From: an uncultured Saprospiraceae bacterium
GTDB taxonomy: Bacteria > Bacteroidota > Bacteroidia > Chitinophagales > Saprospiraceae
NCBI GenBank assembly: GCA_905480605.1
Contig: CAJQRD010000082.1
Location: 1-45,399, forward strand
Reading direction: 5' to 3'
Length of the DNA: 45,399 bases
Shown: piece by piece, positions 1 through 45,399 of the stretch
Layout of the letters: every line of letters starts with the position of its first letter
How positions within the stretch are numbered: position 1 is the first letter of the stretch
Notes under the pieces: model-generated
The model's input: only the letters and a program-made list of their open reading frames with translations
Told to the model about the DNA's origin: nothing
Databases searched by the model: none
Translations under genes and position numbers: made by a program

Positions 1-114
1 TCTGCTTTTGTAACTGACTTTATATTACGCATTAGTTTAAAGTTAATTTAGTTAAAATTAGAGCGAACAGAATATAATTTGGTTAATTGAGCCTTTTTTC
101 AGCAGGAGACCCCT

Positions 115-160
115 CTCTTTCAGAGACCTCCCTCTTTCAGAGAGGTGTCTCTGAAAGAGG
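115..160. repeat. Three-copy CTCTTTCAGAGA repeat forming a hairpin
   Basis: The 12-mer CTCTTTCAGAGA occurs directly at 115-126 and 132-143 and inverted at 148-159. The second and third copies form a perfect 13-bp stem (131-143 with 148-160) around the 4-base loop GGTG. It lies about 70 bp beyond the stop of the minus-strand M4 peptidase, so it could help end that transcript, but no T-run follows the stem in that direction. The rest of 1-229 shows no gene. Confidence 0.6.
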
Positions 161-229
161 ACAAATCCAAACTTTTAAAATTTTTTAATATGTTAATGTG
201 AACGTGCCGAAAATGTTCAATATCTTCTT

Positions 230-3200
230 TTAATCTAATTTTATAATTTTCGTTGAGGATATGATTTCTCCGCTCTCAACCAAACGAACAAAATAAACAC
301 CCTCAGGCAAATATGATAAATCAATCCAATCCTGATTCAAGATACTTTTCTGCTCATAAACTCTTTGACCTATTGCATTAAAAATATCGACATCAAACAA
401 TTTGTTGTTATCAGCATTTGCAATACGGACAATGTCAGTAGTTGGGTTTGGAAAAATTGAATATCCTCCTTCAAAAGTATTTGGATTGTATTTCGTCTTA
501 TCATAGAGTTTAATATCATCTAATAGCACCAAGTCTTTATCTTCCGTAAAATCCAATTGCTCGGTTTCATTTTGTGAGAGTGCTAATACGGTAATATTCA
601 ATTCACCTACATAATTTGGTGGAAGTTGCAATTTGTGATTAATCAAAGAACCCTGAGGTTGGCCGCTTATCAAATCACCAGTTCCATCTTCATATTCAAC
701 TTGAATCATGGTGCTGTAATCTTCATTTATCAATTCTACAGTACTTGCCTCATGATCAAACATCATAGCATTAAATTCAAAAATTGGTTCTTCAATTTCA
801 GAAGCATCAACACAATAATCTATCTCAGCCTTGAAAAAATACTCACTAAAGAAGTCTTCCTCCTTTTCACAATTCCTAAAAAAATTATGATCTCTCAATC
901 CAAATATTCCTAGCATCTCATTGTTGCGGTAACTTACTATTGTATCATGCGTATAAAAGTCATTTTTAGAAATAGAATAAGACTTATCAGAATTGATATC
1001 AGAAAATGTCTCTATGTAACCATCAGATATAAAATTGATCGGGACTACTTCTCCAGAGAAAGAATTATTTTCGGCTACAACATCATCTTCATGCCTAACT
1101 TTAACATCAAATGTTTCAATACCATCTGGTACCTCATCATCCGTTGCAAATCTTAATGTCCTCGTACTTGAAGTTATATCGCCTGGTTCAAAATCAAAAA
1201 ACACTCTGATACCTACTGTAAAATCGCCTACATTGGTTTCAACATCAAAAAATATTGAATCTGAAACCAGAATATTTCGACATCCTGTGTTTTTAATGCG
1301 GTATCTAAAAGCATCTAACTCTCCGGGTTCACAAGTATTTCGTTTAAATATTTCAACATTATCCAACAAGATATCTGCACCATTGACGTCTGATGTTCCA
1401 AAAGCACCTCTTGATTCATTTATAAGATCATTAGGAGATGAAGCCATTGCTACATTTATAAAAAATGTACCATTATTAGATATTTCATTGGTCAACTGAG
1501 AACTAAAAGTATGTAATAGGGAGTCACCTACCATCATGTCTTTGTCTAACAATATTGTATCGCTGAAATTATCAATATCATTATTGGAAATAAATTTTGA
1601 AATAAGGTTTATTCCACTAGGTATTGTTTCTCTACCTGTGTTGATCATTATAAAGCTAGGGTATACAACCTCTCCTGGGCAAGCCGCAATGAATTCATAA
1701 TCCAATACCAAATCTAAAGAAAGGCTATTGTCACTGCTTTTTAAACCAACTGCGTTCCATGCTTCCACCACTGATAAATGTTGAGTTGAATTCTCACCAT
1801 ACAAATCTTTAGCTGATTCAACAGCGGCCATTAACGCATCATAGTAGTTTGAATTTTCAGTTAAATATACGCGCTGCATGTTAAAAACAATTTGCATCGC
1901 ATCATCAAAACTGACAGCTGAAATATTATAACTCTCCCCTATTTCATTTATACCTTGTTCACCGTTTACCAATAGATAGAACCAATGATTGAGCACGCCA
2001 CTATTTGAGTGCACTCCTCCATTATCACCTGTTGAAGTCCACCAAAAATCACCTTTATAAAATTTTGCATCATTTCTAACCGTAGGGTCTTCCATTGATC
2101 TGATAACATTAATATCTTCATTTAATCTTATGCGGTCTCCAATCAACCAATTGAAATTTGCATTGTCATAATAATACTCAAGGGCTTTCCCAAAAATATC
2201 TGACATAGACTCATTTAATGCACCAGATTCATTTCTATAAACCAAATCAGATGTATAGTCCGTTAGCCCATGTGCAAATTCATGGCCTACAATATCTAGT
2301 GTTGTTAGAGGTGAATATCTATCACAGTCCCCATTTCCAAATCTAGCTCGAACACCATCCCAATACGCATTGACTAAGAATTTACCACCAGCATGTGCCA
2401 CTGTGATCAATTCTCCTCCCTCGCCATCAATACCACTCCAATCAAAATGGTCATTCATCATGTCATAAAATGATGAAGCACAATAATGCAAATCACCTGC
2501 TACCTCATCTTGGTTTTCATTTTCTAAATCCCAATATTTTGAATTATTTTGATACACATCCAAATCTCCATCTAAGGTAATCACACCATCGCCTCTGCTA
2601 AAATCACGCAAGTAATATTCATCGGACGCCAATGAGTCAATGGTAACATTTTGTTCTCCATAGTATCTAGTCTTCACAACGCCAGGCGAATTGTGCACAT
2701 GGATGTTCGAAAAATGATTTATCAATTTACCTGTATGTGCACTTATAAAGACATTCTCATTAAAAGGAGAATCATCATAACTTACTGCTTCAACATTATA
2801 TGCCAATTGATACTCGCCTGAAAAATCAGGATATGCTGCATCAATAACTTTTAGACCTTTATTGTAGTAGTGCACTTTTATTTCACTCAATTTAAGCCAG
2901 TACCCAAGCTCATTCATTGATTGTTCGAGTTGGCTAGAAATGTGCGTTTTAACTTCATCAAATGACAAGGATGGCGTCGTAGATACACTTACAAAAGGCA
3001 GTAAATTTCCAGACGCCTTTTGAGTTTTATCCCCAAGCAGATGCAGCGTATAATTTCCACCTACAACCTCTAGATCCCTGAAGTATTGCTTATATTTTAC
3101 TGTAGTAAAATTTGATTTGGATTTAAATGACTTTACCTTTCTAAATGAGGTGTATTCACTAATCCCCAATTCAGATTTATAAGTTTCAAAAAACTGACTC

Positions 3201-3334
3201 TTTGATACGTGTTTCGCTGCAACTTCAAATAGCTTATTTTTATTGTATTTGTTAAAATAAGATACTCTATCACCTTGTCCTTTAGACGATAAGCTAAAAA
3301 AAAGAAAACCAAGTATTACAAGTGATCGAAACAT
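230..3334 (-). CDS. Secreted M4 (thermolysin-like) metallopeptidase with T9SS sorting domain
   Basis: This is a secreted zinc endopeptidase of 1034 residues. A signal peptide (1-20) is followed by an FTP/PepSY-like propeptide (about 40-200). The M4 catalytic domain (about 220-530) shows HEFAH at 351-355, the third zinc ligand in NESMSD (E375) and the catalytic histidine in GGVHSNSGV (H442), all matching thermolysin H142/E143/H146, E166 and H231. A long beta-rich region (about 545-940) looks like CARDB/Ig-type adhesive modules. The last 75 or so residues (FPNPTTD, then DIFNAIGQRV, ending in TKIIKLD) are a type A T9SS C-terminal signal, so the protein should cross the outer membrane by T9SS and be released or anchored. 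It stands alone, divergent from the helicase with 223 bp between them. Family assignment is firm; the substrate is unknown. Confidence 0.95.
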   Translation of the reverse strand: MFRSLVILGFLFFSLSSKGQGDRVSYFNKYNKNKLFEVAAKHVSKSQFFETYKSELGISEYTSFRKVKSFKSKSNFTTVKYKQYFRDLEVVGGNYTLHLLGDKTQKASGNLLPFVSVSTTPSLSFDEVKTHISSQLEQSMNELGYWLKLSEIKVHYYNKGLKVIDAAYPDFSGEYQLAYNVEAVSYDDSPFNENVFISAHTGKLINHFSNIHVHNSPGVVKTRYYGEQNVTIDSLASDEYYLRDFSRGDGVITLDGDLDVYQNNSKYWDLENENQDEVAGDLHYCASSFYDMMNDHFDWSGIDGEGGELITVAHAGGKFLVNAYWDGVRARFGNGDCDRYSPLTTLDIVGHEFAHGLTDYTSDLVYRNESGALNESMSDIFGKALEYYYDNANFNWLIGDRIRLNEDINVIRSMEDPTVRNDAKFYKGDFWWTSTGDNGGVHSNSGVLNHWFYLLVNGEQGINEIGESYNISAVSFDDAMQIVFNMQRVYLTENSNYYDALMAAVESAKDLYGENSTQHLSVVEAWNAVGLKSSDNSLSLDLVLDYEFIAACPGEVVYPSFIMINTGRETIPSGINLISKFISNNDIDNFSDTILLDKDMMVGDSLLHTFSSQLTNEISNNGTFFINVAMASSPNDLINESRGAFGTSDVNGADILLDNVEIFKRNTCEPGELDAFRYRIKNTGCRNILVSDSIFFDVETNVGDFTVGIRVFFDFEPGDITSSTRTLRFATDDEVPDGIETFDVKVRHEDDVVAENNSFSGEVVPINFISDGYIETFSDINSDKSYSISKNDFYTHDTIVSYRNNEMLGIFGLRDHNFFRNCEKEEDFFSEYFFKAEIDYCVDASEIEEPIFEFNAMMFDHEASTVELINEDYSTMIQVEYEDGTGDLISGQPQGSLINHKLQLPPNYVGELNITVLALSQNETEQLDFTEDKDLVLLDDIKLYDKTKYNPNTFEGGYSIFPNPTTDIVRIANADNNKLFDVDIFNAIGQRVYEQKSILNQDWIDLSYLPEGVYFVRLVESGEIISSTKIIKLD

Positions 3335-3557
3335 AAAGTTTTATTTTTAGGTTTACATCTTCGTTAACTAATGAAATGCTGTTCTAATTATACGCTAAAC
3401 TAAAATTTAGAACATGAGTTCAATATAGTGTTTTGCGATAAAAAAATATGAATGAAGTATTTTAAATAAGTCTCAAAGAGTTGAGAAAGACAAAATTGAG
3501 ACGTATTTATAACGGACAGATTCAAAATTTGGATAAAATCACATTAAAAGTAGGCTT

Positions 3558-5462
3558 GTGAGTGCGATTAAAGAAAGATATCAGAAAATCATAAATGCCA
3601 TTGAGTTTGAAAGGCTTGAAGAAGAAAAGTACTACAGAACACTCAGTGCCGATAAAACAGTAAAAGATCGTATAGAGTCTGGTATCTTATGGTATCCAGT
3701 GGTTTTGGTTAAGCACTATTACACAGTTGGTGAATATTTAGAACTTCAGTTTGAAAAAACACGCAGTACAAACTCACCTCATAAGTTAAGAAATGGAATG
3801 GGCTGCCGAATCTTTAAAGATTTGGGACATAAGGAAGAATTTGATTTTAAGGGTACAATCTCATTTATAAGAAAAAATAAGATTAGTGTAATCTTAAAAG
3901 ACAACAGCATCACTAAGGATCAATTGTTACAAATGAACGGTAACTTGTGCATTGAATTGATTCATGATGAACGTCCTTATCGTGTGATGAAAAAAGCAAT
4001 TGAAACACTCTTATCCACAGCAAGACCACATTTAAAATCATTAAGAGATGGTGTTGCCAATTTAGAAAAATTCTCAGGTACTTATCCAGAATCTTATACC
4101 TACAAGCCAGAACACCTAAACGACTCCCAAGCCAACGCACTTGTGAATATTGTACGCTCGGAGCAAATGAGCATCATCCATGGCCCACCTGGAACTGGTA
4201 AGACTACCACAATTGTTGAAATAGTAAAGGCGCTTTCAAAAACAGAAAATAAAATTTTAGTTTGTGCCCCAAGCAACAATGCCGTTGATTTGCTGGCTAC
4301 ACAAATTGACAAGATAGGAATCCCTGTATTACGTGTGGGTAACGTAAGTCGAATATCCGATAATATCAGTCATTTGACTCTGGCAGAAAAAGCAAGAAAT
4401 GACAGCGAATGGCAACATATAAAACAAGTCAAAATAGAAGCTGAGGTCGCCAAGAATCAAGCCAGCAAATACAAAAGAAAATTCGGGCATCAAGAAAGAG
4501 CCAATAGAAATGCCATGTATCAAGAATCGAAAGCATTGAGGAAATGGGCAAGAGATTTGGAATATAAACTATTGGATCGTTTAATATCAGAATGTACTGT
4601 CATTTGTTCTACTTTGATAGGTGCCTCTGATAGATCAATTGATGGTTACATTTTTAAGACTTGCATAATTGACGAAGCTTCACAAGCGCTTGAACCTGAA
4701 TGCTGGAATGCTATCTTAAAGTCAGAGCGCGTAATATTTGCAGGTGACCATTTGCAATTGGCACCAACAGTAAAATCTCAAAAAGCACTAGAACTAGGAT
4801 TTTCTGAAACACTCCTTTCGCGAATGACGGATGTGATAAGGCACAGTTATTTGCTAGACACTCAATACAGAATGAATGGTAATATCTTATCGTTCTCCAA
4901 TATTCAGTTTTATAAAGGTCTTTTGAAATCTGGGACTTACAATGAGACTTGGTTACTTCCTGGTGATGAAGATCCATTGGTGTTTATTGACACGAGCGGG
5001 TGTGGATTTGATGAACAATTTAATCCTAAAACACAAAGTCGGTATAATGAAGGTGAGTATTTTATACTAAGAGAGCATTTTCTTCAAAAACAAGAAAGTT
5101 ATAAAGAACAGTCTATTGGTATAATCAGTCCATACTCTGAACAGGTACGTTATTTAAGAAATAGAATTGAAGAAGATGATGTTTTTTCTGGCTTCGATAT
5201 TAAAGTGAATTCAATTGATGGTTTTCAAGGTCAAGAAAAGGATGTTATTTATATAAGTCTTGTGCGATCAAATGCAGCTGGAGATATTGGTTTTCTAAAA
5301 GATGAACGACGACTTAACGTAGCGATGACACGTGCAAAAAAGAAACTTATAATGATTGGGGATTTAGGTACTTTGTCTCAGGTTAAATTGTTTAATCAAT
5401 TGGCTGATCATGTTGAAAAGGAGGGTTTGTATCGCTCTGCTTGGGAATTTATGAATGTATAG
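3558..5462 (+). CDS. SF1 DNA/RNA helicase, IGHMBP2/SMUBP-2-like
   Basis: This is an ATP-dependent superfamily 1B helicase of 634 residues. All helicase motifs are visible: Walker A GPPGTGKTT (209-217), Walker B DEAS (372-375), motif III GDHLQLAPT (396-404), motif IV QYRMN (436-440), motif V DGFQGQEKDV and motif VI NVAMTRAKKK near the C terminus. A basic helical insertion lies between motifs Ia and II (about 280-340). The roughly 190 N-terminal residues correspond to the beta-barrel/stalk region of IGHMBP2-type enzymes. The start is GTG at 3558; an in-frame TAA at 3534 and no other start before it make this choice fairly safe. It is cytosolic and probably acts on nucleic-acid intermediates in repair or translation-linked RNA handling, as inferred from the family. 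No operon partner is visible. Confidence 0.92.
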   Translation: MSAIKERYQKIINAIEFERLEEEKYYRTLSADKTVKDRIESGILWYPVVLVKHYYTVGEYLELQFEKTRSTNSPHKLRNGMGCRIFKDLGHKEEFDFKGTISFIRKNKISVILKDNSITKDQLLQMNGNLCIELIHDERPYRVMKKAIETLLSTARPHLKSLRDGVANLEKFSGTYPESYTYKPEHLNDSQANALVNIVRSEQMSIIHGPPGTGKTTTIVEIVKALSKTENKILVCAPSNNAVDLLATQIDKIGIPVLRVGNVSRISDNISHLTLAEKARNDSEWQHIKQVKIEAEVAKNQASKYKRKFGHQERANRNAMYQESKALRKWARDLEYKLLDRLISECTVICSTLIGASDRSIDGYIFKTCIIDEASQALEPECWNAILKSERVIFAGDHLQLAPTVKSQKALELGFSETLLSRMTDVIRHSYLLDTQYRMNGNILSFSNIQFYKGLLKSGTYNETWLLPGDEDPLVFIDTSGCGFDEQFNPKTQSRYNEGEYFILREHFLQKQESYKEQSIGIISPYSEQVRYLRNRIEEDDVFSGFDIKVNSIDGFQGQEKDVIYISLVRSNAAGDIGFLKDERRLNVAMTRAKKKLIMIGDLGTLSQVKLFNQLADHVEKEGLYRSAWEFMNV

Positions 5463-5472
5463 GCTTTTCACT

Positions 5473-5599
5473 CACGGAGGTGCACAGAGTATTTTTTCGC
5501 ACGGAGGTACACAGAGTATTCTTCTCACGGAGGTGCACAGAGTATTTCTTCTCACGGAGGGCCGCAGAGTATTCTTCTCACAGAGGTACATAAAGTTAC
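5473..5599. repeat. Five tandem copies of a 26-27 bp repeat (CACGGAGGTGCACAGAGTATT)
   Basis: Copies begin at 5473, 5500, 5526, 5553 and 5579, with periods of 27, 26, 27 and 26. The core is CACGGAGGTGCACAGAGTA followed by a T-rich spacer. The first four are near-identical (the fourth reads GGCCGCAGAG) and the fifth is the most diverged (CACAGAGGTACATAAAG). The array starts 11 bp after the helicase stop. An open frame runs through it only because the repeat lacks stops, and I do not regard that as a gene. CACGGAGG-type arrays occur downstream of genes in many unrelated bacteria and have no agreed function. Confidence 0.85.
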
Positions 5600-5669
5600 A
5601 AATAGGGATCGTTCAACTTAATCCCTTGCGAGTGTCTTTGACCTCACTTCATACAACCTAAAAAATAAA

Positions 5670-5752
5670 ATTCTCCTTCGCTATAGTTAAATATTAGGTG
5701 GTATTTTCCTTCGCTTAAGCTACGGAGAATTATTTTCAGATTTACTGAAAAT
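5670..5752. repeat. Nested inverted repeats between tandem array and Kazal-like gene
   Basis: ATTCTCC (5670-5676) pairs with GGAGAAT (5724-5730). Inside it, CCTTCGCT is repeated directly and CTTAAG forms a small palindromic centre. Immediately after, ATTTTCAG (5732-5739) and CTGAAAAT (5745-5752) form a perfect 8-bp stem with a 5-base loop. Together with the adjacent terminator the block could fold as a multi-stem RNA on either strand. It may be a degenerate miniature repeat element. Confidence 0.45.
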
Positions 5753-5789
5753 AAAAATACCCACCATTGCTTTTCAGCTCCGGTGGGTA
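5748..5789 (-). terminator. Rho-independent terminator of the Kazal-like/ECF operon
   Basis: Read on the minus strand, TACCCACC (5789-5782) pairs perfectly with GGTGGGTA (5765-5758) across a 16-base loop and is followed by TTTTATTTT. It sits 36 bp past the stop of the minus-strand Kazal-like gene and plausibly ends the four-gene operon. Confidence 0.65.
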
Positions 5790-5824
5790 ATACAAGCGCA
5801 AACTTGGAATAATTCTTTATATTA

Positions 5825-7738
5825 TCATTGCTTAATAAAGCGTTTTGACAATAACAATTGTTGATTGAATATATTGATCGTATAAATTCCTGCTGTTAGG
5901 TTTGCAACGTCAAATTGTAAACTATTTATTCCTTTCACAAGTTCTGAATACTGTGTGTTTAAAACTTGTCCGTTGAAATTACTTATTGATATTGTTACAT
6001 CAGTGTTTTCAGATAGATCTAAGTCCAATCCTATTTGCTCAACAACAGGATTAGGAAATAATCTGTAACCTGAAACAGTACCTGTAACGTCATCTGCCGC
6101 TTGAAGTTTGAATACCTCAGGTGAAATTATTTCGGTATCATCAGATACTTCTGTGCCGTTAATAATCTCACCACATCCATCTTCAATAACTTCTAGACCT
6201 AAGCAGTCTGCGAAACATTGATTTGGAACTGGGAAAATATTACCAGAACTATCCTGAACACAAACTGGATTAACCTCTTCATCAATACACTCAATACATA
6301 TAAAAGTCATTGTCTCTTCACAATCCACTACATCATCAGAAGTATAACCCGCGCATTCTGCATAACACATATTAGGGAATGGACAAATTACTCCAGTTGC
6401 TGCATCCGTTAAAACACAAACTGGAACATCGGTATCTAAATACTCACATTCACACTCATCCCATACTAGGATCAAAGAATCCAATTCCGAACCATCACCA
6501 AAGCCACCAAAACCGTTGTCAATTGAATCACAATCTATAACAACAAAGTCAGTATATCCCCAACATGTTGCATGACATTCGCTTGGAACCCATGTATCAA
6601 ACGTATTATTTTCACCAAGCAAACCTCCGAGTATTTCTACTAGAGAATCAGGAAGAGTGACAGTAATACAAATTCCAATAGAATCAATTTCATCGCATTC
6701 ACATCCATCATCCCATTCGTCTTCCCATTCGTCTTCCCAGCCATCGAATCCATCATCTATTGAATCACAATCGATAACAGTATAGTCTGTAAATCCATAA
6801 CATATTGCATGACACTCACTTGAAACCCATATTTGGAAGGATGTTTCTTCGCCTAGTCCTGAGAATAAACTATCAGAAAAAGTCACTTCGATACAAATCC
6901 CAAGAGAATCAGTTACTTCACAATCACATCCATCCTCCCACTCATCTTCCCACTCGTCTTCCCACTCGTCATTCCAACCATCATCTATTAAATCACAATC
7001 GATAACAGTATAGTCCGTGAATCCATAACATATTGCATAACATTCACTTGGAACCCATGTATCAAAAGAATTGTTTTCTCCAAATACTCCTCCAAGGATT
7101 TCTACCAATGAATCTGGCAATGTAACCGTTATACAAATACCAATAGAATCTGTTACTTCACAATCACACCCATTATCCCATTCATTATTCCAGTCGTCCT
7201 CCCATTCATCTTCCCAGCCGTCAAATCCATTGTCCAAAGAATCACAGTCAATAATTGTAAAATCAGTAAACCCACAACAAACAGCTATACATTCACTAGG
7301 AACCCATGTTTGAAATGATGGAAATCCTTCAAATAAACTGTCCAATTCAGATCCAACTAAAAGGGAATCTGGAAGTGTAACTTCAATACAGATACCCTCA
7401 TCATTGTCAGGATCTGGACAATCACAATTATCATAATTTGACCATTCATCATTACCATCAAATTCATCATCCCACTCCCACTCAAATCCAATTGAATCGC
7501 AGTCAATTACAACGTAATTGTCAAATCCTAAACAGGCTGCAAAACATTCGTTTGGCAACCACGATTCAAATGTTGCGACTCCAGAGCCTGTAGACAGTGA
7601 ATCCGGAAGAGTCACTTGAATACAGATTCCGATCGAATCTGTTACGGTTTCTTCACAATCACAATTCCATGTTTGCGCTTGTATTGTCATTGTGCTTAAG
7701 CATAAAAAACTTAAGACCGTTAATAAAAATTTCATCAT
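5825..7738 (-). CDS. Secreted seven-module Kazal-like cysteine-rich protein with T9SS sorting domain
   Basis: The protein has 637 residues. A signal peptide (1-22, ending IQAQ) is followed by seven cysteine modules. Modules 1-5 each follow CxC-x(7-9)-C-(25-40 residues)-W(V/L)xxEC-x3-C-G(F/Y)-x(6-8)-DC, with signatures such as SIGICITVTLPDSL and WVPSECYAICYGF. Modules 6 and 7 are shorter and closer to classic Kazal domains (PVC, then PFPNMCYAEC and PVPNQCFADC). Acidic Trp linkers (EDEWEDEWED type) separate modules 1-5. A C-terminal T9SS signal (FPNPVVEQ to KRFIKQ) predicts surface export. It is the last gene of the lipoprotein-sigma-barrel operon, 15 bp after the barrel gene. Kazal domains usually inhibit serine proteases; that role is inferred here, since the reactive-site loop in modules 1-5 is unusually long and variable. 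A calcium- or glycan-binding adhesin is the main alternative. Confidence 0.75.
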   Translation of the reverse strand: MMKFLLTVLSFLCLSTMTIQAQTWNCDCEETVTDSIGICIQVTLPDSLSTGSGVATFESWLPNECFAACLGFDNYVVIDCDSIGFEWEWDDEFDGNDEWSNYDNCDCPDPDNDEGICIEVTLPDSLLVGSELDSLFEGFPSFQTWVPSECIAVCCGFTDFTIIDCDSLDNGFDGWEDEWEDDWNNEWDNGCDCEVTDSIGICITVTLPDSLVEILGGVFGENNSFDTWVPSECYAICYGFTDYTVIDCDLIDDGWNDEWEDEWEDEWEDGCDCEVTDSLGICIEVTFSDSLFSGLGEETSFQIWVSSECHAICYGFTDYTVIDCDSIDDGFDGWEDEWEDEWDDGCECDEIDSIGICITVTLPDSLVEILGGLLGENNTFDTWVPSECHATCWGYTDFVVIDCDSIDNGFGGFGDGSELDSLILVWDECECEYLDTDVPVCVLTDAATGVICPFPNMCYAECAGYTSDDVVDCEETMTFICIECIDEEVNPVCVQDSSGNIFPVPNQCFADCLGLEVIEDGCGEIINGTEVSDDTEIISPEVFKLQAADDVTGTVSGYRLFPNPVVEQIGLDLDLSENTDVTISISNFNGQVLNTQYSELVKGINSLQFDVANLTAGIYTINIFNQQLLLSKRFIKQ

Positions 7739-7753
7739 AATACGTTTTAGAGT

Positions 7754-9268
7754 TTAAATTTTAAATAGTATTCCCAATTTGAAATCAACCGTATCGTACG
7801 TTTGGTTGACTACACCATCAATCGTAAAACTTGATAGTGATTTTCTATAATTAATTCCACCTGAAAGTGAAAAGTTTTTACCTAAATTATAATCCAAATA
7901 CAATCCTGTATCAAAGGCTGTAAAAAGTGAATTTTGGAAACCGTTAATTTCTGCATCCTGAACAAATTTAAGATCACTTCCTATGACATCACCATGATAA
8001 GATTGATAAACATTCAATACCGGTCCAGCTAAAATACTCAAGGAAAAATTATCAAACTTTTGAGAATATCCTATACGAATTGGAACGTTTACAAAGTGGT
8101 GTTCATTATAACTGCTGTAACCCGTTTTCATTAATCGAGTCTGTATTTTTTCTCCTGCTACATATTGTGTCTCACCAGCAAAATTTATAAAGTAAGCAGC
8201 AGAATCACTTGGCACCAACTCTTGAGTAGCAATTCTCTCTTCGAAGTTCAGCACCTCATTTATTCTTTGGTATTCTACACCTATCTCTGTGAATAAATTA
8301 TTATTAAAGTGTATTCTATAGCTTAACTGAGCACCTATACCTTCCAAAGTCTTTTCGGCCTCGTTACGTTGAGCAAACAGTGTATTGTCATTTGACGTAT
8401 TGGTAAGTGCTCTATTCAACAAACTGTAACTCCCGTAAAGTGCTAAAGAAGAGAGCCATTTCATTTTTATAGGGTTGATGATATTATTTGTTTCGGCTAG
8501 AGCATTAAGAATAAAAGAACTTCTTACTGGTGCAGACAAATAAGACATAATACCATCAAGTGGTTTTATAGAGAATACCCTTGCTTGCAAAAATGCCGTA
8601 TTGTGCTTATCAATCATTTGCTCAATTGTAGATTTCCCATTTTCTAAACTAGACTTTTTTAAATCTGCGATTCCCGATTCAACAGATGACGTATTTTTAT
8701 CTTTAGAACTGTTAAGTCCTAAATCGTTTGATACAACATTTTGAGTGTTATTACTATGGTTGTTTTCTTCAACTGCGAACACCTCATTTTGTGTTGTACT
8801 AGAATTTAAAGACATATTTACAATATGTTTATTAGAATTTGCATTAGATTTATTTAGTTGCTTAACAATAAATGCTTGTGTAATACTATTTGCTTTGATG
8901 ACAGATTCTTCTTCAGAGTTCTGATTTATAGAATTTAAAAGATCTGATGTTGTATTCTCAAAAAGTAAAGAATTTCCATCTTTATCTACAGTTGTATTTT
9001 CATCCGTTTTATTGATGCTTCTTTTTTCAATCTCTACAAGAGTATGTGATGCATTGTACGCCTCATTTTTATTCCAAAAGAATATTGAAAGAGCAATCAA
9101 TCCTAAAGTAACAAAACCAGAAAGCCACCAAATTGGCAATAATCTTCTCGGTTCTTTCACTGGTGGCAAATGCTGTTCAATATCTGCCCACATTTCCTCT
9201 TTGTCCCAATCCGAACGGGCAGACTCGAGGTTGTTTTTCATATATTTTTCGAAATCATTACCTAACAT
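7754..9268 (-). CDS. Putative trans-envelope anti-sigma protein: cytosolic segment, one TM helix, linker, C-terminal beta-barrel (locus 1)
   Basis: The protein has 504 residues. Residues 1-42 are charged and carry a FEKYMKNNLE and EMWADIEQHL pattern shared with the locus 2 paralogue. Residues 43-65 are one hydrophobic helix with no signal peptidase site. Residues 70 to about 250 are an Asn/Ser/Thr-rich low-complexity linker. About 265-504 alternate amphipathic strands (for example YRIHFNNNLFTEIGVEYQR), and the chain ends KLGILFKI, as in PorT/OMP_b-brl-type outer-membrane barrels. The start codon ATG overlaps the sigma stop by 7 bp, implying translational coupling. Its position directly after an ECF sigma factor suggests that the N terminus binds sigma. 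There is no HxxxCxxC zinc anti-sigma motif and no FecR-like domain. The barrel could instead remain periplasmic as a beta-domain. Architecture is seen; anti-sigma function is inferred. Confidence 0.75.
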   Translation of the reverse strand: MLGNDFEKYMKNNLESARSDWDKEEMWADIEQHLPPVKEPRRLLPIWWLSGFVTLGLIALSIFFWNKNEAYNASHTLVEIEKRSINKTDENTTVDKDGNSLLFENTTSDLLNSINQNSEEESVIKANSITQAFIVKQLNKSNANSNKHIVNMSLNSSTTQNEVFAVEENNHSNNTQNVVSNDLGLNSSKDKNTSSVESGIADLKKSSLENGKSTIEQMIDKHNTAFLQARVFSIKPLDGIMSYLSAPVRSSFILNALAETNNIINPIKMKWLSSLALYGSYSLLNRALTNTSNDNTLFAQRNEAEKTLEGIGAQLSYRIHFNNNLFTEIGVEYQRINEVLNFEERIATQELVPSDSAAYFINFAGETQYVAGEKIQTRLMKTGYSSYNEHHFVNVPIRIGYSQKFDNFSLSILAGPVLNVYQSYHGDVIGSDLKFVQDAEINGFQNSLFTAFDTGLYLDYNLGKNFSLSGGINYRKSLSSFTIDGVVNQTYDTVDFKLGILFKI

Positions 9269-9828
9269 AATTCCGCAGTTTTTTGGTCATTTAATAAGTC
9301 GCGTAACATACGCTTGGCTCTTGTCAATTGAGAACGAGAAGTACTTTCTGAAATATTTAAAGCAGCCGCAATTTCTCTATGACTGTAACCTTCCACAACA
9401 CTCATATTAAAAACTATACGATAACCATCAGGAAGTAATTTCATTAACTTCATCACATCTTCAGCCTGCAGTCTTGCAATTACCTCAGGAGTACTTAATT
9501 CCTCAAATTGTTGATTTCCTATTTGTTCTCTTTCTGCCAATCGCTTATTTTTTCGTAAAAGTTGTAGTGCTTCGTTAATTACAATTTTCGTTAGCCAACT
9601 GTTAAGGTTGCCTTTCTCTGAATCAAAATTTTCTAATTTTTTAAAAATCTTGATATATGCATTCTGTAGAATATCTTTTGCATCACTTATATCTTTAGTA
9701 TATCGCCTGCTCACATTCATGAGTCTTTCAGCAGTTAACATATAGAACTGCTTTTGACTTTCTCGGTCATTATTTATGCAATTTTGTATTAATTTATCTA
9801 TATCCAAATCAGTATATATCCTACTCAA
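9262..9828 (-). CDS. ECF-type RNA polymerase sigma factor (locus 1)
   Basis: This is a 188-residue sigma-70 family factor with only regions 2 and 4. Region 2 contains DAKDILQNAYIKIFK and the FDSEKGNLNSWLTKI segment; region 4 is a helix-turn-helix with LPDGYRIVFNMSVVEGYSHREIA-type sequence and the recognition helix SESTSRSQLTRAK. The nominal start is TTG at 9828, inside the last codons of the upstream lipoprotein gene (8-bp overlap). No ATG is available before residue 29, so coupling to the lipoprotein gene is likely. The stop overlaps the start of the barrel gene. It presumably directs transcription of its own operon and perhaps other envelope genes (inference). It is clearly homologous to the sigma gene at 30976-31542, sharing the LPDGYR and GYSHREIA segments. 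Confidence 0.93.
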   Translation of the reverse strand: MSRIYTDLDIDKLIQNCINNDRESQKQFYMLTAERLMNVSRRYTKDISDAKDILQNAYIKIFKKLENFDSEKGNLNSWLTKIVINEALQLLRKNKRLAEREQIGNQQFEELSTPEVIARLQAEDVMKLMKLLPDGYRIVFNMSVVEGYSHREIAAALNISESTSRSQLTRAKRMLRDLLNDQKTAELC

Positions 9829-11152
9829 TAATAATTGGTGAATTAATTTCCATAGAAACTTCCAAAGAACTCAAACCTGTAATGTCAGTAATTGTAGCAC
9901 TTAATGAAGCATTCATTTCTCCAAAAAATGAGGAACTTCCATTTTCTTCTATTGAGTAAGTAACAAATGCAGGTATTCCTGGATCTAATGAATAAAGGAC
10001 TCCATTAATTCCAACAGTTAAGTCCTCAATGATTGAACTGTTAGAATTCTCATCAAAAAATGATAGTGAAAATATATTGCTATCAAATTCTTGTGAAATT
10101 GGAAATATTAAAACCTGACCTGAATATGACTGCTTAATTGCTAGCACATCAAGCGCTAACACTGATTGACCATTGTTATAGGTTAATTCTGCAGTGCCAG
10201 TTTCAAATAAAATATTATTGCATTCTAGGTTTATTTGATAAAATATATCACTTCCATCAAAAACACCTGCATATACGAGGTAGTTAAACTCATCATATAT
10301 TTGGAAATTGATATATTCAAAATCACAACCTTCAAAATCAAAATCAAATTGCCCATTTTCAATCTCAACTTGAATTACATTACCATCATTTGACCAAAAC
10401 TCTAGAGTCCCACTTTCAAGAACTGTACTGTCACAAACTGTAACAATACCTGAAACTGATTCATTACTCATCGATTCTTCCGATTGAAAATTAATTTCTG
10501 TATTAGAGTCATAAGGACCAAGCAAATTTATTTCATCAAACAATGGGCAGCCTGATGTTTGATATATCTGTAAAAGTACTTCCATGTTTTTTGGTATCAA
10601 CGCAGCGTAATTACCATTTTTAATAGCACTTTGATAAAAGAAATTTCCATCTTCAGTTATGATAAAAATATTTGAATTAACAGGGTTGCCTTCTACGTTT
10701 GTAATTTCCCCATACAAAATAATATAATTAGGATCTAAAAGGTCTATGGGTTGCCCAGTTGGAGATACTGAAGTGCCTAAAAAGAGATCAATTTCAACAT
10801 CTTCATTGTCAAAATGGTCTTCAGAAATAAAAGCTATCGATGCATAGTAAGAATCTTTAAGTACAAATATCTTATAAACATCTTCTTCTAAAACATCTAT
10901 AAAATCAAATTCTCCAAAACTATTGGTATTGGTTTCAGCAATCAATTCTGTTTCGTTGTATAGTTTCACAATTGCAGAGCTTAGCAACTCACCATTGTTT
11001 CCTTTTACAATACCATTGATGTCTCCAACTTCTACTTCTTTAGAAGGTGGGATTGTAATTTCATCAGGTATTGAATTGTCCACCATATCTTCCCTTGAAC
11101 AAGATCCAAGAAAGAAAGACAAACCAATTATGTAGATTAATAAATGCCGCAT
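9821..11152 (-). CDS. Lipoprotein with carboxypeptidase-regulatory-like domain, first gene of ECF operon 1
   Basis: The protein has 443 residues. A lipoprotein signal peptide with lipobox LGSC places the lipid-modified cysteine at about residue 18. Next comes a polar stretch and a CarboxypepD_reg-like domain at about 42-130 (GDINGIVKGNNGELLSSAIV, then TNSFGEFDF), followed by further beta-sandwich-like segments (about 140-430) with two similar starts (YGEITNVEGNPV and VSGIVTVCDS). It is exposed on the periplasmic or outer leaflet side. It overlaps the sigma gene by 8 bp. The larger lipoprotein at 27102-30953 begins the same way (lipobox, then GNITGLVFDENNSPVENAVI) and also precedes an ECF sigma gene, so I infer it is a surface component or ligand-facing partner of this signalling operon. 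The specific ligand is unknown. Confidence 0.8.
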   Translation of the reverse strand: MRHLLIYIIGLSFFLGSCSREDMVDNSIPDEITIPPSKEVEVGDINGIVKGNNGELLSSAIVKLYNETELIAETNTNSFGEFDFIDVLEEDVYKIFVLKDSYYASIAFISEDHFDNEDVEIDLFLGTSVSPTGQPIDLLDPNYIILYGEITNVEGNPVNSNIFIITEDGNFFYQSAIKNGNYAALIPKNMEVLLQIYQTSGCPLFDEINLLGPYDSNTEINFQSEESMSNESVSGIVTVCDSTVLESGTLEFWSNDGNVIQVEIENGQFDFDFEGCDFEYINFQIYDEFNYLVYAGVFDGSDIFYQINLECNNILFETGTAELTYNNGQSVLALDVLAIKQSYSGQVLIFPISQEFDSNIFSLSFFDENSNSSIIEDLTVGINGVLYSLDPGIPAFVTYSIEENGSSSFFGEMNASLSATITDITGLSSLEVSMEINSPIIIE

Positions 11153-11174
11153 GTTTTATGCTGTTTGTATGGTA

Positions 11175-11203
11175 TATGCAGCTGATTTGAAAAATGCTGC
11201 ATA
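11175..11203 (-). promoter_or_regulatory. Perfect 8-bp inverted repeat upstream of ECF operon 1
   Basis: TATGCAGC (11175-11182) and GCTGCATA (11196-11203) form a perfect inverted repeat with a 13-base spacer, 23 bp upstream of the lipoprotein start codon. It is placed like an operator or a 5' leader hairpin that could mask the translation start. Nothing similar precedes operon 2, so binding by the sigma factor itself is not supported. Confidence 0.4.
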
Positions 11204-11330
11204 AGAATTAAAAAAATTTATACAAATATCAGATAGTTATTAACAATGTGTCTAACAAGCTCAAATGGACGCGTGATTATATGAATTGCAAAAGACATTT
11301 ATTGTGTCGCAAGGGAGACATCTGCATTAT

Positions 11331-11396
11331 TTAAGCGTTTATAAACGTTTAAAAAGGACATGGCATGTCTTTTAGACATGCCATGTCCTTTTTAAA
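11331..11396. repeat. Palindromic repeat element, copy 1 (23-bp stem)
   Basis: AGGACATGGCATGTCT and its complement lie within a perfect 20-bp inverted repeat (11351-11370 with 11374-11393, loop TTT) that extends by three more A/T pairs to 23 bp. It is preceded by the small palindrome TAAACGTTTA. The same 31-base left half recurs at 21331-21360. It lies about 75 bp past the stop of the minus-strand GNAT gene and has A/T runs at both stem ends, so this copy could also work as a bidirectional terminator. Apart from this and the inverted repeat at 11175, the 318-bp gap 11153-11470 shows nothing. Confidence 0.85.
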
Positions 11397-11470
11397 AAGT
11401 CAAAAATCAAATCAAACGTCAATTCAAACGCCAACTTAAAATCAATTAATTCTTGAAGTATCTTTTTTTC

Positions 11471-11956
11471 TTACAGCTCTTTACAATAAAAGCTGTCGCA
11501 GCTGCTGTGCCCAGTTTGTCCCATGTTTGAAGACAATGGCTCGAATCCATTTTTTAAATACAGTTTTTTTGCACGATTCATTCGATCAACGGTTTCTAGG
11601 TAGCATTTTTTATACTTCAACTTCTTTGCTGCGGTTAGGCAGGTGCTTAACATCTTTTGACCAAGTCCTAAACCTCTTGCATCCGACAGGAAGTACATCT
11701 TTCTTAATTCACAGGTATCTGAGTCGCCATATGATAATGGAGCAATGCCTGCACAACCAATTACCTTACCTTCATACTCCAACACAAAAAAAGCTGATCC
11801 CGATTTATTATAAGTTCCAAACATATCTGACACTTCAGGGTCATTAATAGAATACCCCTCCCCTACACAATCATATTCAGTCATAACTTTTTTAATTATA
11901 GTTTCTACAACTGGATTGTCTGAAACTTTAATGGCTCGAATTACCGCAGTGTTCAT
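11471..11956 (-). CDS. GNAT family N-acetyltransferase
   Basis: This 161-residue protein transfers an acetyl group from acetyl-CoA to an amine on an unknown substrate in the cytosol. The central beta-strand and acetyl-CoA pyrophosphate loop are visible as KMYFLSDARGLGLGQKML, with the RxxGxG-type signature ARGLGLGQ at 93-100. An upstream beta-bulge strand FFVLEYEGKVIGCAGIAPL (56-74) and a C-terminal CYLETVDRMNRAKKLYLKNGF, typical of the fold's end, complete it. It is the third gene of a minus-strand operon, 2 bp after the M43 peptidase gene. The nearest relatives are probably small generic GNATs. The co-transcription does not reveal its substrate. Confidence 0.9.
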   Translation of the reverse strand: MNTAVIRAIKVSDNPVVETIIKKVMTEYDCVGEGYSINDPEVSDMFGTYNKSGSAFFVLEYEGKVIGCAGIAPLSYGDSDTCELRKMYFLSDARGLGLGQKMLSTCLTAAKKLKYKKCYLETVDRMNRAKKLYLKNGFEPLSSNMGQTGHSSCDSFYCKEL

Positions 11957-11958
11957 AT

Positions 11959-13539
11959 CTAAATTTTAATAATTTTTCTTAATATAGATTTTGCACCCAT
12001 AGATATTTTTATATAATAAATCCCTTCTTCAAAATGATTGATATCAATTGTCTTTTGAATACTGTTATCGATATTTTCTGATTTCAACAATTGCCCTAAA
12101 TTATTGAAGATCGAAATCTGATATAATCGGTTATCATTGAGATTTGAAAAATAAATTCTATCAAGAACAAGGTTTGGATTAATGGCAACTCTTGATATAT
12201 CAACTACAGATCTAACTACTTCAATTTCTGAACTTATTGAATTTCCATTTTCAAGTTGTGCCATAATTAGATAATAACTTACAATTTCATTTTCCTTATC
12301 TAAATATGAGCAATTGTAAATACTATTATTCCAATCACAATTATTTATACTTTGCAAAATATAAAACTCACCTAAGGTACTTGCTTTCTTAATTGTAAAT
12401 GAATTGGCTGGAATATCAGACTCTAACTCCCATCTTAGAATGTTTCCATCAACTGTATTTTCAACAATTAATTTCAAAATTGATGGAATTGACAAAATAG
12501 ATTCCTCATCGCAAGGTGATGACAAAAGCGATGTCCTTACATTAAAAACAGAAGCTCGCATCATACCACGTTGACCTGCAGTAAATAAATTCATACATTG
12601 GTCATTGCTGTAGTCCATATAATTCATGAACATGACACCACTGCCGTTTGTTGTACAATTATCTAACAACGGAAAGGATGGACAACCACTACTTTCTTCA
12701 AACTGAATTGGCGTATCGATGATACCGTCATCTTGACCGCAACCTCCATTTCCCCCACCCCAAACATGATTCAAATTGAGCCAATGGCCTACTTCATGCG
12801 TGCAGGTTCTACCCAAGTAATTTGGAAATAATGGATTGGCCATTGACAATGAACCAATAGTATAAAAAGAAACTACAGCTGCGTCTGTATTGGCATTACC
12901 ACCAGGAAATTGAGCATAACCCAAGGTGCTAAAAAAATTACAAACACCATTATTTAATTCATCAATTCCTATGACTGAAAATATATTCAAATAAGAGTCT
13001 CGTTCCCAGATCAAAGGTGTCACAATATTGGCATCAATATAACCCGGTGTCCAGCAATCAGATTCATTTACGTTTGGAAGATTATTTATGTGTGTTCTTA
13101 TAATTCCAGATGTTGCATTGCCTGTCGGAGCAACTTGTGCCAAGCAAAATTGAATTTGTGTATTTGCTGCCAAAGGAACAAATGCATCAGGAGTATCTGT
13201 TGCATCAGAATTCATTCTTGAAAAATCATCATTCAATTGTTGAAGTTGTGCTAAAATTAAATCTTCAGAAATGTTTTCTTGAACGCCTAGCGCATCACCA
13301 TTGTGTATGATTTGAAAAACAACAGGAATGATAATAATGTCACCATCTTGATCTTTATTATTGACTGATAAGTAAGAATTAATCTCATTCTGTAACTTAT
13401 CAAATGACAACTTAAAGCTTGGATCACTATTGAGTTTTTGTTCATGGTGATGGTGAGCAGCACAAGATTTTTGTTCCTGAGCGTTAGTACGAACTACTAT
13501 CCATATACAACACAATATTAAACAATAGACTCGCTTCAT
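11959..13539 (-). CDS. Secreted M43 (cytophagalysin/pappalysin-like) metallopeptidase with T9SS sorting domain
   Basis: This is a 526-residue secreted zinc metzincin. A signal peptide (1-20, ending RTNA) is followed by a His-rich stretch (AAHHHHEQ) and a propeptide-like segment. The extended zinc site HEVGHWLNLNH (248-258) gives the HExxHxxGxxH-like triad, except that the usual Gly is replaced (WLNLNH), as is common in M43. The Met-turn is MNYMDYS (about 305-311), and cysteines in GCGQDDGIIDTP and the following loops fit family disulfides. The tail from about 450 (VINPNLVLDRIYFSN-type, then SIFNNLGQLL, ending RKIIKI) is a T9SS signal. It lies in a tight operon between the thioesterase gene (3-bp gap) and the GNAT gene (2-bp gap). 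It is likely active outside the cell on protein substrates. Confidence 0.92.
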   Translation of the reverse strand: MKRVYCLILCCIWIVVRTNAQEQKSCAAHHHHEQKLNSDPSFKLSFDKLQNEINSYLSVNNKDQDGDIIIIPVVFQIIHNGDALGVQENISEDLILAQLQQLNDDFSRMNSDATDTPDAFVPLAANTQIQFCLAQVAPTGNATSGIIRTHINNLPNVNESDCWTPGYIDANIVTPLIWERDSYLNIFSVIGIDELNNGVCNFFSTLGYAQFPGGNANTDAAVVSFYTIGSLSMANPLFPNYLGRTCTHEVGHWLNLNHVWGGGNGGCGQDDGIIDTPIQFEESSGCPSFPLLDNCTTNGSGVMFMNYMDYSNDQCMNLFTAGQRGMMRASVFNVRTSLLSSPCDEESILSIPSILKLIVENTVDGNILRWELESDIPANSFTIKKASTLGEFYILQSINNCDWNNSIYNCSYLDKENEIVSYYLIMAQLENGNSISSEIEVVRSVVDISRVAINPNLVLDRIYFSNLNDNRLYQISIFNNLGQLLKSENIDNSIQKTIDINHFEEGIYYIKISMGAKSILRKIIKI

Positions 13540-13542
13540 AAT

Positions 13543-13947
13543 TTACGATTCATTATAAATCCAATTTAATGGAAGAGGTGCCTTTTGTTTTAATCGAAAA
13601 TCATAAGCAACAGTACTTTGTTTTGAAATTGCGACCAGTTGCTCGTTCTTTTTTGAAAATATTTTCACTTCTGTGATTATCCTATCGTCAAGAGTTTCAA
13701 CTTTTTTAATGCCTACAATTACTGTATCGGGATATGTAACTGGTTTGATGTATTTACATTCTTGCCATGCTAAAATAGGACCAATAAAATTTTCATTTTT
13801 AAGATTGCCTTTACTTAAAGACAGGTAAAATGTAACCCTAGCCGCTTCGACCCATCTCAAATACACAACATTATTGACATGTTGTGACGCATCCATATCT
13901 CCCCATTGTACTGGAATCTCAACTTGAACCTTATAATCGTGTAACAT
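13543..13947 (-). CDS. Hotdog-fold acyl-CoA thioesterase (YbgC/FadM-like)
   Basis: This 134-residue 4-hydroxybenzoyl-CoA thioesterase-family protein hydrolyses acyl-CoA thioesters in the cytosol. The diagnostic N-terminal motif WGDMDASQHVNNVVYLRW is present, with the likely catalytic Asp at position 17 or 19 followed by HVNN. The length is typical of the family. It is the first gene of the thioesterase, M43 peptidase and GNAT operon, with a 3-bp gap to the next gene. The acyl substrate cannot be inferred from the sequence. Confidence 0.92.
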   Translation of the reverse strand: MLHDYKVQVEIPVQWGDMDASQHVNNVVYLRWVEAARVTFYLSLSKGNLKNENFIGPILAWQECKYIKPVTYPDTVIVGIKKVETLDDRIITEVKIFSKKNEQLVAISKQSTVAYDFRLKQKAPLPLNWIYNES

Positions 13948-14327
13948 AGTTTATTTTATGCCGTAAAGATATGGTTAAAATTAATAATGTATAATAATTC
14001 TACTTATAGCATTTAGGATCTCCAAAATATACATAAGTTGAATTGAATACATACCAATTACTCAGCCAATATCCAGCAGTTTTCCTTAACATTTATTTTG
14101 GGTTGAATGTGCGTTTACAGAAGGAATTATATCAGTAAAAAAACTATACCTGCCAAATCTCTCAAAATATTCTTTCCAAATACTTAGCATGTGAGACGAA
14201 CTAAGTTCTGAGAATTAGTTCATGAATGAAAGTTGTAATGCACAATAATTTTCTATAGATACAAATTCAAATTAAATAAGAAATTCCATTTTTTCAAGAT
14301 TCTACCTGCCACAAATGTAATATTACG
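13948..14327. other. Intergenic region, no gene seen
   Basis: This 380-bp AT-rich gap separates the start of the thioesterase operon from the end of the HerA-like gene; both are read leftward. It must hold the thioesterase operon promoter, but I see no convincing Bacteroidota -33/-7 pair. There is no RNA gene and no repeat. Confidence 0.6.
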
Positions 14328-16733
14328 CTAAGTTGGATACCAAACAAAAACAGCTCTCTCTACCCTAACATCAGTACGTCTAGGCTTAACTTCTTTCTTG
14401 GAAATATCTTGCGATTCTGACTCCCACTTATCTTTGATTTCGTTGAGCTTATCTTCAAGTTCATTTTTCAAATCGTCATAGTTTAATTCTAACTCTTCAA
14501 TATCTTCTTTGGATTCTTCAAGTTTTTCATTCGCTCTACGACTCATTCGTCGTTTTGTAGCTACTGTAGAAAACGACTTACTTCTTCTTTTACTAAAAAC
14601 CGAATATATTGTTTCTGCAATATTGAAAAATTCATCTGTTTTTCGACTTTTCACCTCTGCTTCTGCCTCATCTAAATCGCGCTCTTCCTTCCTTATTTTT
14701 TCTTCAATACGATCCAATTTAACATCATATTTGTCTCTTAATTTATCCATCTCTTCATCTCTAGATTCTGTTGCTGCTGTTTGCACACGCATATTAAATC
14801 CTTCTTCGCTTTCACCTTGCTTTTGGTATATGTCCAAATCTTTATGCTCTAATACATGAGTGCTTTTATTTTGATATAAAAAGTCTGAAAAATCTTTTTC
14901 AATTTGTGATAATTCTTTTGCCGTATTCATAGAGTCAGGAATACTTGAAAAAGAGACTACCGCATTCGAATCATGCTTAGGGTTTGGTACAATATACTTT
15001 TCCCATCCAGTAATAGCATGCCCACTATCCCAATCTATTCTTCCAAAGTCATCAGGAGCATCTACCAAAAAATTAAAATCTTCTACCTTATCAATATTTC
15101 GCTTGTCGTCATAAAATCTAACTTTTCCTATTGCTAAAACTTTAGGAATATAGGTCACACTGTTGGCATCAGGTATTTGACTGTAAGCTGGATCAAAATA
15201 ACGCTGCTCAATCCCAGGATCCAATGAAGGAGCTGTTGCTGAACTTTTCTCAACTGTAGTAGCTGGAATATCAAAATCTACTACACTTCCTGTTTTAAGT
15301 ACTTTGCCTTTCGATGCTTTTACATCTGCCATCAGTTTTTTAACTTGAGGCCGTGTTAGTGGGCCACGCAAGTAAGACATTGCCCATCGTGTATGATATA
15401 CAATTGGTGCATCTGCATGAACATTATGTAATAAAAAGACTCGTGAGCCAAGCCCTGTAATTATTTTATCAAAATCCAATCCTGTTGCACCGCCTGCTTC
15501 AGCGATGGCACCTTCTAGTCCTTGCAATACTCTTGCTTTATCTCTTTCAGTCTGTAGCTTACCAATAAACCAGGTTCCAGCATTTGACAAACCCTTGTAA
15601 TCAATATCAACAGGGTTTTGGGTTACCAAAACGCTACCCACACCAAAAGCTCTGGCTTGTTTTAACAATGTCAACAAAGGCTTTTTAGAAGGTGGATTTG
15701 CTGTAGGTGGAAAGTATCCAAATATTTCATCGAAGTATAACAAACTTCTTAAACTTGTTGTCCCCGATTGGCGACGCATCCAGGTTATCAAGGAATTCAA
15801 CAATAAGGTTACAAAAAACATTCTTTCACTATCCGACAAATGAGCAATATAAAAAATACTATGCCTTGGCTTTCCTTCTTTTGTAAAATATATTTTCTCA
15901 ATATCCAAAGCATCCCCCTCTAACCAATACTGAAATTGCGGTGATGCTATTAATGTATTAAAATCCATCGCCAGATTAAATCTATCTTTTTCGGGATAGA
16001 AAGTATCCATTTCAAATACACCTAACCTGTCCATTGGAGGTGATTGAATTCCCATGATCAATTTGGTTAAATCAAGATCTTCTCCTTTCCTCCAATGATG
16101 CTCAAATAGGTTAGACAACAAAATACCTTGTCTGGAACGTTGAGGATCTTCTTTACTTCCTATCATACCCAACAATGCTGCAACTGTTCCTTGAATGCGC
16201 TCTAATAGCATCTCTGCATCTTCTTCAAAGTTTCCAGCTGGTGCGGCAAAAGATCCCATAATATTGATAGGCATTCCTGCATTTGACCCTGGTGTATAAA
16301 TCGTGTAATCCACCGAATCCTTTAACGCTTTAATACGATCTGGTGATTGCCCCCATGAAGCTAAGCCATCCTTCCATTTTTTTGCAGTGGATTGTGCGTA
16401 TTCATCAACAGTCATTCCTTTTCGGCCCGCGTCATCTACATTTATCCATTTTTTGAAATCTTCAGGGTCTAAATCTTCAAACTGTAACATTAAGTTTGTC
16501 ATATCTCCCTTAGGATCAATAATTATGGCTGGCACTTTATCCAAGGCTGCCTCTTCAAGTAACCCAATGCACAATCCTGTCTTGCCACTGCCTGTCATAC
16601 CAACGCATACAGCATGTGTCGTCAAATCACGTGCATCATAATTGATTGCATTTTCAGTAATTCTCTTGTTTACAGTATCGTATTCTGCACCAAGAAAAAA
16701 TGAACCTAACTTTTCAGGAGGAAGATTAATCAT
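14328..16733 (-). CDS. HerA/VirB4-like P-loop ATPase with C-terminal coiled coil
   Basis: This is an 801-residue ATPase of the HerA-FtsK superfamily (DUF853/DUF87-like). Walker A is GMTGSGKTG (45-53), followed by the IIDPKGDMTNL strand typical of HerA-type enzymes (70-81). Walker B is LLYFDE (331-336) followed by a loop rich in Pro. An arginine-finger and sensor region lies at SVLVTQNPVDIDYKGLSNAG. Residues of about 640-780 are strongly charged and helical (RIEEKIRKEERDLDEAEAEV), predicting a coiled coil. No NurA nuclease or other conflict-system partner is adjacent, so this is an orphan DNA-translocase-like ATPase rather than a HerA-NurA end-resection pair. It is transcribed divergently from the PBP1A-like gene. 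A role in DNA handling is inferred from the family. Confidence 0.88.
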   Translation of the reverse strand: MINLPPEKLGSFFLGAEYDTVNKRITENAINYDARDLTTHAVCVGMTGSGKTGLCIGLLEEAALDKVPAIIIDPKGDMTNLMLQFEDLDPEDFKKWINVDDAGRKGMTVDEYAQSTAKKWKDGLASWGQSPDRIKALKDSVDYTIYTPGSNAGMPINIMGSFAAPAGNFEEDAEMLLERIQGTVAALLGMIGSKEDPQRSRQGILLSNLFEHHWRKGEDLDLTKLIMGIQSPPMDRLGVFEMDTFYPEKDRFNLAMDFNTLIASPQFQYWLEGDALDIEKIYFTKEGKPRHSIFYIAHLSDSERMFFVTLLLNSLITWMRRQSGTTSLRSLLYFDEIFGYFPPTANPPSKKPLLTLLKQARAFGVGSVLVTQNPVDIDYKGLSNAGTWFIGKLQTERDKARVLQGLEGAIAEAGGATGLDFDKIITGLGSRVFLLHNVHADAPIVYHTRWAMSYLRGPLTRPQVKKLMADVKASKGKVLKTGSVVDFDIPATTVEKSSATAPSLDPGIEQRYFDPAYSQIPDANSVTYIPKVLAIGKVRFYDDKRNIDKVEDFNFLVDAPDDFGRIDWDSGHAITGWEKYIVPNPKHDSNAVVSFSSIPDSMNTAKELSQIEKDFSDFLYQNKSTHVLEHKDLDIYQKQGESEEGFNMRVQTAATESRDEEMDKLRDKYDVKLDRIEEKIRKEERDLDEAEAEVKSRKTDEFFNIAETIYSVFSKRRSKSFSTVATKRRMSRRANEKLEESKEDIEELELNYDDLKNELEDKLNEIKDKWESESQDISKKEVKPRRTDVRVERAVFVWYPT

Positions 16734-17014
16734 AGAAAATTTAATTTATAGTGGTTTAATAACTACCCCTAAGCTATTGCTTCGGTGACACAATGTTGAT
16801 CGCATCATTTGAGGAAAGAGATAGCCCTCATGAACAAAAATAAGGTATTCATGGTATTATTAAAGAATTGGTGAAAATAAATAACTTTAACCTTCAGTTA
16901 TAATATGATGTCAATATTTCGCTTTGACATAACTTCTTTAATGTTAAAAAAAATCAAGCAATCAACTTATTCGATAAAACTGTATCAAAATCAAAGAAGA
17001 TACTGCAATCAATC

Positions 17015-19441
17015 TTGCTTTATTGGCAAGAACTGAACTTCAAAGAAAAACTAGCAAGATTGGCAATTGTGGCGATTTCACCTATAGTATTGGTAATTAT
17101 ATTATACAATCTTGTAGGATGGGGAATGTTTGGTGACTTGCCTGCTACCCAAGCCATTAAAAGTATCAGCAATCCAATTGCTTCGGAATTATACACTTCT
17201 AATGACAAATTGATTGGACGGTATTATATTGAAAATCGCACCTATTTAAAAAAAGAAAATATCAATGAGTTGTATAAAAATGCATTGATAGCTACAGAAG
17301 ATCACCGTTTTTATAAGCACAAGGGTGTTGACTATAGAAGTCTAGGCCGCGTGCTTATCAAAAGTATATTCCTGCAAAAAGATGCCAGTGGTGGTGGTAG
17401 CACAATAACACAGCAATTGGCCAAAAACTTATATCCTCGAGAAAAACATAGATTTTTGAGTACTATAATAAATAAGTTTAGAGAAATGCATATTTCCAAG
17501 CGCATCGAAAAGATTTATTCAAAGGAAGAAATAATTTGGATGTATTCCAATACTGTCTCATTTGGAGAACGCGCTTTTGGTTTGGCAACAGCATCTGCTC
17601 GATTTTTCAATAAGTCTCCTCAAGATCTGTTGATTGAAGAGTCTGCAACTTTGGTTGGAATATTAAAAGCTACATCATATTACAGCCCACGTAAACATCC
17701 AGAACGTGCAGAAAAAAGACGGAACGTTGTACTAGGTCAAATGATGAAGCGAGGATATATAAATCAAGAAGCTTTAAATGATTTGAGAAAATCACCCATC
17801 AAGTTAGACTATCAATCGGAAGATGAAATATTAGGATTAGCCCAGTACTTCAAGCAACATGTCAAAAAGGAATTCGAAGTAATTTCAAATAACATCCGAA
17901 AAGGAGATGGCAGCAAGTACAATATTTATAATGATGGATTGAAGATCTACACAAGTTTAGATTATGACCTTCAAGTCTCCGCAGAAAAGATAGTAGAAAA
18001 CCATATGAAATCTCTGCAAAAAATATTTGAATCAAGTTGGAAGGGCGGAAAAATGTACGGAAAAAACAACAAAGTTATTGATGAAAATATATTAGCGCAC
18101 CCTAAGTATAAATCATATCGAAAAAAAGGTCAATCTTCAAAGGAAGCTATTAAAAACTTCAACATTGAACAAGAAGAAAAATTGTGGTCCTGGGAAGGAG
18201 ATGTCATAAAAAAAATCACAAGGATTGATTCTATCAAACATTATTTAAAATTATTACACACCGGTCTATTGGCAGTCAATCCTCAGTCGGGAAAAATCAA
18301 AGTGTGGATTGGAGGAAATGATTACAAGAAATTTCAATATGACAATATTACCGAAGAGAGACAAGTAGGCTCATTGTTTAAGCCAATTGTATATCTTACC
18401 GCATTAGAACAAGAAAAAAGTGCTTGTGACTTCTATAAAAACGAACTGCGTACTTACAACGACTATGATGATTGGACACCAAAAAATTCAGGTGACGAAT
18501 ATGGTGGATACCTTTCGATGAACACAGCACTTGCGCATTCTGTCAATACTGTGTCAGTTCAAGTTCTCTTCGATGCAGGTATTGACAATGTTGTTAAGAC
18601 CGCAGAACAATTAGGCATTAAAAATAAACTGGCCAAAGTGCCGTCAATTGTCTTGGGAACATCTGATGTTTCGCTTTATGAAATGGTTCAAGCTTACTCC
18701 AATATTACAAACAACGATCATCAAATTGAACTTATAGGCATTGAACGCATCGAAAACAAACAAGGAGAAATTATTTTTGAAAGGGAATTAAAGGACCCGT
18801 TAGAAACGCCAAAGTTTGATACCAGTAGTATTTCCTCTTTAAAGGCCATGATGACAAAAGTGACCCGAGAAGGAACAGCCAGTAGATTGTATAGTTTGTT
18901 TGATATTCCTTTTCCAGTTTTCGGAAAGACAGGAACAACTCAAAAACAATCTGATGGTTGGTTTATTGGCTGTACAGATGATCTCGTTATTGGTTCATGG
19001 GTTGGCACAAAGGATCGCAGGATACATTTTAGGAATATCGGCACTGGATCAGGTGGAAGAACAGCATTGCCAATGGTTGGCGCTCTCTTTGAATATGCGA
19101 GTCAAAAAGGTCATATTAATTATAAATTCAAAAAAACAAAAGAGTTTGCTTGTCCAGACTATTTAGGTGATGAGCAATATGCTTATTATAAAGAAAACCA
19201 AGATGTTTTTGAGAAGAAAGAAGAAGAGCCAAAGTACGGAGGCTGGCTTAAGAAGCTCTTCAAAAAGAATAAATCAAAAAACAGAAAGCACAAAGGGACA
19301 TTCAAAGACCAATACGAAGAACTAAAAATAAAGCGTGAATTGGAAAAAATAAAACGTGAACGCGATCTTCGAATGCAACAATATGAGGACGAAATGAAAG
19401 CTTGGGAACAGAGATTAAAAGAACTTAAAGACAATGATTAG
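17015..19441 (+). CDS. Class A penicillin-binding protein (PBP1A-like transglycosylase/transpeptidase)
   Basis: This bifunctional peptidoglycan synthase is anchored in the inner membrane, with a TM helix at about 12-38. The GT51 glycosyltransferase domain has EDHRFYKHKGVDYRSLGR (catalytic E95) and GGSTITQQLAKN (127-138). The transpeptidase domain has SLFK (S453, K456), SVN (509-511) and KTGTT (638-642). The C terminus (about 740-808) is a highly charged, probably disordered tail. The nominal start at 17015 is TTG and leaves almost no cytosolic tail. The frame stays open upstream to 16928 without an ATG, while an ATG at 16941 is out of frame by one base relative to an A8 run (16946-16953); one extra A would give a natural N terminus (MLKKNQAINLFDK...). 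The true start is therefore uncertain. It is divergent from the HerA-like gene. Confidence 0.94.
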   Translation: MLYWQELNFKEKLARLAIVAISPIVLVIILYNLVGWGMFGDLPATQAIKSISNPIASELYTSNDKLIGRYYIENRTYLKKENINELYKNALIATEDHRFYKHKGVDYRSLGRVLIKSIFLQKDASGGGSTITQQLAKNLYPREKHRFLSTIINKFREMHISKRIEKIYSKEEIIWMYSNTVSFGERAFGLATASARFFNKSPQDLLIEESATLVGILKATSYYSPRKHPERAEKRRNVVLGQMMKRGYINQEALNDLRKSPIKLDYQSEDEILGLAQYFKQHVKKEFEVISNNIRKGDGSKYNIYNDGLKIYTSLDYDLQVSAEKIVENHMKSLQKIFESSWKGGKMYGKNNKVIDENILAHPKYKSYRKKGQSSKEAIKNFNIEQEEKLWSWEGDVIKKITRIDSIKHYLKLLHTGLLAVNPQSGKIKVWIGGNDYKKFQYDNITEERQVGSLFKPIVYLTALEQEKSACDFYKNELRTYNDYDDWTPKNSGDEYGGYLSMNTALAHSVNTVSVQVLFDAGIDNVVKTAEQLGIKNKLAKVPSIVLGTSDVSLYEMVQAYSNITNNDHQIELIGIERIENKQGEIIFERELKDPLETPKFDTSSISSLKAMMTKVTREGTASRLYSLFDIPFPVFGKTGTTQKQSDGWFIGCTDDLVIGSWVGTKDRRIHFRNIGTGSGGRTALPMVGALFEYASQKGHINYKFKKTKEFACPDYLGDEQYAYYKENQDVFEKKEEEPKYGGWLKKLFKKNKSKNRKHKGTFKDQYEELKIKRELEKIKRERDLRMQQYEDEMKAWEQRLKELKDND

Positions 19442-19493
19442 CAAATAACTACTTGCATAGGTTCAATATTATACTGCTTTAAAACATTAAATT

Positions 19494-20807
19494 CTACTCC
19501 TTCCAAAAAGGAATTCTTAACCAGGTTCCAGATTTCTTTTCACCCTTATGCATCCAAGAAACATCAATACGAAGTTCGTGTTCTGATGAAGGTAGTGTAT
19601 CAATTGGAATGTATGTAATGTAGCCTTGTTGATATGTTACTTCCTGAGTGTAATTACGCCATTTCAAATTCTTAATTGTATCCTTTCCTATGTACACTGT
19701 AAAGAGACCATTGATAACATTGTTATACAAACTGTCTGTATTGATATTTTCCATTGCAACATTCTTTGAATCACCAATTAATTCAACTGGCAATGGGTAC
19801 TCTTCATTTTGATAACTATAGTCCAAGAAATTTTCAAACCTATGCCATGAAACCATAAACAGTTTTAGATATTGATCTTTAACAATGTCACTTTGAATGG
19901 CGCCTCTAAAAACGACCTTCTCTTTTGTTAAGTTTTTAGTATACATGTAAGCCTTCATAGTAGGGACACTAGGCAAATCATAAAATTCCCTATCATCCAT
20001 CAATTTAATCTTCATTGTACCCCAAGGATAATATTTTCCCAATTGATTGACTGAAACCAATAAAGAGATTCCAATTATTAAGAAAGTAAAAAAGTAAAAA
20101 AGCCAGTTTCTTGTATTTGACTTAATCACCATAAACTCTCGCTTAAATAAAAATGCGAGGGTTAGATAATCGAGAACCCCTGATACACTTTCTTTCATTT
20201 CAGAAATTTTACTATTGCTTTTTTTTCTGAACAAAAGTGAATCCAACAAACCTGAATTTATTATAGCAATTGTAATAGCTAATGCATATGTAAAATTAGG
20301 ACTTTGAGTAATACTATAAAAACCCAAAAGTTCTAAAACCCATATTATCGAGACCATAATTATCATAATAGACGTGGAAAATAGCGCCAATAAAATTGAT
20401 ATAGAATAGGTAAGATTACATAGCCTTTCCAACAATATAACTCTCTGTACAATATTAGGTCGTAATTTTAATATTTCTTTTCTAAAACTACTTGCTACAA
20501 TATTATCATACTTAATACCATTGGGAAATGAAAAATTAATGCCTAAGTACGCCAGCCATACAGCACGAAACAATAGATTGGCAATAAAACCAAAAAGTAA
20601 TATGCGTGTTATGAAATATGCAAAAAACAACAATAGAATCTGTATCGCACTATAGTTTACGACAGACCATGTATCAAAAAAATAAGAACGAAAAAAATCA
20701 GTTATTGAGTATAAATAAAAAACCAATCCCCCAGCAATTAACATTTCGATTTGCCAACTTTGATCTCTATACTCTTTGATATACTCTGGTAACTTATCTT
20801 GATGCAC
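19494..20807 (-). CDS. Polytopic membrane protein of unknown function
   Basis: I do not recognise this 437-residue protein. It has about six hydrophobic segments (about 21-37, 52-72, 74-92, 133-165 possibly double, 172-193, 234-254), after which residues 255-437 form a soluble, beta-rich domain that should lie on the periplasmic side. That domain contains GKYYPWGTMKIKLMDDREFYD-like sequence and ends WLRIPFWKE. A charged cytosolic loop (about 96-130) separates the helix groups. The gene converges on the PBP1A-like gene with a 52-bp gap and has no operon partner. Membrane topology is confident; function is unknown. Confidence 0.85.
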   Translation of the reverse strand: MHQDKLPEYIKEYRDQSWQIEMLIAGGLVFYLYSITDFFRSYFFDTWSVVNYSAIQILLLFFAYFITRILLFGFIANLLFRAVWLAYLGINFSFPNGIKYDNIVASSFRKEILKLRPNIVQRVILLERLCNLTYSISILLALFSTSIMIIMVSIIWVLELLGFYSITQSPNFTYALAITIAIINSGLLDSLLFRKKSNSKISEMKESVSGVLDYLTLAFLFKREFMVIKSNTRNWLFYFFTFLIIGISLLVSVNQLGKYYPWGTMKIKLMDDREFYDLPSVPTMKAYMYTKNLTKEKVVFRGAIQSDIVKDQYLKLFMVSWHRFENFLDYSYQNEEYPLPVELIGDSKNVAMENINTDSLYNNVINGLFTVYIGKDTIKNLKWRNYTQEVTYQQGYITYIPIDTLPSSEHELRIDVSWMHKGEKKSGTWLRIPFWKE

Positions 20808-21482
20808 GCTTTCAATTATTTTACTAATGTAAGTTTTTTTCTTAAAGAACTATGCCAACATTGCTTCATTGCTTCAATGTCAATAATGAATCAATGTCTG
20901 AAATCTGACGTTTGTTGTTTGTCAAAAACCCAAGTAACTTACAAAGTTGATTTGTGTTTAATACTATTATTACCTAGCAATCTTAAGAAAAACATTCCTA
21001 GTACTGTCTTCACTTTTTACAATTCGGCTTAACAGCGTATCTTGGTTAGTCTGCCATTCAAGTGGCCTTAATTAATTTTCTACTGATTCCCATTCTTCAA
21101 ATCCAAAAGAAGCAATTTGAATATTTAAAAAGATGGGAAAGCTCAAAACAAATAGTATCTATGGTTTCATTTTAAATTATTTAGATACTCAAATAAACGT
21201 AAAAGTGATTGGGTGTAAGGTAAAGTTAAGTATAGGAAAATTTTAATTTCCAAAGAACAGATCTTTCTAAATTAAAAGATATTTAATTTTGAGGTTGAGT
21301 ACAACTCAATTAGTTGATATTAAGTATTTTTAAACGTTTAAATAGGACATGGCATGTCTTAAGATATGCCATGTCCTACCATTTCTCACTAGATTAAAAA
21401 ATTAGATTAGCATTGTAATTGCCTATAAGTAGTAGAGTCCATAATAATTTTCTATTTTTATTTTTTATTTTAAATACCACAG
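20808..21482. other. 675-bp intergenic region between divergent genes
   Basis: It separates the divergently read membrane protein and SH3b genes. It holds the second copy of the palindromic element (21331-21378). Elsewhere it is AT-rich, and open frames here (for example a 37-codon ATG frame from 21134) have no recognisable product, so I do not call them. No RNA gene is seen. Confidence 0.6.
21331..21378. repeat. Palindromic repeat element, copy 2
   Basis: TAGGACATGGCATGTCTT (21343-21360) is followed directly by AAGATATGCCATGTCCTA (21361-21378), an 18-bp palindrome with one mismatch and no loop. It is preceded by TAAACGTTTA, as in copy 1. The left 31 bases match copy 1 at 11340-11370 with two differences. 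Unlike copy 1 it lies in a divergent promoter region with no T-run, so it is not simply a terminator. Confidence 0.82.
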
Positions 21483-21965
21483 TTGATAAAGAAAAAGAGA
21501 TACGGTCAAAAACCTACAAACCCATTCTTGAGATGGGGATATATTGTTGTATTTGGGCTTATCGCATTATGGCTTTTGCTGAGTATTTTTATGCAAAAAA
21601 GTCCAGTGGAATTGTTATCAACGACATTTTCGAAAATCCCAACTCCTGTATCAAGCGCTCTTCAACAAGAAATACTAGAAAAAGACTCTATCATAGCTGA
21701 ATTGCAAAAGAAGCTTGCCACATTTGAAGGCAGGGGAAATTTTAAAAGAGGCATGGTTATAATTGACAGCCCTACTCTTAACTTACGATCTGGCCCCTCA
21801 CTAACTTCTGCTATAGTCATGAAAATTCCAGCAAATGCTGAAGTGGAGATTTTATTCTACGATACAGAAACTTTCTACCTAAACAGCAAACCAGGAAAAT
21901 GGTGCCGCATCAGATATGTTGGAAATGAAGGTTGGGTTTGGGGTAATTTCGTCAATCAAATTTAA
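21483..21965 (+). CDS. Membrane-anchored bacterial SH3 (SH3b) domain protein
   Basis: The protein has 160 residues. A short basic cytosolic N terminus precedes one TM helix (about 18-37), then a short coiled stretch (about 60-80) and an SH3b domain (about 90-160) with the hallmark TLNLRSGPSLTSAIV and ending GNEGWVWGNFVNQI. SH3b domains usually bind peptidoglycan or peptides, so a periplasmic cell-wall-facing role is likely. The start is TTG at 21483, the first start codon after an in-frame TAA at 21471. It is followed after 8 bp by the GH3-family gene, so the two are co-transcribed, though the functional link is not obvious. Confidence 0.85.
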   Translation: MIKKKRYGQKPTNPFLRWGYIVVFGLIALWLLLSIFMQKSPVELLSTTFSKIPTPVSSALQQEILEKDSIIAELQKKLATFEGRGNFKRGMVIIDSPTLNLRSGPSLTSAIVMKIPANAEVEILFYDTETFYLNSKPGKWCRIRYVGNEGWVWGNFVNQI

Positions 21966-21973
21966 ACCTTAAT

Positions 21974-23470
21974 ATGTCCATAAAGTCATTTATAATAAAT
22001 AAGGTTGCTCAACGCATTCGAAGGTCCATCATAAAGATGAGCAAAAATGCTGTTAAAGATCAAGAAAGAATAAGAAAACAACTTGTTGCAAAAGCTCTCA
22101 ATACATCATTTGGTAAGGATCATGATTTTGAAAGCATAAAGACTTATAAGGACTTCATTCAAAATGTTCCGATTAGAGGTTATGAGGAACTCAAACCTTA
22201 TGTGGAAAAAATAATCGCTGGTCAAAAAGATGTACTTTGGCCAGGCCTGCCAAAATATTTTGGTAAAACATCAGGAACGACTTCTGGAGCAAAGTATATT
22301 CCAATCACAAAAGACAGCATTCCCGTTCATATCAAAACGGCTAGAAATGCTATTCTCAATTATATAGCACAAACCAAACAGTCTTTATTTTCTCACAATT
22401 TAATTTTCATTTCTGGTTCACCTGAATTATCACTTAAGGGCAATATAAAAACAGGAAGGCTTTCTGGAATTGTCAATCATGAAATTCCTGGCTGGGTTAA
22501 ACCCAATCAAATTCCAACATATAAGACAAATTGCATTGATGATTGGGAAGAAAAATTAGATGCTGTTGTTGAGGAAAGCCTTACATCAGATTTAAGTTTG
22601 ATTTCAGGAATACCTCCTTGGGTGCAAATGTACTATGAAAGATTACTTTTAAAGTCAGGAAAAAAAACGATAAAAGAATTATTTCCAAACTTCCAGTTGT
22701 TTATTCATGGAGGTGTAAATTATACACCTTATAAAAGCAGTTTAGAAAAGCTGGTTGGTTCTGGAGTCAACACATTAGAAACCTATCCAGCTTCTGAAGG
22801 CTTTATTGCATTTCAGGATAACTACAAAGATGCGAGCCTATTGCTCAATAGCGATGCAGGAATGTTTTTTGAATTCGTACCCGCCGGAGAAATCTTTGAA
22901 GACAGTCCTTCACGCTTAAGTATTGGTCAAGTCAAAACTGGAATTGATTATGCTATTATCATAAATAGCAATGCTGGTCTCTGGGGTTATAATATTGGCG
23001 ACACCATAAGATTTAGCAGTTTAAATCCATTTAAACTAAAAGTATCTGGACGCATCAAACATTTTATTTCAGCATTCGGCGAACACGTCATTGCAAAAGA
23101 AGTAGAAGAAGCTATGGATTTCATTTCTAAAAAACATAACATTCAAGTAACTGAGTTTACTGTTGCGCCGCAAATACATCCACCAGAAGGTGGGCTGCCC
23201 TATCATGAATGGTTGGTAGAATTTGATGATGTGCCTGAAAACTTAGATATTATCGCACACCAACTAGATGAAGAAATTGTCAGGCAAAATATTTACTATA
23301 GAGATTTGGTTATAGGAAATGTCTTGCAAACACTTAAGATCAAACCACTTAAGCAAGGTGCATTTCGCAATTATATGAAAAGCCTAGGTAAACTAGGCGG
23401 TCAAAATAAAGTGGCAAGATTAACAAATGACAGGAATATAGCCGACAAGTTAATTAAAGATATTCTGTAA
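21974..23470 (+). CDS. GH3 family acyl-adenylate/amide-forming enzyme
   Basis: This 498-residue member of the GH3 auxin-responsive-promoter family belongs to the ANL adenylating superfamily. It has the phosphate-binding loop FGKTSGTTSGAKYIPIT (96-112), the substrate/ATP motif LETYPASEGF (about 274-283) and the hinge-region YNIGDTIRF (about 336-344), plus the C-terminal DNRNIADKLIKD-like segment. Plant members conjugate amino acids to plant hormones. Bacterial homologues are common in Bacteroidota, but their acyl substrates are unknown, so no auxin role is implied. It is cytosolic and forms an operon with the upstream SH3b gene. Confidence 0.9.
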   Translation: MSIKSFIINKVAQRIRRSIIKMSKNAVKDQERIRKQLVAKALNTSFGKDHDFESIKTYKDFIQNVPIRGYEELKPYVEKIIAGQKDVLWPGLPKYFGKTSGTTSGAKYIPITKDSIPVHIKTARNAILNYIAQTKQSLFSHNLIFISGSPELSLKGNIKTGRLSGIVNHEIPGWVKPNQIPTYKTNCIDDWEEKLDAVVEESLTSDLSLISGIPPWVQMYYERLLLKSGKKTIKELFPNFQLFIHGGVNYTPYKSSLEKLVGSGVNTLETYPASEGFIAFQDNYKDASLLLNSDAGMFFEFVPAGEIFEDSPSRLSIGQVKTGIDYAIIINSNAGLWGYNIGDTIRFSSLNPFKLKVSGRIKHFISAFGEHVIAKEVEEAMDFISKKHNIQVTEFTVAPQIHPPEGGLPYHEWLVEFDDVPENLDIIAHQLDEEIVRQNIYYRDLVIGNVLQTLKIKPLKQGAFRNYMKSLGKLGGQNKVARLTNDRNIADKLIKDIL

Positions 23471-23571
23471 CTAGCCCAAGTACACCTACCATCTAAGTTG
23501 TAAGGTCAATCCTTCGTATATTGTGGAATTATTGAAAATAAAAGTATCTTAGGTTTTTGCAAACTTAAGAT

Positions 23572-25032
23572 ATGGCTCAAAACAAAATTACACAAAACAA
23601 AGAATTAAATATTTGGGAAGCTTTAATCCCAATGTTCTTTCTAGTCCCACTTTTATTTTTCAATGTTATAAAAGTATATGGAGATGATGCTTTGGGAGGT
23701 TCTAATCAATTTATTCTATTGCTCTCAGCAGCAGTAGCCGCAATTGTTGGGCACTTTAACAAAGTTTCCTATGCGTCAATGATTGACAAAGTTGCAGACA
23801 ATTTCAAGTCAACAGCAGGAGCTATTCTGATTTTATTAATGGTTGGTTCTTTGGCTGGTACATGGTTGTTAAGTGGTATCATTCCTACAATGGTCTATTA
23901 TGGATTAACATTATTAAACCCTACTATTTTTTTACCAGCAACCGTTGTCATTTGCGCCATCATTTCTGTGGCAACAGGAAGTTCATGGACAACATCAGCA
24001 ACTGTAGGTATTGCACTTATAGGTATCGGAGATGCGATGGGAATATCAGTAGCGATGACCGCAGGTGCTGTCATCTCAGGAGCCTATTTTGGAGATAAAA
24101 TGTCACCACTATCTGATACTACCAATCTTGCAGCTGCTATGTCTGGTGCAGATTTATTTGACCACATCAAGTATATGACCTATACGACCGTACCTTCGAT
24201 TCTAATTACTATTGTAGTATTTATAATTTTAGGATTAACGCAAGATACTACTGGCTCAACTGATACGACAGCAATTTTAGAATCTATCAATGCCACATTC
24301 AATATCAATCTATTTTTGTTTTTAGTCCCCGGAGTAGTCATATTTATGATTATAAAGAAAACAAGACCTCTTATCGCTTTATTAACAGGAAGTTTACTGG
24401 GAGGAGTTTTTGCTCTAATATTTCAACCAGAATTGGTAGCTCAAGTGTCCGGTATAGAAAATGCAAAATTTGGATTTATCTCAGGTTACAAAGGAGTTAT
24501 GAATTCATTGACAACAGATATTGCAATAGTAACTGACAACCAATCCTTGAATGATCTATTTTCTTCAGGAGGTATGAAGGGAATGTTGGGTACAATTTGG
24601 TTAATAATGTGTGCAATGGTCTTTGGTGGAATAATGGAAGCTATCGGTGCTCTAGCAAGAATAAGTAAAGCATTATTAAATATGGCTAAATCTATATTTG
24701 GTTTGTTTGCGAGCGCAGTCGCTAGTTGCTTGGCATTAAACTTAACAGCATCAGATCAATATTTGTCAATAGTTGTATCTGGAAAAATGTACAAGGAAGC
24801 ATTTGAAAAAAGAGGATTAGCTCCAGAGAATCTTAGTAGAACCTTAGAGGATTCAGGTACTGTGACATCTGTGTTGATCCCGTGGAATACTTGTGGCGCC
24901 TACCAAGCTGGAGTTCTCGGAGTTTCAGTTTCTGAATATTTCATTTATGCTGTTTTCAACTACATAAGTCCATTGATGACATTAATATTTGCACTTTTCA
25001 AAATTAAAATCAAGCAACTGGCAGTAAAGTAA
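23572..25032 (+). CDS. nhaC: NhaC-family Na+/H+ antiporter
   Basis: This 486-residue inner-membrane antiporter has about 11-12 hydrophobic segments. The family signature region around GAVISGAYFGDKMSPLSDTTNLA (about 163-185) and the TGSSWTTSATVGIALIGIG helix are clear. It exports Na+ (or exchanges a dicarboxylate/Na+ in some relatives) using the proton gradient. It lies 101 bp after the GH3 gene and has no partner downstream. A marine, Na+-rich habitat would fit but is not proven. Confidence 0.9.
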   Translation: MAQNKITQNKELNIWEALIPMFFLVPLLFFNVIKVYGDDALGGSNQFILLLSAAVAAIVGHFNKVSYASMIDKVADNFKSTAGAILILLMVGSLAGTWLLSGIIPTMVYYGLTLLNPTIFLPATVVICAIISVATGSSWTTSATVGIALIGIGDAMGISVAMTAGAVISGAYFGDKMSPLSDTTNLAAAMSGADLFDHIKYMTYTTVPSILITIVVFIILGLTQDTTGSTDTTAILESINATFNINLFLFLVPGVVIFMIIKKTRPLIALLTGSLLGGVFALIFQPELVAQVSGIENAKFGFISGYKGVMNSLTTDIAIVTDNQSLNDLFSSGGMKGMLGTIWLIMCAMVFGGIMEAIGALARISKALLNMAKSIFGLFASAVASCLALNLTASDQYLSIVVSGKMYKEAFEKRGLAPENLSRTLEDSGTVTSVLIPWNTCGAYQAGVLGVSVSEYFIYAVFNYISPLMTLIFALFKIKIKQLAVK

Positions 25033-25527
25033 TACGAACTGCTAGCTTGGTGCATGTTAGGAAACCAAGTGTTATAGACACTTTTGAAGAGATGAAATCA
25101 CTTTTCACTGCCAATTATATTTTTTGAAGTAAAAATTAATGGAAATTTGTAAAAAATTTAATGTTTGAAACTATTGAAGCTAAAAACCTCCATCATTATG
25201 ATGTTTTGATCAGCATTACTGAATTTTATTAGAATTTTAATTACCTCAAATCGATTCAAACAGTTACGCTCTTGTATTGTGACAGTCTAAATCGGTAAAA
25301 TACCTACCGCAAACTTGACAAACTGAACTTTTATAATTCTAAATTGTAAATATCAAGGCAAAATACCGAATTATAGTGCGCAAAGGTTAATCTATTTAAA
25401 ATATAAGATCAATGTATTGTAATTATTCAAAATTATAGATAAATTTACCTAACCAACCCGTAGGATGCCCAAAAGGGGAATCTGAAAATTTGAAATATTG
25501 ATTTATTACTAACCAAAAATTTAGTTC
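25033..25527. other. Intergenic region and leader upstream of HPF-like gene
   Basis: No gene is seen in this 495-bp AT-rich gap. Just after the antiporter gene, CTTGGT and ACCAAG (about 25046-25070) and AAGTGT/ACACTT form weak stems that may serve as a terminator. The 80 or so bases before the HPF start contain CCCAAAAGGGG, a small hairpin in the likely leader. Confidence 0.5.
25417..25447 (+). promoter_or_regulatory. Candidate Bacteroidota-type promoter for HPF-like gene
   Basis: TTG (25417-25419) is followed after 20 bases by TAAATTTA (25440-25447), close to the Bacteroidota -33 TTG / -7 TAnnTTTG pattern. It would give a leader of about 75 bases. In AT-rich DNA such matches also occur by chance. 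Confidence 0.35.
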
Positions 25528-25821
25528 ATGGATATTAAGGTAGAGAAAGAAGCTATTGAAGGAAAAAACTATTTCGAAAGCTACGCGCGTAAACAGTTAG
25601 GAAAATATTTTGTTACCTATCCGTTTATCGAATCCATTAAAGTCTTTTTTAGAGGGAAAAATCACCCCTATAAGAAAGTCAAGCTCCAAGCCCGATTAAA
25701 AGGAAAAGATGTATTTGTAGAAGGGACAGGCCCTAAGCATGATGTCGCACTTGACGTCGCTGCTGAAAAACTAAGATCACAAGTAGAAAAATATAAATCC
25801 AAACATTATAAACGAGCTTAA
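25528..25821 (+). CDS. HPF/RaiA-family ribosome-associated factor
   Basis: This short (97-residue) ribosome-associated protein has the S30Ae/HPF beta-alpha-beta fold: an initial strand and helix (MDIKVEKEAIEGKNYFESYARKQL region), the strand FIESIKVFFRG, and a final helix HDVALDVAAEKLRSQVEKYKSKH rich in basic residues. Family members bind the 30S subunit and silence ribosomes in stationary phase or stress. The length fits a short HPF without the C-terminal dimerisation domain. It is monocistronic, with a strong terminator 10 bp downstream. Confidence 0.85.
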   Translation: MDIKVEKEAIEGKNYFESYARKQLGKYFVTYPFIESIKVFFRGKNHPYKKVKLQARLKGKDVFVEGTGPKHDVALDVAAEKLRSQVEKYKSKHYKRA

Positions 25822-25830
25822 AAAATATTA

Positions 25831-25866
25831 AAAAGGCTGTCTTTGCAAAAAGACAGCCTTTTTTTG
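25831..25866 (+). terminator. Rho-independent terminator after HPF-like gene
   Basis: AAAAGGCTGTCTTT (25831-25844) pairs perfectly with AAAGACAGCCTTTT (25849-25862) across loop GCAA and runs into a T-tract. It is the clearest terminator in the window. Confidence 0.93.
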
Positions 25867-25911
25867 TCTGTTTATATCGTATCCAATCACCTAAAGTCCA
25901 ATAATTCAATG

Positions 25912-26241
25912 TTATTTATTAGTCATAACAACTCCTTCTTCGTCGAATAGGTCATGAATTCCATTCACAATTATATAGTTCTCCTTCGAATTAAAATGGC
26001 CATCTATGATAACATATCCAAAATCATCAAAACTTAAAAGAGCTAAATCTTCATTAATAAATTTCAATTCTATCACAAAGCCACTTTCGTTCTCTTGTAA
26101 GTAAAATTTAGATTCAATGTCTTCATCTTTTGTAATAAAACCTTCGAAAGTTTCAAAAATAAAATCATTTTGAGAAGTGCTTTGCCACAAGATTGCAATA
26201 ACAAAGAGCAATAAAACAGGTAATATCAATCTATTTTTCAT
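25912..26241 (-). CDS. Small exported protein of unknown function
   Basis: The protein has about 109 residues from the ATG at 26241; a TTG at 26259 would add six residues but is less natural. Residues 3-22 (RLILPVLLLFVIAILWQS) are a signal peptide or N-terminal anchor, and the rest is acidic and beta-rich (FIFETFEGFITKDED, then FGYVIIDGHFNSKENYIIVNG). I do not recognise a family. It is convergent with the HPF gene and has no operon partner. Codon pattern and the hydrophobic start support a real gene; function is unknown. Confidence 0.65.
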   Translation of the reverse strand: MKNRLILPVLLLFVIAILWQSTSQNDFIFETFEGFITKDEDIESKFYLQENESGFVIELKFINEDLALLSFDDFGYVIIDGHFNSKENYIIVNGIHDLFDEEGVVMTNK

Positions 26242-27101
26242 GGTAAAATTTTTAATCAAGCATCAAGCTCATTAATAAATATGAATTGAGATCAGTACAC
26301 AAATTCCGATATTTGGTAATACAAATATATATACAGATTAACCCTTTTGGAATCAGGCAAAACACTCAAAATTCGACTAGGGTTTATACGGACAACGCAG
26401 ACTATTTAAAATAAAACCTAAGAAAATTAGGGGAAAAGGAAATAACGTTTGACTAAAAAAAGATTACCCCGATTTGATTTTATTGCGCTGGTATATATCA
26501 AACCGGGGTAACGAGTGTTTGCACATAAAGGCAGACAATACGTGAAACTTAGTTTTCAAATGCATTGAGGTGTAGATATAAACTTATAAATCTCATAAAG
26601 AGATCCCAAGTTGGGTTTCTTTAATACATATAACATTGACCCAAAATAGTGTCAAATAACCTAAGAAAATCAACTCTAAACCTGTTACATCATTTTGCAA
26701 CAAAGTCTTCTCATTGCATTTTACAATTATGTCCATATCGGACATGGCAAAAACAATTACATTGGAATAATCATTTTTAGCTAAGAAGAATTAATAAATA
26801 CAAGTCATAATATATATTCAAATAATCATATAACTAAGAAGTATTTGATATAATAATAATTGTGTATTTAACTTCAAATCAAGATTAATATACTCTAAAT
26901 TATTTAATTAAACAAATATTATGTCAATAATATACACTTTTGAAGAATTAATGAAATTGCGCATGTTCGTCAATTTTAATTTTTAATGCCTAAATTTAAA
27001 CTGGACGCAACTATTATAAAGAAAATAGGATAATAATCATGTAGAACATAAACTACACTATTGAAGTCAAGCTATTATTTATATCTTGAAAAATTTATAC
27101 G
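26242..27101. other. 860-bp intergenic region upstream of ECF operon 2
   Basis: It is very AT-rich and has no open frame longer than about 25 codons that looks coding. It contains one strong inverted repeat (26464-26511) and a small TGTCC/GGACA inverted repeat near 26729-26743. It must carry the promoter of the lipoprotein-sigma-barrel operon. The unusual length suggests complex regulation or an untranslated RNA, but neither is shown. Confidence 0.6.
26464..26511. repeat. 15-bp inverted repeat TTACCCCGATTTGAT / ATCAAACCGGGGTAA
   Basis: The arms at 26464-26478 and 26497-26511 match with one mismatch across an 18-base loop. The GC-rich ACCCCG/CGGGGT part stands out from the surrounding sequence. 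No T-run follows, so it is probably not a standard terminator. Confidence 0.75.
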
Positions 27102-30100
27102 ATGAAAAATTTACCATTATTTATACTATTCTTTGTTGCGTTGCTATTTGTTGGCTGTGAAAAGGATATTATTGGCGAAGCTGAAGACCCAACAATAATC
27201 AGAACTGACCCAACCGAATTAAAACTGGGTAACATAACAGGTTTGGTCTTTGACGAAAACAACTCGCCAGTAGAAAACGCTGTCATTGAGTATAGCAGAG
27301 AAATATATACAACTGATGTCAATGGTTATTTTAGAATAAAAGACACAGGTGCTTCTGCTGCTGGTGGCTTGGTAAAAATAAACAAGGATGGTTATTTTAA
27401 GAGTTTCAAATTTGCATTTATTGAAACACAACAAACTTCACATCTTAGAATTCAGCTTATTGAAAAAAATGATGCCCAGTCTCTAAATGGAACAAACGGT
27501 GGAATCATTTCAGTAAACGGAGGTGGAAAGATTACTTTCCCAGAAAGATCATTGGTTGATGAAAATAATGTCAGCTATGAAGGTGAAGCAACAATATATA
27601 CGCATTGGTATAACCCTAGTGATGACAACCTTAATGCTTCAATGCCAGGGGATCTTAGAGGTGTAAGCAATGACGAAAAATTGGTACAACTTTCTACATT
27701 TGGAATGATGGCTGTAGAAATATTTTCACAGAGCGGTCAAAAACTAAACTTAGCAAATGGCATTACAGCTGCGATTGAATTTCCTCTACCTCAGTCATTG
27801 GCAAACAATGCTCCAGAAGAAATTCCTACTTGGTCTCTTGATGAACAAACAGGTGTTTGGATCGAAGAATCAACTGCATCTCTTAACAATGGCAACTACA
27901 TAGCTGAAGTGTCACATTTTTCATTCTGGAACTGTGATATACCTGCCAATCTGATTAAACTGAAAGGAAAAGTTGTAAATGTAGATGGCAGACCTTTGCC
28001 TTGGTATCAAATTCTTATTACAGTTAAAAATTCAGGTGTATGTAGAGGTGGATATACTAACAGCAATGGTGTCTTCTGTGGTTATGTTCCTAAAAACACA
28101 ACCCTTATAATTCAAGTTAAAGATGAGTGTGGAGGCGTAATTTATGAAGAAGAAATTGGGCCATATGGTGTTGATACAGATTTAGGTGAACTGGAAGTGG
28201 GCAATTCTACAGAAGGACAGACTTTGATAAGTGGAAGCTTACGTTGCGATGGACAACCCATTCCAAATGGCTATGCAAAAATCACCTTAACTAATGGTTT
28301 GATTTATATCGCGGAAACAGATGAAGCAGGAAGATATTCAATAGTAATTGAAGGTTGTGGATTAACTCAAGTTACAGTTCAAGGAATTGACATTGAAAAC
28401 AACAGGACATCTGGAATAGTAACATTAAACTTAAATAGCAATGATAATGAAGTAGAAATTATTCCGTTTGAAGTATGTCAAGAATTAGATGAATTTATTA
28501 GATGGAAAATTAGTGGCGGTGATGAAGAATTATTTATTGACCCATCAGCTAAAATTATTGACGGGAACCTTGAAATAGTTGCCCAATTACCAATTAATAT
28601 TGTTCATACTTCAATAATCATTACGGCTCCTAACGTAGTACTAGGTGATAATAATATTGATGAGATAATTTCTACTATTGTGAATGGAGGAAATACACAA
28701 TGGGCTGGATGTGGTAAAGATCAATTGGTAAATTGCGAAAATGTAACGATTAACTTAATAACATTAGGTGGGCTTGGAGAATTCATAGAAGGTACATTCA
28801 TGGGTGAAATTGCCAACGCCGATGGTCTTCCTGAAACAATAATGGGTAGTTTTAGAATCATGGTTGACTTTGTTGCAGAGTCCAATGCTGTTAGTGGCGT
28901 TGTGTGGGCTGATGACAATGAAGATGGCATTAGACAAAATGGAGAGGCACCTCTAGCAAATGTGCAAATTACCATGAGAGGGGGTTCGCAAGATACATTA
29001 TTAACTACACTTACGAATAATGAAGGTGAATATTCATTTGACAGAATTTTTCAAGTAGTGGTTTCGCTTGAAGTTGGTTTAGAACCAGGATTCCAAGTTT
29101 CAATTGCGAATCAAGGTACAGATGACGCAATAGATTCAGATTTTGAAAGCAATCCACAACCTATTACATTTACACCAGGTGATAAACTAGAAAACTACGA
29201 TGCCGGAATTCATACGGATGGAGAATTGATTTGCGAAGTTGAAGTTGTAGAATTTCCTACATGTCCGGGTAATAATCCATTTGCCATAGTTGGTGTGACA
29301 ATAGATAGAGGTACTGCACCCTATACAATTACATTTAATGGCGACGTGGTTGAAAATACAAATTTGACATCTCTAGAAATTGGTGATGTTCAAATTGGTG
29401 GACTCTATAATTACACAATAACAGATGCTTCAGGTAACAGTTGCAATGGAGAATTTGATTTAGAATTCATTGATGCTTTTGCCTGTGAAGCACGAGGTAC
29501 AAATTCTTCGGGAGGACTAAACAATGGCTCAGCTACAGTCATTGCTTTTACAGATGAGATAGAGACAGCAGAATGGTCAAATGGAGCAACAGGTACTTCT
29601 ATTTTTGAACTTTCACCTGGAACATATAGCGTAACTGTAACAAGTCCTAACGGCTGTACTTCAGAATGCGATACAGTTATTGAAGAAGATGATTTGTCTT
29701 GTGAAATTATTGGACCTGATGTTGCTTGTGAAGCTGGATTTCAATATGACTTAATTGTAGAAACAAATCAATCCGATGTTACATATTTATGGAGTACTTC
29801 CTCAACTGATCAATTTATTGTACCCACAATAAATGCAACTTCAACTTATAGTGTAACTGTTACGGCCGCAAACGGAACATCTACCACGTGTGAAAAGACC
29901 ATTGAATTATCTAGTGGAATAGTTTGTACAATCGATGATATTACTATTGGATGCAGCCAAAACGATCAAATTACAGTTAATGCTACAGGTGGAACACCTC
30001 CTTACAATTACTCATGGATAACAGGAGATGGTGCCCCATCTATTACAGTTTTTCAAGAAGGAACGTATTCCGTTACAGTTACAGATGCCAACGGCTGCTT

Positions 30101-30953
30101 GAGTACTTGCACAGGAATTGTAGAATCTGATGAGGGCATATCATGTGTTATTTCCACAACTGTTGGTAATTGTGGAACTGATGAAAGTTCAGCAAGTGTT
30201 GAAGTCTCAAATGGTTCTGGTGATTTTTCTTATCAATGGTCAAATGGAGCTGATACTCAAGAGATTTTAAACCTTGTTACTGGCAATTACACCGTAACTG
30301 TTACAGATAACGATACTGGATGTACTACAATTTGCGAAACACAAGTTGCTGGAAGTATTCCTGTAGGTATACAAATTGTATTTGAACAGAATTGTGATGA
30401 CCCAGAATATTTTACATCCATGGTAGCTCTTGCAACGGGAGGAAGTGGAATTTATACATACTCATGGAGTAATGGAAGTTCTGAAATAGAAACAAATATT
30501 GAGACATTGGGACTATTTAGTGTAACTGTAACAGATAGTCAAGGATGTACTGCAGTGGCAGAATTAGATGTAGTACCGTCAGCTTCTAGAATTGGTGATT
30601 TTGTATGGATTGATGATGAAATGGGAGAAGCAGAAGTTTATGATCCAAATATTGATTTAGGTGTTGCAAACGTGAGCCTTCTGTTATACAGTTCAGACAT
30701 AAATGGTTTATTAACAGTAGTCGATTCTACATTTACAGATGTTGAAGGATTTTATGAATTTGATAATATTCCTCTAGGAGATTATGTAGTGTCTATAGAT
30801 GTGCCTGCCAACATGATATTGGTACAACCAAACTCTTCACAAGATATTGATTTAGATAGTAACTTTGATCAAGGTACTGCACTAAGCGAAGTCATTACGG
30901 TTAATGGTTGTGAGTCTAATTATTCTATAGATGCAGGATTAAAGAAAAACTAA
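27102..30953 (+). CDS. Large surface lipoprotein with CarboxypepD_reg-like, SprB-like and SdrD-B-like modules, first gene of ECF operon 2
   Basis: The protein has 1283 residues. A lipoprotein signal with lipobox FVGC puts the lipidated Cys at about residue 19. Modules in order: a carboxypeptidase-regulatory-like domain (about 45-120); a ZU5-like/FAM171-like beta-sandwich (about 130-290, ending EVSHFSFWNCD); two further regulatory-like domains (about 295-450); an SdrD-B-like domain (about 597-700, VVWADDNEDGIRQNGE); about six SprB-like/PKD-like repeats of about 75 residues (about 706-1160, with TYSVTVT and NGC signatures); and a final SdrD-B-like domain (DFVWIDDEMGEAE, about 1165-1283). It has no T9SS tail, so it should be membrane-tethered by lipid. 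It is 22 bp upstream of the ECF sigma gene. SprB-like repeats usually mediate adhesion; its role as the surface input of this signalling operon is inference from the parallel with locus 1. Confidence 0.85.
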   Translation: MKNLPLFILFFVALLFVGCEKDIIGEAEDPTIIRTDPTELKLGNITGLVFDENNSPVENAVIEYSREIYTTDVNGYFRIKDTGASAAGGLVKINKDGYFKSFKFAFIETQQTSHLRIQLIEKNDAQSLNGTNGGIISVNGGGKITFPERSLVDENNVSYEGEATIYTHWYNPSDDNLNASMPGDLRGVSNDEKLVQLSTFGMMAVEIFSQSGQKLNLANGITAAIEFPLPQSLANNAPEEIPTWSLDEQTGVWIEESTASLNNGNYIAEVSHFSFWNCDIPANLIKLKGKVVNVDGRPLPWYQILITVKNSGVCRGGYTNSNGVFCGYVPKNTTLIIQVKDECGGVIYEEEIGPYGVDTDLGELEVGNSTEGQTLISGSLRCDGQPIPNGYAKITLTNGLIYIAETDEAGRYSIVIEGCGLTQVTVQGIDIENNRTSGIVTLNLNSNDNEVEIIPFEVCQELDEFIRWKISGGDEELFIDPSAKIIDGNLEIVAQLPINIVHTSIIITAPNVVLGDNNIDEIISTIVNGGNTQWAGCGKDQLVNCENVTINLITLGGLGEFIEGTFMGEIANADGLPETIMGSFRIMVDFVAESNAVSGVVWADDNEDGIRQNGEAPLANVQITMRGGSQDTLLTTLTNNEGEYSFDRIFQVVVSLEVGLEPGFQVSIANQGTDDAIDSDFESNPQPITFTPGDKLENYDAGIHTDGELICEVEVVEFPTCPGNNPFAIVGVTIDRGTAPYTITFNGDVVENTNLTSLEIGDVQIGGLYNYTITDASGNSCNGEFDLEFIDAFACEARGTNSSGGLNNGSATVIAFTDEIETAEWSNGATGTSIFELSPGTYSVTVTSPNGCTSECDTVIEEDDLSCEIIGPDVACEAGFQYDLIVETNQSDVTYLWSTSSTDQFIVPTINATSTYSVTVTAANGTSTTCEKTIELSSGIVCTIDDITIGCSQNDQITVNATGGTPPYNYSWITGDGAPSITVFQEGTYSVTVTDANGCLSTCTGIVESDEGISCVISTTVGNCGTDESSASVEVSNGSGDFSYQWSNGADTQEILNLVTGNYTVTVTDNDTGCTTICETQVAGSIPVGIQIVFEQNCDDPEYFTSMVALATGGSGIYTYSWSNGSSEIETNIETLGLFSVTVTDSQGCTAVAELDVVPSASRIGDFVWIDDEMGEAEVYDPNIDLGVANVSLLLYSSDINGLLTVVDSTFTDVEGFYEFDNIPLGDYVVSIDVPANMILVQPNSSQDIDLDSNFDQGTALSEVITVNGCESNYSIDAGLKKN

Positions 30954-30975
30954 AAAGACATGATTTAAAAACTTA

Positions 30976-31542
30976 ATGCCAAACCACTTAACCATAGAAG
31001 ACATTGTTACAGGTTGCCTAAAAGGGCATTCCAATTGCCAACGCGAATTGGTGAATAGATATTCTGCAACATTGTATTCTGTATGTTTGAGATATATGGC
31101 AAATGAGTCAAAAGCAAAAGATGTTTTGCAAGAGACATTCATCCGTGTTTTTAAATCAATAAAAAGCTTTGATATTAATAAAGGAGCATTGCCAAGTTGG
31201 ATGCGAAAAATTGCAGTGAACCAATGTCTTAAAGCGATAGATAAAGAGAAAATTAAGTTTACATCATTAAGTGTAGATTATAATAATACTGTTAGCGTCG
31301 AACCTTCTGCCATCCATAACATGGAGGCGGAGGATTTGATGAAGGTTATACAAACGTTGCCTGATGGCTACAGACAGGTTTTTAACCTGTCTGTAATTGA
31401 TGGTTATAGTCACCGAGAGATTGCAGAAAAACTGGGCATTCAAGAAGTGTCTTCTAGATCAAATCTCTCAAGGGCAAAAAACATATTGAAGAATAAATTG
31501 ATGGCTTTAAAAAAGACCGGATCATGGATAAAGATTATATAG
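30976..31542 (+). CDS. ECF-type RNA polymerase sigma factor (locus 2)
   Basis: This is a 188-residue sigma factor with region 2 (AKDVLQETFIRVFKSIKSFD) and region 4 (LPDGYRQVFNLSVIDGYSHR, then EVSSRSNLSRAKN). It has the same length as the locus 1 sigma and shares the LMK, LPDGYR and GYSHREIA segments, so the two are close paralogues. It starts at ATG 30976, and its 3' end overlaps the barrel gene by 19 bp. It probably activates this operon and other envelope genes in response to a surface signal (inference). Confidence 0.94.
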   Translation: MPNHLTIEDIVTGCLKGHSNCQRELVNRYSATLYSVCLRYMANESKAKDVLQETFIRVFKSIKSFDINKGALPSWMRKIAVNQCLKAIDKEKIKFTSLSVDYNNTVSVEPSAIHNMEAEDLMKVIQTLPDGYRQVFNLSVIDGYSHREIAEKLGIQEVSSRSNLSRAKNILKNKLMALKKTGSWIKII

Positions 31543-33101
31543 ACAAGTATATTAAAGAGTCACTGTACGATCATGAAACAAAGATTGACAATGACTTGCT
31601 TTGGGCTGCTATTGAGCAAAAAAAGTCAAGAGGTGGAACTAAAATATTTGGCATTTTAGGAATGCTTGCTGTTCTTTTAGTTGCAGGCTTTGCTTTGCTT
31701 CAAATGCAAAATGACATTACTATTAATAACAATATAAATGGCAACATTTATACCGATAACTATGGCAATAGCCAATCATTAAATAACAACACCGCTGCAT
31801 TTAAAAATAAGGCAAACCAAACTCAGTCTTTGATTGTAAGTGATAAGATGAGCCAAGCAAAAGGAAATACAATTACTCAATTAGATGAAAACACTTTGTT
31901 TATTGAGTCAGACAATACTTTATCCACAACAAATGTAAACAACAACTCTACACCATTAACTTTAAATTCTAATACCAAAAATTCATCTAAAAAATTAATA
32001 GGAAATAGTGCTTCTCTAAAAATTACTAATTCAAAAAAGAACATAGGAAATACCACAAACAACAATACTTCAAATGGTAATACTTCCAATAGAAGTGCTT
32101 CAGATAGTAATCAAAACAATAAAGTTGGAAACACTAATTACTCAAGTAACTTTGGTTTGAATAACAAGAGTAATAATACAAATGTCACAACTAGCGATCA
32201 GTCTACTGCGTCTGGCAGCACAGATAACATTTCAACTACAAGTAAGTCGGTAATTGAAAATGCTATTGGCCTAAATACTACAAGCAGGCAAATTAAAGGT
32301 CTTGACCAACTTGAAAGCCAGACAATTTTTCTTGACACAGAAGCATTGATGTTTCCGTCATATCAGCCATCTGACTGTCCAACCTTTGGCATAAAAAAGC
32401 GCAACCTTTACCTTCAAGCATATACTATTTTTGATTTTATAAATTACAGTTTTGCCAGTTCACCTGACAACATCAATTATCGTAATGAGAGAGAAAGAAC
32501 ACAATCCTATTCTCCCAGTTTCAGAGCTGGATTACAAGCCAAGTATTTATTCAAAAATGGACTGTATGTAAAAGCAGGACTTGAATACGGTGTAGTTAGA
32601 GAAAGGTACAAAGACAGAATAGTAGATACTTTGGTTACTATAGAACCTGATCAACTGATAAGCTTTTTTGAAACATCTCCAGGGGATACAACTTTTATTT
32701 ATGGCAATGCCCCTGTAACAACAATATCTGCATCTAATTGGAATGTTCAAAATTCATATAAGACAATTGATATACCTATTATGGTTGGTTGTCAAATCTC
32801 TAAGGGCAATTGGACTTACGGCTTGGAATTAGGTGTTCTTAACAACATTAGATTGACAACCAAAAGTTTTATCCTAGACACGACCCTAAAGCCAAGGCTG
32901 GCTCCAGAATACTATAAAAGCAGCATTAAGCAAAGTTTGACTGGTGGTATAAACCTTGGTTATTCTTTGACACCAGACATTAAGCTTTTAGGACTATTAC
33001 AATTCAAACAAAATCTTTCCTTTATAAATTCAAGTGTCAATCCAATTGACCAGAAGAATCTACATATTGGATTGGGTGCTGGTATTGAGTATCGGTTTTA
33101 A
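31524..33101 (+). CDS. Putative trans-envelope anti-sigma protein with beta-barrel (locus 2)
   Basis: The protein has 525 residues and the same architecture as the locus 1 paralogue. A charged cytosolic segment (1-40) shares YIKESL and LLWAAIEQ with locus 1. One TM helix follows at about 41-60. A long Asn/Ser/Thr-rich low-complexity linker (about 62-250, full of NNNT and NTSN runs) leads into a pre-barrel segment (IKGLDQLESQTIFLD) and beta-barrel strands (about 285-525) ending in the outer-membrane-type terminal GLGAGIEYRF. It overlaps the sigma gene by 19 bp. There is no zinc anti-sigma motif. The linker would be long enough to cross the periplasm if the helix is in the inner membrane and the barrel in the outer membrane; this is inference, and a periplasmic barrel is the alternative. 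Confidence 0.78.
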   Translation: MDKDYIDKYIKESLYDHETKIDNDLLWAAIEQKKSRGGTKIFGILGMLAVLLVAGFALLQMQNDITINNNINGNIYTDNYGNSQSLNNNTAAFKNKANQTQSLIVSDKMSQAKGNTITQLDENTLFIESDNTLSTTNVNNNSTPLTLNSNTKNSSKKLIGNSASLKITNSKKNIGNTTNNNTSNGNTSNRSASDSNQNNKVGNTNYSSNFGLNNKSNNTNVTTSDQSTASGSTDNISTTSKSVIENAIGLNTTSRQIKGLDQLESQTIFLDTEALMFPSYQPSDCPTFGIKKRNLYLQAYTIFDFINYSFASSPDNINYRNERERTQSYSPSFRAGLQAKYLFKNGLYVKAGLEYGVVRERYKDRIVDTLVTIEPDQLISFFETSPGDTTFIYGNAPVTTISASNWNVQNSYKTIDIPIMVGCQISKGNWTYGLELGVLNNIRLTTKSFILDTTLKPRLAPEYYKSSIKQSLTGGINLGYSLTPDIKLLGLLQFKQNLSFINSSVNPIDQKNLHIGLGAGIEYRF

Positions 33102-33476
33102 TTTTTTAAAAAAAATTAAAACAATTAACAATTAGTGATTAATAATTGAAGGAGATTGGTTCTTACGTTTATTGATTGGGATCAACTTTTGTGAATTATG
33201 GATTAAGTCTATTTCAAATGTTTCCTTGTAAATAAAATTCTACTGTAGTGTAGCTAAAATTATTAGTTATTCATTATTAACTATTAATTAAATTCGGAAT
33301 GAACTTGCGTAAGCAAGTGAATATAATTGACTTCAATGGGTCGCGCGTTAGATGTAATGTGCGGCCTTATTTTTTTTCAAACATAACAATTGATTAAACA
33401 TGCCTTCCATCTCTTACATAAGTATTAACTTAGAAAAAGATCATTAGTTGACACTGTTGACATTGTATAAAGTTTC
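33102..33476. other. Intergenic region with terminator, no gene
   Basis: This is a 375-bp convergent gap. It contains the operon 2 terminator (33339-33378) and, just before it, a small hairpin ACTTGC-GTAA-GCAAGT (33303-33318). Otherwise it is AT-rich without coding features. Confidence 0.6.
33339..33378 (+). terminator. Rho-independent terminator of ECF operon 2
   Basis: GGTCGCGCGTTA (33339-33350) pairs with TAATGTGCGGCC (33355-33366), 12 pairs including three G-U, across loop GATG. It is followed by TTATTTTTTTT. The GC-rich stem and U-tract are typical; it ends the operon 238 bp after the barrel gene. Confidence 0.85.
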
Positions 33477-34565
33477 CTAAAAATAATACCTCACAATTTG
33501 ATCATAAAGGTCATCGATCATATCATCAACAACATCATCTTCATTATCTTTAAATTCTTCATCACGCTTGTTTTTAAAGCGGCTAGGAATGGCACGATCA
33601 TCTCCAGAAAGTCTATACTTATTTCTTTCCAGGGTAATAGAAGATTCAAAATTTCTAGATCTGAAATCACAATAATTGGAATAAACATTTGACTTGACCC
33701 TCACCTCCCAGTAATATTCTTTGAACTCGGTTGTTCTTGTAACGGAGCCATTAACTTCTTTATACATGAGTACTTTTGAGACTCTTCCTGAAGTATCTTT
33801 CACAGTTTTATAACCATCCTCAATTCTCTCTGTAAAATCTTGAACGTTGGTTTCTCTTCTAATTGTATTTTCAAGATCATTAAAATCGATTTCAACCATA
33901 CAATCTGCGTGGGGTATATTTTTTTCAAAATAAACTTGAATGAAACCTTCGCTTTTTCTTTCAATATTTTTAAACTTTCTGTCTATATCATATTCATATT
34001 TAAAATCCCAAGCATCAGCATCAAATAATATATGTACTGTTGCTGCTTCCAATGACCTATTTATATATGTACTTAGGTTTTTATTTTCAGGATCAAATTG
34101 CGCCAATTTATTATAAAAGGCCCATGCCTTTTGAGCCAAACGTTTATCTCTATTTGTTTCGAATTCGGCCATAGCTTCATTACCTAAAAGTTCATATTCT
34201 GTAGCTATGTCCATTGATAGTAATTCATTTTCATTCGATATCTCATTCATTGGAGGATCAAAGTCATCATCTAACCATCTCTTGCCTTTTATATAATTAA
34301 CAATTAGATCATCCCGCTTATAAAATGCATTCTCCCAGTCATTGATATCCGCATCACGCATAATAAGGTCGTATTCCGTTTGATGCGCTTTCAACATCTC
34401 ATTGAAAGAACGATTTAGAATAGACTTGTTTTTACCCCGTTTACCATTTTCAAGATCTTTTAAAGCCCCAGTATATGCTTTTTGAAAGTTGCCTTTTTCA
34501 AAGTTTTTTTGTGGACTGGCACAACTGATAATCGCAACAGCGAATAATAAAAGTAGATTTTTCAT
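33477..34565 (-). CDS. Lipoprotein of unknown function, TPR-like
   Basis: The protein has 362 residues. A lipoprotein signal peptide with lipobox IISC (Cys at about 15) is followed by alpha-helical segments with weak tetratricopeptide spacing (about 18-160: ...KGNFQKAYTGALKDLENGK..., then ...NEAMAEFETNRDKRLAQKAW...), and then by a beta-rich half (about 175-300) and an acidic C terminus. It should be anchored in the inner or outer membrane facing the periplasm. It is 53 bp downstream of murI on the same strand, so co-transcription is likely. I do not recognise the family. Confidence 0.75.
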   Translation of the reverse strand: MKNLLLLFAVAIISCASPQKNFEKGNFQKAYTGALKDLENGKRGKNKSILNRSFNEMLKAHQTEYDLIMRDADINDWENAFYKRDDLIVNYIKGKRWLDDDFDPPMNEISNENELLSMDIATEYELLGNEAMAEFETNRDKRLAQKAWAFYNKLAQFDPENKNLSTYINRSLEAATVHILFDADAWDFKYEYDIDRKFKNIERKSEGFIQVYFEKNIPHADCMVEIDFNDLENTIRRETNVQDFTERIEDGYKTVKDTSGRVSKVLMYKEVNGSVTRTTEFKEYYWEVRVKSNVYSNYCDFRSRNFESSITLERNKYRLSGDDRAIPSRFKNKRDEEFKDNEDDVVDDMIDDLYDQIVRYYF

Positions 34566-34618
34566 ACAATCGGATTGTTAAAATTTATTTCGATAAAGTC
34601 TTTTTTATAAACACAAAA

Positions 34619-35371
34619 CTAAATTTCATTCAAGTATCTTATATAGTGGTCGAAGTAAATATATGGAACTTCACGTTTGGATTGATAAAATTTTGTTGGA
34701 GATTTTTGATCATTCGATAAATTTGGAGCAATTAAAGACGATAATCTATTCACCGTACCTAAGTTACCATCTAAAATAGAAATATGAGAAGGCAATATTT
34801 CTTCAAAAAGCGGTTTAAAAAATATAAAATGCGTGCATCCCAATACAATAGAATCAAAATTATCCCAATCTATCTTTCCAAATATTTCGTTTAAATAGAC
34901 AAGAATATCTGGACTGTGAAAGTCAAAATTTTCTGCATAAAGTACAAGATCCTGAAGACTGCACTTTTCAACTCTTTCTGAAGCATTAAGATTGTTGATA
35001 AGAAAATCTAATTTCCCCTCTTGCAGCGTACGTTCAGTCGCACAAACAAGCACTTTCTTTGTTGTATTAGCTGTTGCTGGTTTGACAGCAGGTTCCATGC
35101 CAATAATAGGAAAATCAAATTGTTCCCTTAATTGCTTAATCACTACACTGGTTGCCGTATTACACGCAAGAACAAGTGCTTTTAATTGAAACTGTGCCAA
35201 AAAATTGACAGCATCAAAAACCAATTCCCTAATATCATCATTTGACTTTATACCATATGGCACATTATCTGTATCAGCAAAATATATATATGATTCATTT
35301 GGCAGTGCTTTATAAGCATCGTTCAACACGCTTAAACCACCAATACCAGAATCAAAAAAGGCTATTTTCAT
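34619..35371 (-). CDS. murI: Glutamate racemase
   Basis: This 250-residue enzyme interconverts L- and D-glutamate for peptidoglycan synthesis in the cytosol. The family motifs are present: N-terminal FFDSGIGGLSVL (D7, S8), the first catalytic cysteine in ACNTAT (C70) and the second in GCTHF (C179, H181). The length is slightly short but complete. It lies upstream of a lipoprotein gene on the minus strand (53-bp gap). Confidence 0.95.
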   Translation of the reverse strand: MKIAFFDSGIGGLSVLNDAYKALPNESYIYFADTDNVPYGIKSNDDIRELVFDAVNFLAQFQLKALVLACNTATSVVIKQLREQFDFPIIGMEPAVKPATANTTKKVLVCATERTLQEGKLDFLINNLNASERVEKCSLQDLVLYAENFDFHSPDILVYLNEIFGKIDWDNFDSIVLGCTHFIFFKPLFEEILPSHISILDGNLGTVNRLSSLIAPNLSNDQKSPTKFYQSKREVPYIYFDHYIRYLNEI

Positions 35372-35485
35372 CGTTAAATATGAGATGTAAAGCTAATATT
35401 TTAATTTGTGTTATATAAATCAAATAGATAAGTACACTATCGAATTAATAGGTAAGCTTATATTTCATTATATTTAGGTACTAAA

Positions 35486-35517
35486 TTGGTTTAAAGTATG
35501 ATGCTATTATACTTTTC
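35486..35517 (+). promoter_or_regulatory. Candidate promoter of first caspase gene
   Basis: TTGG (35486-35489) and TACTTTTC (35510-35517), 20 bases apart, resemble the Bacteroidota -33/-7 pair (TTTG and TAnnTTTG), 36 bp before the ATG at 35553. The evidence is modest. Confidence 0.3.
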
Positions 35518-35640
35518 TAATCTCTACCAAGAATAACGAAACCCTTGACAACATGAAAACGCAATTTTTCAAAGCACTCCCTATATTAATATACCTTTTT
35601 GCGATTAACACAGTATATGGGCAAAGCGCAAGGCCACTGA

Positions 35641-37116
35641 TTGACAGTCGGGTTCATAATGCAGAGGTCACTCAAATCGAAGTTTCTGAGGATAAAAAGT
35701 ATTTTTTTTACAGTTGACATTCAAGGTTTAATAGGTGTGTGGCACTTGGAAACAGGTAAGCTTATTAGAACTCATGCGCAATTACAGGACAAACTTCTAA
35801 AAAACATTCAAGTAGAGGAGTCACGAGGTGATCTTATAGTCTTGTCAGAACAAGATGATAAAACTCTATTGTTACACCGAATAAAAAATATTGCTGCAAA
35901 AAATTCAAACACAAGAGTTGAGACTATCAATTTAGATAAAACGTTCATTGACTATCAGATAAACCCCGTAAATAAAAACATTGTCATATGCTCAGGACAA
36001 GAATCTTATAATGGTTCTACGCGTCTAGGGTCTAATTATAGAATTCAATTGTTAGATGAACAATTCAATAAGATTTACAGCAAAAATATTGATCCACAAA
36101 TTGTACACAGCCACTTTTTGGAACAAGACAAAATCAGATTGATCGTAGATGAAAAAAGTGACGTCAAATTAAGCGAAATGACGATCAATTATAAAAAAGA
36201 ACAAGTTACTTTATACGCTCTTTCTGAAGACATAAAGTATTCAAGTTTTTTCAAATCACAATCAACAACGATCTATGGTGATAAAATCTCTTTCACAGAT
36301 CACACAAAAAAATATCATAAGCATGACACAAAAAATTATCCCAAAGAATTTATAAATAATTTTAAATTTTCTGATGACAATAAATACTTAACTGTTGTTG
36401 GTGGTTCTCCCTCATCATTTTTTTTAACACCAGGACACTTGATGCAAGAGGAAGGCACTGGGTTTGTTTGCCTTATAGACATCAATGGAGATAGCATCCT
36501 TTGGCAGACCACCGGAAAAGAAAAACAATTCAATTTTAACGTGAAGGACATTGAATGGATAGATGACAAATCATTTATAGTTATAAACTACAAAGGCGAA
36601 GTTCATTACTATGACATTTATGATAGCAGCTATTACCAAAGCGTTAGAAATCCGCAAATACTCCCAACAACTTTTGATGTCGATGAAAATTTTACACATA
36701 TTGCATTTTCTAAATTCACTGACATCACCGGTTCATTCGAAGTCGAAGAAGATTCTCCTATGACTTTAGATACCTTTAAATTTCAACCTAAATTAGAAAT
36801 AGCCAACAACGGAATGATCGCTGGTTCAAAATTTATATCAAAGCCTAATAGTATTATTGACTGGCCTTGTTCAGAATCAGAAGTATTAATACCAGAACCA
36901 AATTTTGAAAACATAGATTTAATCACAAGTAACAACGGTAGGTTTTTTATTTATGCATATGATATTATGCACAACTATATGTATATAAATGATCCGGAAA
37001 CATATACAACTATTAAAACCGAGGATGGAATCAACACGGGCTTCCTTGTCGCATCAAGAAAACATTACAGTGAAAATATATTTCTCTCAAACACTGATGA
37101 GAATTCAATTAATTGA
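35641..37116 (+). CDS. Gene A fragment: beta-propeller half
   Basis: This is the largest open segment after the T8 frameshift, ending at the in-frame TGA at 37114. Its nominal TTG start at 35641 lies in the wrong frame of the N-terminal coding region; only from 35710 does it encode the real protein. It holds WD40-like blades, for example GLIGVWHLETGKLIR, ITVVGGSP-type strands and GFVCLIDINGDSILWQ, aligning with matching blades of genes B and C. On its own it would lack a signal peptide, so I do not believe it is an independent gene. Confidence 0.7.
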   Translation: MTVGFIMQRSLKSKFLRIKSIFFTVDIQGLIGVWHLETGKLIRTHAQLQDKLLKNIQVEESRGDLIVLSEQDDKTLLLHRIKNIAAKNSNTRVETINLDKTFIDYQINPVNKNIVICSGQESYNGSTRLGSNYRIQLLDEQFNKIYSKNIDPQIVHSHFLEQDKIRLIVDEKSDVKLSEMTINYKKEQVTLYALSEDIKYSSFFKSQSTTIYGDKISFTDHTKKYHKHDTKNYPKEFINNFKFSDDNKYLTVVGGSPSSFFLTPGHLMQEEGTGFVCLIDINGDSILWQTTGKEKQFNFNVKDIEWIDDKSFIVINYKGEVHYYDIYDSSYYQSVRNPQILPTTFDVDENFTHIAFSKFTDITGSFEVEEDSPMTLDTFKFQPKLEIANNGMIAGSKFISKPNSIIDWPCSESEVLIPEPNFENIDLITSNNGRFFIYAYDIMHNYMYINDPETYTTIKTEDGINTGFLVASRKHYSENIFLSNTDENSIN

Positions 37117-37287
37117 AGTTTAAAAAATAATCCCAACATTGTCATTTACGATACACAAAACTCATGTGAACCCATAACGCTACTTCCTGATTCTCAAATT
37201 GAAAATTGCCAACTCTCCTATAAGGGTCGATATTTAACTTATCGCAATAAGCCCTACAAAAAGGAAGTCTTCCACAGTATATTTGAT

Positions 37288-39703
37288 TTGGAAAATAAAA
37301 AATGGATTTATATAAACGACGATATTTCAAGGAAAATCAATCATTTAAATTTTGACAGACATTCAAATTTCGCGACAGTTCTTTTTACAGATGGAGAAGT
37401 GATTGCTTGGAACTTAGACAATAACGAAATAAAAACACTAGGGACTCATCCATCATTTCTAACTGACGGAGTCGTATCTACTGCTTGGAATCCAGTCATT
37501 ACCGAAGTGGCCCCATTAGAAATTCAATCTTCACTTCCAGGTTATAATCCAGAAAATAAAAAATTAATACTTCATCCAAATCACAACGAGGCATTTCTTG
37601 TTTGTACAAACGGAATTTGTTCGACTAATCCCACATCAGATTTGCACTCAAACATAAAAGCAAAAGATAAAGATCTGATTACCAATCTTGAGTTTTCGCC
37701 AAATAAAAACTATGTGCTAACATATTCTAAAGATACGTTTAACAAGGAATACATTTCTATTTACACCTATCCCCAGCTCAAACTATTATACAAACAACTT
37801 AATCCAAATCAAACAGGTAGAAATGGCTATTTCGCTAGTGAGTTCGAAGGACGTGGTCAACCACATTACTTCCACAAAACTAAAGACTTCATACTGTTAA
37901 ACGATGCCAGTGGCAAACTTGAATTAATTGACTTAACTAAAGGAAAAATAGCAGCTACTCTAATGTTATTGCCTGGTGGAGAGTGGTTGACTTACACACC
38001 ACAAGGTTATTTTGAAGGAAGCAAAAAAGGTAGACAATCATTATACTATTCTGTAGATGGCGAAATCATATTATACAATCAAATCAAAGAAAAAATTTGG
38101 ATAAGCAATCTACTCAACAAAGTCATTAATACTCCCAATTTGATCTCATACAGATCAGATGCACAAATAAATGAATTTCCTCCATATGTTGATCTAGAAT
38201 TAAATGGCAGTGAAGGAAGGCTAAATATTAAGAATAAAGCATCAGGTGTGAAATTAGGCAAGGTAAGTTTATTTATAAATGACAAAGAAATTGTAGAGAA
38301 TATTAATCCACAAAAATCATCTCAAATTAACATCAACTTAAAAAATTATGAAAACTACCTTTATGCAGGAGATTTAAATAAAATTTCTGTACAAACATAT
38401 ACTTCGAGCGGATGGCTCAACAGTCGACAACAAACAATTTATATTGATACCCATTTGGCTCAATCCAAAGGAGATGGAGACGAATCGGATGCTTTTGCAA
38501 TATCTTCAAGAAGGCGAAGAGGCACATCTTCATTAAAAAAACCTGGCTTATATGGATTGTTTGTAGGCACTTCAATATATGACAACGAAAATCTCAACTT
38601 ACAATTTGCAGACTTTGATGCCAAATCATTAAGAGATGGTTTTCTAGAGATCAGTGAAAATATGTATGACCCAAATAGAACCGACTTAAAACTATTGACT
38701 ACAGGAAGTAATGGAGGGCCGACTATAGTTCCTAGCAAAGTAAATATACTATCCGCTCTAGAAAGTATCAATTCAAATGCTAAAGTCGACGACATAGTAG
38801 TGTTATTTTTCTCAGGCCACGGCAAGAGTATCGATGAAGACTTCTTTTATTTAACGTCAGAATTTAGTGAAGATGATATACAAAATCCAGCAGAATTGAA
38901 GAATGTTACAATCTCATCGCAAGAATTAAAGGATGCACTGAAAAACATTTCTGCCAATAAGCAATTGCTTATTCTTGATGCTTGTCATTCTGGACAAATC
39001 AATAAAATTGTTGGTGAAGGAGGCAAGGCCACAACCACATCACAACAAAAATCCCTAGAAAACTTAGAAGACAAAACAGGAGTTTTTATTCTGGCAAGCA
39101 GCGAGGGCAATCAAAAAAGTTATGAAGCTACAAGTTTACAGAAAGGTATTCTAACATTTAGTCTTTTGCTTGGTATGAGTGAGGTAGAATCTGAAAACGA
39201 AATAATTAATGTTGTAGATCTTTTAAATTATGCCTCTAAAAAAGCTGAGGGTATTAGCAAAACTCAAGCTTCACATAGGCAACGCCCTGTACTTGGTATA
39301 TCAAATGGAAGTAATTCATTTCCCATTGGCATTAAAAGTGGAAACTTCATGGTCAACACAGCTGATAATAAAATAAGATTATCGACGCCTAATTTTGGAT
39401 TAAAAACAAACAACAACGATCCCCTAAATATTGAAAAAACTCTAATTTCACAGCTTAAGCAAAGAGGAAGTTTTGGAACTACTGGACCTTTTAATTATAT
39501 TGACAAATCAAATGTAGATGCTTACAAATTGGTAGGGTTTTACGAACCAACAGGCAGTAATATAATAGCAACTTGGTATATTATCAAATACAATGTTGGG
39601 GCAATTGAAGCAATGAATTTAACCAAGCCAAAATCTGAAAAATTAGACTTGGTAAATGAAATAATTAATACTTCGATAGAAAAGATCATGGAGCTTGAGC
39701 GAG

Positions 39704-39714
<11 letters not shown>
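37288..39714 (+). CDS. Gene A fragment: second propeller part, Ig-like domain and caspase (C14) domain
   Basis: The frame is open from 37117; the first start-like codon is a TTG at 37288 inside a conserved blade (FDLENKKWIY), so independent initiation is unlikely. Domains: WD40-like blades, a signature segment GGEWLTYTPQGYFEGSKKGR, an Ig-like domain (VSLFINDKEIVENI, nt about 38170-38450), a basic stretch SSRRRRGTSS, then the caspase domain (from KKPGLYGLFVGTS, nt 38540). The catalytic dyad is intact: His in FSGHG (nt 38818-38820) and Cys in DACHSG (nt 38983-38985). A C-terminal module (about 39380-39714) resembles the beta-alpha domain also seen in gene B (GFYEPTGSNIIATW). The family cleaves after basic or acidic residues; specificity here is unknown. 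Confidence 0.8.
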
Positions 39715-39769
<55 letters not shown>

Positions 39770-39916
39770 AAATAATCAAGTTCTTATATAGTGGTTGATG
39801 AAAATTAATAAAGTTACTATATGTTATTAAAACACTCAACCAGACAAATACAGAAAAAGTATCAATAAAGCACTAACACATTTTTAGTAAATTAGTATTA
39901 TAATAATTTTACAATA

Positions 39917-42900
39917 ATGAAAACATTATTCACCGCCTTAGTAACAATATTTGTATTTCAAATTGCCAATACTCAAAAATTAAAAGCCAGAGTAGATCAA
40001 GTTTTACACAGCTCTGATGTTAGAGAAATGATTATTTCATCTGACAAAACGCAATTCGCTACGGCAGACAATAATGGCATAGTTGTCATGAGAGATATTA
40101 AAACGGGTAAGGTCATCGCACATCACCAATTTAGGGGTGATATATCTGATATATTTTATACTAAAAAGAAAGGGCATCTTATGGCTTTTTATAAAGTGAA
40201 TAATTCGATATCAGAACACGTCTTAGAAGTATTTGATTTTATAAATCAAAAAGTCGTTCATCTGAAAAACTTTAATTTATATAATGATGATGCAGAAATA
40301 GATTTCCTTCCTAAACATGATTTAATTGCTCTATCATATGGTAATTTTTTGACTACTTATAATATAGAATCATCAGAAGAATATACAGAAGAATATGAAT
40401 TACCATTTATAGTTGCTGGGTTCAAATCAAATAAAAATATTGAACTTATCAACTATGGAGGAGACTGGAGCAATGGGGTATTTTATGAGTACAATTACAA
40501 AACCAAAACAAGCACCATCGTTCAGGATAAAACAGTCGAAGACTCGTATTTAGAATTTGACATGAACAATAAGAATATGTTTAGGAAAGATGGTAAAATG
40601 ATATTCACTGACAACCTGATTGATATTACAGTCGAAATTCCTGATGAAAACTTTCATTACCAAGACGGAAGGATGATATATATTGACGGGTCTCAAGATG
40701 AAAGCATGGTAGACTTAGAAGATTCTCAAGATACGATGATGATAGACATAGAGAATTCTCTGGACACAATAGTATTAAACACGGGTGAATCTCTGGACAC
40801 AACAATGGCAGATGTGAAGGAACATCAAGATACATCACGTGAACTGAATATGATTACTATTGAAGATTTTGCTTTTTCGAAAGACAGAAAGTATTTAGCG
40901 ATTGTAGGTGGTGAAGAGCCTGAGGAAAGAGATGACCAAGATTTTATAATGTTAAACAATTACGGCAGAGGTTTTGTCGCATTATATTCAATAGAAGAAT
41001 CTAAAATAGTATGGGAAACAATAGGTAAGGTCCAGCAAACAAAATTTATGACCAACGACTTAGATTGGGTTGATAATGAAAACATTGTGACAAGTGATGC
41101 ACATGGGAACACAATATTCTATAACATATCAAGCAGCAATTACTCACATGCATATTACCTACCTGAAAGATATGGTGTAAAATCAGAGATAAGTCCTGAT
41201 TTCGACTCTATGACATATTCTCTATTCAATAACGGTGCGTTTAATTTTAATCTTATTGATCCAGAATTAGCAGAAAGCATTGAAGAAACAACAATGAGTA
41301 AAATTAATGCAGATGCAGTACTCAATCCAGATTTAAAAGAATATGATCAGATAATTTCAAAATTAACCACTGTTCTTACTGAATTTGAAATACCCTACTT
41401 CAGAGTTGGCATAGGTGATTTAAGCACACTTATTTACAAATTTAAAACCAGCCAAGATAAAAAGTACTGTGCTATAGATCTTTATTTAAATGAAAATATA
41501 ATTATCGATGAGATTCTTTTCGAAGATGATTCAATACCAATCGGGTTTGTAAATCATGGTTATAATTTTATTGATTTAGAAAAACAATATACAATTGACG
41601 ATAGACTTTCACTAGGTCTATCTAAAAACGTTATTGTTTTATTAAACATGAAAAATCCAGAAGAAAGTGTTTTTTTTCTAAATCAAAATTTCGAAAATTT
41701 TAAGTTCTCAAGTGATCATAATTATTTTTCCATAAACGCTACAAAATCTATAATATATAATCTCAGAGATAATAAAATCTCAAAGCTATTTGATGGCAAG
41801 AACATTTATACAACATATGATGACATTGAAGGCTTCGCTGTAACAATGGATCAAGAAGAGAACTTATATTTTTGGAATACAACAAACCATGAAATAATAA
41901 AGTCATTTAAGATTAAAGATATAGCCTTGTATTATAATGAAGACAATACAAGTTATTTCAGTCAAATTCAAGTAGATTATATTAATAATCTAATATATTT
42001 TGATTTGAATTCTCAACTTTATTCATTCAACTATAAATCTGGCGTTGTTAATAACATTAAAGAAGCTGGATATCTTCATTACTTTAAATTCTCCCCTGAC
42101 TTCAAATATTTATATACAAATAGCTATGATGAATTACAAGGTCTGTATGTTACATTGACAAACTTCAAAACCAATAAAATAATACATTCAGAAAATATAA
42201 TAATAGCGAGCACAGATGTGCAAGAAGAATATAGATTTCAATACCCCATATTTTATCACCAAGATAAACTGCTTGCTTTTATTCCAGACAATTATGGTGA
42301 GTTTAGATTAATCGATTTAAAGAATGAAAAGCAAATAGCCAACCTTAAGTTTTTTCCAAAAGGAGAATGGCTGGTTTATACACCAAGTGGTGTTTTTGAT
42401 GGTAGTAAAGAAGGCAGAAAAAATCTCTATTATTTATCGGGAACAGAAGTGGTTCTTTATGACCAATTAAAAGAAACATATTGGGAATCCGATCTGTTAA
42501 ATAAATTGATTAACAATCCTGGTCTTATTCAATCAAGCTCTTTGAGTCAGAATATTGAACTGCCGCCAGATGCATCAGTTAATTTGATTGATGGGGATGG
42601 TAATATTCAAATATATCTATATCCAAAAAATGGTGGAATTGGTAGAGTTAGTCTTTACATCAATGACAAAGAAATAGTTGAAGACATTAATACTGAAAAT
42701 AAGAGATCAATAAAATTTAACATATTAGATTATAGAGATAGATTATACACTGCAGGTTTAAATACAATAGGGGTTAAGACATACAACAAAGATGGATGGT
42801 TGCAAAGTAAAATTATTACTTTGACTATCGATACAAATATTGATGGCGAAAAAGGAACTGATAACGAGGATGAAAAATTATTTTCTAGAAGTAAGCGACC

Positions 42901-43051
42901 AAGGAGAAATCAAACAGTAAAAAAGCCTGGTCTATTTGGTTTGTTTGTAGGTACTTCTAAATATCAAAACGAAAGCTTAAATTTAAATTATGCAGATAAA
43001 GATGCCGAAATTCTGAATGATGCTTTTCAAAAAGTCAGTAAGGATATGTAA
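39917..43051 (+). CDS. Gene B N-terminal part: signal peptide, WD40-like propeller, Ig-like domain and start of caspase domain
   Basis: This part has 1044 residues. A signal peptide (1-20, QIANTQ) leads into WD40-like blades (for example TADNNGIVVMRDIKTGKVI), an 11-residue tandem repeat region (residues 258-312), more blades, the conserved GEWLVYTPSGVFDGSKEGR segment, an Ig-like domain (VSLYINDKEIVEDI) and the first strand of the caspase fold (GLFVGTSKYQNESLNLNYAD), before the premature TAA. There is no T9SS tail, so the protein is probably periplasmic. This truncated form would be a secreted propeller without protease activity. Confidence 0.85.
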   Translation: MKTLFTALVTIFVFQIANTQKLKARVDQVLHSSDVREMIISSDKTQFATADNNGIVVMRDIKTGKVIAHHQFRGDISDIFYTKKKGHLMAFYKVNNSISEHVLEVFDFINQKVVHLKNFNLYNDDAEIDFLPKHDLIALSYGNFLTTYNIESSEEYTEEYELPFIVAGFKSNKNIELINYGGDWSNGVFYEYNYKTKTSTIVQDKTVEDSYLEFDMNNKNMFRKDGKMIFTDNLIDITVEIPDENFHYQDGRMIYIDGSQDESMVDLEDSQDTMMIDIENSLDTIVLNTGESLDTTMADVKEHQDTSRELNMITIEDFAFSKDRKYLAIVGGEEPEERDDQDFIMLNNYGRGFVALYSIEESKIVWETIGKVQQTKFMTNDLDWVDNENIVTSDAHGNTIFYNISSSNYSHAYYLPERYGVKSEISPDFDSMTYSLFNNGAFNFNLIDPELAESIEETTMSKINADAVLNPDLKEYDQIISKLTTVLTEFEIPYFRVGIGDLSTLIYKFKTSQDKKYCAIDLYLNENIIIDEILFEDDSIPIGFVNHGYNFIDLEKQYTIDDRLSLGLSKNVIVLLNMKNPEESVFFLNQNFENFKFSSDHNYFSINATKSIIYNLRDNKISKLFDGKNIYTTYDDIEGFAVTMDQEENLYFWNTTNHEIIKSFKIKDIALYYNEDNTSYFSQIQVDYINNLIYFDLNSQLYSFNYKSGVVNNIKEAGYLHYFKFSPDFKYLYTNSYDELQGLYVTLTNFKTNKIIHSENIIIASTDVQEEYRFQYPIFYHQDKLLAFIPDNYGEFRLIDLKNEKQIANLKFFPKGEWLVYTPSGVFDGSKEGRKNLYYLSGTEVVLYDQLKETYWESDLLNKLINNPGLIQSSSLSQNIELPPDASVNLIDGDGNIQIYLYPKNGGIGRVSLYINDKEIVEDINTENKRSIKFNILDYRDRLYTAGLNTIGVKTYNKDGWLQSKIITLTIDTNIDGEKGTDNEDEKLFSRSKRPRRNQTVKKPGLFGLFVGTSKYQNESLNLNYADKDAEILNDAFQKVSKDM
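40688..40852 (+). repeat. Five-copy 33-bp (11-residue) in-frame repeat inside gene B
   Basis: Five consecutive 11-residue units: GSQDESMVDLE, DSQDTMMIDIE, NSLDTIVLNTG, ESLDTTMADVK and EHQDTSRELNM. The pattern S(Q/L)DTxxxD is acidic. Genes A and C lack it at the corresponding position, so it expanded after duplication. Confidence 0.8.
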
Positions 43052-43231
43052 GATCCATCACGTATCAATTTAATTGAGCTAACAACTGAATCTACAGATC
43101 CAAAAAAACAATCATCAAAAACAAATATTCTAAAAGCTTTTAATGACATTGCTAAAGAAGCAAAACCCAATGACATTATCGTTTTATTTTTCTCTGGTCA
43201 TGGCCTGACAATATCTGAAGATTTTTACTAC

Positions 43232-44077
43232 ATGACAAGTACTGCTGGAAATGTAGATTTAAATCAAAGAAAAGATAAAAGAATTGAAACATGTGTGTCC
43301 TCCATGGAAATCAATGAAGCTCTTAAAAGTATTAAATCCAATAAGCAGATTCTAATTTTAGATGCTTGCCATTCTGGTGAGATTGCTAAGTTATTAGAAA
43401 AAGATAAAGCAATGAGTACAACACAAGAAAAGGCTCTGGAGTCACTAGAAGATAAAACAGGTGTATATATATTAGCAAGTAGTGAGGCCGAACAAAAAAG
43501 TTTTGAAGCAGATGCCTTAACTCATGGGCTTTTGACATTTAGTCTGTTGAGAGGGATGAGTGGAGAAGCCACTGAAGGAGATATAATAGATGTTGTTGAC
43601 TTACTCAGTTATGCATCAAAGGAAGCAGAAAAAATTGGCAAGCAAGAATTGGGTAAAAGTCAACGACCCGTTTTAGGGATATCAAAAGGTGGTAGCTCTT
43701 TTCCTATTGGATTTAAAAACGAAAGTCTCAGAGTAGATTTACCTAAAAATAAAATCAGAATAGGTAATCCCAACTTCATTTCAATACCACTCTATAATGA
43801 TCCAGAAAAGTTAGCTGTAAAAATGCTATCAAAAATAAAGGAACTTGGAGCGATTGGATCAAAAGAACCATTTGTATTTGATAGAAGAGGTGGAAAGGAT
43901 TCATACAAGTTTACAGGCTCCTATAAGGTTTCAGGAAACGAGATAGTGCTAACGTGGAACATCTTAAAAGACGACAAAGAGTTTGCAGGCCCTTTTGAAG
44001 AAAAAATAAAAAAATCGGACAATAATAAGTTTGCTGAAAATATTATCAATAAAGCTATTGACAGAATTAGACAGTAA
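43232..44077 (+). CDS. Gene B C-terminal part: caspase domain remainder
   Basis: The frame is open from 43052; the first ATG (43232) is an internal codon in a caspase strand (DFYYMTSTAG), after the catalytic His and before the catalytic Cys (DACHSG, nt 43367-43369), so a protein starting here would lack the His. It contains the rest of the p20-like region, SSEAEQKSFEADALTHGLLT (the usual p10-side segment) and the C-terminal module ending IINKAIDRIRQ. It is best read as the tail of gene B rather than a separate gene. Confidence 0.75.
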   Translation: MTSTAGNVDLNQRKDKRIETCVSSMEINEALKSIKSNKQILILDACHSGEIAKLLEKDKAMSTTQEKALESLEDKTGVYILASSEAEQKSFEADALTHGLLTFSLLRGMSGEATEGDIIDVVDLLSYASKEAEKIGKQELGKSQRPVLGISKGGSSFPIGFKNESLRVDLPKNKIRIGNPNFISIPLYNDPEKLAVKMLSKIKELGAIGSKEPFVFDRRGGKDSYKFTGSYKVSGNEIVLTWNILKDDKEFAGPFEEKIKKSDNNKFAENIINKAIDRIRQ

Positions 44078-44118
44078 AGGATTGACAATAAAAATCTCCT
44101 TATAGTAAAACTACAATA

Positions 44119-45399
44119 ATGAAAACGGTACTTACTACCCTACTAATAATTATTTCGTTTCAATTTACTACTGCTCAATTGTTGAAAGCAAAAATTGATA
44201 AAGTCATTCATTTAGACAAGGTAAAAGAAATGGTGGTTTCCCTTGACAAAAATTTATTTGCTACAGCTGATGATTTAGGAATGGTTGTAATAAAAGATGT
44301 AGAGACAGGAAAAGAAATTGCACACCACAAATTTAATGGTAAAGTTTACGACCTTTTTTTCACAAAAACCGAAGGTGAAATCTTAGCCGTATACAAAACT
44401 GAAGTTAAGGATAAAAACATCTTTGTTGAGTTATATGATTTTTTAAAACAAGATACTGTTCACGTCAAAGTTTTTGAAAATAAAGAATCTATCCTTCCTG
44501 AATTCGACTTTAATCCAGAAAACAATACTCTTTTACTAAGTACAGATCATAACTATTTGGAAACATACAATCTAGATACAAAAACTACCAGTAGATGTGA
44601 ATTTGAATTGGCAAGATCTATCGCTGGTTTCATAGACAACAGTAAAATTGAGATCATCAGTCGAGATAAAGATTTTAGTAAAGTTAAAACTTATGAATAT
44701 GATTATATAAAAAATGAATTGATTGAATTAGAAAATGACTTCATCGAACCATCCTACTTAGAATTTGATAAAAACAATAAACATATGTTTAGGAGTAATG
44801 GAAAAATGAAATTTACAAACTCCAAATTAAATTACACATACGAAGTAGAAGAAGCTGATTTTTATTACAAAGATAAGAGACTAGAGAGAACCAGTTCAAG
44901 AAATTTGGATGGCACTAGGTTATATGACTTAAGTTTATCCAATTTTGCTTTTTCACCAGACGGCAAATACATCATGCTGGTTGGCGGTCAAGGTACAAGT
45001 AAAAAAAGATCTGCGACACTTTACAATAATTCTGACAATGACATACCAACTGGTTATGTCGCTCTCTACTCAGTAGAAGAAAATCGATTAATCTGGCGTA
45101 CAAATAATAAAGAAAATCAAACAAAATATGACACAAATGATTTGGATTGGATTGACAACACAACAGCAATAACATCTGATGAAAAAGGAAATACTCTTTT
45201 CTACAATGTAAACCAAAATACTTATGTAAGATCCTTCTTCCTTCCAAAAGAATACTGTACATCAAGTGATATCTCAAATAACTTTGATGTTATAGCATAC
45301 TCTCTCTATGGGTTTACCACAATGAAATTCGAAACACAAAATGGTCAACTCACAGAAGTTTCAAATACATTTAAGGATTTCATAAAGGTCCCTAATGCA
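44119..45399 (+). CDS. Secreted beta-propeller-caspase gene C, 3' end beyond the window
   Basis: From ATG 44119 the frame is open for 427 codons to the window edge with no stop. The N terminus MKTVLTTLLIIISFQFTTAQ is a signal peptide very like that of gene B, and LLKAKIDKVIHLDKVKEMVV and TADDLGMVVIKDVETGKEIA align with gene B throughout. Later blades include SPDGKYIMLVGGQG and GYVALYSVEENRLIW. It lacks the 11-residue repeats of gene B and shows no lesion. It starts 41 bp after the gene B stop. By homology a caspase domain should follow outside the window; that part is not seen. Confidence 0.85.
   Translation, partial: MKTVLTTLLIIISFQFTTAQLLKAKIDKVIHLDKVKEMVVSLDKNLFATADDLGMVVIKDVETGKEIAHHKFNGKVYDLFFTKTEGEILAVYKTEVKDKNIFVELYDFLKQDTVHVKVFENKESILPEFDFNPENNTLLLSTDHNYLETYNLDTKTTSRCEFELARSIAGFIDNSKIEIISRDKDFSKVKTYEYDYIKNELIELENDFIEPSYLEFDKNNKHMFRSNGKMKFTNSKLNYTYEVEEADFYYKDKRLERTSSRNLDGTRLYDLSLSNFAFSPDGKYIMLVGGQGTSKKRSATLYNNSDNDIPTGYVALYSVEENRLIWRTNNKENQTKYDTNDLDWIDNTTAITSDEKGNTLFYNVNQNTYVRSFFLPKEYCTSSDISNNFDVIAYSLYGFTTMKFETQNGQLTEVSNTFKDFIKVPNA

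What the first reader, a model, noticed from the sequence alone, without database searches (positions are those of the whole stretch)
5825..11152. Four-gene lipoprotein / ECF sigma / one-piece anti-sigma barrel / secreted Kazal-like operon
Four minus-strand genes with 8-bp and 7-bp overlaps and a 15-bp gap, ending in a terminator, join a surface lipoprotein, an ECF sigma factor, a single-TM protein with a C-terminal barrel and a T9SS-exported cysteine-rich protein. This looks like a complete surface-sensing circuit whose output includes a secreted putative protease inhibitor. I know of no named system with this gene set; novelty is inferred, not searched.
Basis: partly seen in the sequence, partly recalled or inferred. 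Interest (0 to 1): 0.72.

Follow-up and report, generated by a model that had tools for sequence, protein, structure and literature searches.

The report
Surface-sensing operon with Kazal-like output
A four-gene bacterial operon, found in the same order in six related genomes, appears to let the cell sense its outer surface through one protein that crosses both membranes and to respond by exporting a chain of protease-inhibitor-like modules; the switch is a known type, the export product is a new partner for it.

Summary
The four genes are real: surface-type lipoprotein, ECF sigma, protein with one inner-membrane helix, disordered tether and 8-strand barrel, and a Cys-rich T9SS-exported protein. 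The 8-bp lipoprotein/sigma overlap is probably a start-codon artefact; the 7-bp sigma/barrel overlap recurs in all six operons. The pair has the anatomy of published Das/Dma and EcfO/Reo systems: a known kind of switch. The four-gene order occurs in 5 other genomes of the family (Saprospiraceae), but in only 2 of 14 genomes of its genus. New: (1) all six share a promoter-like motif before the lipoprotein; a looser form lies at 37 of 126 other such operon starts (controls 1-3), suggesting autoregulation. (2) The exported protein is seven Kazal-like modules; the family profile hits Kazal inhibitors in the PDB. It has no Lys/Arg before its tail and no basic P1, so trypsin-type inhibition is unlikely. 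(3) A second Das/Dma lineage also adjoins Kazal-like genes. Sensing, sigma binding and inhibition are inferred.

The parts
11173..11201 (-). Candidate ECF promoter: -35-like TGCAGCATTTT (11201-11191), 12-nt spacer, -10-like CATATA (11178-11173); 20 nt before the lipoprotein ATG
   Evidence: Equivalent motif with the same spacing before the lipoprotein gene in all six operons, one of them with 2 mismatches; only exact match to the pattern in own genome; intergenic
9821..11152 (-). Lipoprotein of 443 aa; lipobox Cys18 followed by SRED (LES-like), beta-sandwich domains, first one CarboxypepD_reg-like (below the Pfam cut-off)
   Evidence: LES rule from PMC5080379 (passages)
9262..9807 (-). ECF sigma factor (Das-type); probable start TTG at 9807 (longest frame starts 9828)
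   Evidence: Sigma70_r2 and r4_2; homolog starts
7754..9268 (-). Dma-type one-piece anti-sigma: N-terminal helices 4-16 and 23-33, TM helix 46-68, disordered 68-267, 8-strand barrel 272-503
5825..7738 (-). Exported protein: signal-peptide-like start, seven Kazal-like modules, acidic W/D/E linkers, T9SS type A sorting domain (560-634)
6173..6298 (-). Kazal-like module 7 (residues 481-522)
6320..6454 (-). Kazal-like module 6 (residues 429-473)
6530..7663 (-). Five extended Kazal-like modules 1-5 (residues 26-403) with acidic W/D/E linkers
5758..5789 (-). Terminator-like hairpin after the last gene
11348..11396 (-). Strong hairpin (-36.2 kcal/mol, z -10.2) between the acetyltransferase gene and the operon

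Best explanation
A self-contained, autoregulated Das/Dma-type surface-signalling operon. Shown by sequence or model: gene order, one transcriptional direction, barrel/tether/TM anatomy, conserved promoter-like motif, T9SS export signal, Kazal-like modules. Inferred: the N-terminal helices of the membrane-spanning protein hold the sigma factor at the inner membrane; a change at the outer surface (a ligand on the barrel loops, or loading/unloading of the co-encoded surface lipoprotein) is passed down the disordered tether or causes its cleavage; sigma is freed and transcribes its own operon from the TGCAGCATTTT-N12-CATATA promoter; the response is more lipoprotein, more sigma/anti-sigma and a secreted or surface-anchored string of acidic, Lys/Arg-free Kazal-like modules that binds or blocks something outside the cell, most likely a protease that is not trypsin-like, or a matrix component.
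For: Four-gene order in own genome and in all 5 other genomes with sigma E <= 1e-57, each with the 7-bp sigma/barrel overlap; sigmas one clade, SH-aLRT 96. AF2 model: helices, TM, disordered region, 8-strand barrel; Foldseek finds outer-membrane barrels (best E: omptin Pla; also Ail, OmpX, NspA, OmpA). 123 of 133 proteins directly downstream of related sigmas match one profile of this kind, 51 of which built it. Promoter-like motif before all six operons; looser motif at 37 of 126 other operon starts against 1 reversed, 3 reverse complement, 2.35 shuffled. In G231 a second exact motif lies before the Kazal-like gene. Own genome has no other exact match. The module profile hits Kazal inhibitors, best E 1.8e-6. 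Published pairs of this anatomy behave so: deleting dma2 raises das2 and downstream genes; the EcfO-type sigma gene rises 33-fold on exposure to an antibacterial toxin.
Against: No experiment. Sigma binding, topology, signal and promoter use are untested. The barrel protein itself has no Pfam or NCBIfam match. The operon is patchy: 12 of 14 genomes of the genus lack the sigma at E <= 1e-42, some of them incomplete. The motif pattern was written from the six sites, so their matches are partly by construction; G338's site has 2 mismatches, and G135, without the sigma ortholog, has 3 exact matches (one intergenic). Before the Kazal-like genes of L131 and L130 the best match has 3 and 4 mismatches, and 3-7 before the others that could be scored, except G231. 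Next to Das/Dma the Kazal-like modules were seen in only 6 of 19 genomes. Two of the five other operons end at a contig edge inside the Kazal-like gene.
Confidence: 0.72

Rival explanations
1. The first three genes are a Das/Dma circuit whose real targets are elsewhere (envelope or vesicle genes); the Kazal-like gene is a hitch-hiker or a structural surface protein with no role in the response.
For: In 13 of the 19 genomes with Kazal-like modules none was seen next to Das/Dma (three of the 13 at a contig edge); none of 37 other Das/Dma loci of the family (L081-L099, L184-L201) has one; deletion of dma2 in Bacteroides also changes distant PUL genes.
Against: Same four-gene order in six genomes of three genera; a second Das/Dma lineage is also linked to Kazal-like genes in other gene orders, and one clade for all eight sigmas is disfavoured, p-AU 0.026; in own genome no other exact motif match, and of four with one mismatch three lie inside genes.
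Confidence: 0.17
2. The Kazal-like chain is not an inhibitor but an acidic, disulfide-rich surface coat or adhesive; the Kazal fold is used as a stable building block. (Compatible with the circuit itself.)
For: No Lys/Arg in 520 residues before the tail, 132 Asp/Glu, 22 Trp; P1 Glu or Asp in 57 of 139 modules; acidic W/D/E linkers; other secreted repeat proteins of the family are also poor in Lys/Arg.
Against: The profile hits Kazal inhibitors in the PDB; some modules have Phe, Ile, Leu or Tyr at P1, which could suit chymotrypsin-, elastase- or subtilisin-like enzymes.
Confidence: 0.4
3. The pair is an ordinary FecI/FecR-like system with a separate outer-membrane receptor.
For: ECF sigma followed by a single-TM protein; one paralogous locus has a gene downstream that looks from its start like a TonB-dependent receptor (L035; not domain-scanned).
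Against: The anti-sigma carries its own 8-strand barrel; no receptor gene in the operon; sigma is below the TIGR02985 cut-off, 86.6 against 126.4 bits.
Confidence: 0.04

Closest known systems
[quoted passage not shown] PMC13088901: abstract, introduction, discussion and passages read; the PNAS 2024 original was not held)
   Same: N-terminal anti-sigma region, TM helix, long disordered tether, C-terminal barrel; ECF sigma next to it; further genes in the operon
   Different: Here a LES-type lipoprotein precedes sigma and a T9SS Kazal-like protein follows; the dma2 operon is described as das2, dma2 and BT_1557 (DUF4943). No sequence comparison with Dma1-3 was possible
EcfO/Reo of Phocaeicola vulgatus (PMC9308784 and PMC13114119, passages read) and, as cited there, Bacteroides fragilis
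   Same: Sigma plus an anti-sigma that spans cytoplasm to surface; proposed to sense outer-membrane stress; sigma gene induced on exposure to a toxin
   Different: Output there is NigD genes and longer O-antigen; no Kazal-like protein in the passages read
Leech-derived tryptase inhibitor (non-classical Kazal; PDB 2kmo, 1an1; alignment)
   Same: Six-Cys order with one residue between C1 and C2, PVC at C3, N-x-C-x-A-x-C-x-G around C4-C5
   Different: C3-C4 spacing 14-32 here against 10; no basic P1; seven modules in tandem; bacterial, T9SS-exported

Membership tests
Dma family (dual membrane-spanning anti-sigma) | Single transmembrane helix near the N-terminus | tested here: met
   TM 46-64 by hydropathy, helix 46-68 in the model
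Dma family (dual membrane-spanning anti-sigma) | Long disordered tether | tested here: met
   Residues 68-255 and 257-267 pLDDT < 50
Dma family (dual membrane-spanning anti-sigma) | C-terminal outer-membrane beta-barrel | tested here: met
   8 strands 272-503; Foldseek to outer-membrane barrels, Pla first by E-value, NspA best by target TM-score of those listed (0.70)
Dma family (dual membrane-spanning anti-sigma) | N-terminal domain that binds the cognate sigma | not testable with these tools
   Two helices 4-16, 23-33, pLDDT 59-73 by block; W27 nearly invariant in 26 rows; binding untested
Dma family (dual membrane-spanning anti-sigma) | Adjacent sigma of group ECF21 | tested here: inconclusive
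   ECF sigma adjacent; no ECF21 model on hand
Dma family (dual membrane-spanning anti-sigma) | Sequence homology to Dma1-3 or Reo | not tested
   Their sequences were not held; relatives in Bacteroidales MAGs (e.g. L229, L268) match the same profile
Kazal-type inhibitor | Six-Cys Kazal spacing | tested here: inconclusive
   C1-x1/2-C2-x8..10-C3 and C4-x3-C5-x9..10-C6 fit (module 2 has one extra Cys after C5, module 6 one inside the C3-C4 loop); C3-C4 is 14-32, longer than 10 in the leech inhibitor
Kazal-type inhibitor | Detected by a Kazal profile | tested here: inconclusive
   Window modules 3, 6, 7 alone: no Pfam hit; of 45 family modules 15 hit Kazal_2 and 8 Kazal_1 at E <= 1, best 7.9e-5 and 3.9e-4; family profile finds Kazal structures, best 1.8e-6
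Kazal-type inhibitor | Protease inhibition | not testable with these tools
   P1 never Lys/Arg in 139 modules
T9SS type A cargo | C-terminal sorting domain above cut-off | tested here: met
   PF18962 42.5 bits (cut-off 27), TIGR04183 37.6 (cut-off 23)
FecI/FecR-type signalling | TIGR02985 sigma and separate TonB receptor in the operon | tested here: not met
   86.6 bits against 126.4; no receptor gene in the operon

The most novel reading that the evidence does not exclude
A protease-response circuit: the long tether or barrel loops are cut or perturbed by proteases outside the cell, sigma is freed, and the cell exports Lys/Arg-free Kazal-like chains that cannot be cut at basic residues and that inhibit or absorb the attacking (Glu- or hydrophobic-specific) proteases, a bacterial negative feedback on proteolytic attack. 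Kazal-like output has been recruited by two Das/Dma lineages.
Probability: 0.12. Interest if true: 0.8.

Novelty: new variant of a known kind. Interest (0 to 1): 0.52.

Why it matters
It extends the recently described membrane-spanning anti-sigma switches to a gene set with a defined, exported output, so what such a switch is for becomes testable with one protein. The shared promoter-like motif, if it works, would let targets of this class be predicted across Bacteroidota. Kazal-like T9SS cargo was not found in print in the open-licence library: no paper with Kazal and Saprospir-; one with Kazal and type IX secretion, off the point by the start of its abstract; 46 with Kazal, Bacteroidetes and bacterial, of which I saw titles and abstract starts of 12 only, none on the point.

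Tried and rejected
Rejected: (a) operon private to this genome: five other genomes have it. (b) 8-bp lipoprotein/sigma overlap as evidence of coupling: probably a start-codon artefact. (c) Trypsin-type inhibitor: no basic P1 in 139 modules. (d) Wide regulon in own genome: of the four other sites with one mismatch three lie inside genes and one 246 nt before a Cys-rich gene (one search had not turned the minus-strand loci). Sites with two mismatches in own genome were not placed against genes. (e) The neighbouring M43 protease as a conserved partner: a similar-looking gene stands before the operon in the same-genus genome L182 (judged by start and position, not scanned) and none was noticed among the neighbours printed for the other four.

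Led nowhere: sigma-70 promoter scan (26 found, 27.4 expected); order-wide sigma search (6 of 298 genomes, all of the same family); PDB sequence search with the barrel protein.

Limits: the pattern was loosened, so its 37 of 126 is partly fitted; with the pattern as first written 29 of 177 upstream regions (the six operons and duplicates included) had at most 3 mismatches against 2 of 177 reversed. Gene calls in fetched loci come from my own longest-ORF script. In one search the match list was cut; 19 of 199 genomes with Kazal-like modules is my count from the printed rows, a lower bound. In one search the script counted 40 of 56 family loci with an upstream lipoprotein; one of these (L137) is the Kazal-like gene, so I report 39.
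Full report
Observation. The sigma/barrel overlap (7 bp) and the 15-bp gap are right; the 8-bp overlap of lipoprotein and sigma depends on the first TTG of the frame. Homologous sigmas start MEINKLI, MEIDKLI, MELIKLL, MEIIRLI, MEILKLI (my script's calls; TTG in four, GTG in one), which aligns with an in-frame TTG at 9807. The operon is bounded by a hairpin after the last gene (-22.4 kcal/mol, z -3.5) and a strong hairpin upstream (-36.2, z -10.2).

Proteins. The sigma factor has regions 2 and 4.2. The barrel protein has no Pfam or NCBIfam hit; with an alignment of 26 rows AlphaFold2 gives two short N-terminal helices, a TM helix 46-68, a disordered stretch 68-267 and an 8-strand barrel 272-503 at pLDDT 65-97 by ten-residue block. 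Foldseek finds outer-membrane barrels: by E-value the 10-strand omptin Pla first, then Ail; also OmpX, NspA (target TM-score 0.70) and OmpA (strand number of Pla recalled). 12 of the 26 rows hit OMP_b-brl_2 at E <= 0.1. The lipoprotein has Cys18 followed by SRED; the export rule of PMC5080379 (passages read) is a polar or basic residue followed by acidic ones. Its N-terminal domain is CarboxypepD_reg-like, below the Pfam cut-off (21.6 against 32.3 bits); the model is moderate (mean pLDDT 57.5) with pilin-like and other beta-sandwich matches of low TM-score. The last protein has a signal-peptide-like start, a T9SS tail above cut-off, and seven six-Cys modules; 2000 shuffles of its first 545 residues gave a mean of 0.14 modules and a maximum of 2, with a pattern written after looking at the protein. 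A profile of 45 modules found 20 PDB sequences at E <= 10, best leech-derived tryptase inhibitor, E 1.8e-6; 7 of the 20 are named Kazal in the listing, 12 of the others are Kazal-type by my recall, and I am unsure of the last, 2n17. That profile covers short modules only; the five extended window modules are tied to it by the alignment. Before its tail the window protein has 0 Lys/Arg and 132 Asp/Glu in 520 residues; of the 23 Kazal-like proteins examined (some cut by contig ends) 12 have none, 6 have one and 5 have 2 to 30. P1, placed by the Kazal rule from recall (second residue after C2), was Glu or Asp in 57 of 139 modules and never Lys/Arg.

Conservation. In 398 genomes of the family 34 hold a sigma at E <= 1e-42; six, own included, stand apart at E <= 1e-57, the next being 1.1e-47. 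All six have lipoprotein, sigma, barrel protein, Kazal-like gene in that order and strand, with the same 7-bp sigma/barrel overlap: own, L182 (same genus), L080, L130, L131, L183. They belong to three genera; in the own genus 2 of 14 genomes have the sigma, so the operon is patchy. L080 and L182 end at a contig edge inside the last gene. The six sigmas form one clade (SH-aLRT 96 in 70 rows). Two further genomes have Kazal-like genes with Das/Dma pairs in other orders (L133: sigma, barrel, lipoprotein, Kazal-like; L137: Kazal-like, sigma, barrel, lipoprotein; the barrel protein of L137 did not itself match P0003 at E <= 0.01 there but is not among the misses of the profile). Their sigmas form another clade (94 by my check of the tree), and one clade for all eight is disfavoured (p-AU 0.026, 8 rows against 51). 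Against a strict link: 19 of 199 genomes show Kazal-like modules in the printed rows; 6 of the 19 have them next to Das/Dma and in 13 none was seen there, three of these at a contig edge; and none of 37 other Das/Dma loci of the family (L081-L099, L184-L201) has a Kazal-like gene. Three family contigs share sequence with records named Saprospiraceae.

The wider class. The barrel protein matches something at E <= 1e-4 in 113 of 199 family genomes. Own genome has 27 sigma matches; of the 13 whose surroundings I printed, 9 are followed by a protein of the barrel-protein profile. In all loci gathered, 123 of 133 proteins directly downstream match that profile at E < 1e-3, of which 51 built it and a few are duplicates. 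A lipoprotein of more than 200 aa lies upstream within 600 nt in 39 of 56 family loci and 9 of 64 loci of named Bacteroidota (corrected by one). So lipoprotein, sigma, membrane-spanning anti-sigma is the usual cassette of this family, less so of the phylum. The window holds a second one, 27102-33101.

Promoter. Upstream of all six operons is TGCA[GA]C[GA]TTTT, 12 nt, [CA]ATAT[AT], in G338 with 2 mismatches. In own genome the operon site is the only exact match; with up to 2 mismatches there are 42 sites against 23 for the reversed pattern. In G231 a second exact match lies 63 nt before the Kazal-like gene, while before the Kazal-like genes of L131 and L130 the best match has 3 and 4 mismatches, and 3-7 before the others that could be scored. 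A looser pattern is found with at most 3 mismatches at 37 of 126 other sigma-operon starts, against 1 reversed, 3 reverse complement and 2.35 on average in mononucleotide shuffles, with many at 40-50 nt from the start codon. Caveats: the looser pattern was fitted; G135, which lacks the sigma ortholog, has 3 exact matches to the strict one, two of them inside genes; and the six operons are related, so they are not six independent observations.

Mechanism and place among known systems. The Dma2 paper (PMC13088901; abstract, introduction, discussion and passages read) describes the family by anti-sigma region, TM helix, tether and barrel next to an ECF21 sigma, and reports strong induction of das2 and neighbouring genes on deletion of dma2. 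Papers on EcfO/Reo (PMC9308784, PMC13114119; passages read) describe the same kind of pair as a likely sensor of outer-membrane stress, its sigma gene induced by an antibacterial toxin. The present pair meets the anatomical features tested; sigma binding, ECF21 class and sequence kinship to Dma1-3 were not tested. I take it as a Das/Dma-like circuit of a new variant: LES-type lipoprotein in front, Kazal-like T9SS cargo behind, candidate promoter of its own. Searches that showed no earlier description of the gene set, by listings and passages only: in an open-licence library; the original Dma paper (PNAS 2024), the EcfO paper and the ECF classification paper were not held.

Noticed in passing
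window 27102-33101 (+): A second cassette of the same kind: 1283-aa lipoprotein with CarboxypepD_reg, SdrD_B and SprB domains, ECF sigma, TM/barrel protein; no Kazal-like gene.
   Followed up: partly
window 35641-45399 (+): Row of large genes; 37288-39714 and 43232-44077 have caspase (C14) domains, 39917-43051 a weak beta-propeller match; the last two may be one interrupted gene. Described only.
   Followed up: no
window 11348-11396: Inverted repeat of 23 bp per arm between the acetyltransferase and the operon.
   Followed up: partly
window 5471-5587: Tandem repeat of 27/53 bp in the gap after the convergent AAA-domain helicase-like gene.
   Followed up: no
window 5825-7738, linkers between modules: Linkers of acidic residues and Trp (WEDEWEDEW here, WDNDWDNDWDND in L182) with 12-bp DNA repeats; possible cation binding, unexplained.
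   Followed up: no
window 11959-13539 and 230-3334 (-): T9SS metalloproteases on either side of the operon: M43 and M4.
   Followed up: partly
L036 (own genome, contig C93): Another lipoprotein, sigma, TM/barrel cassette followed by a 1652-aa secreted-looking protein, so exported cargo downstream of such pairs may be general.
   Followed up: no
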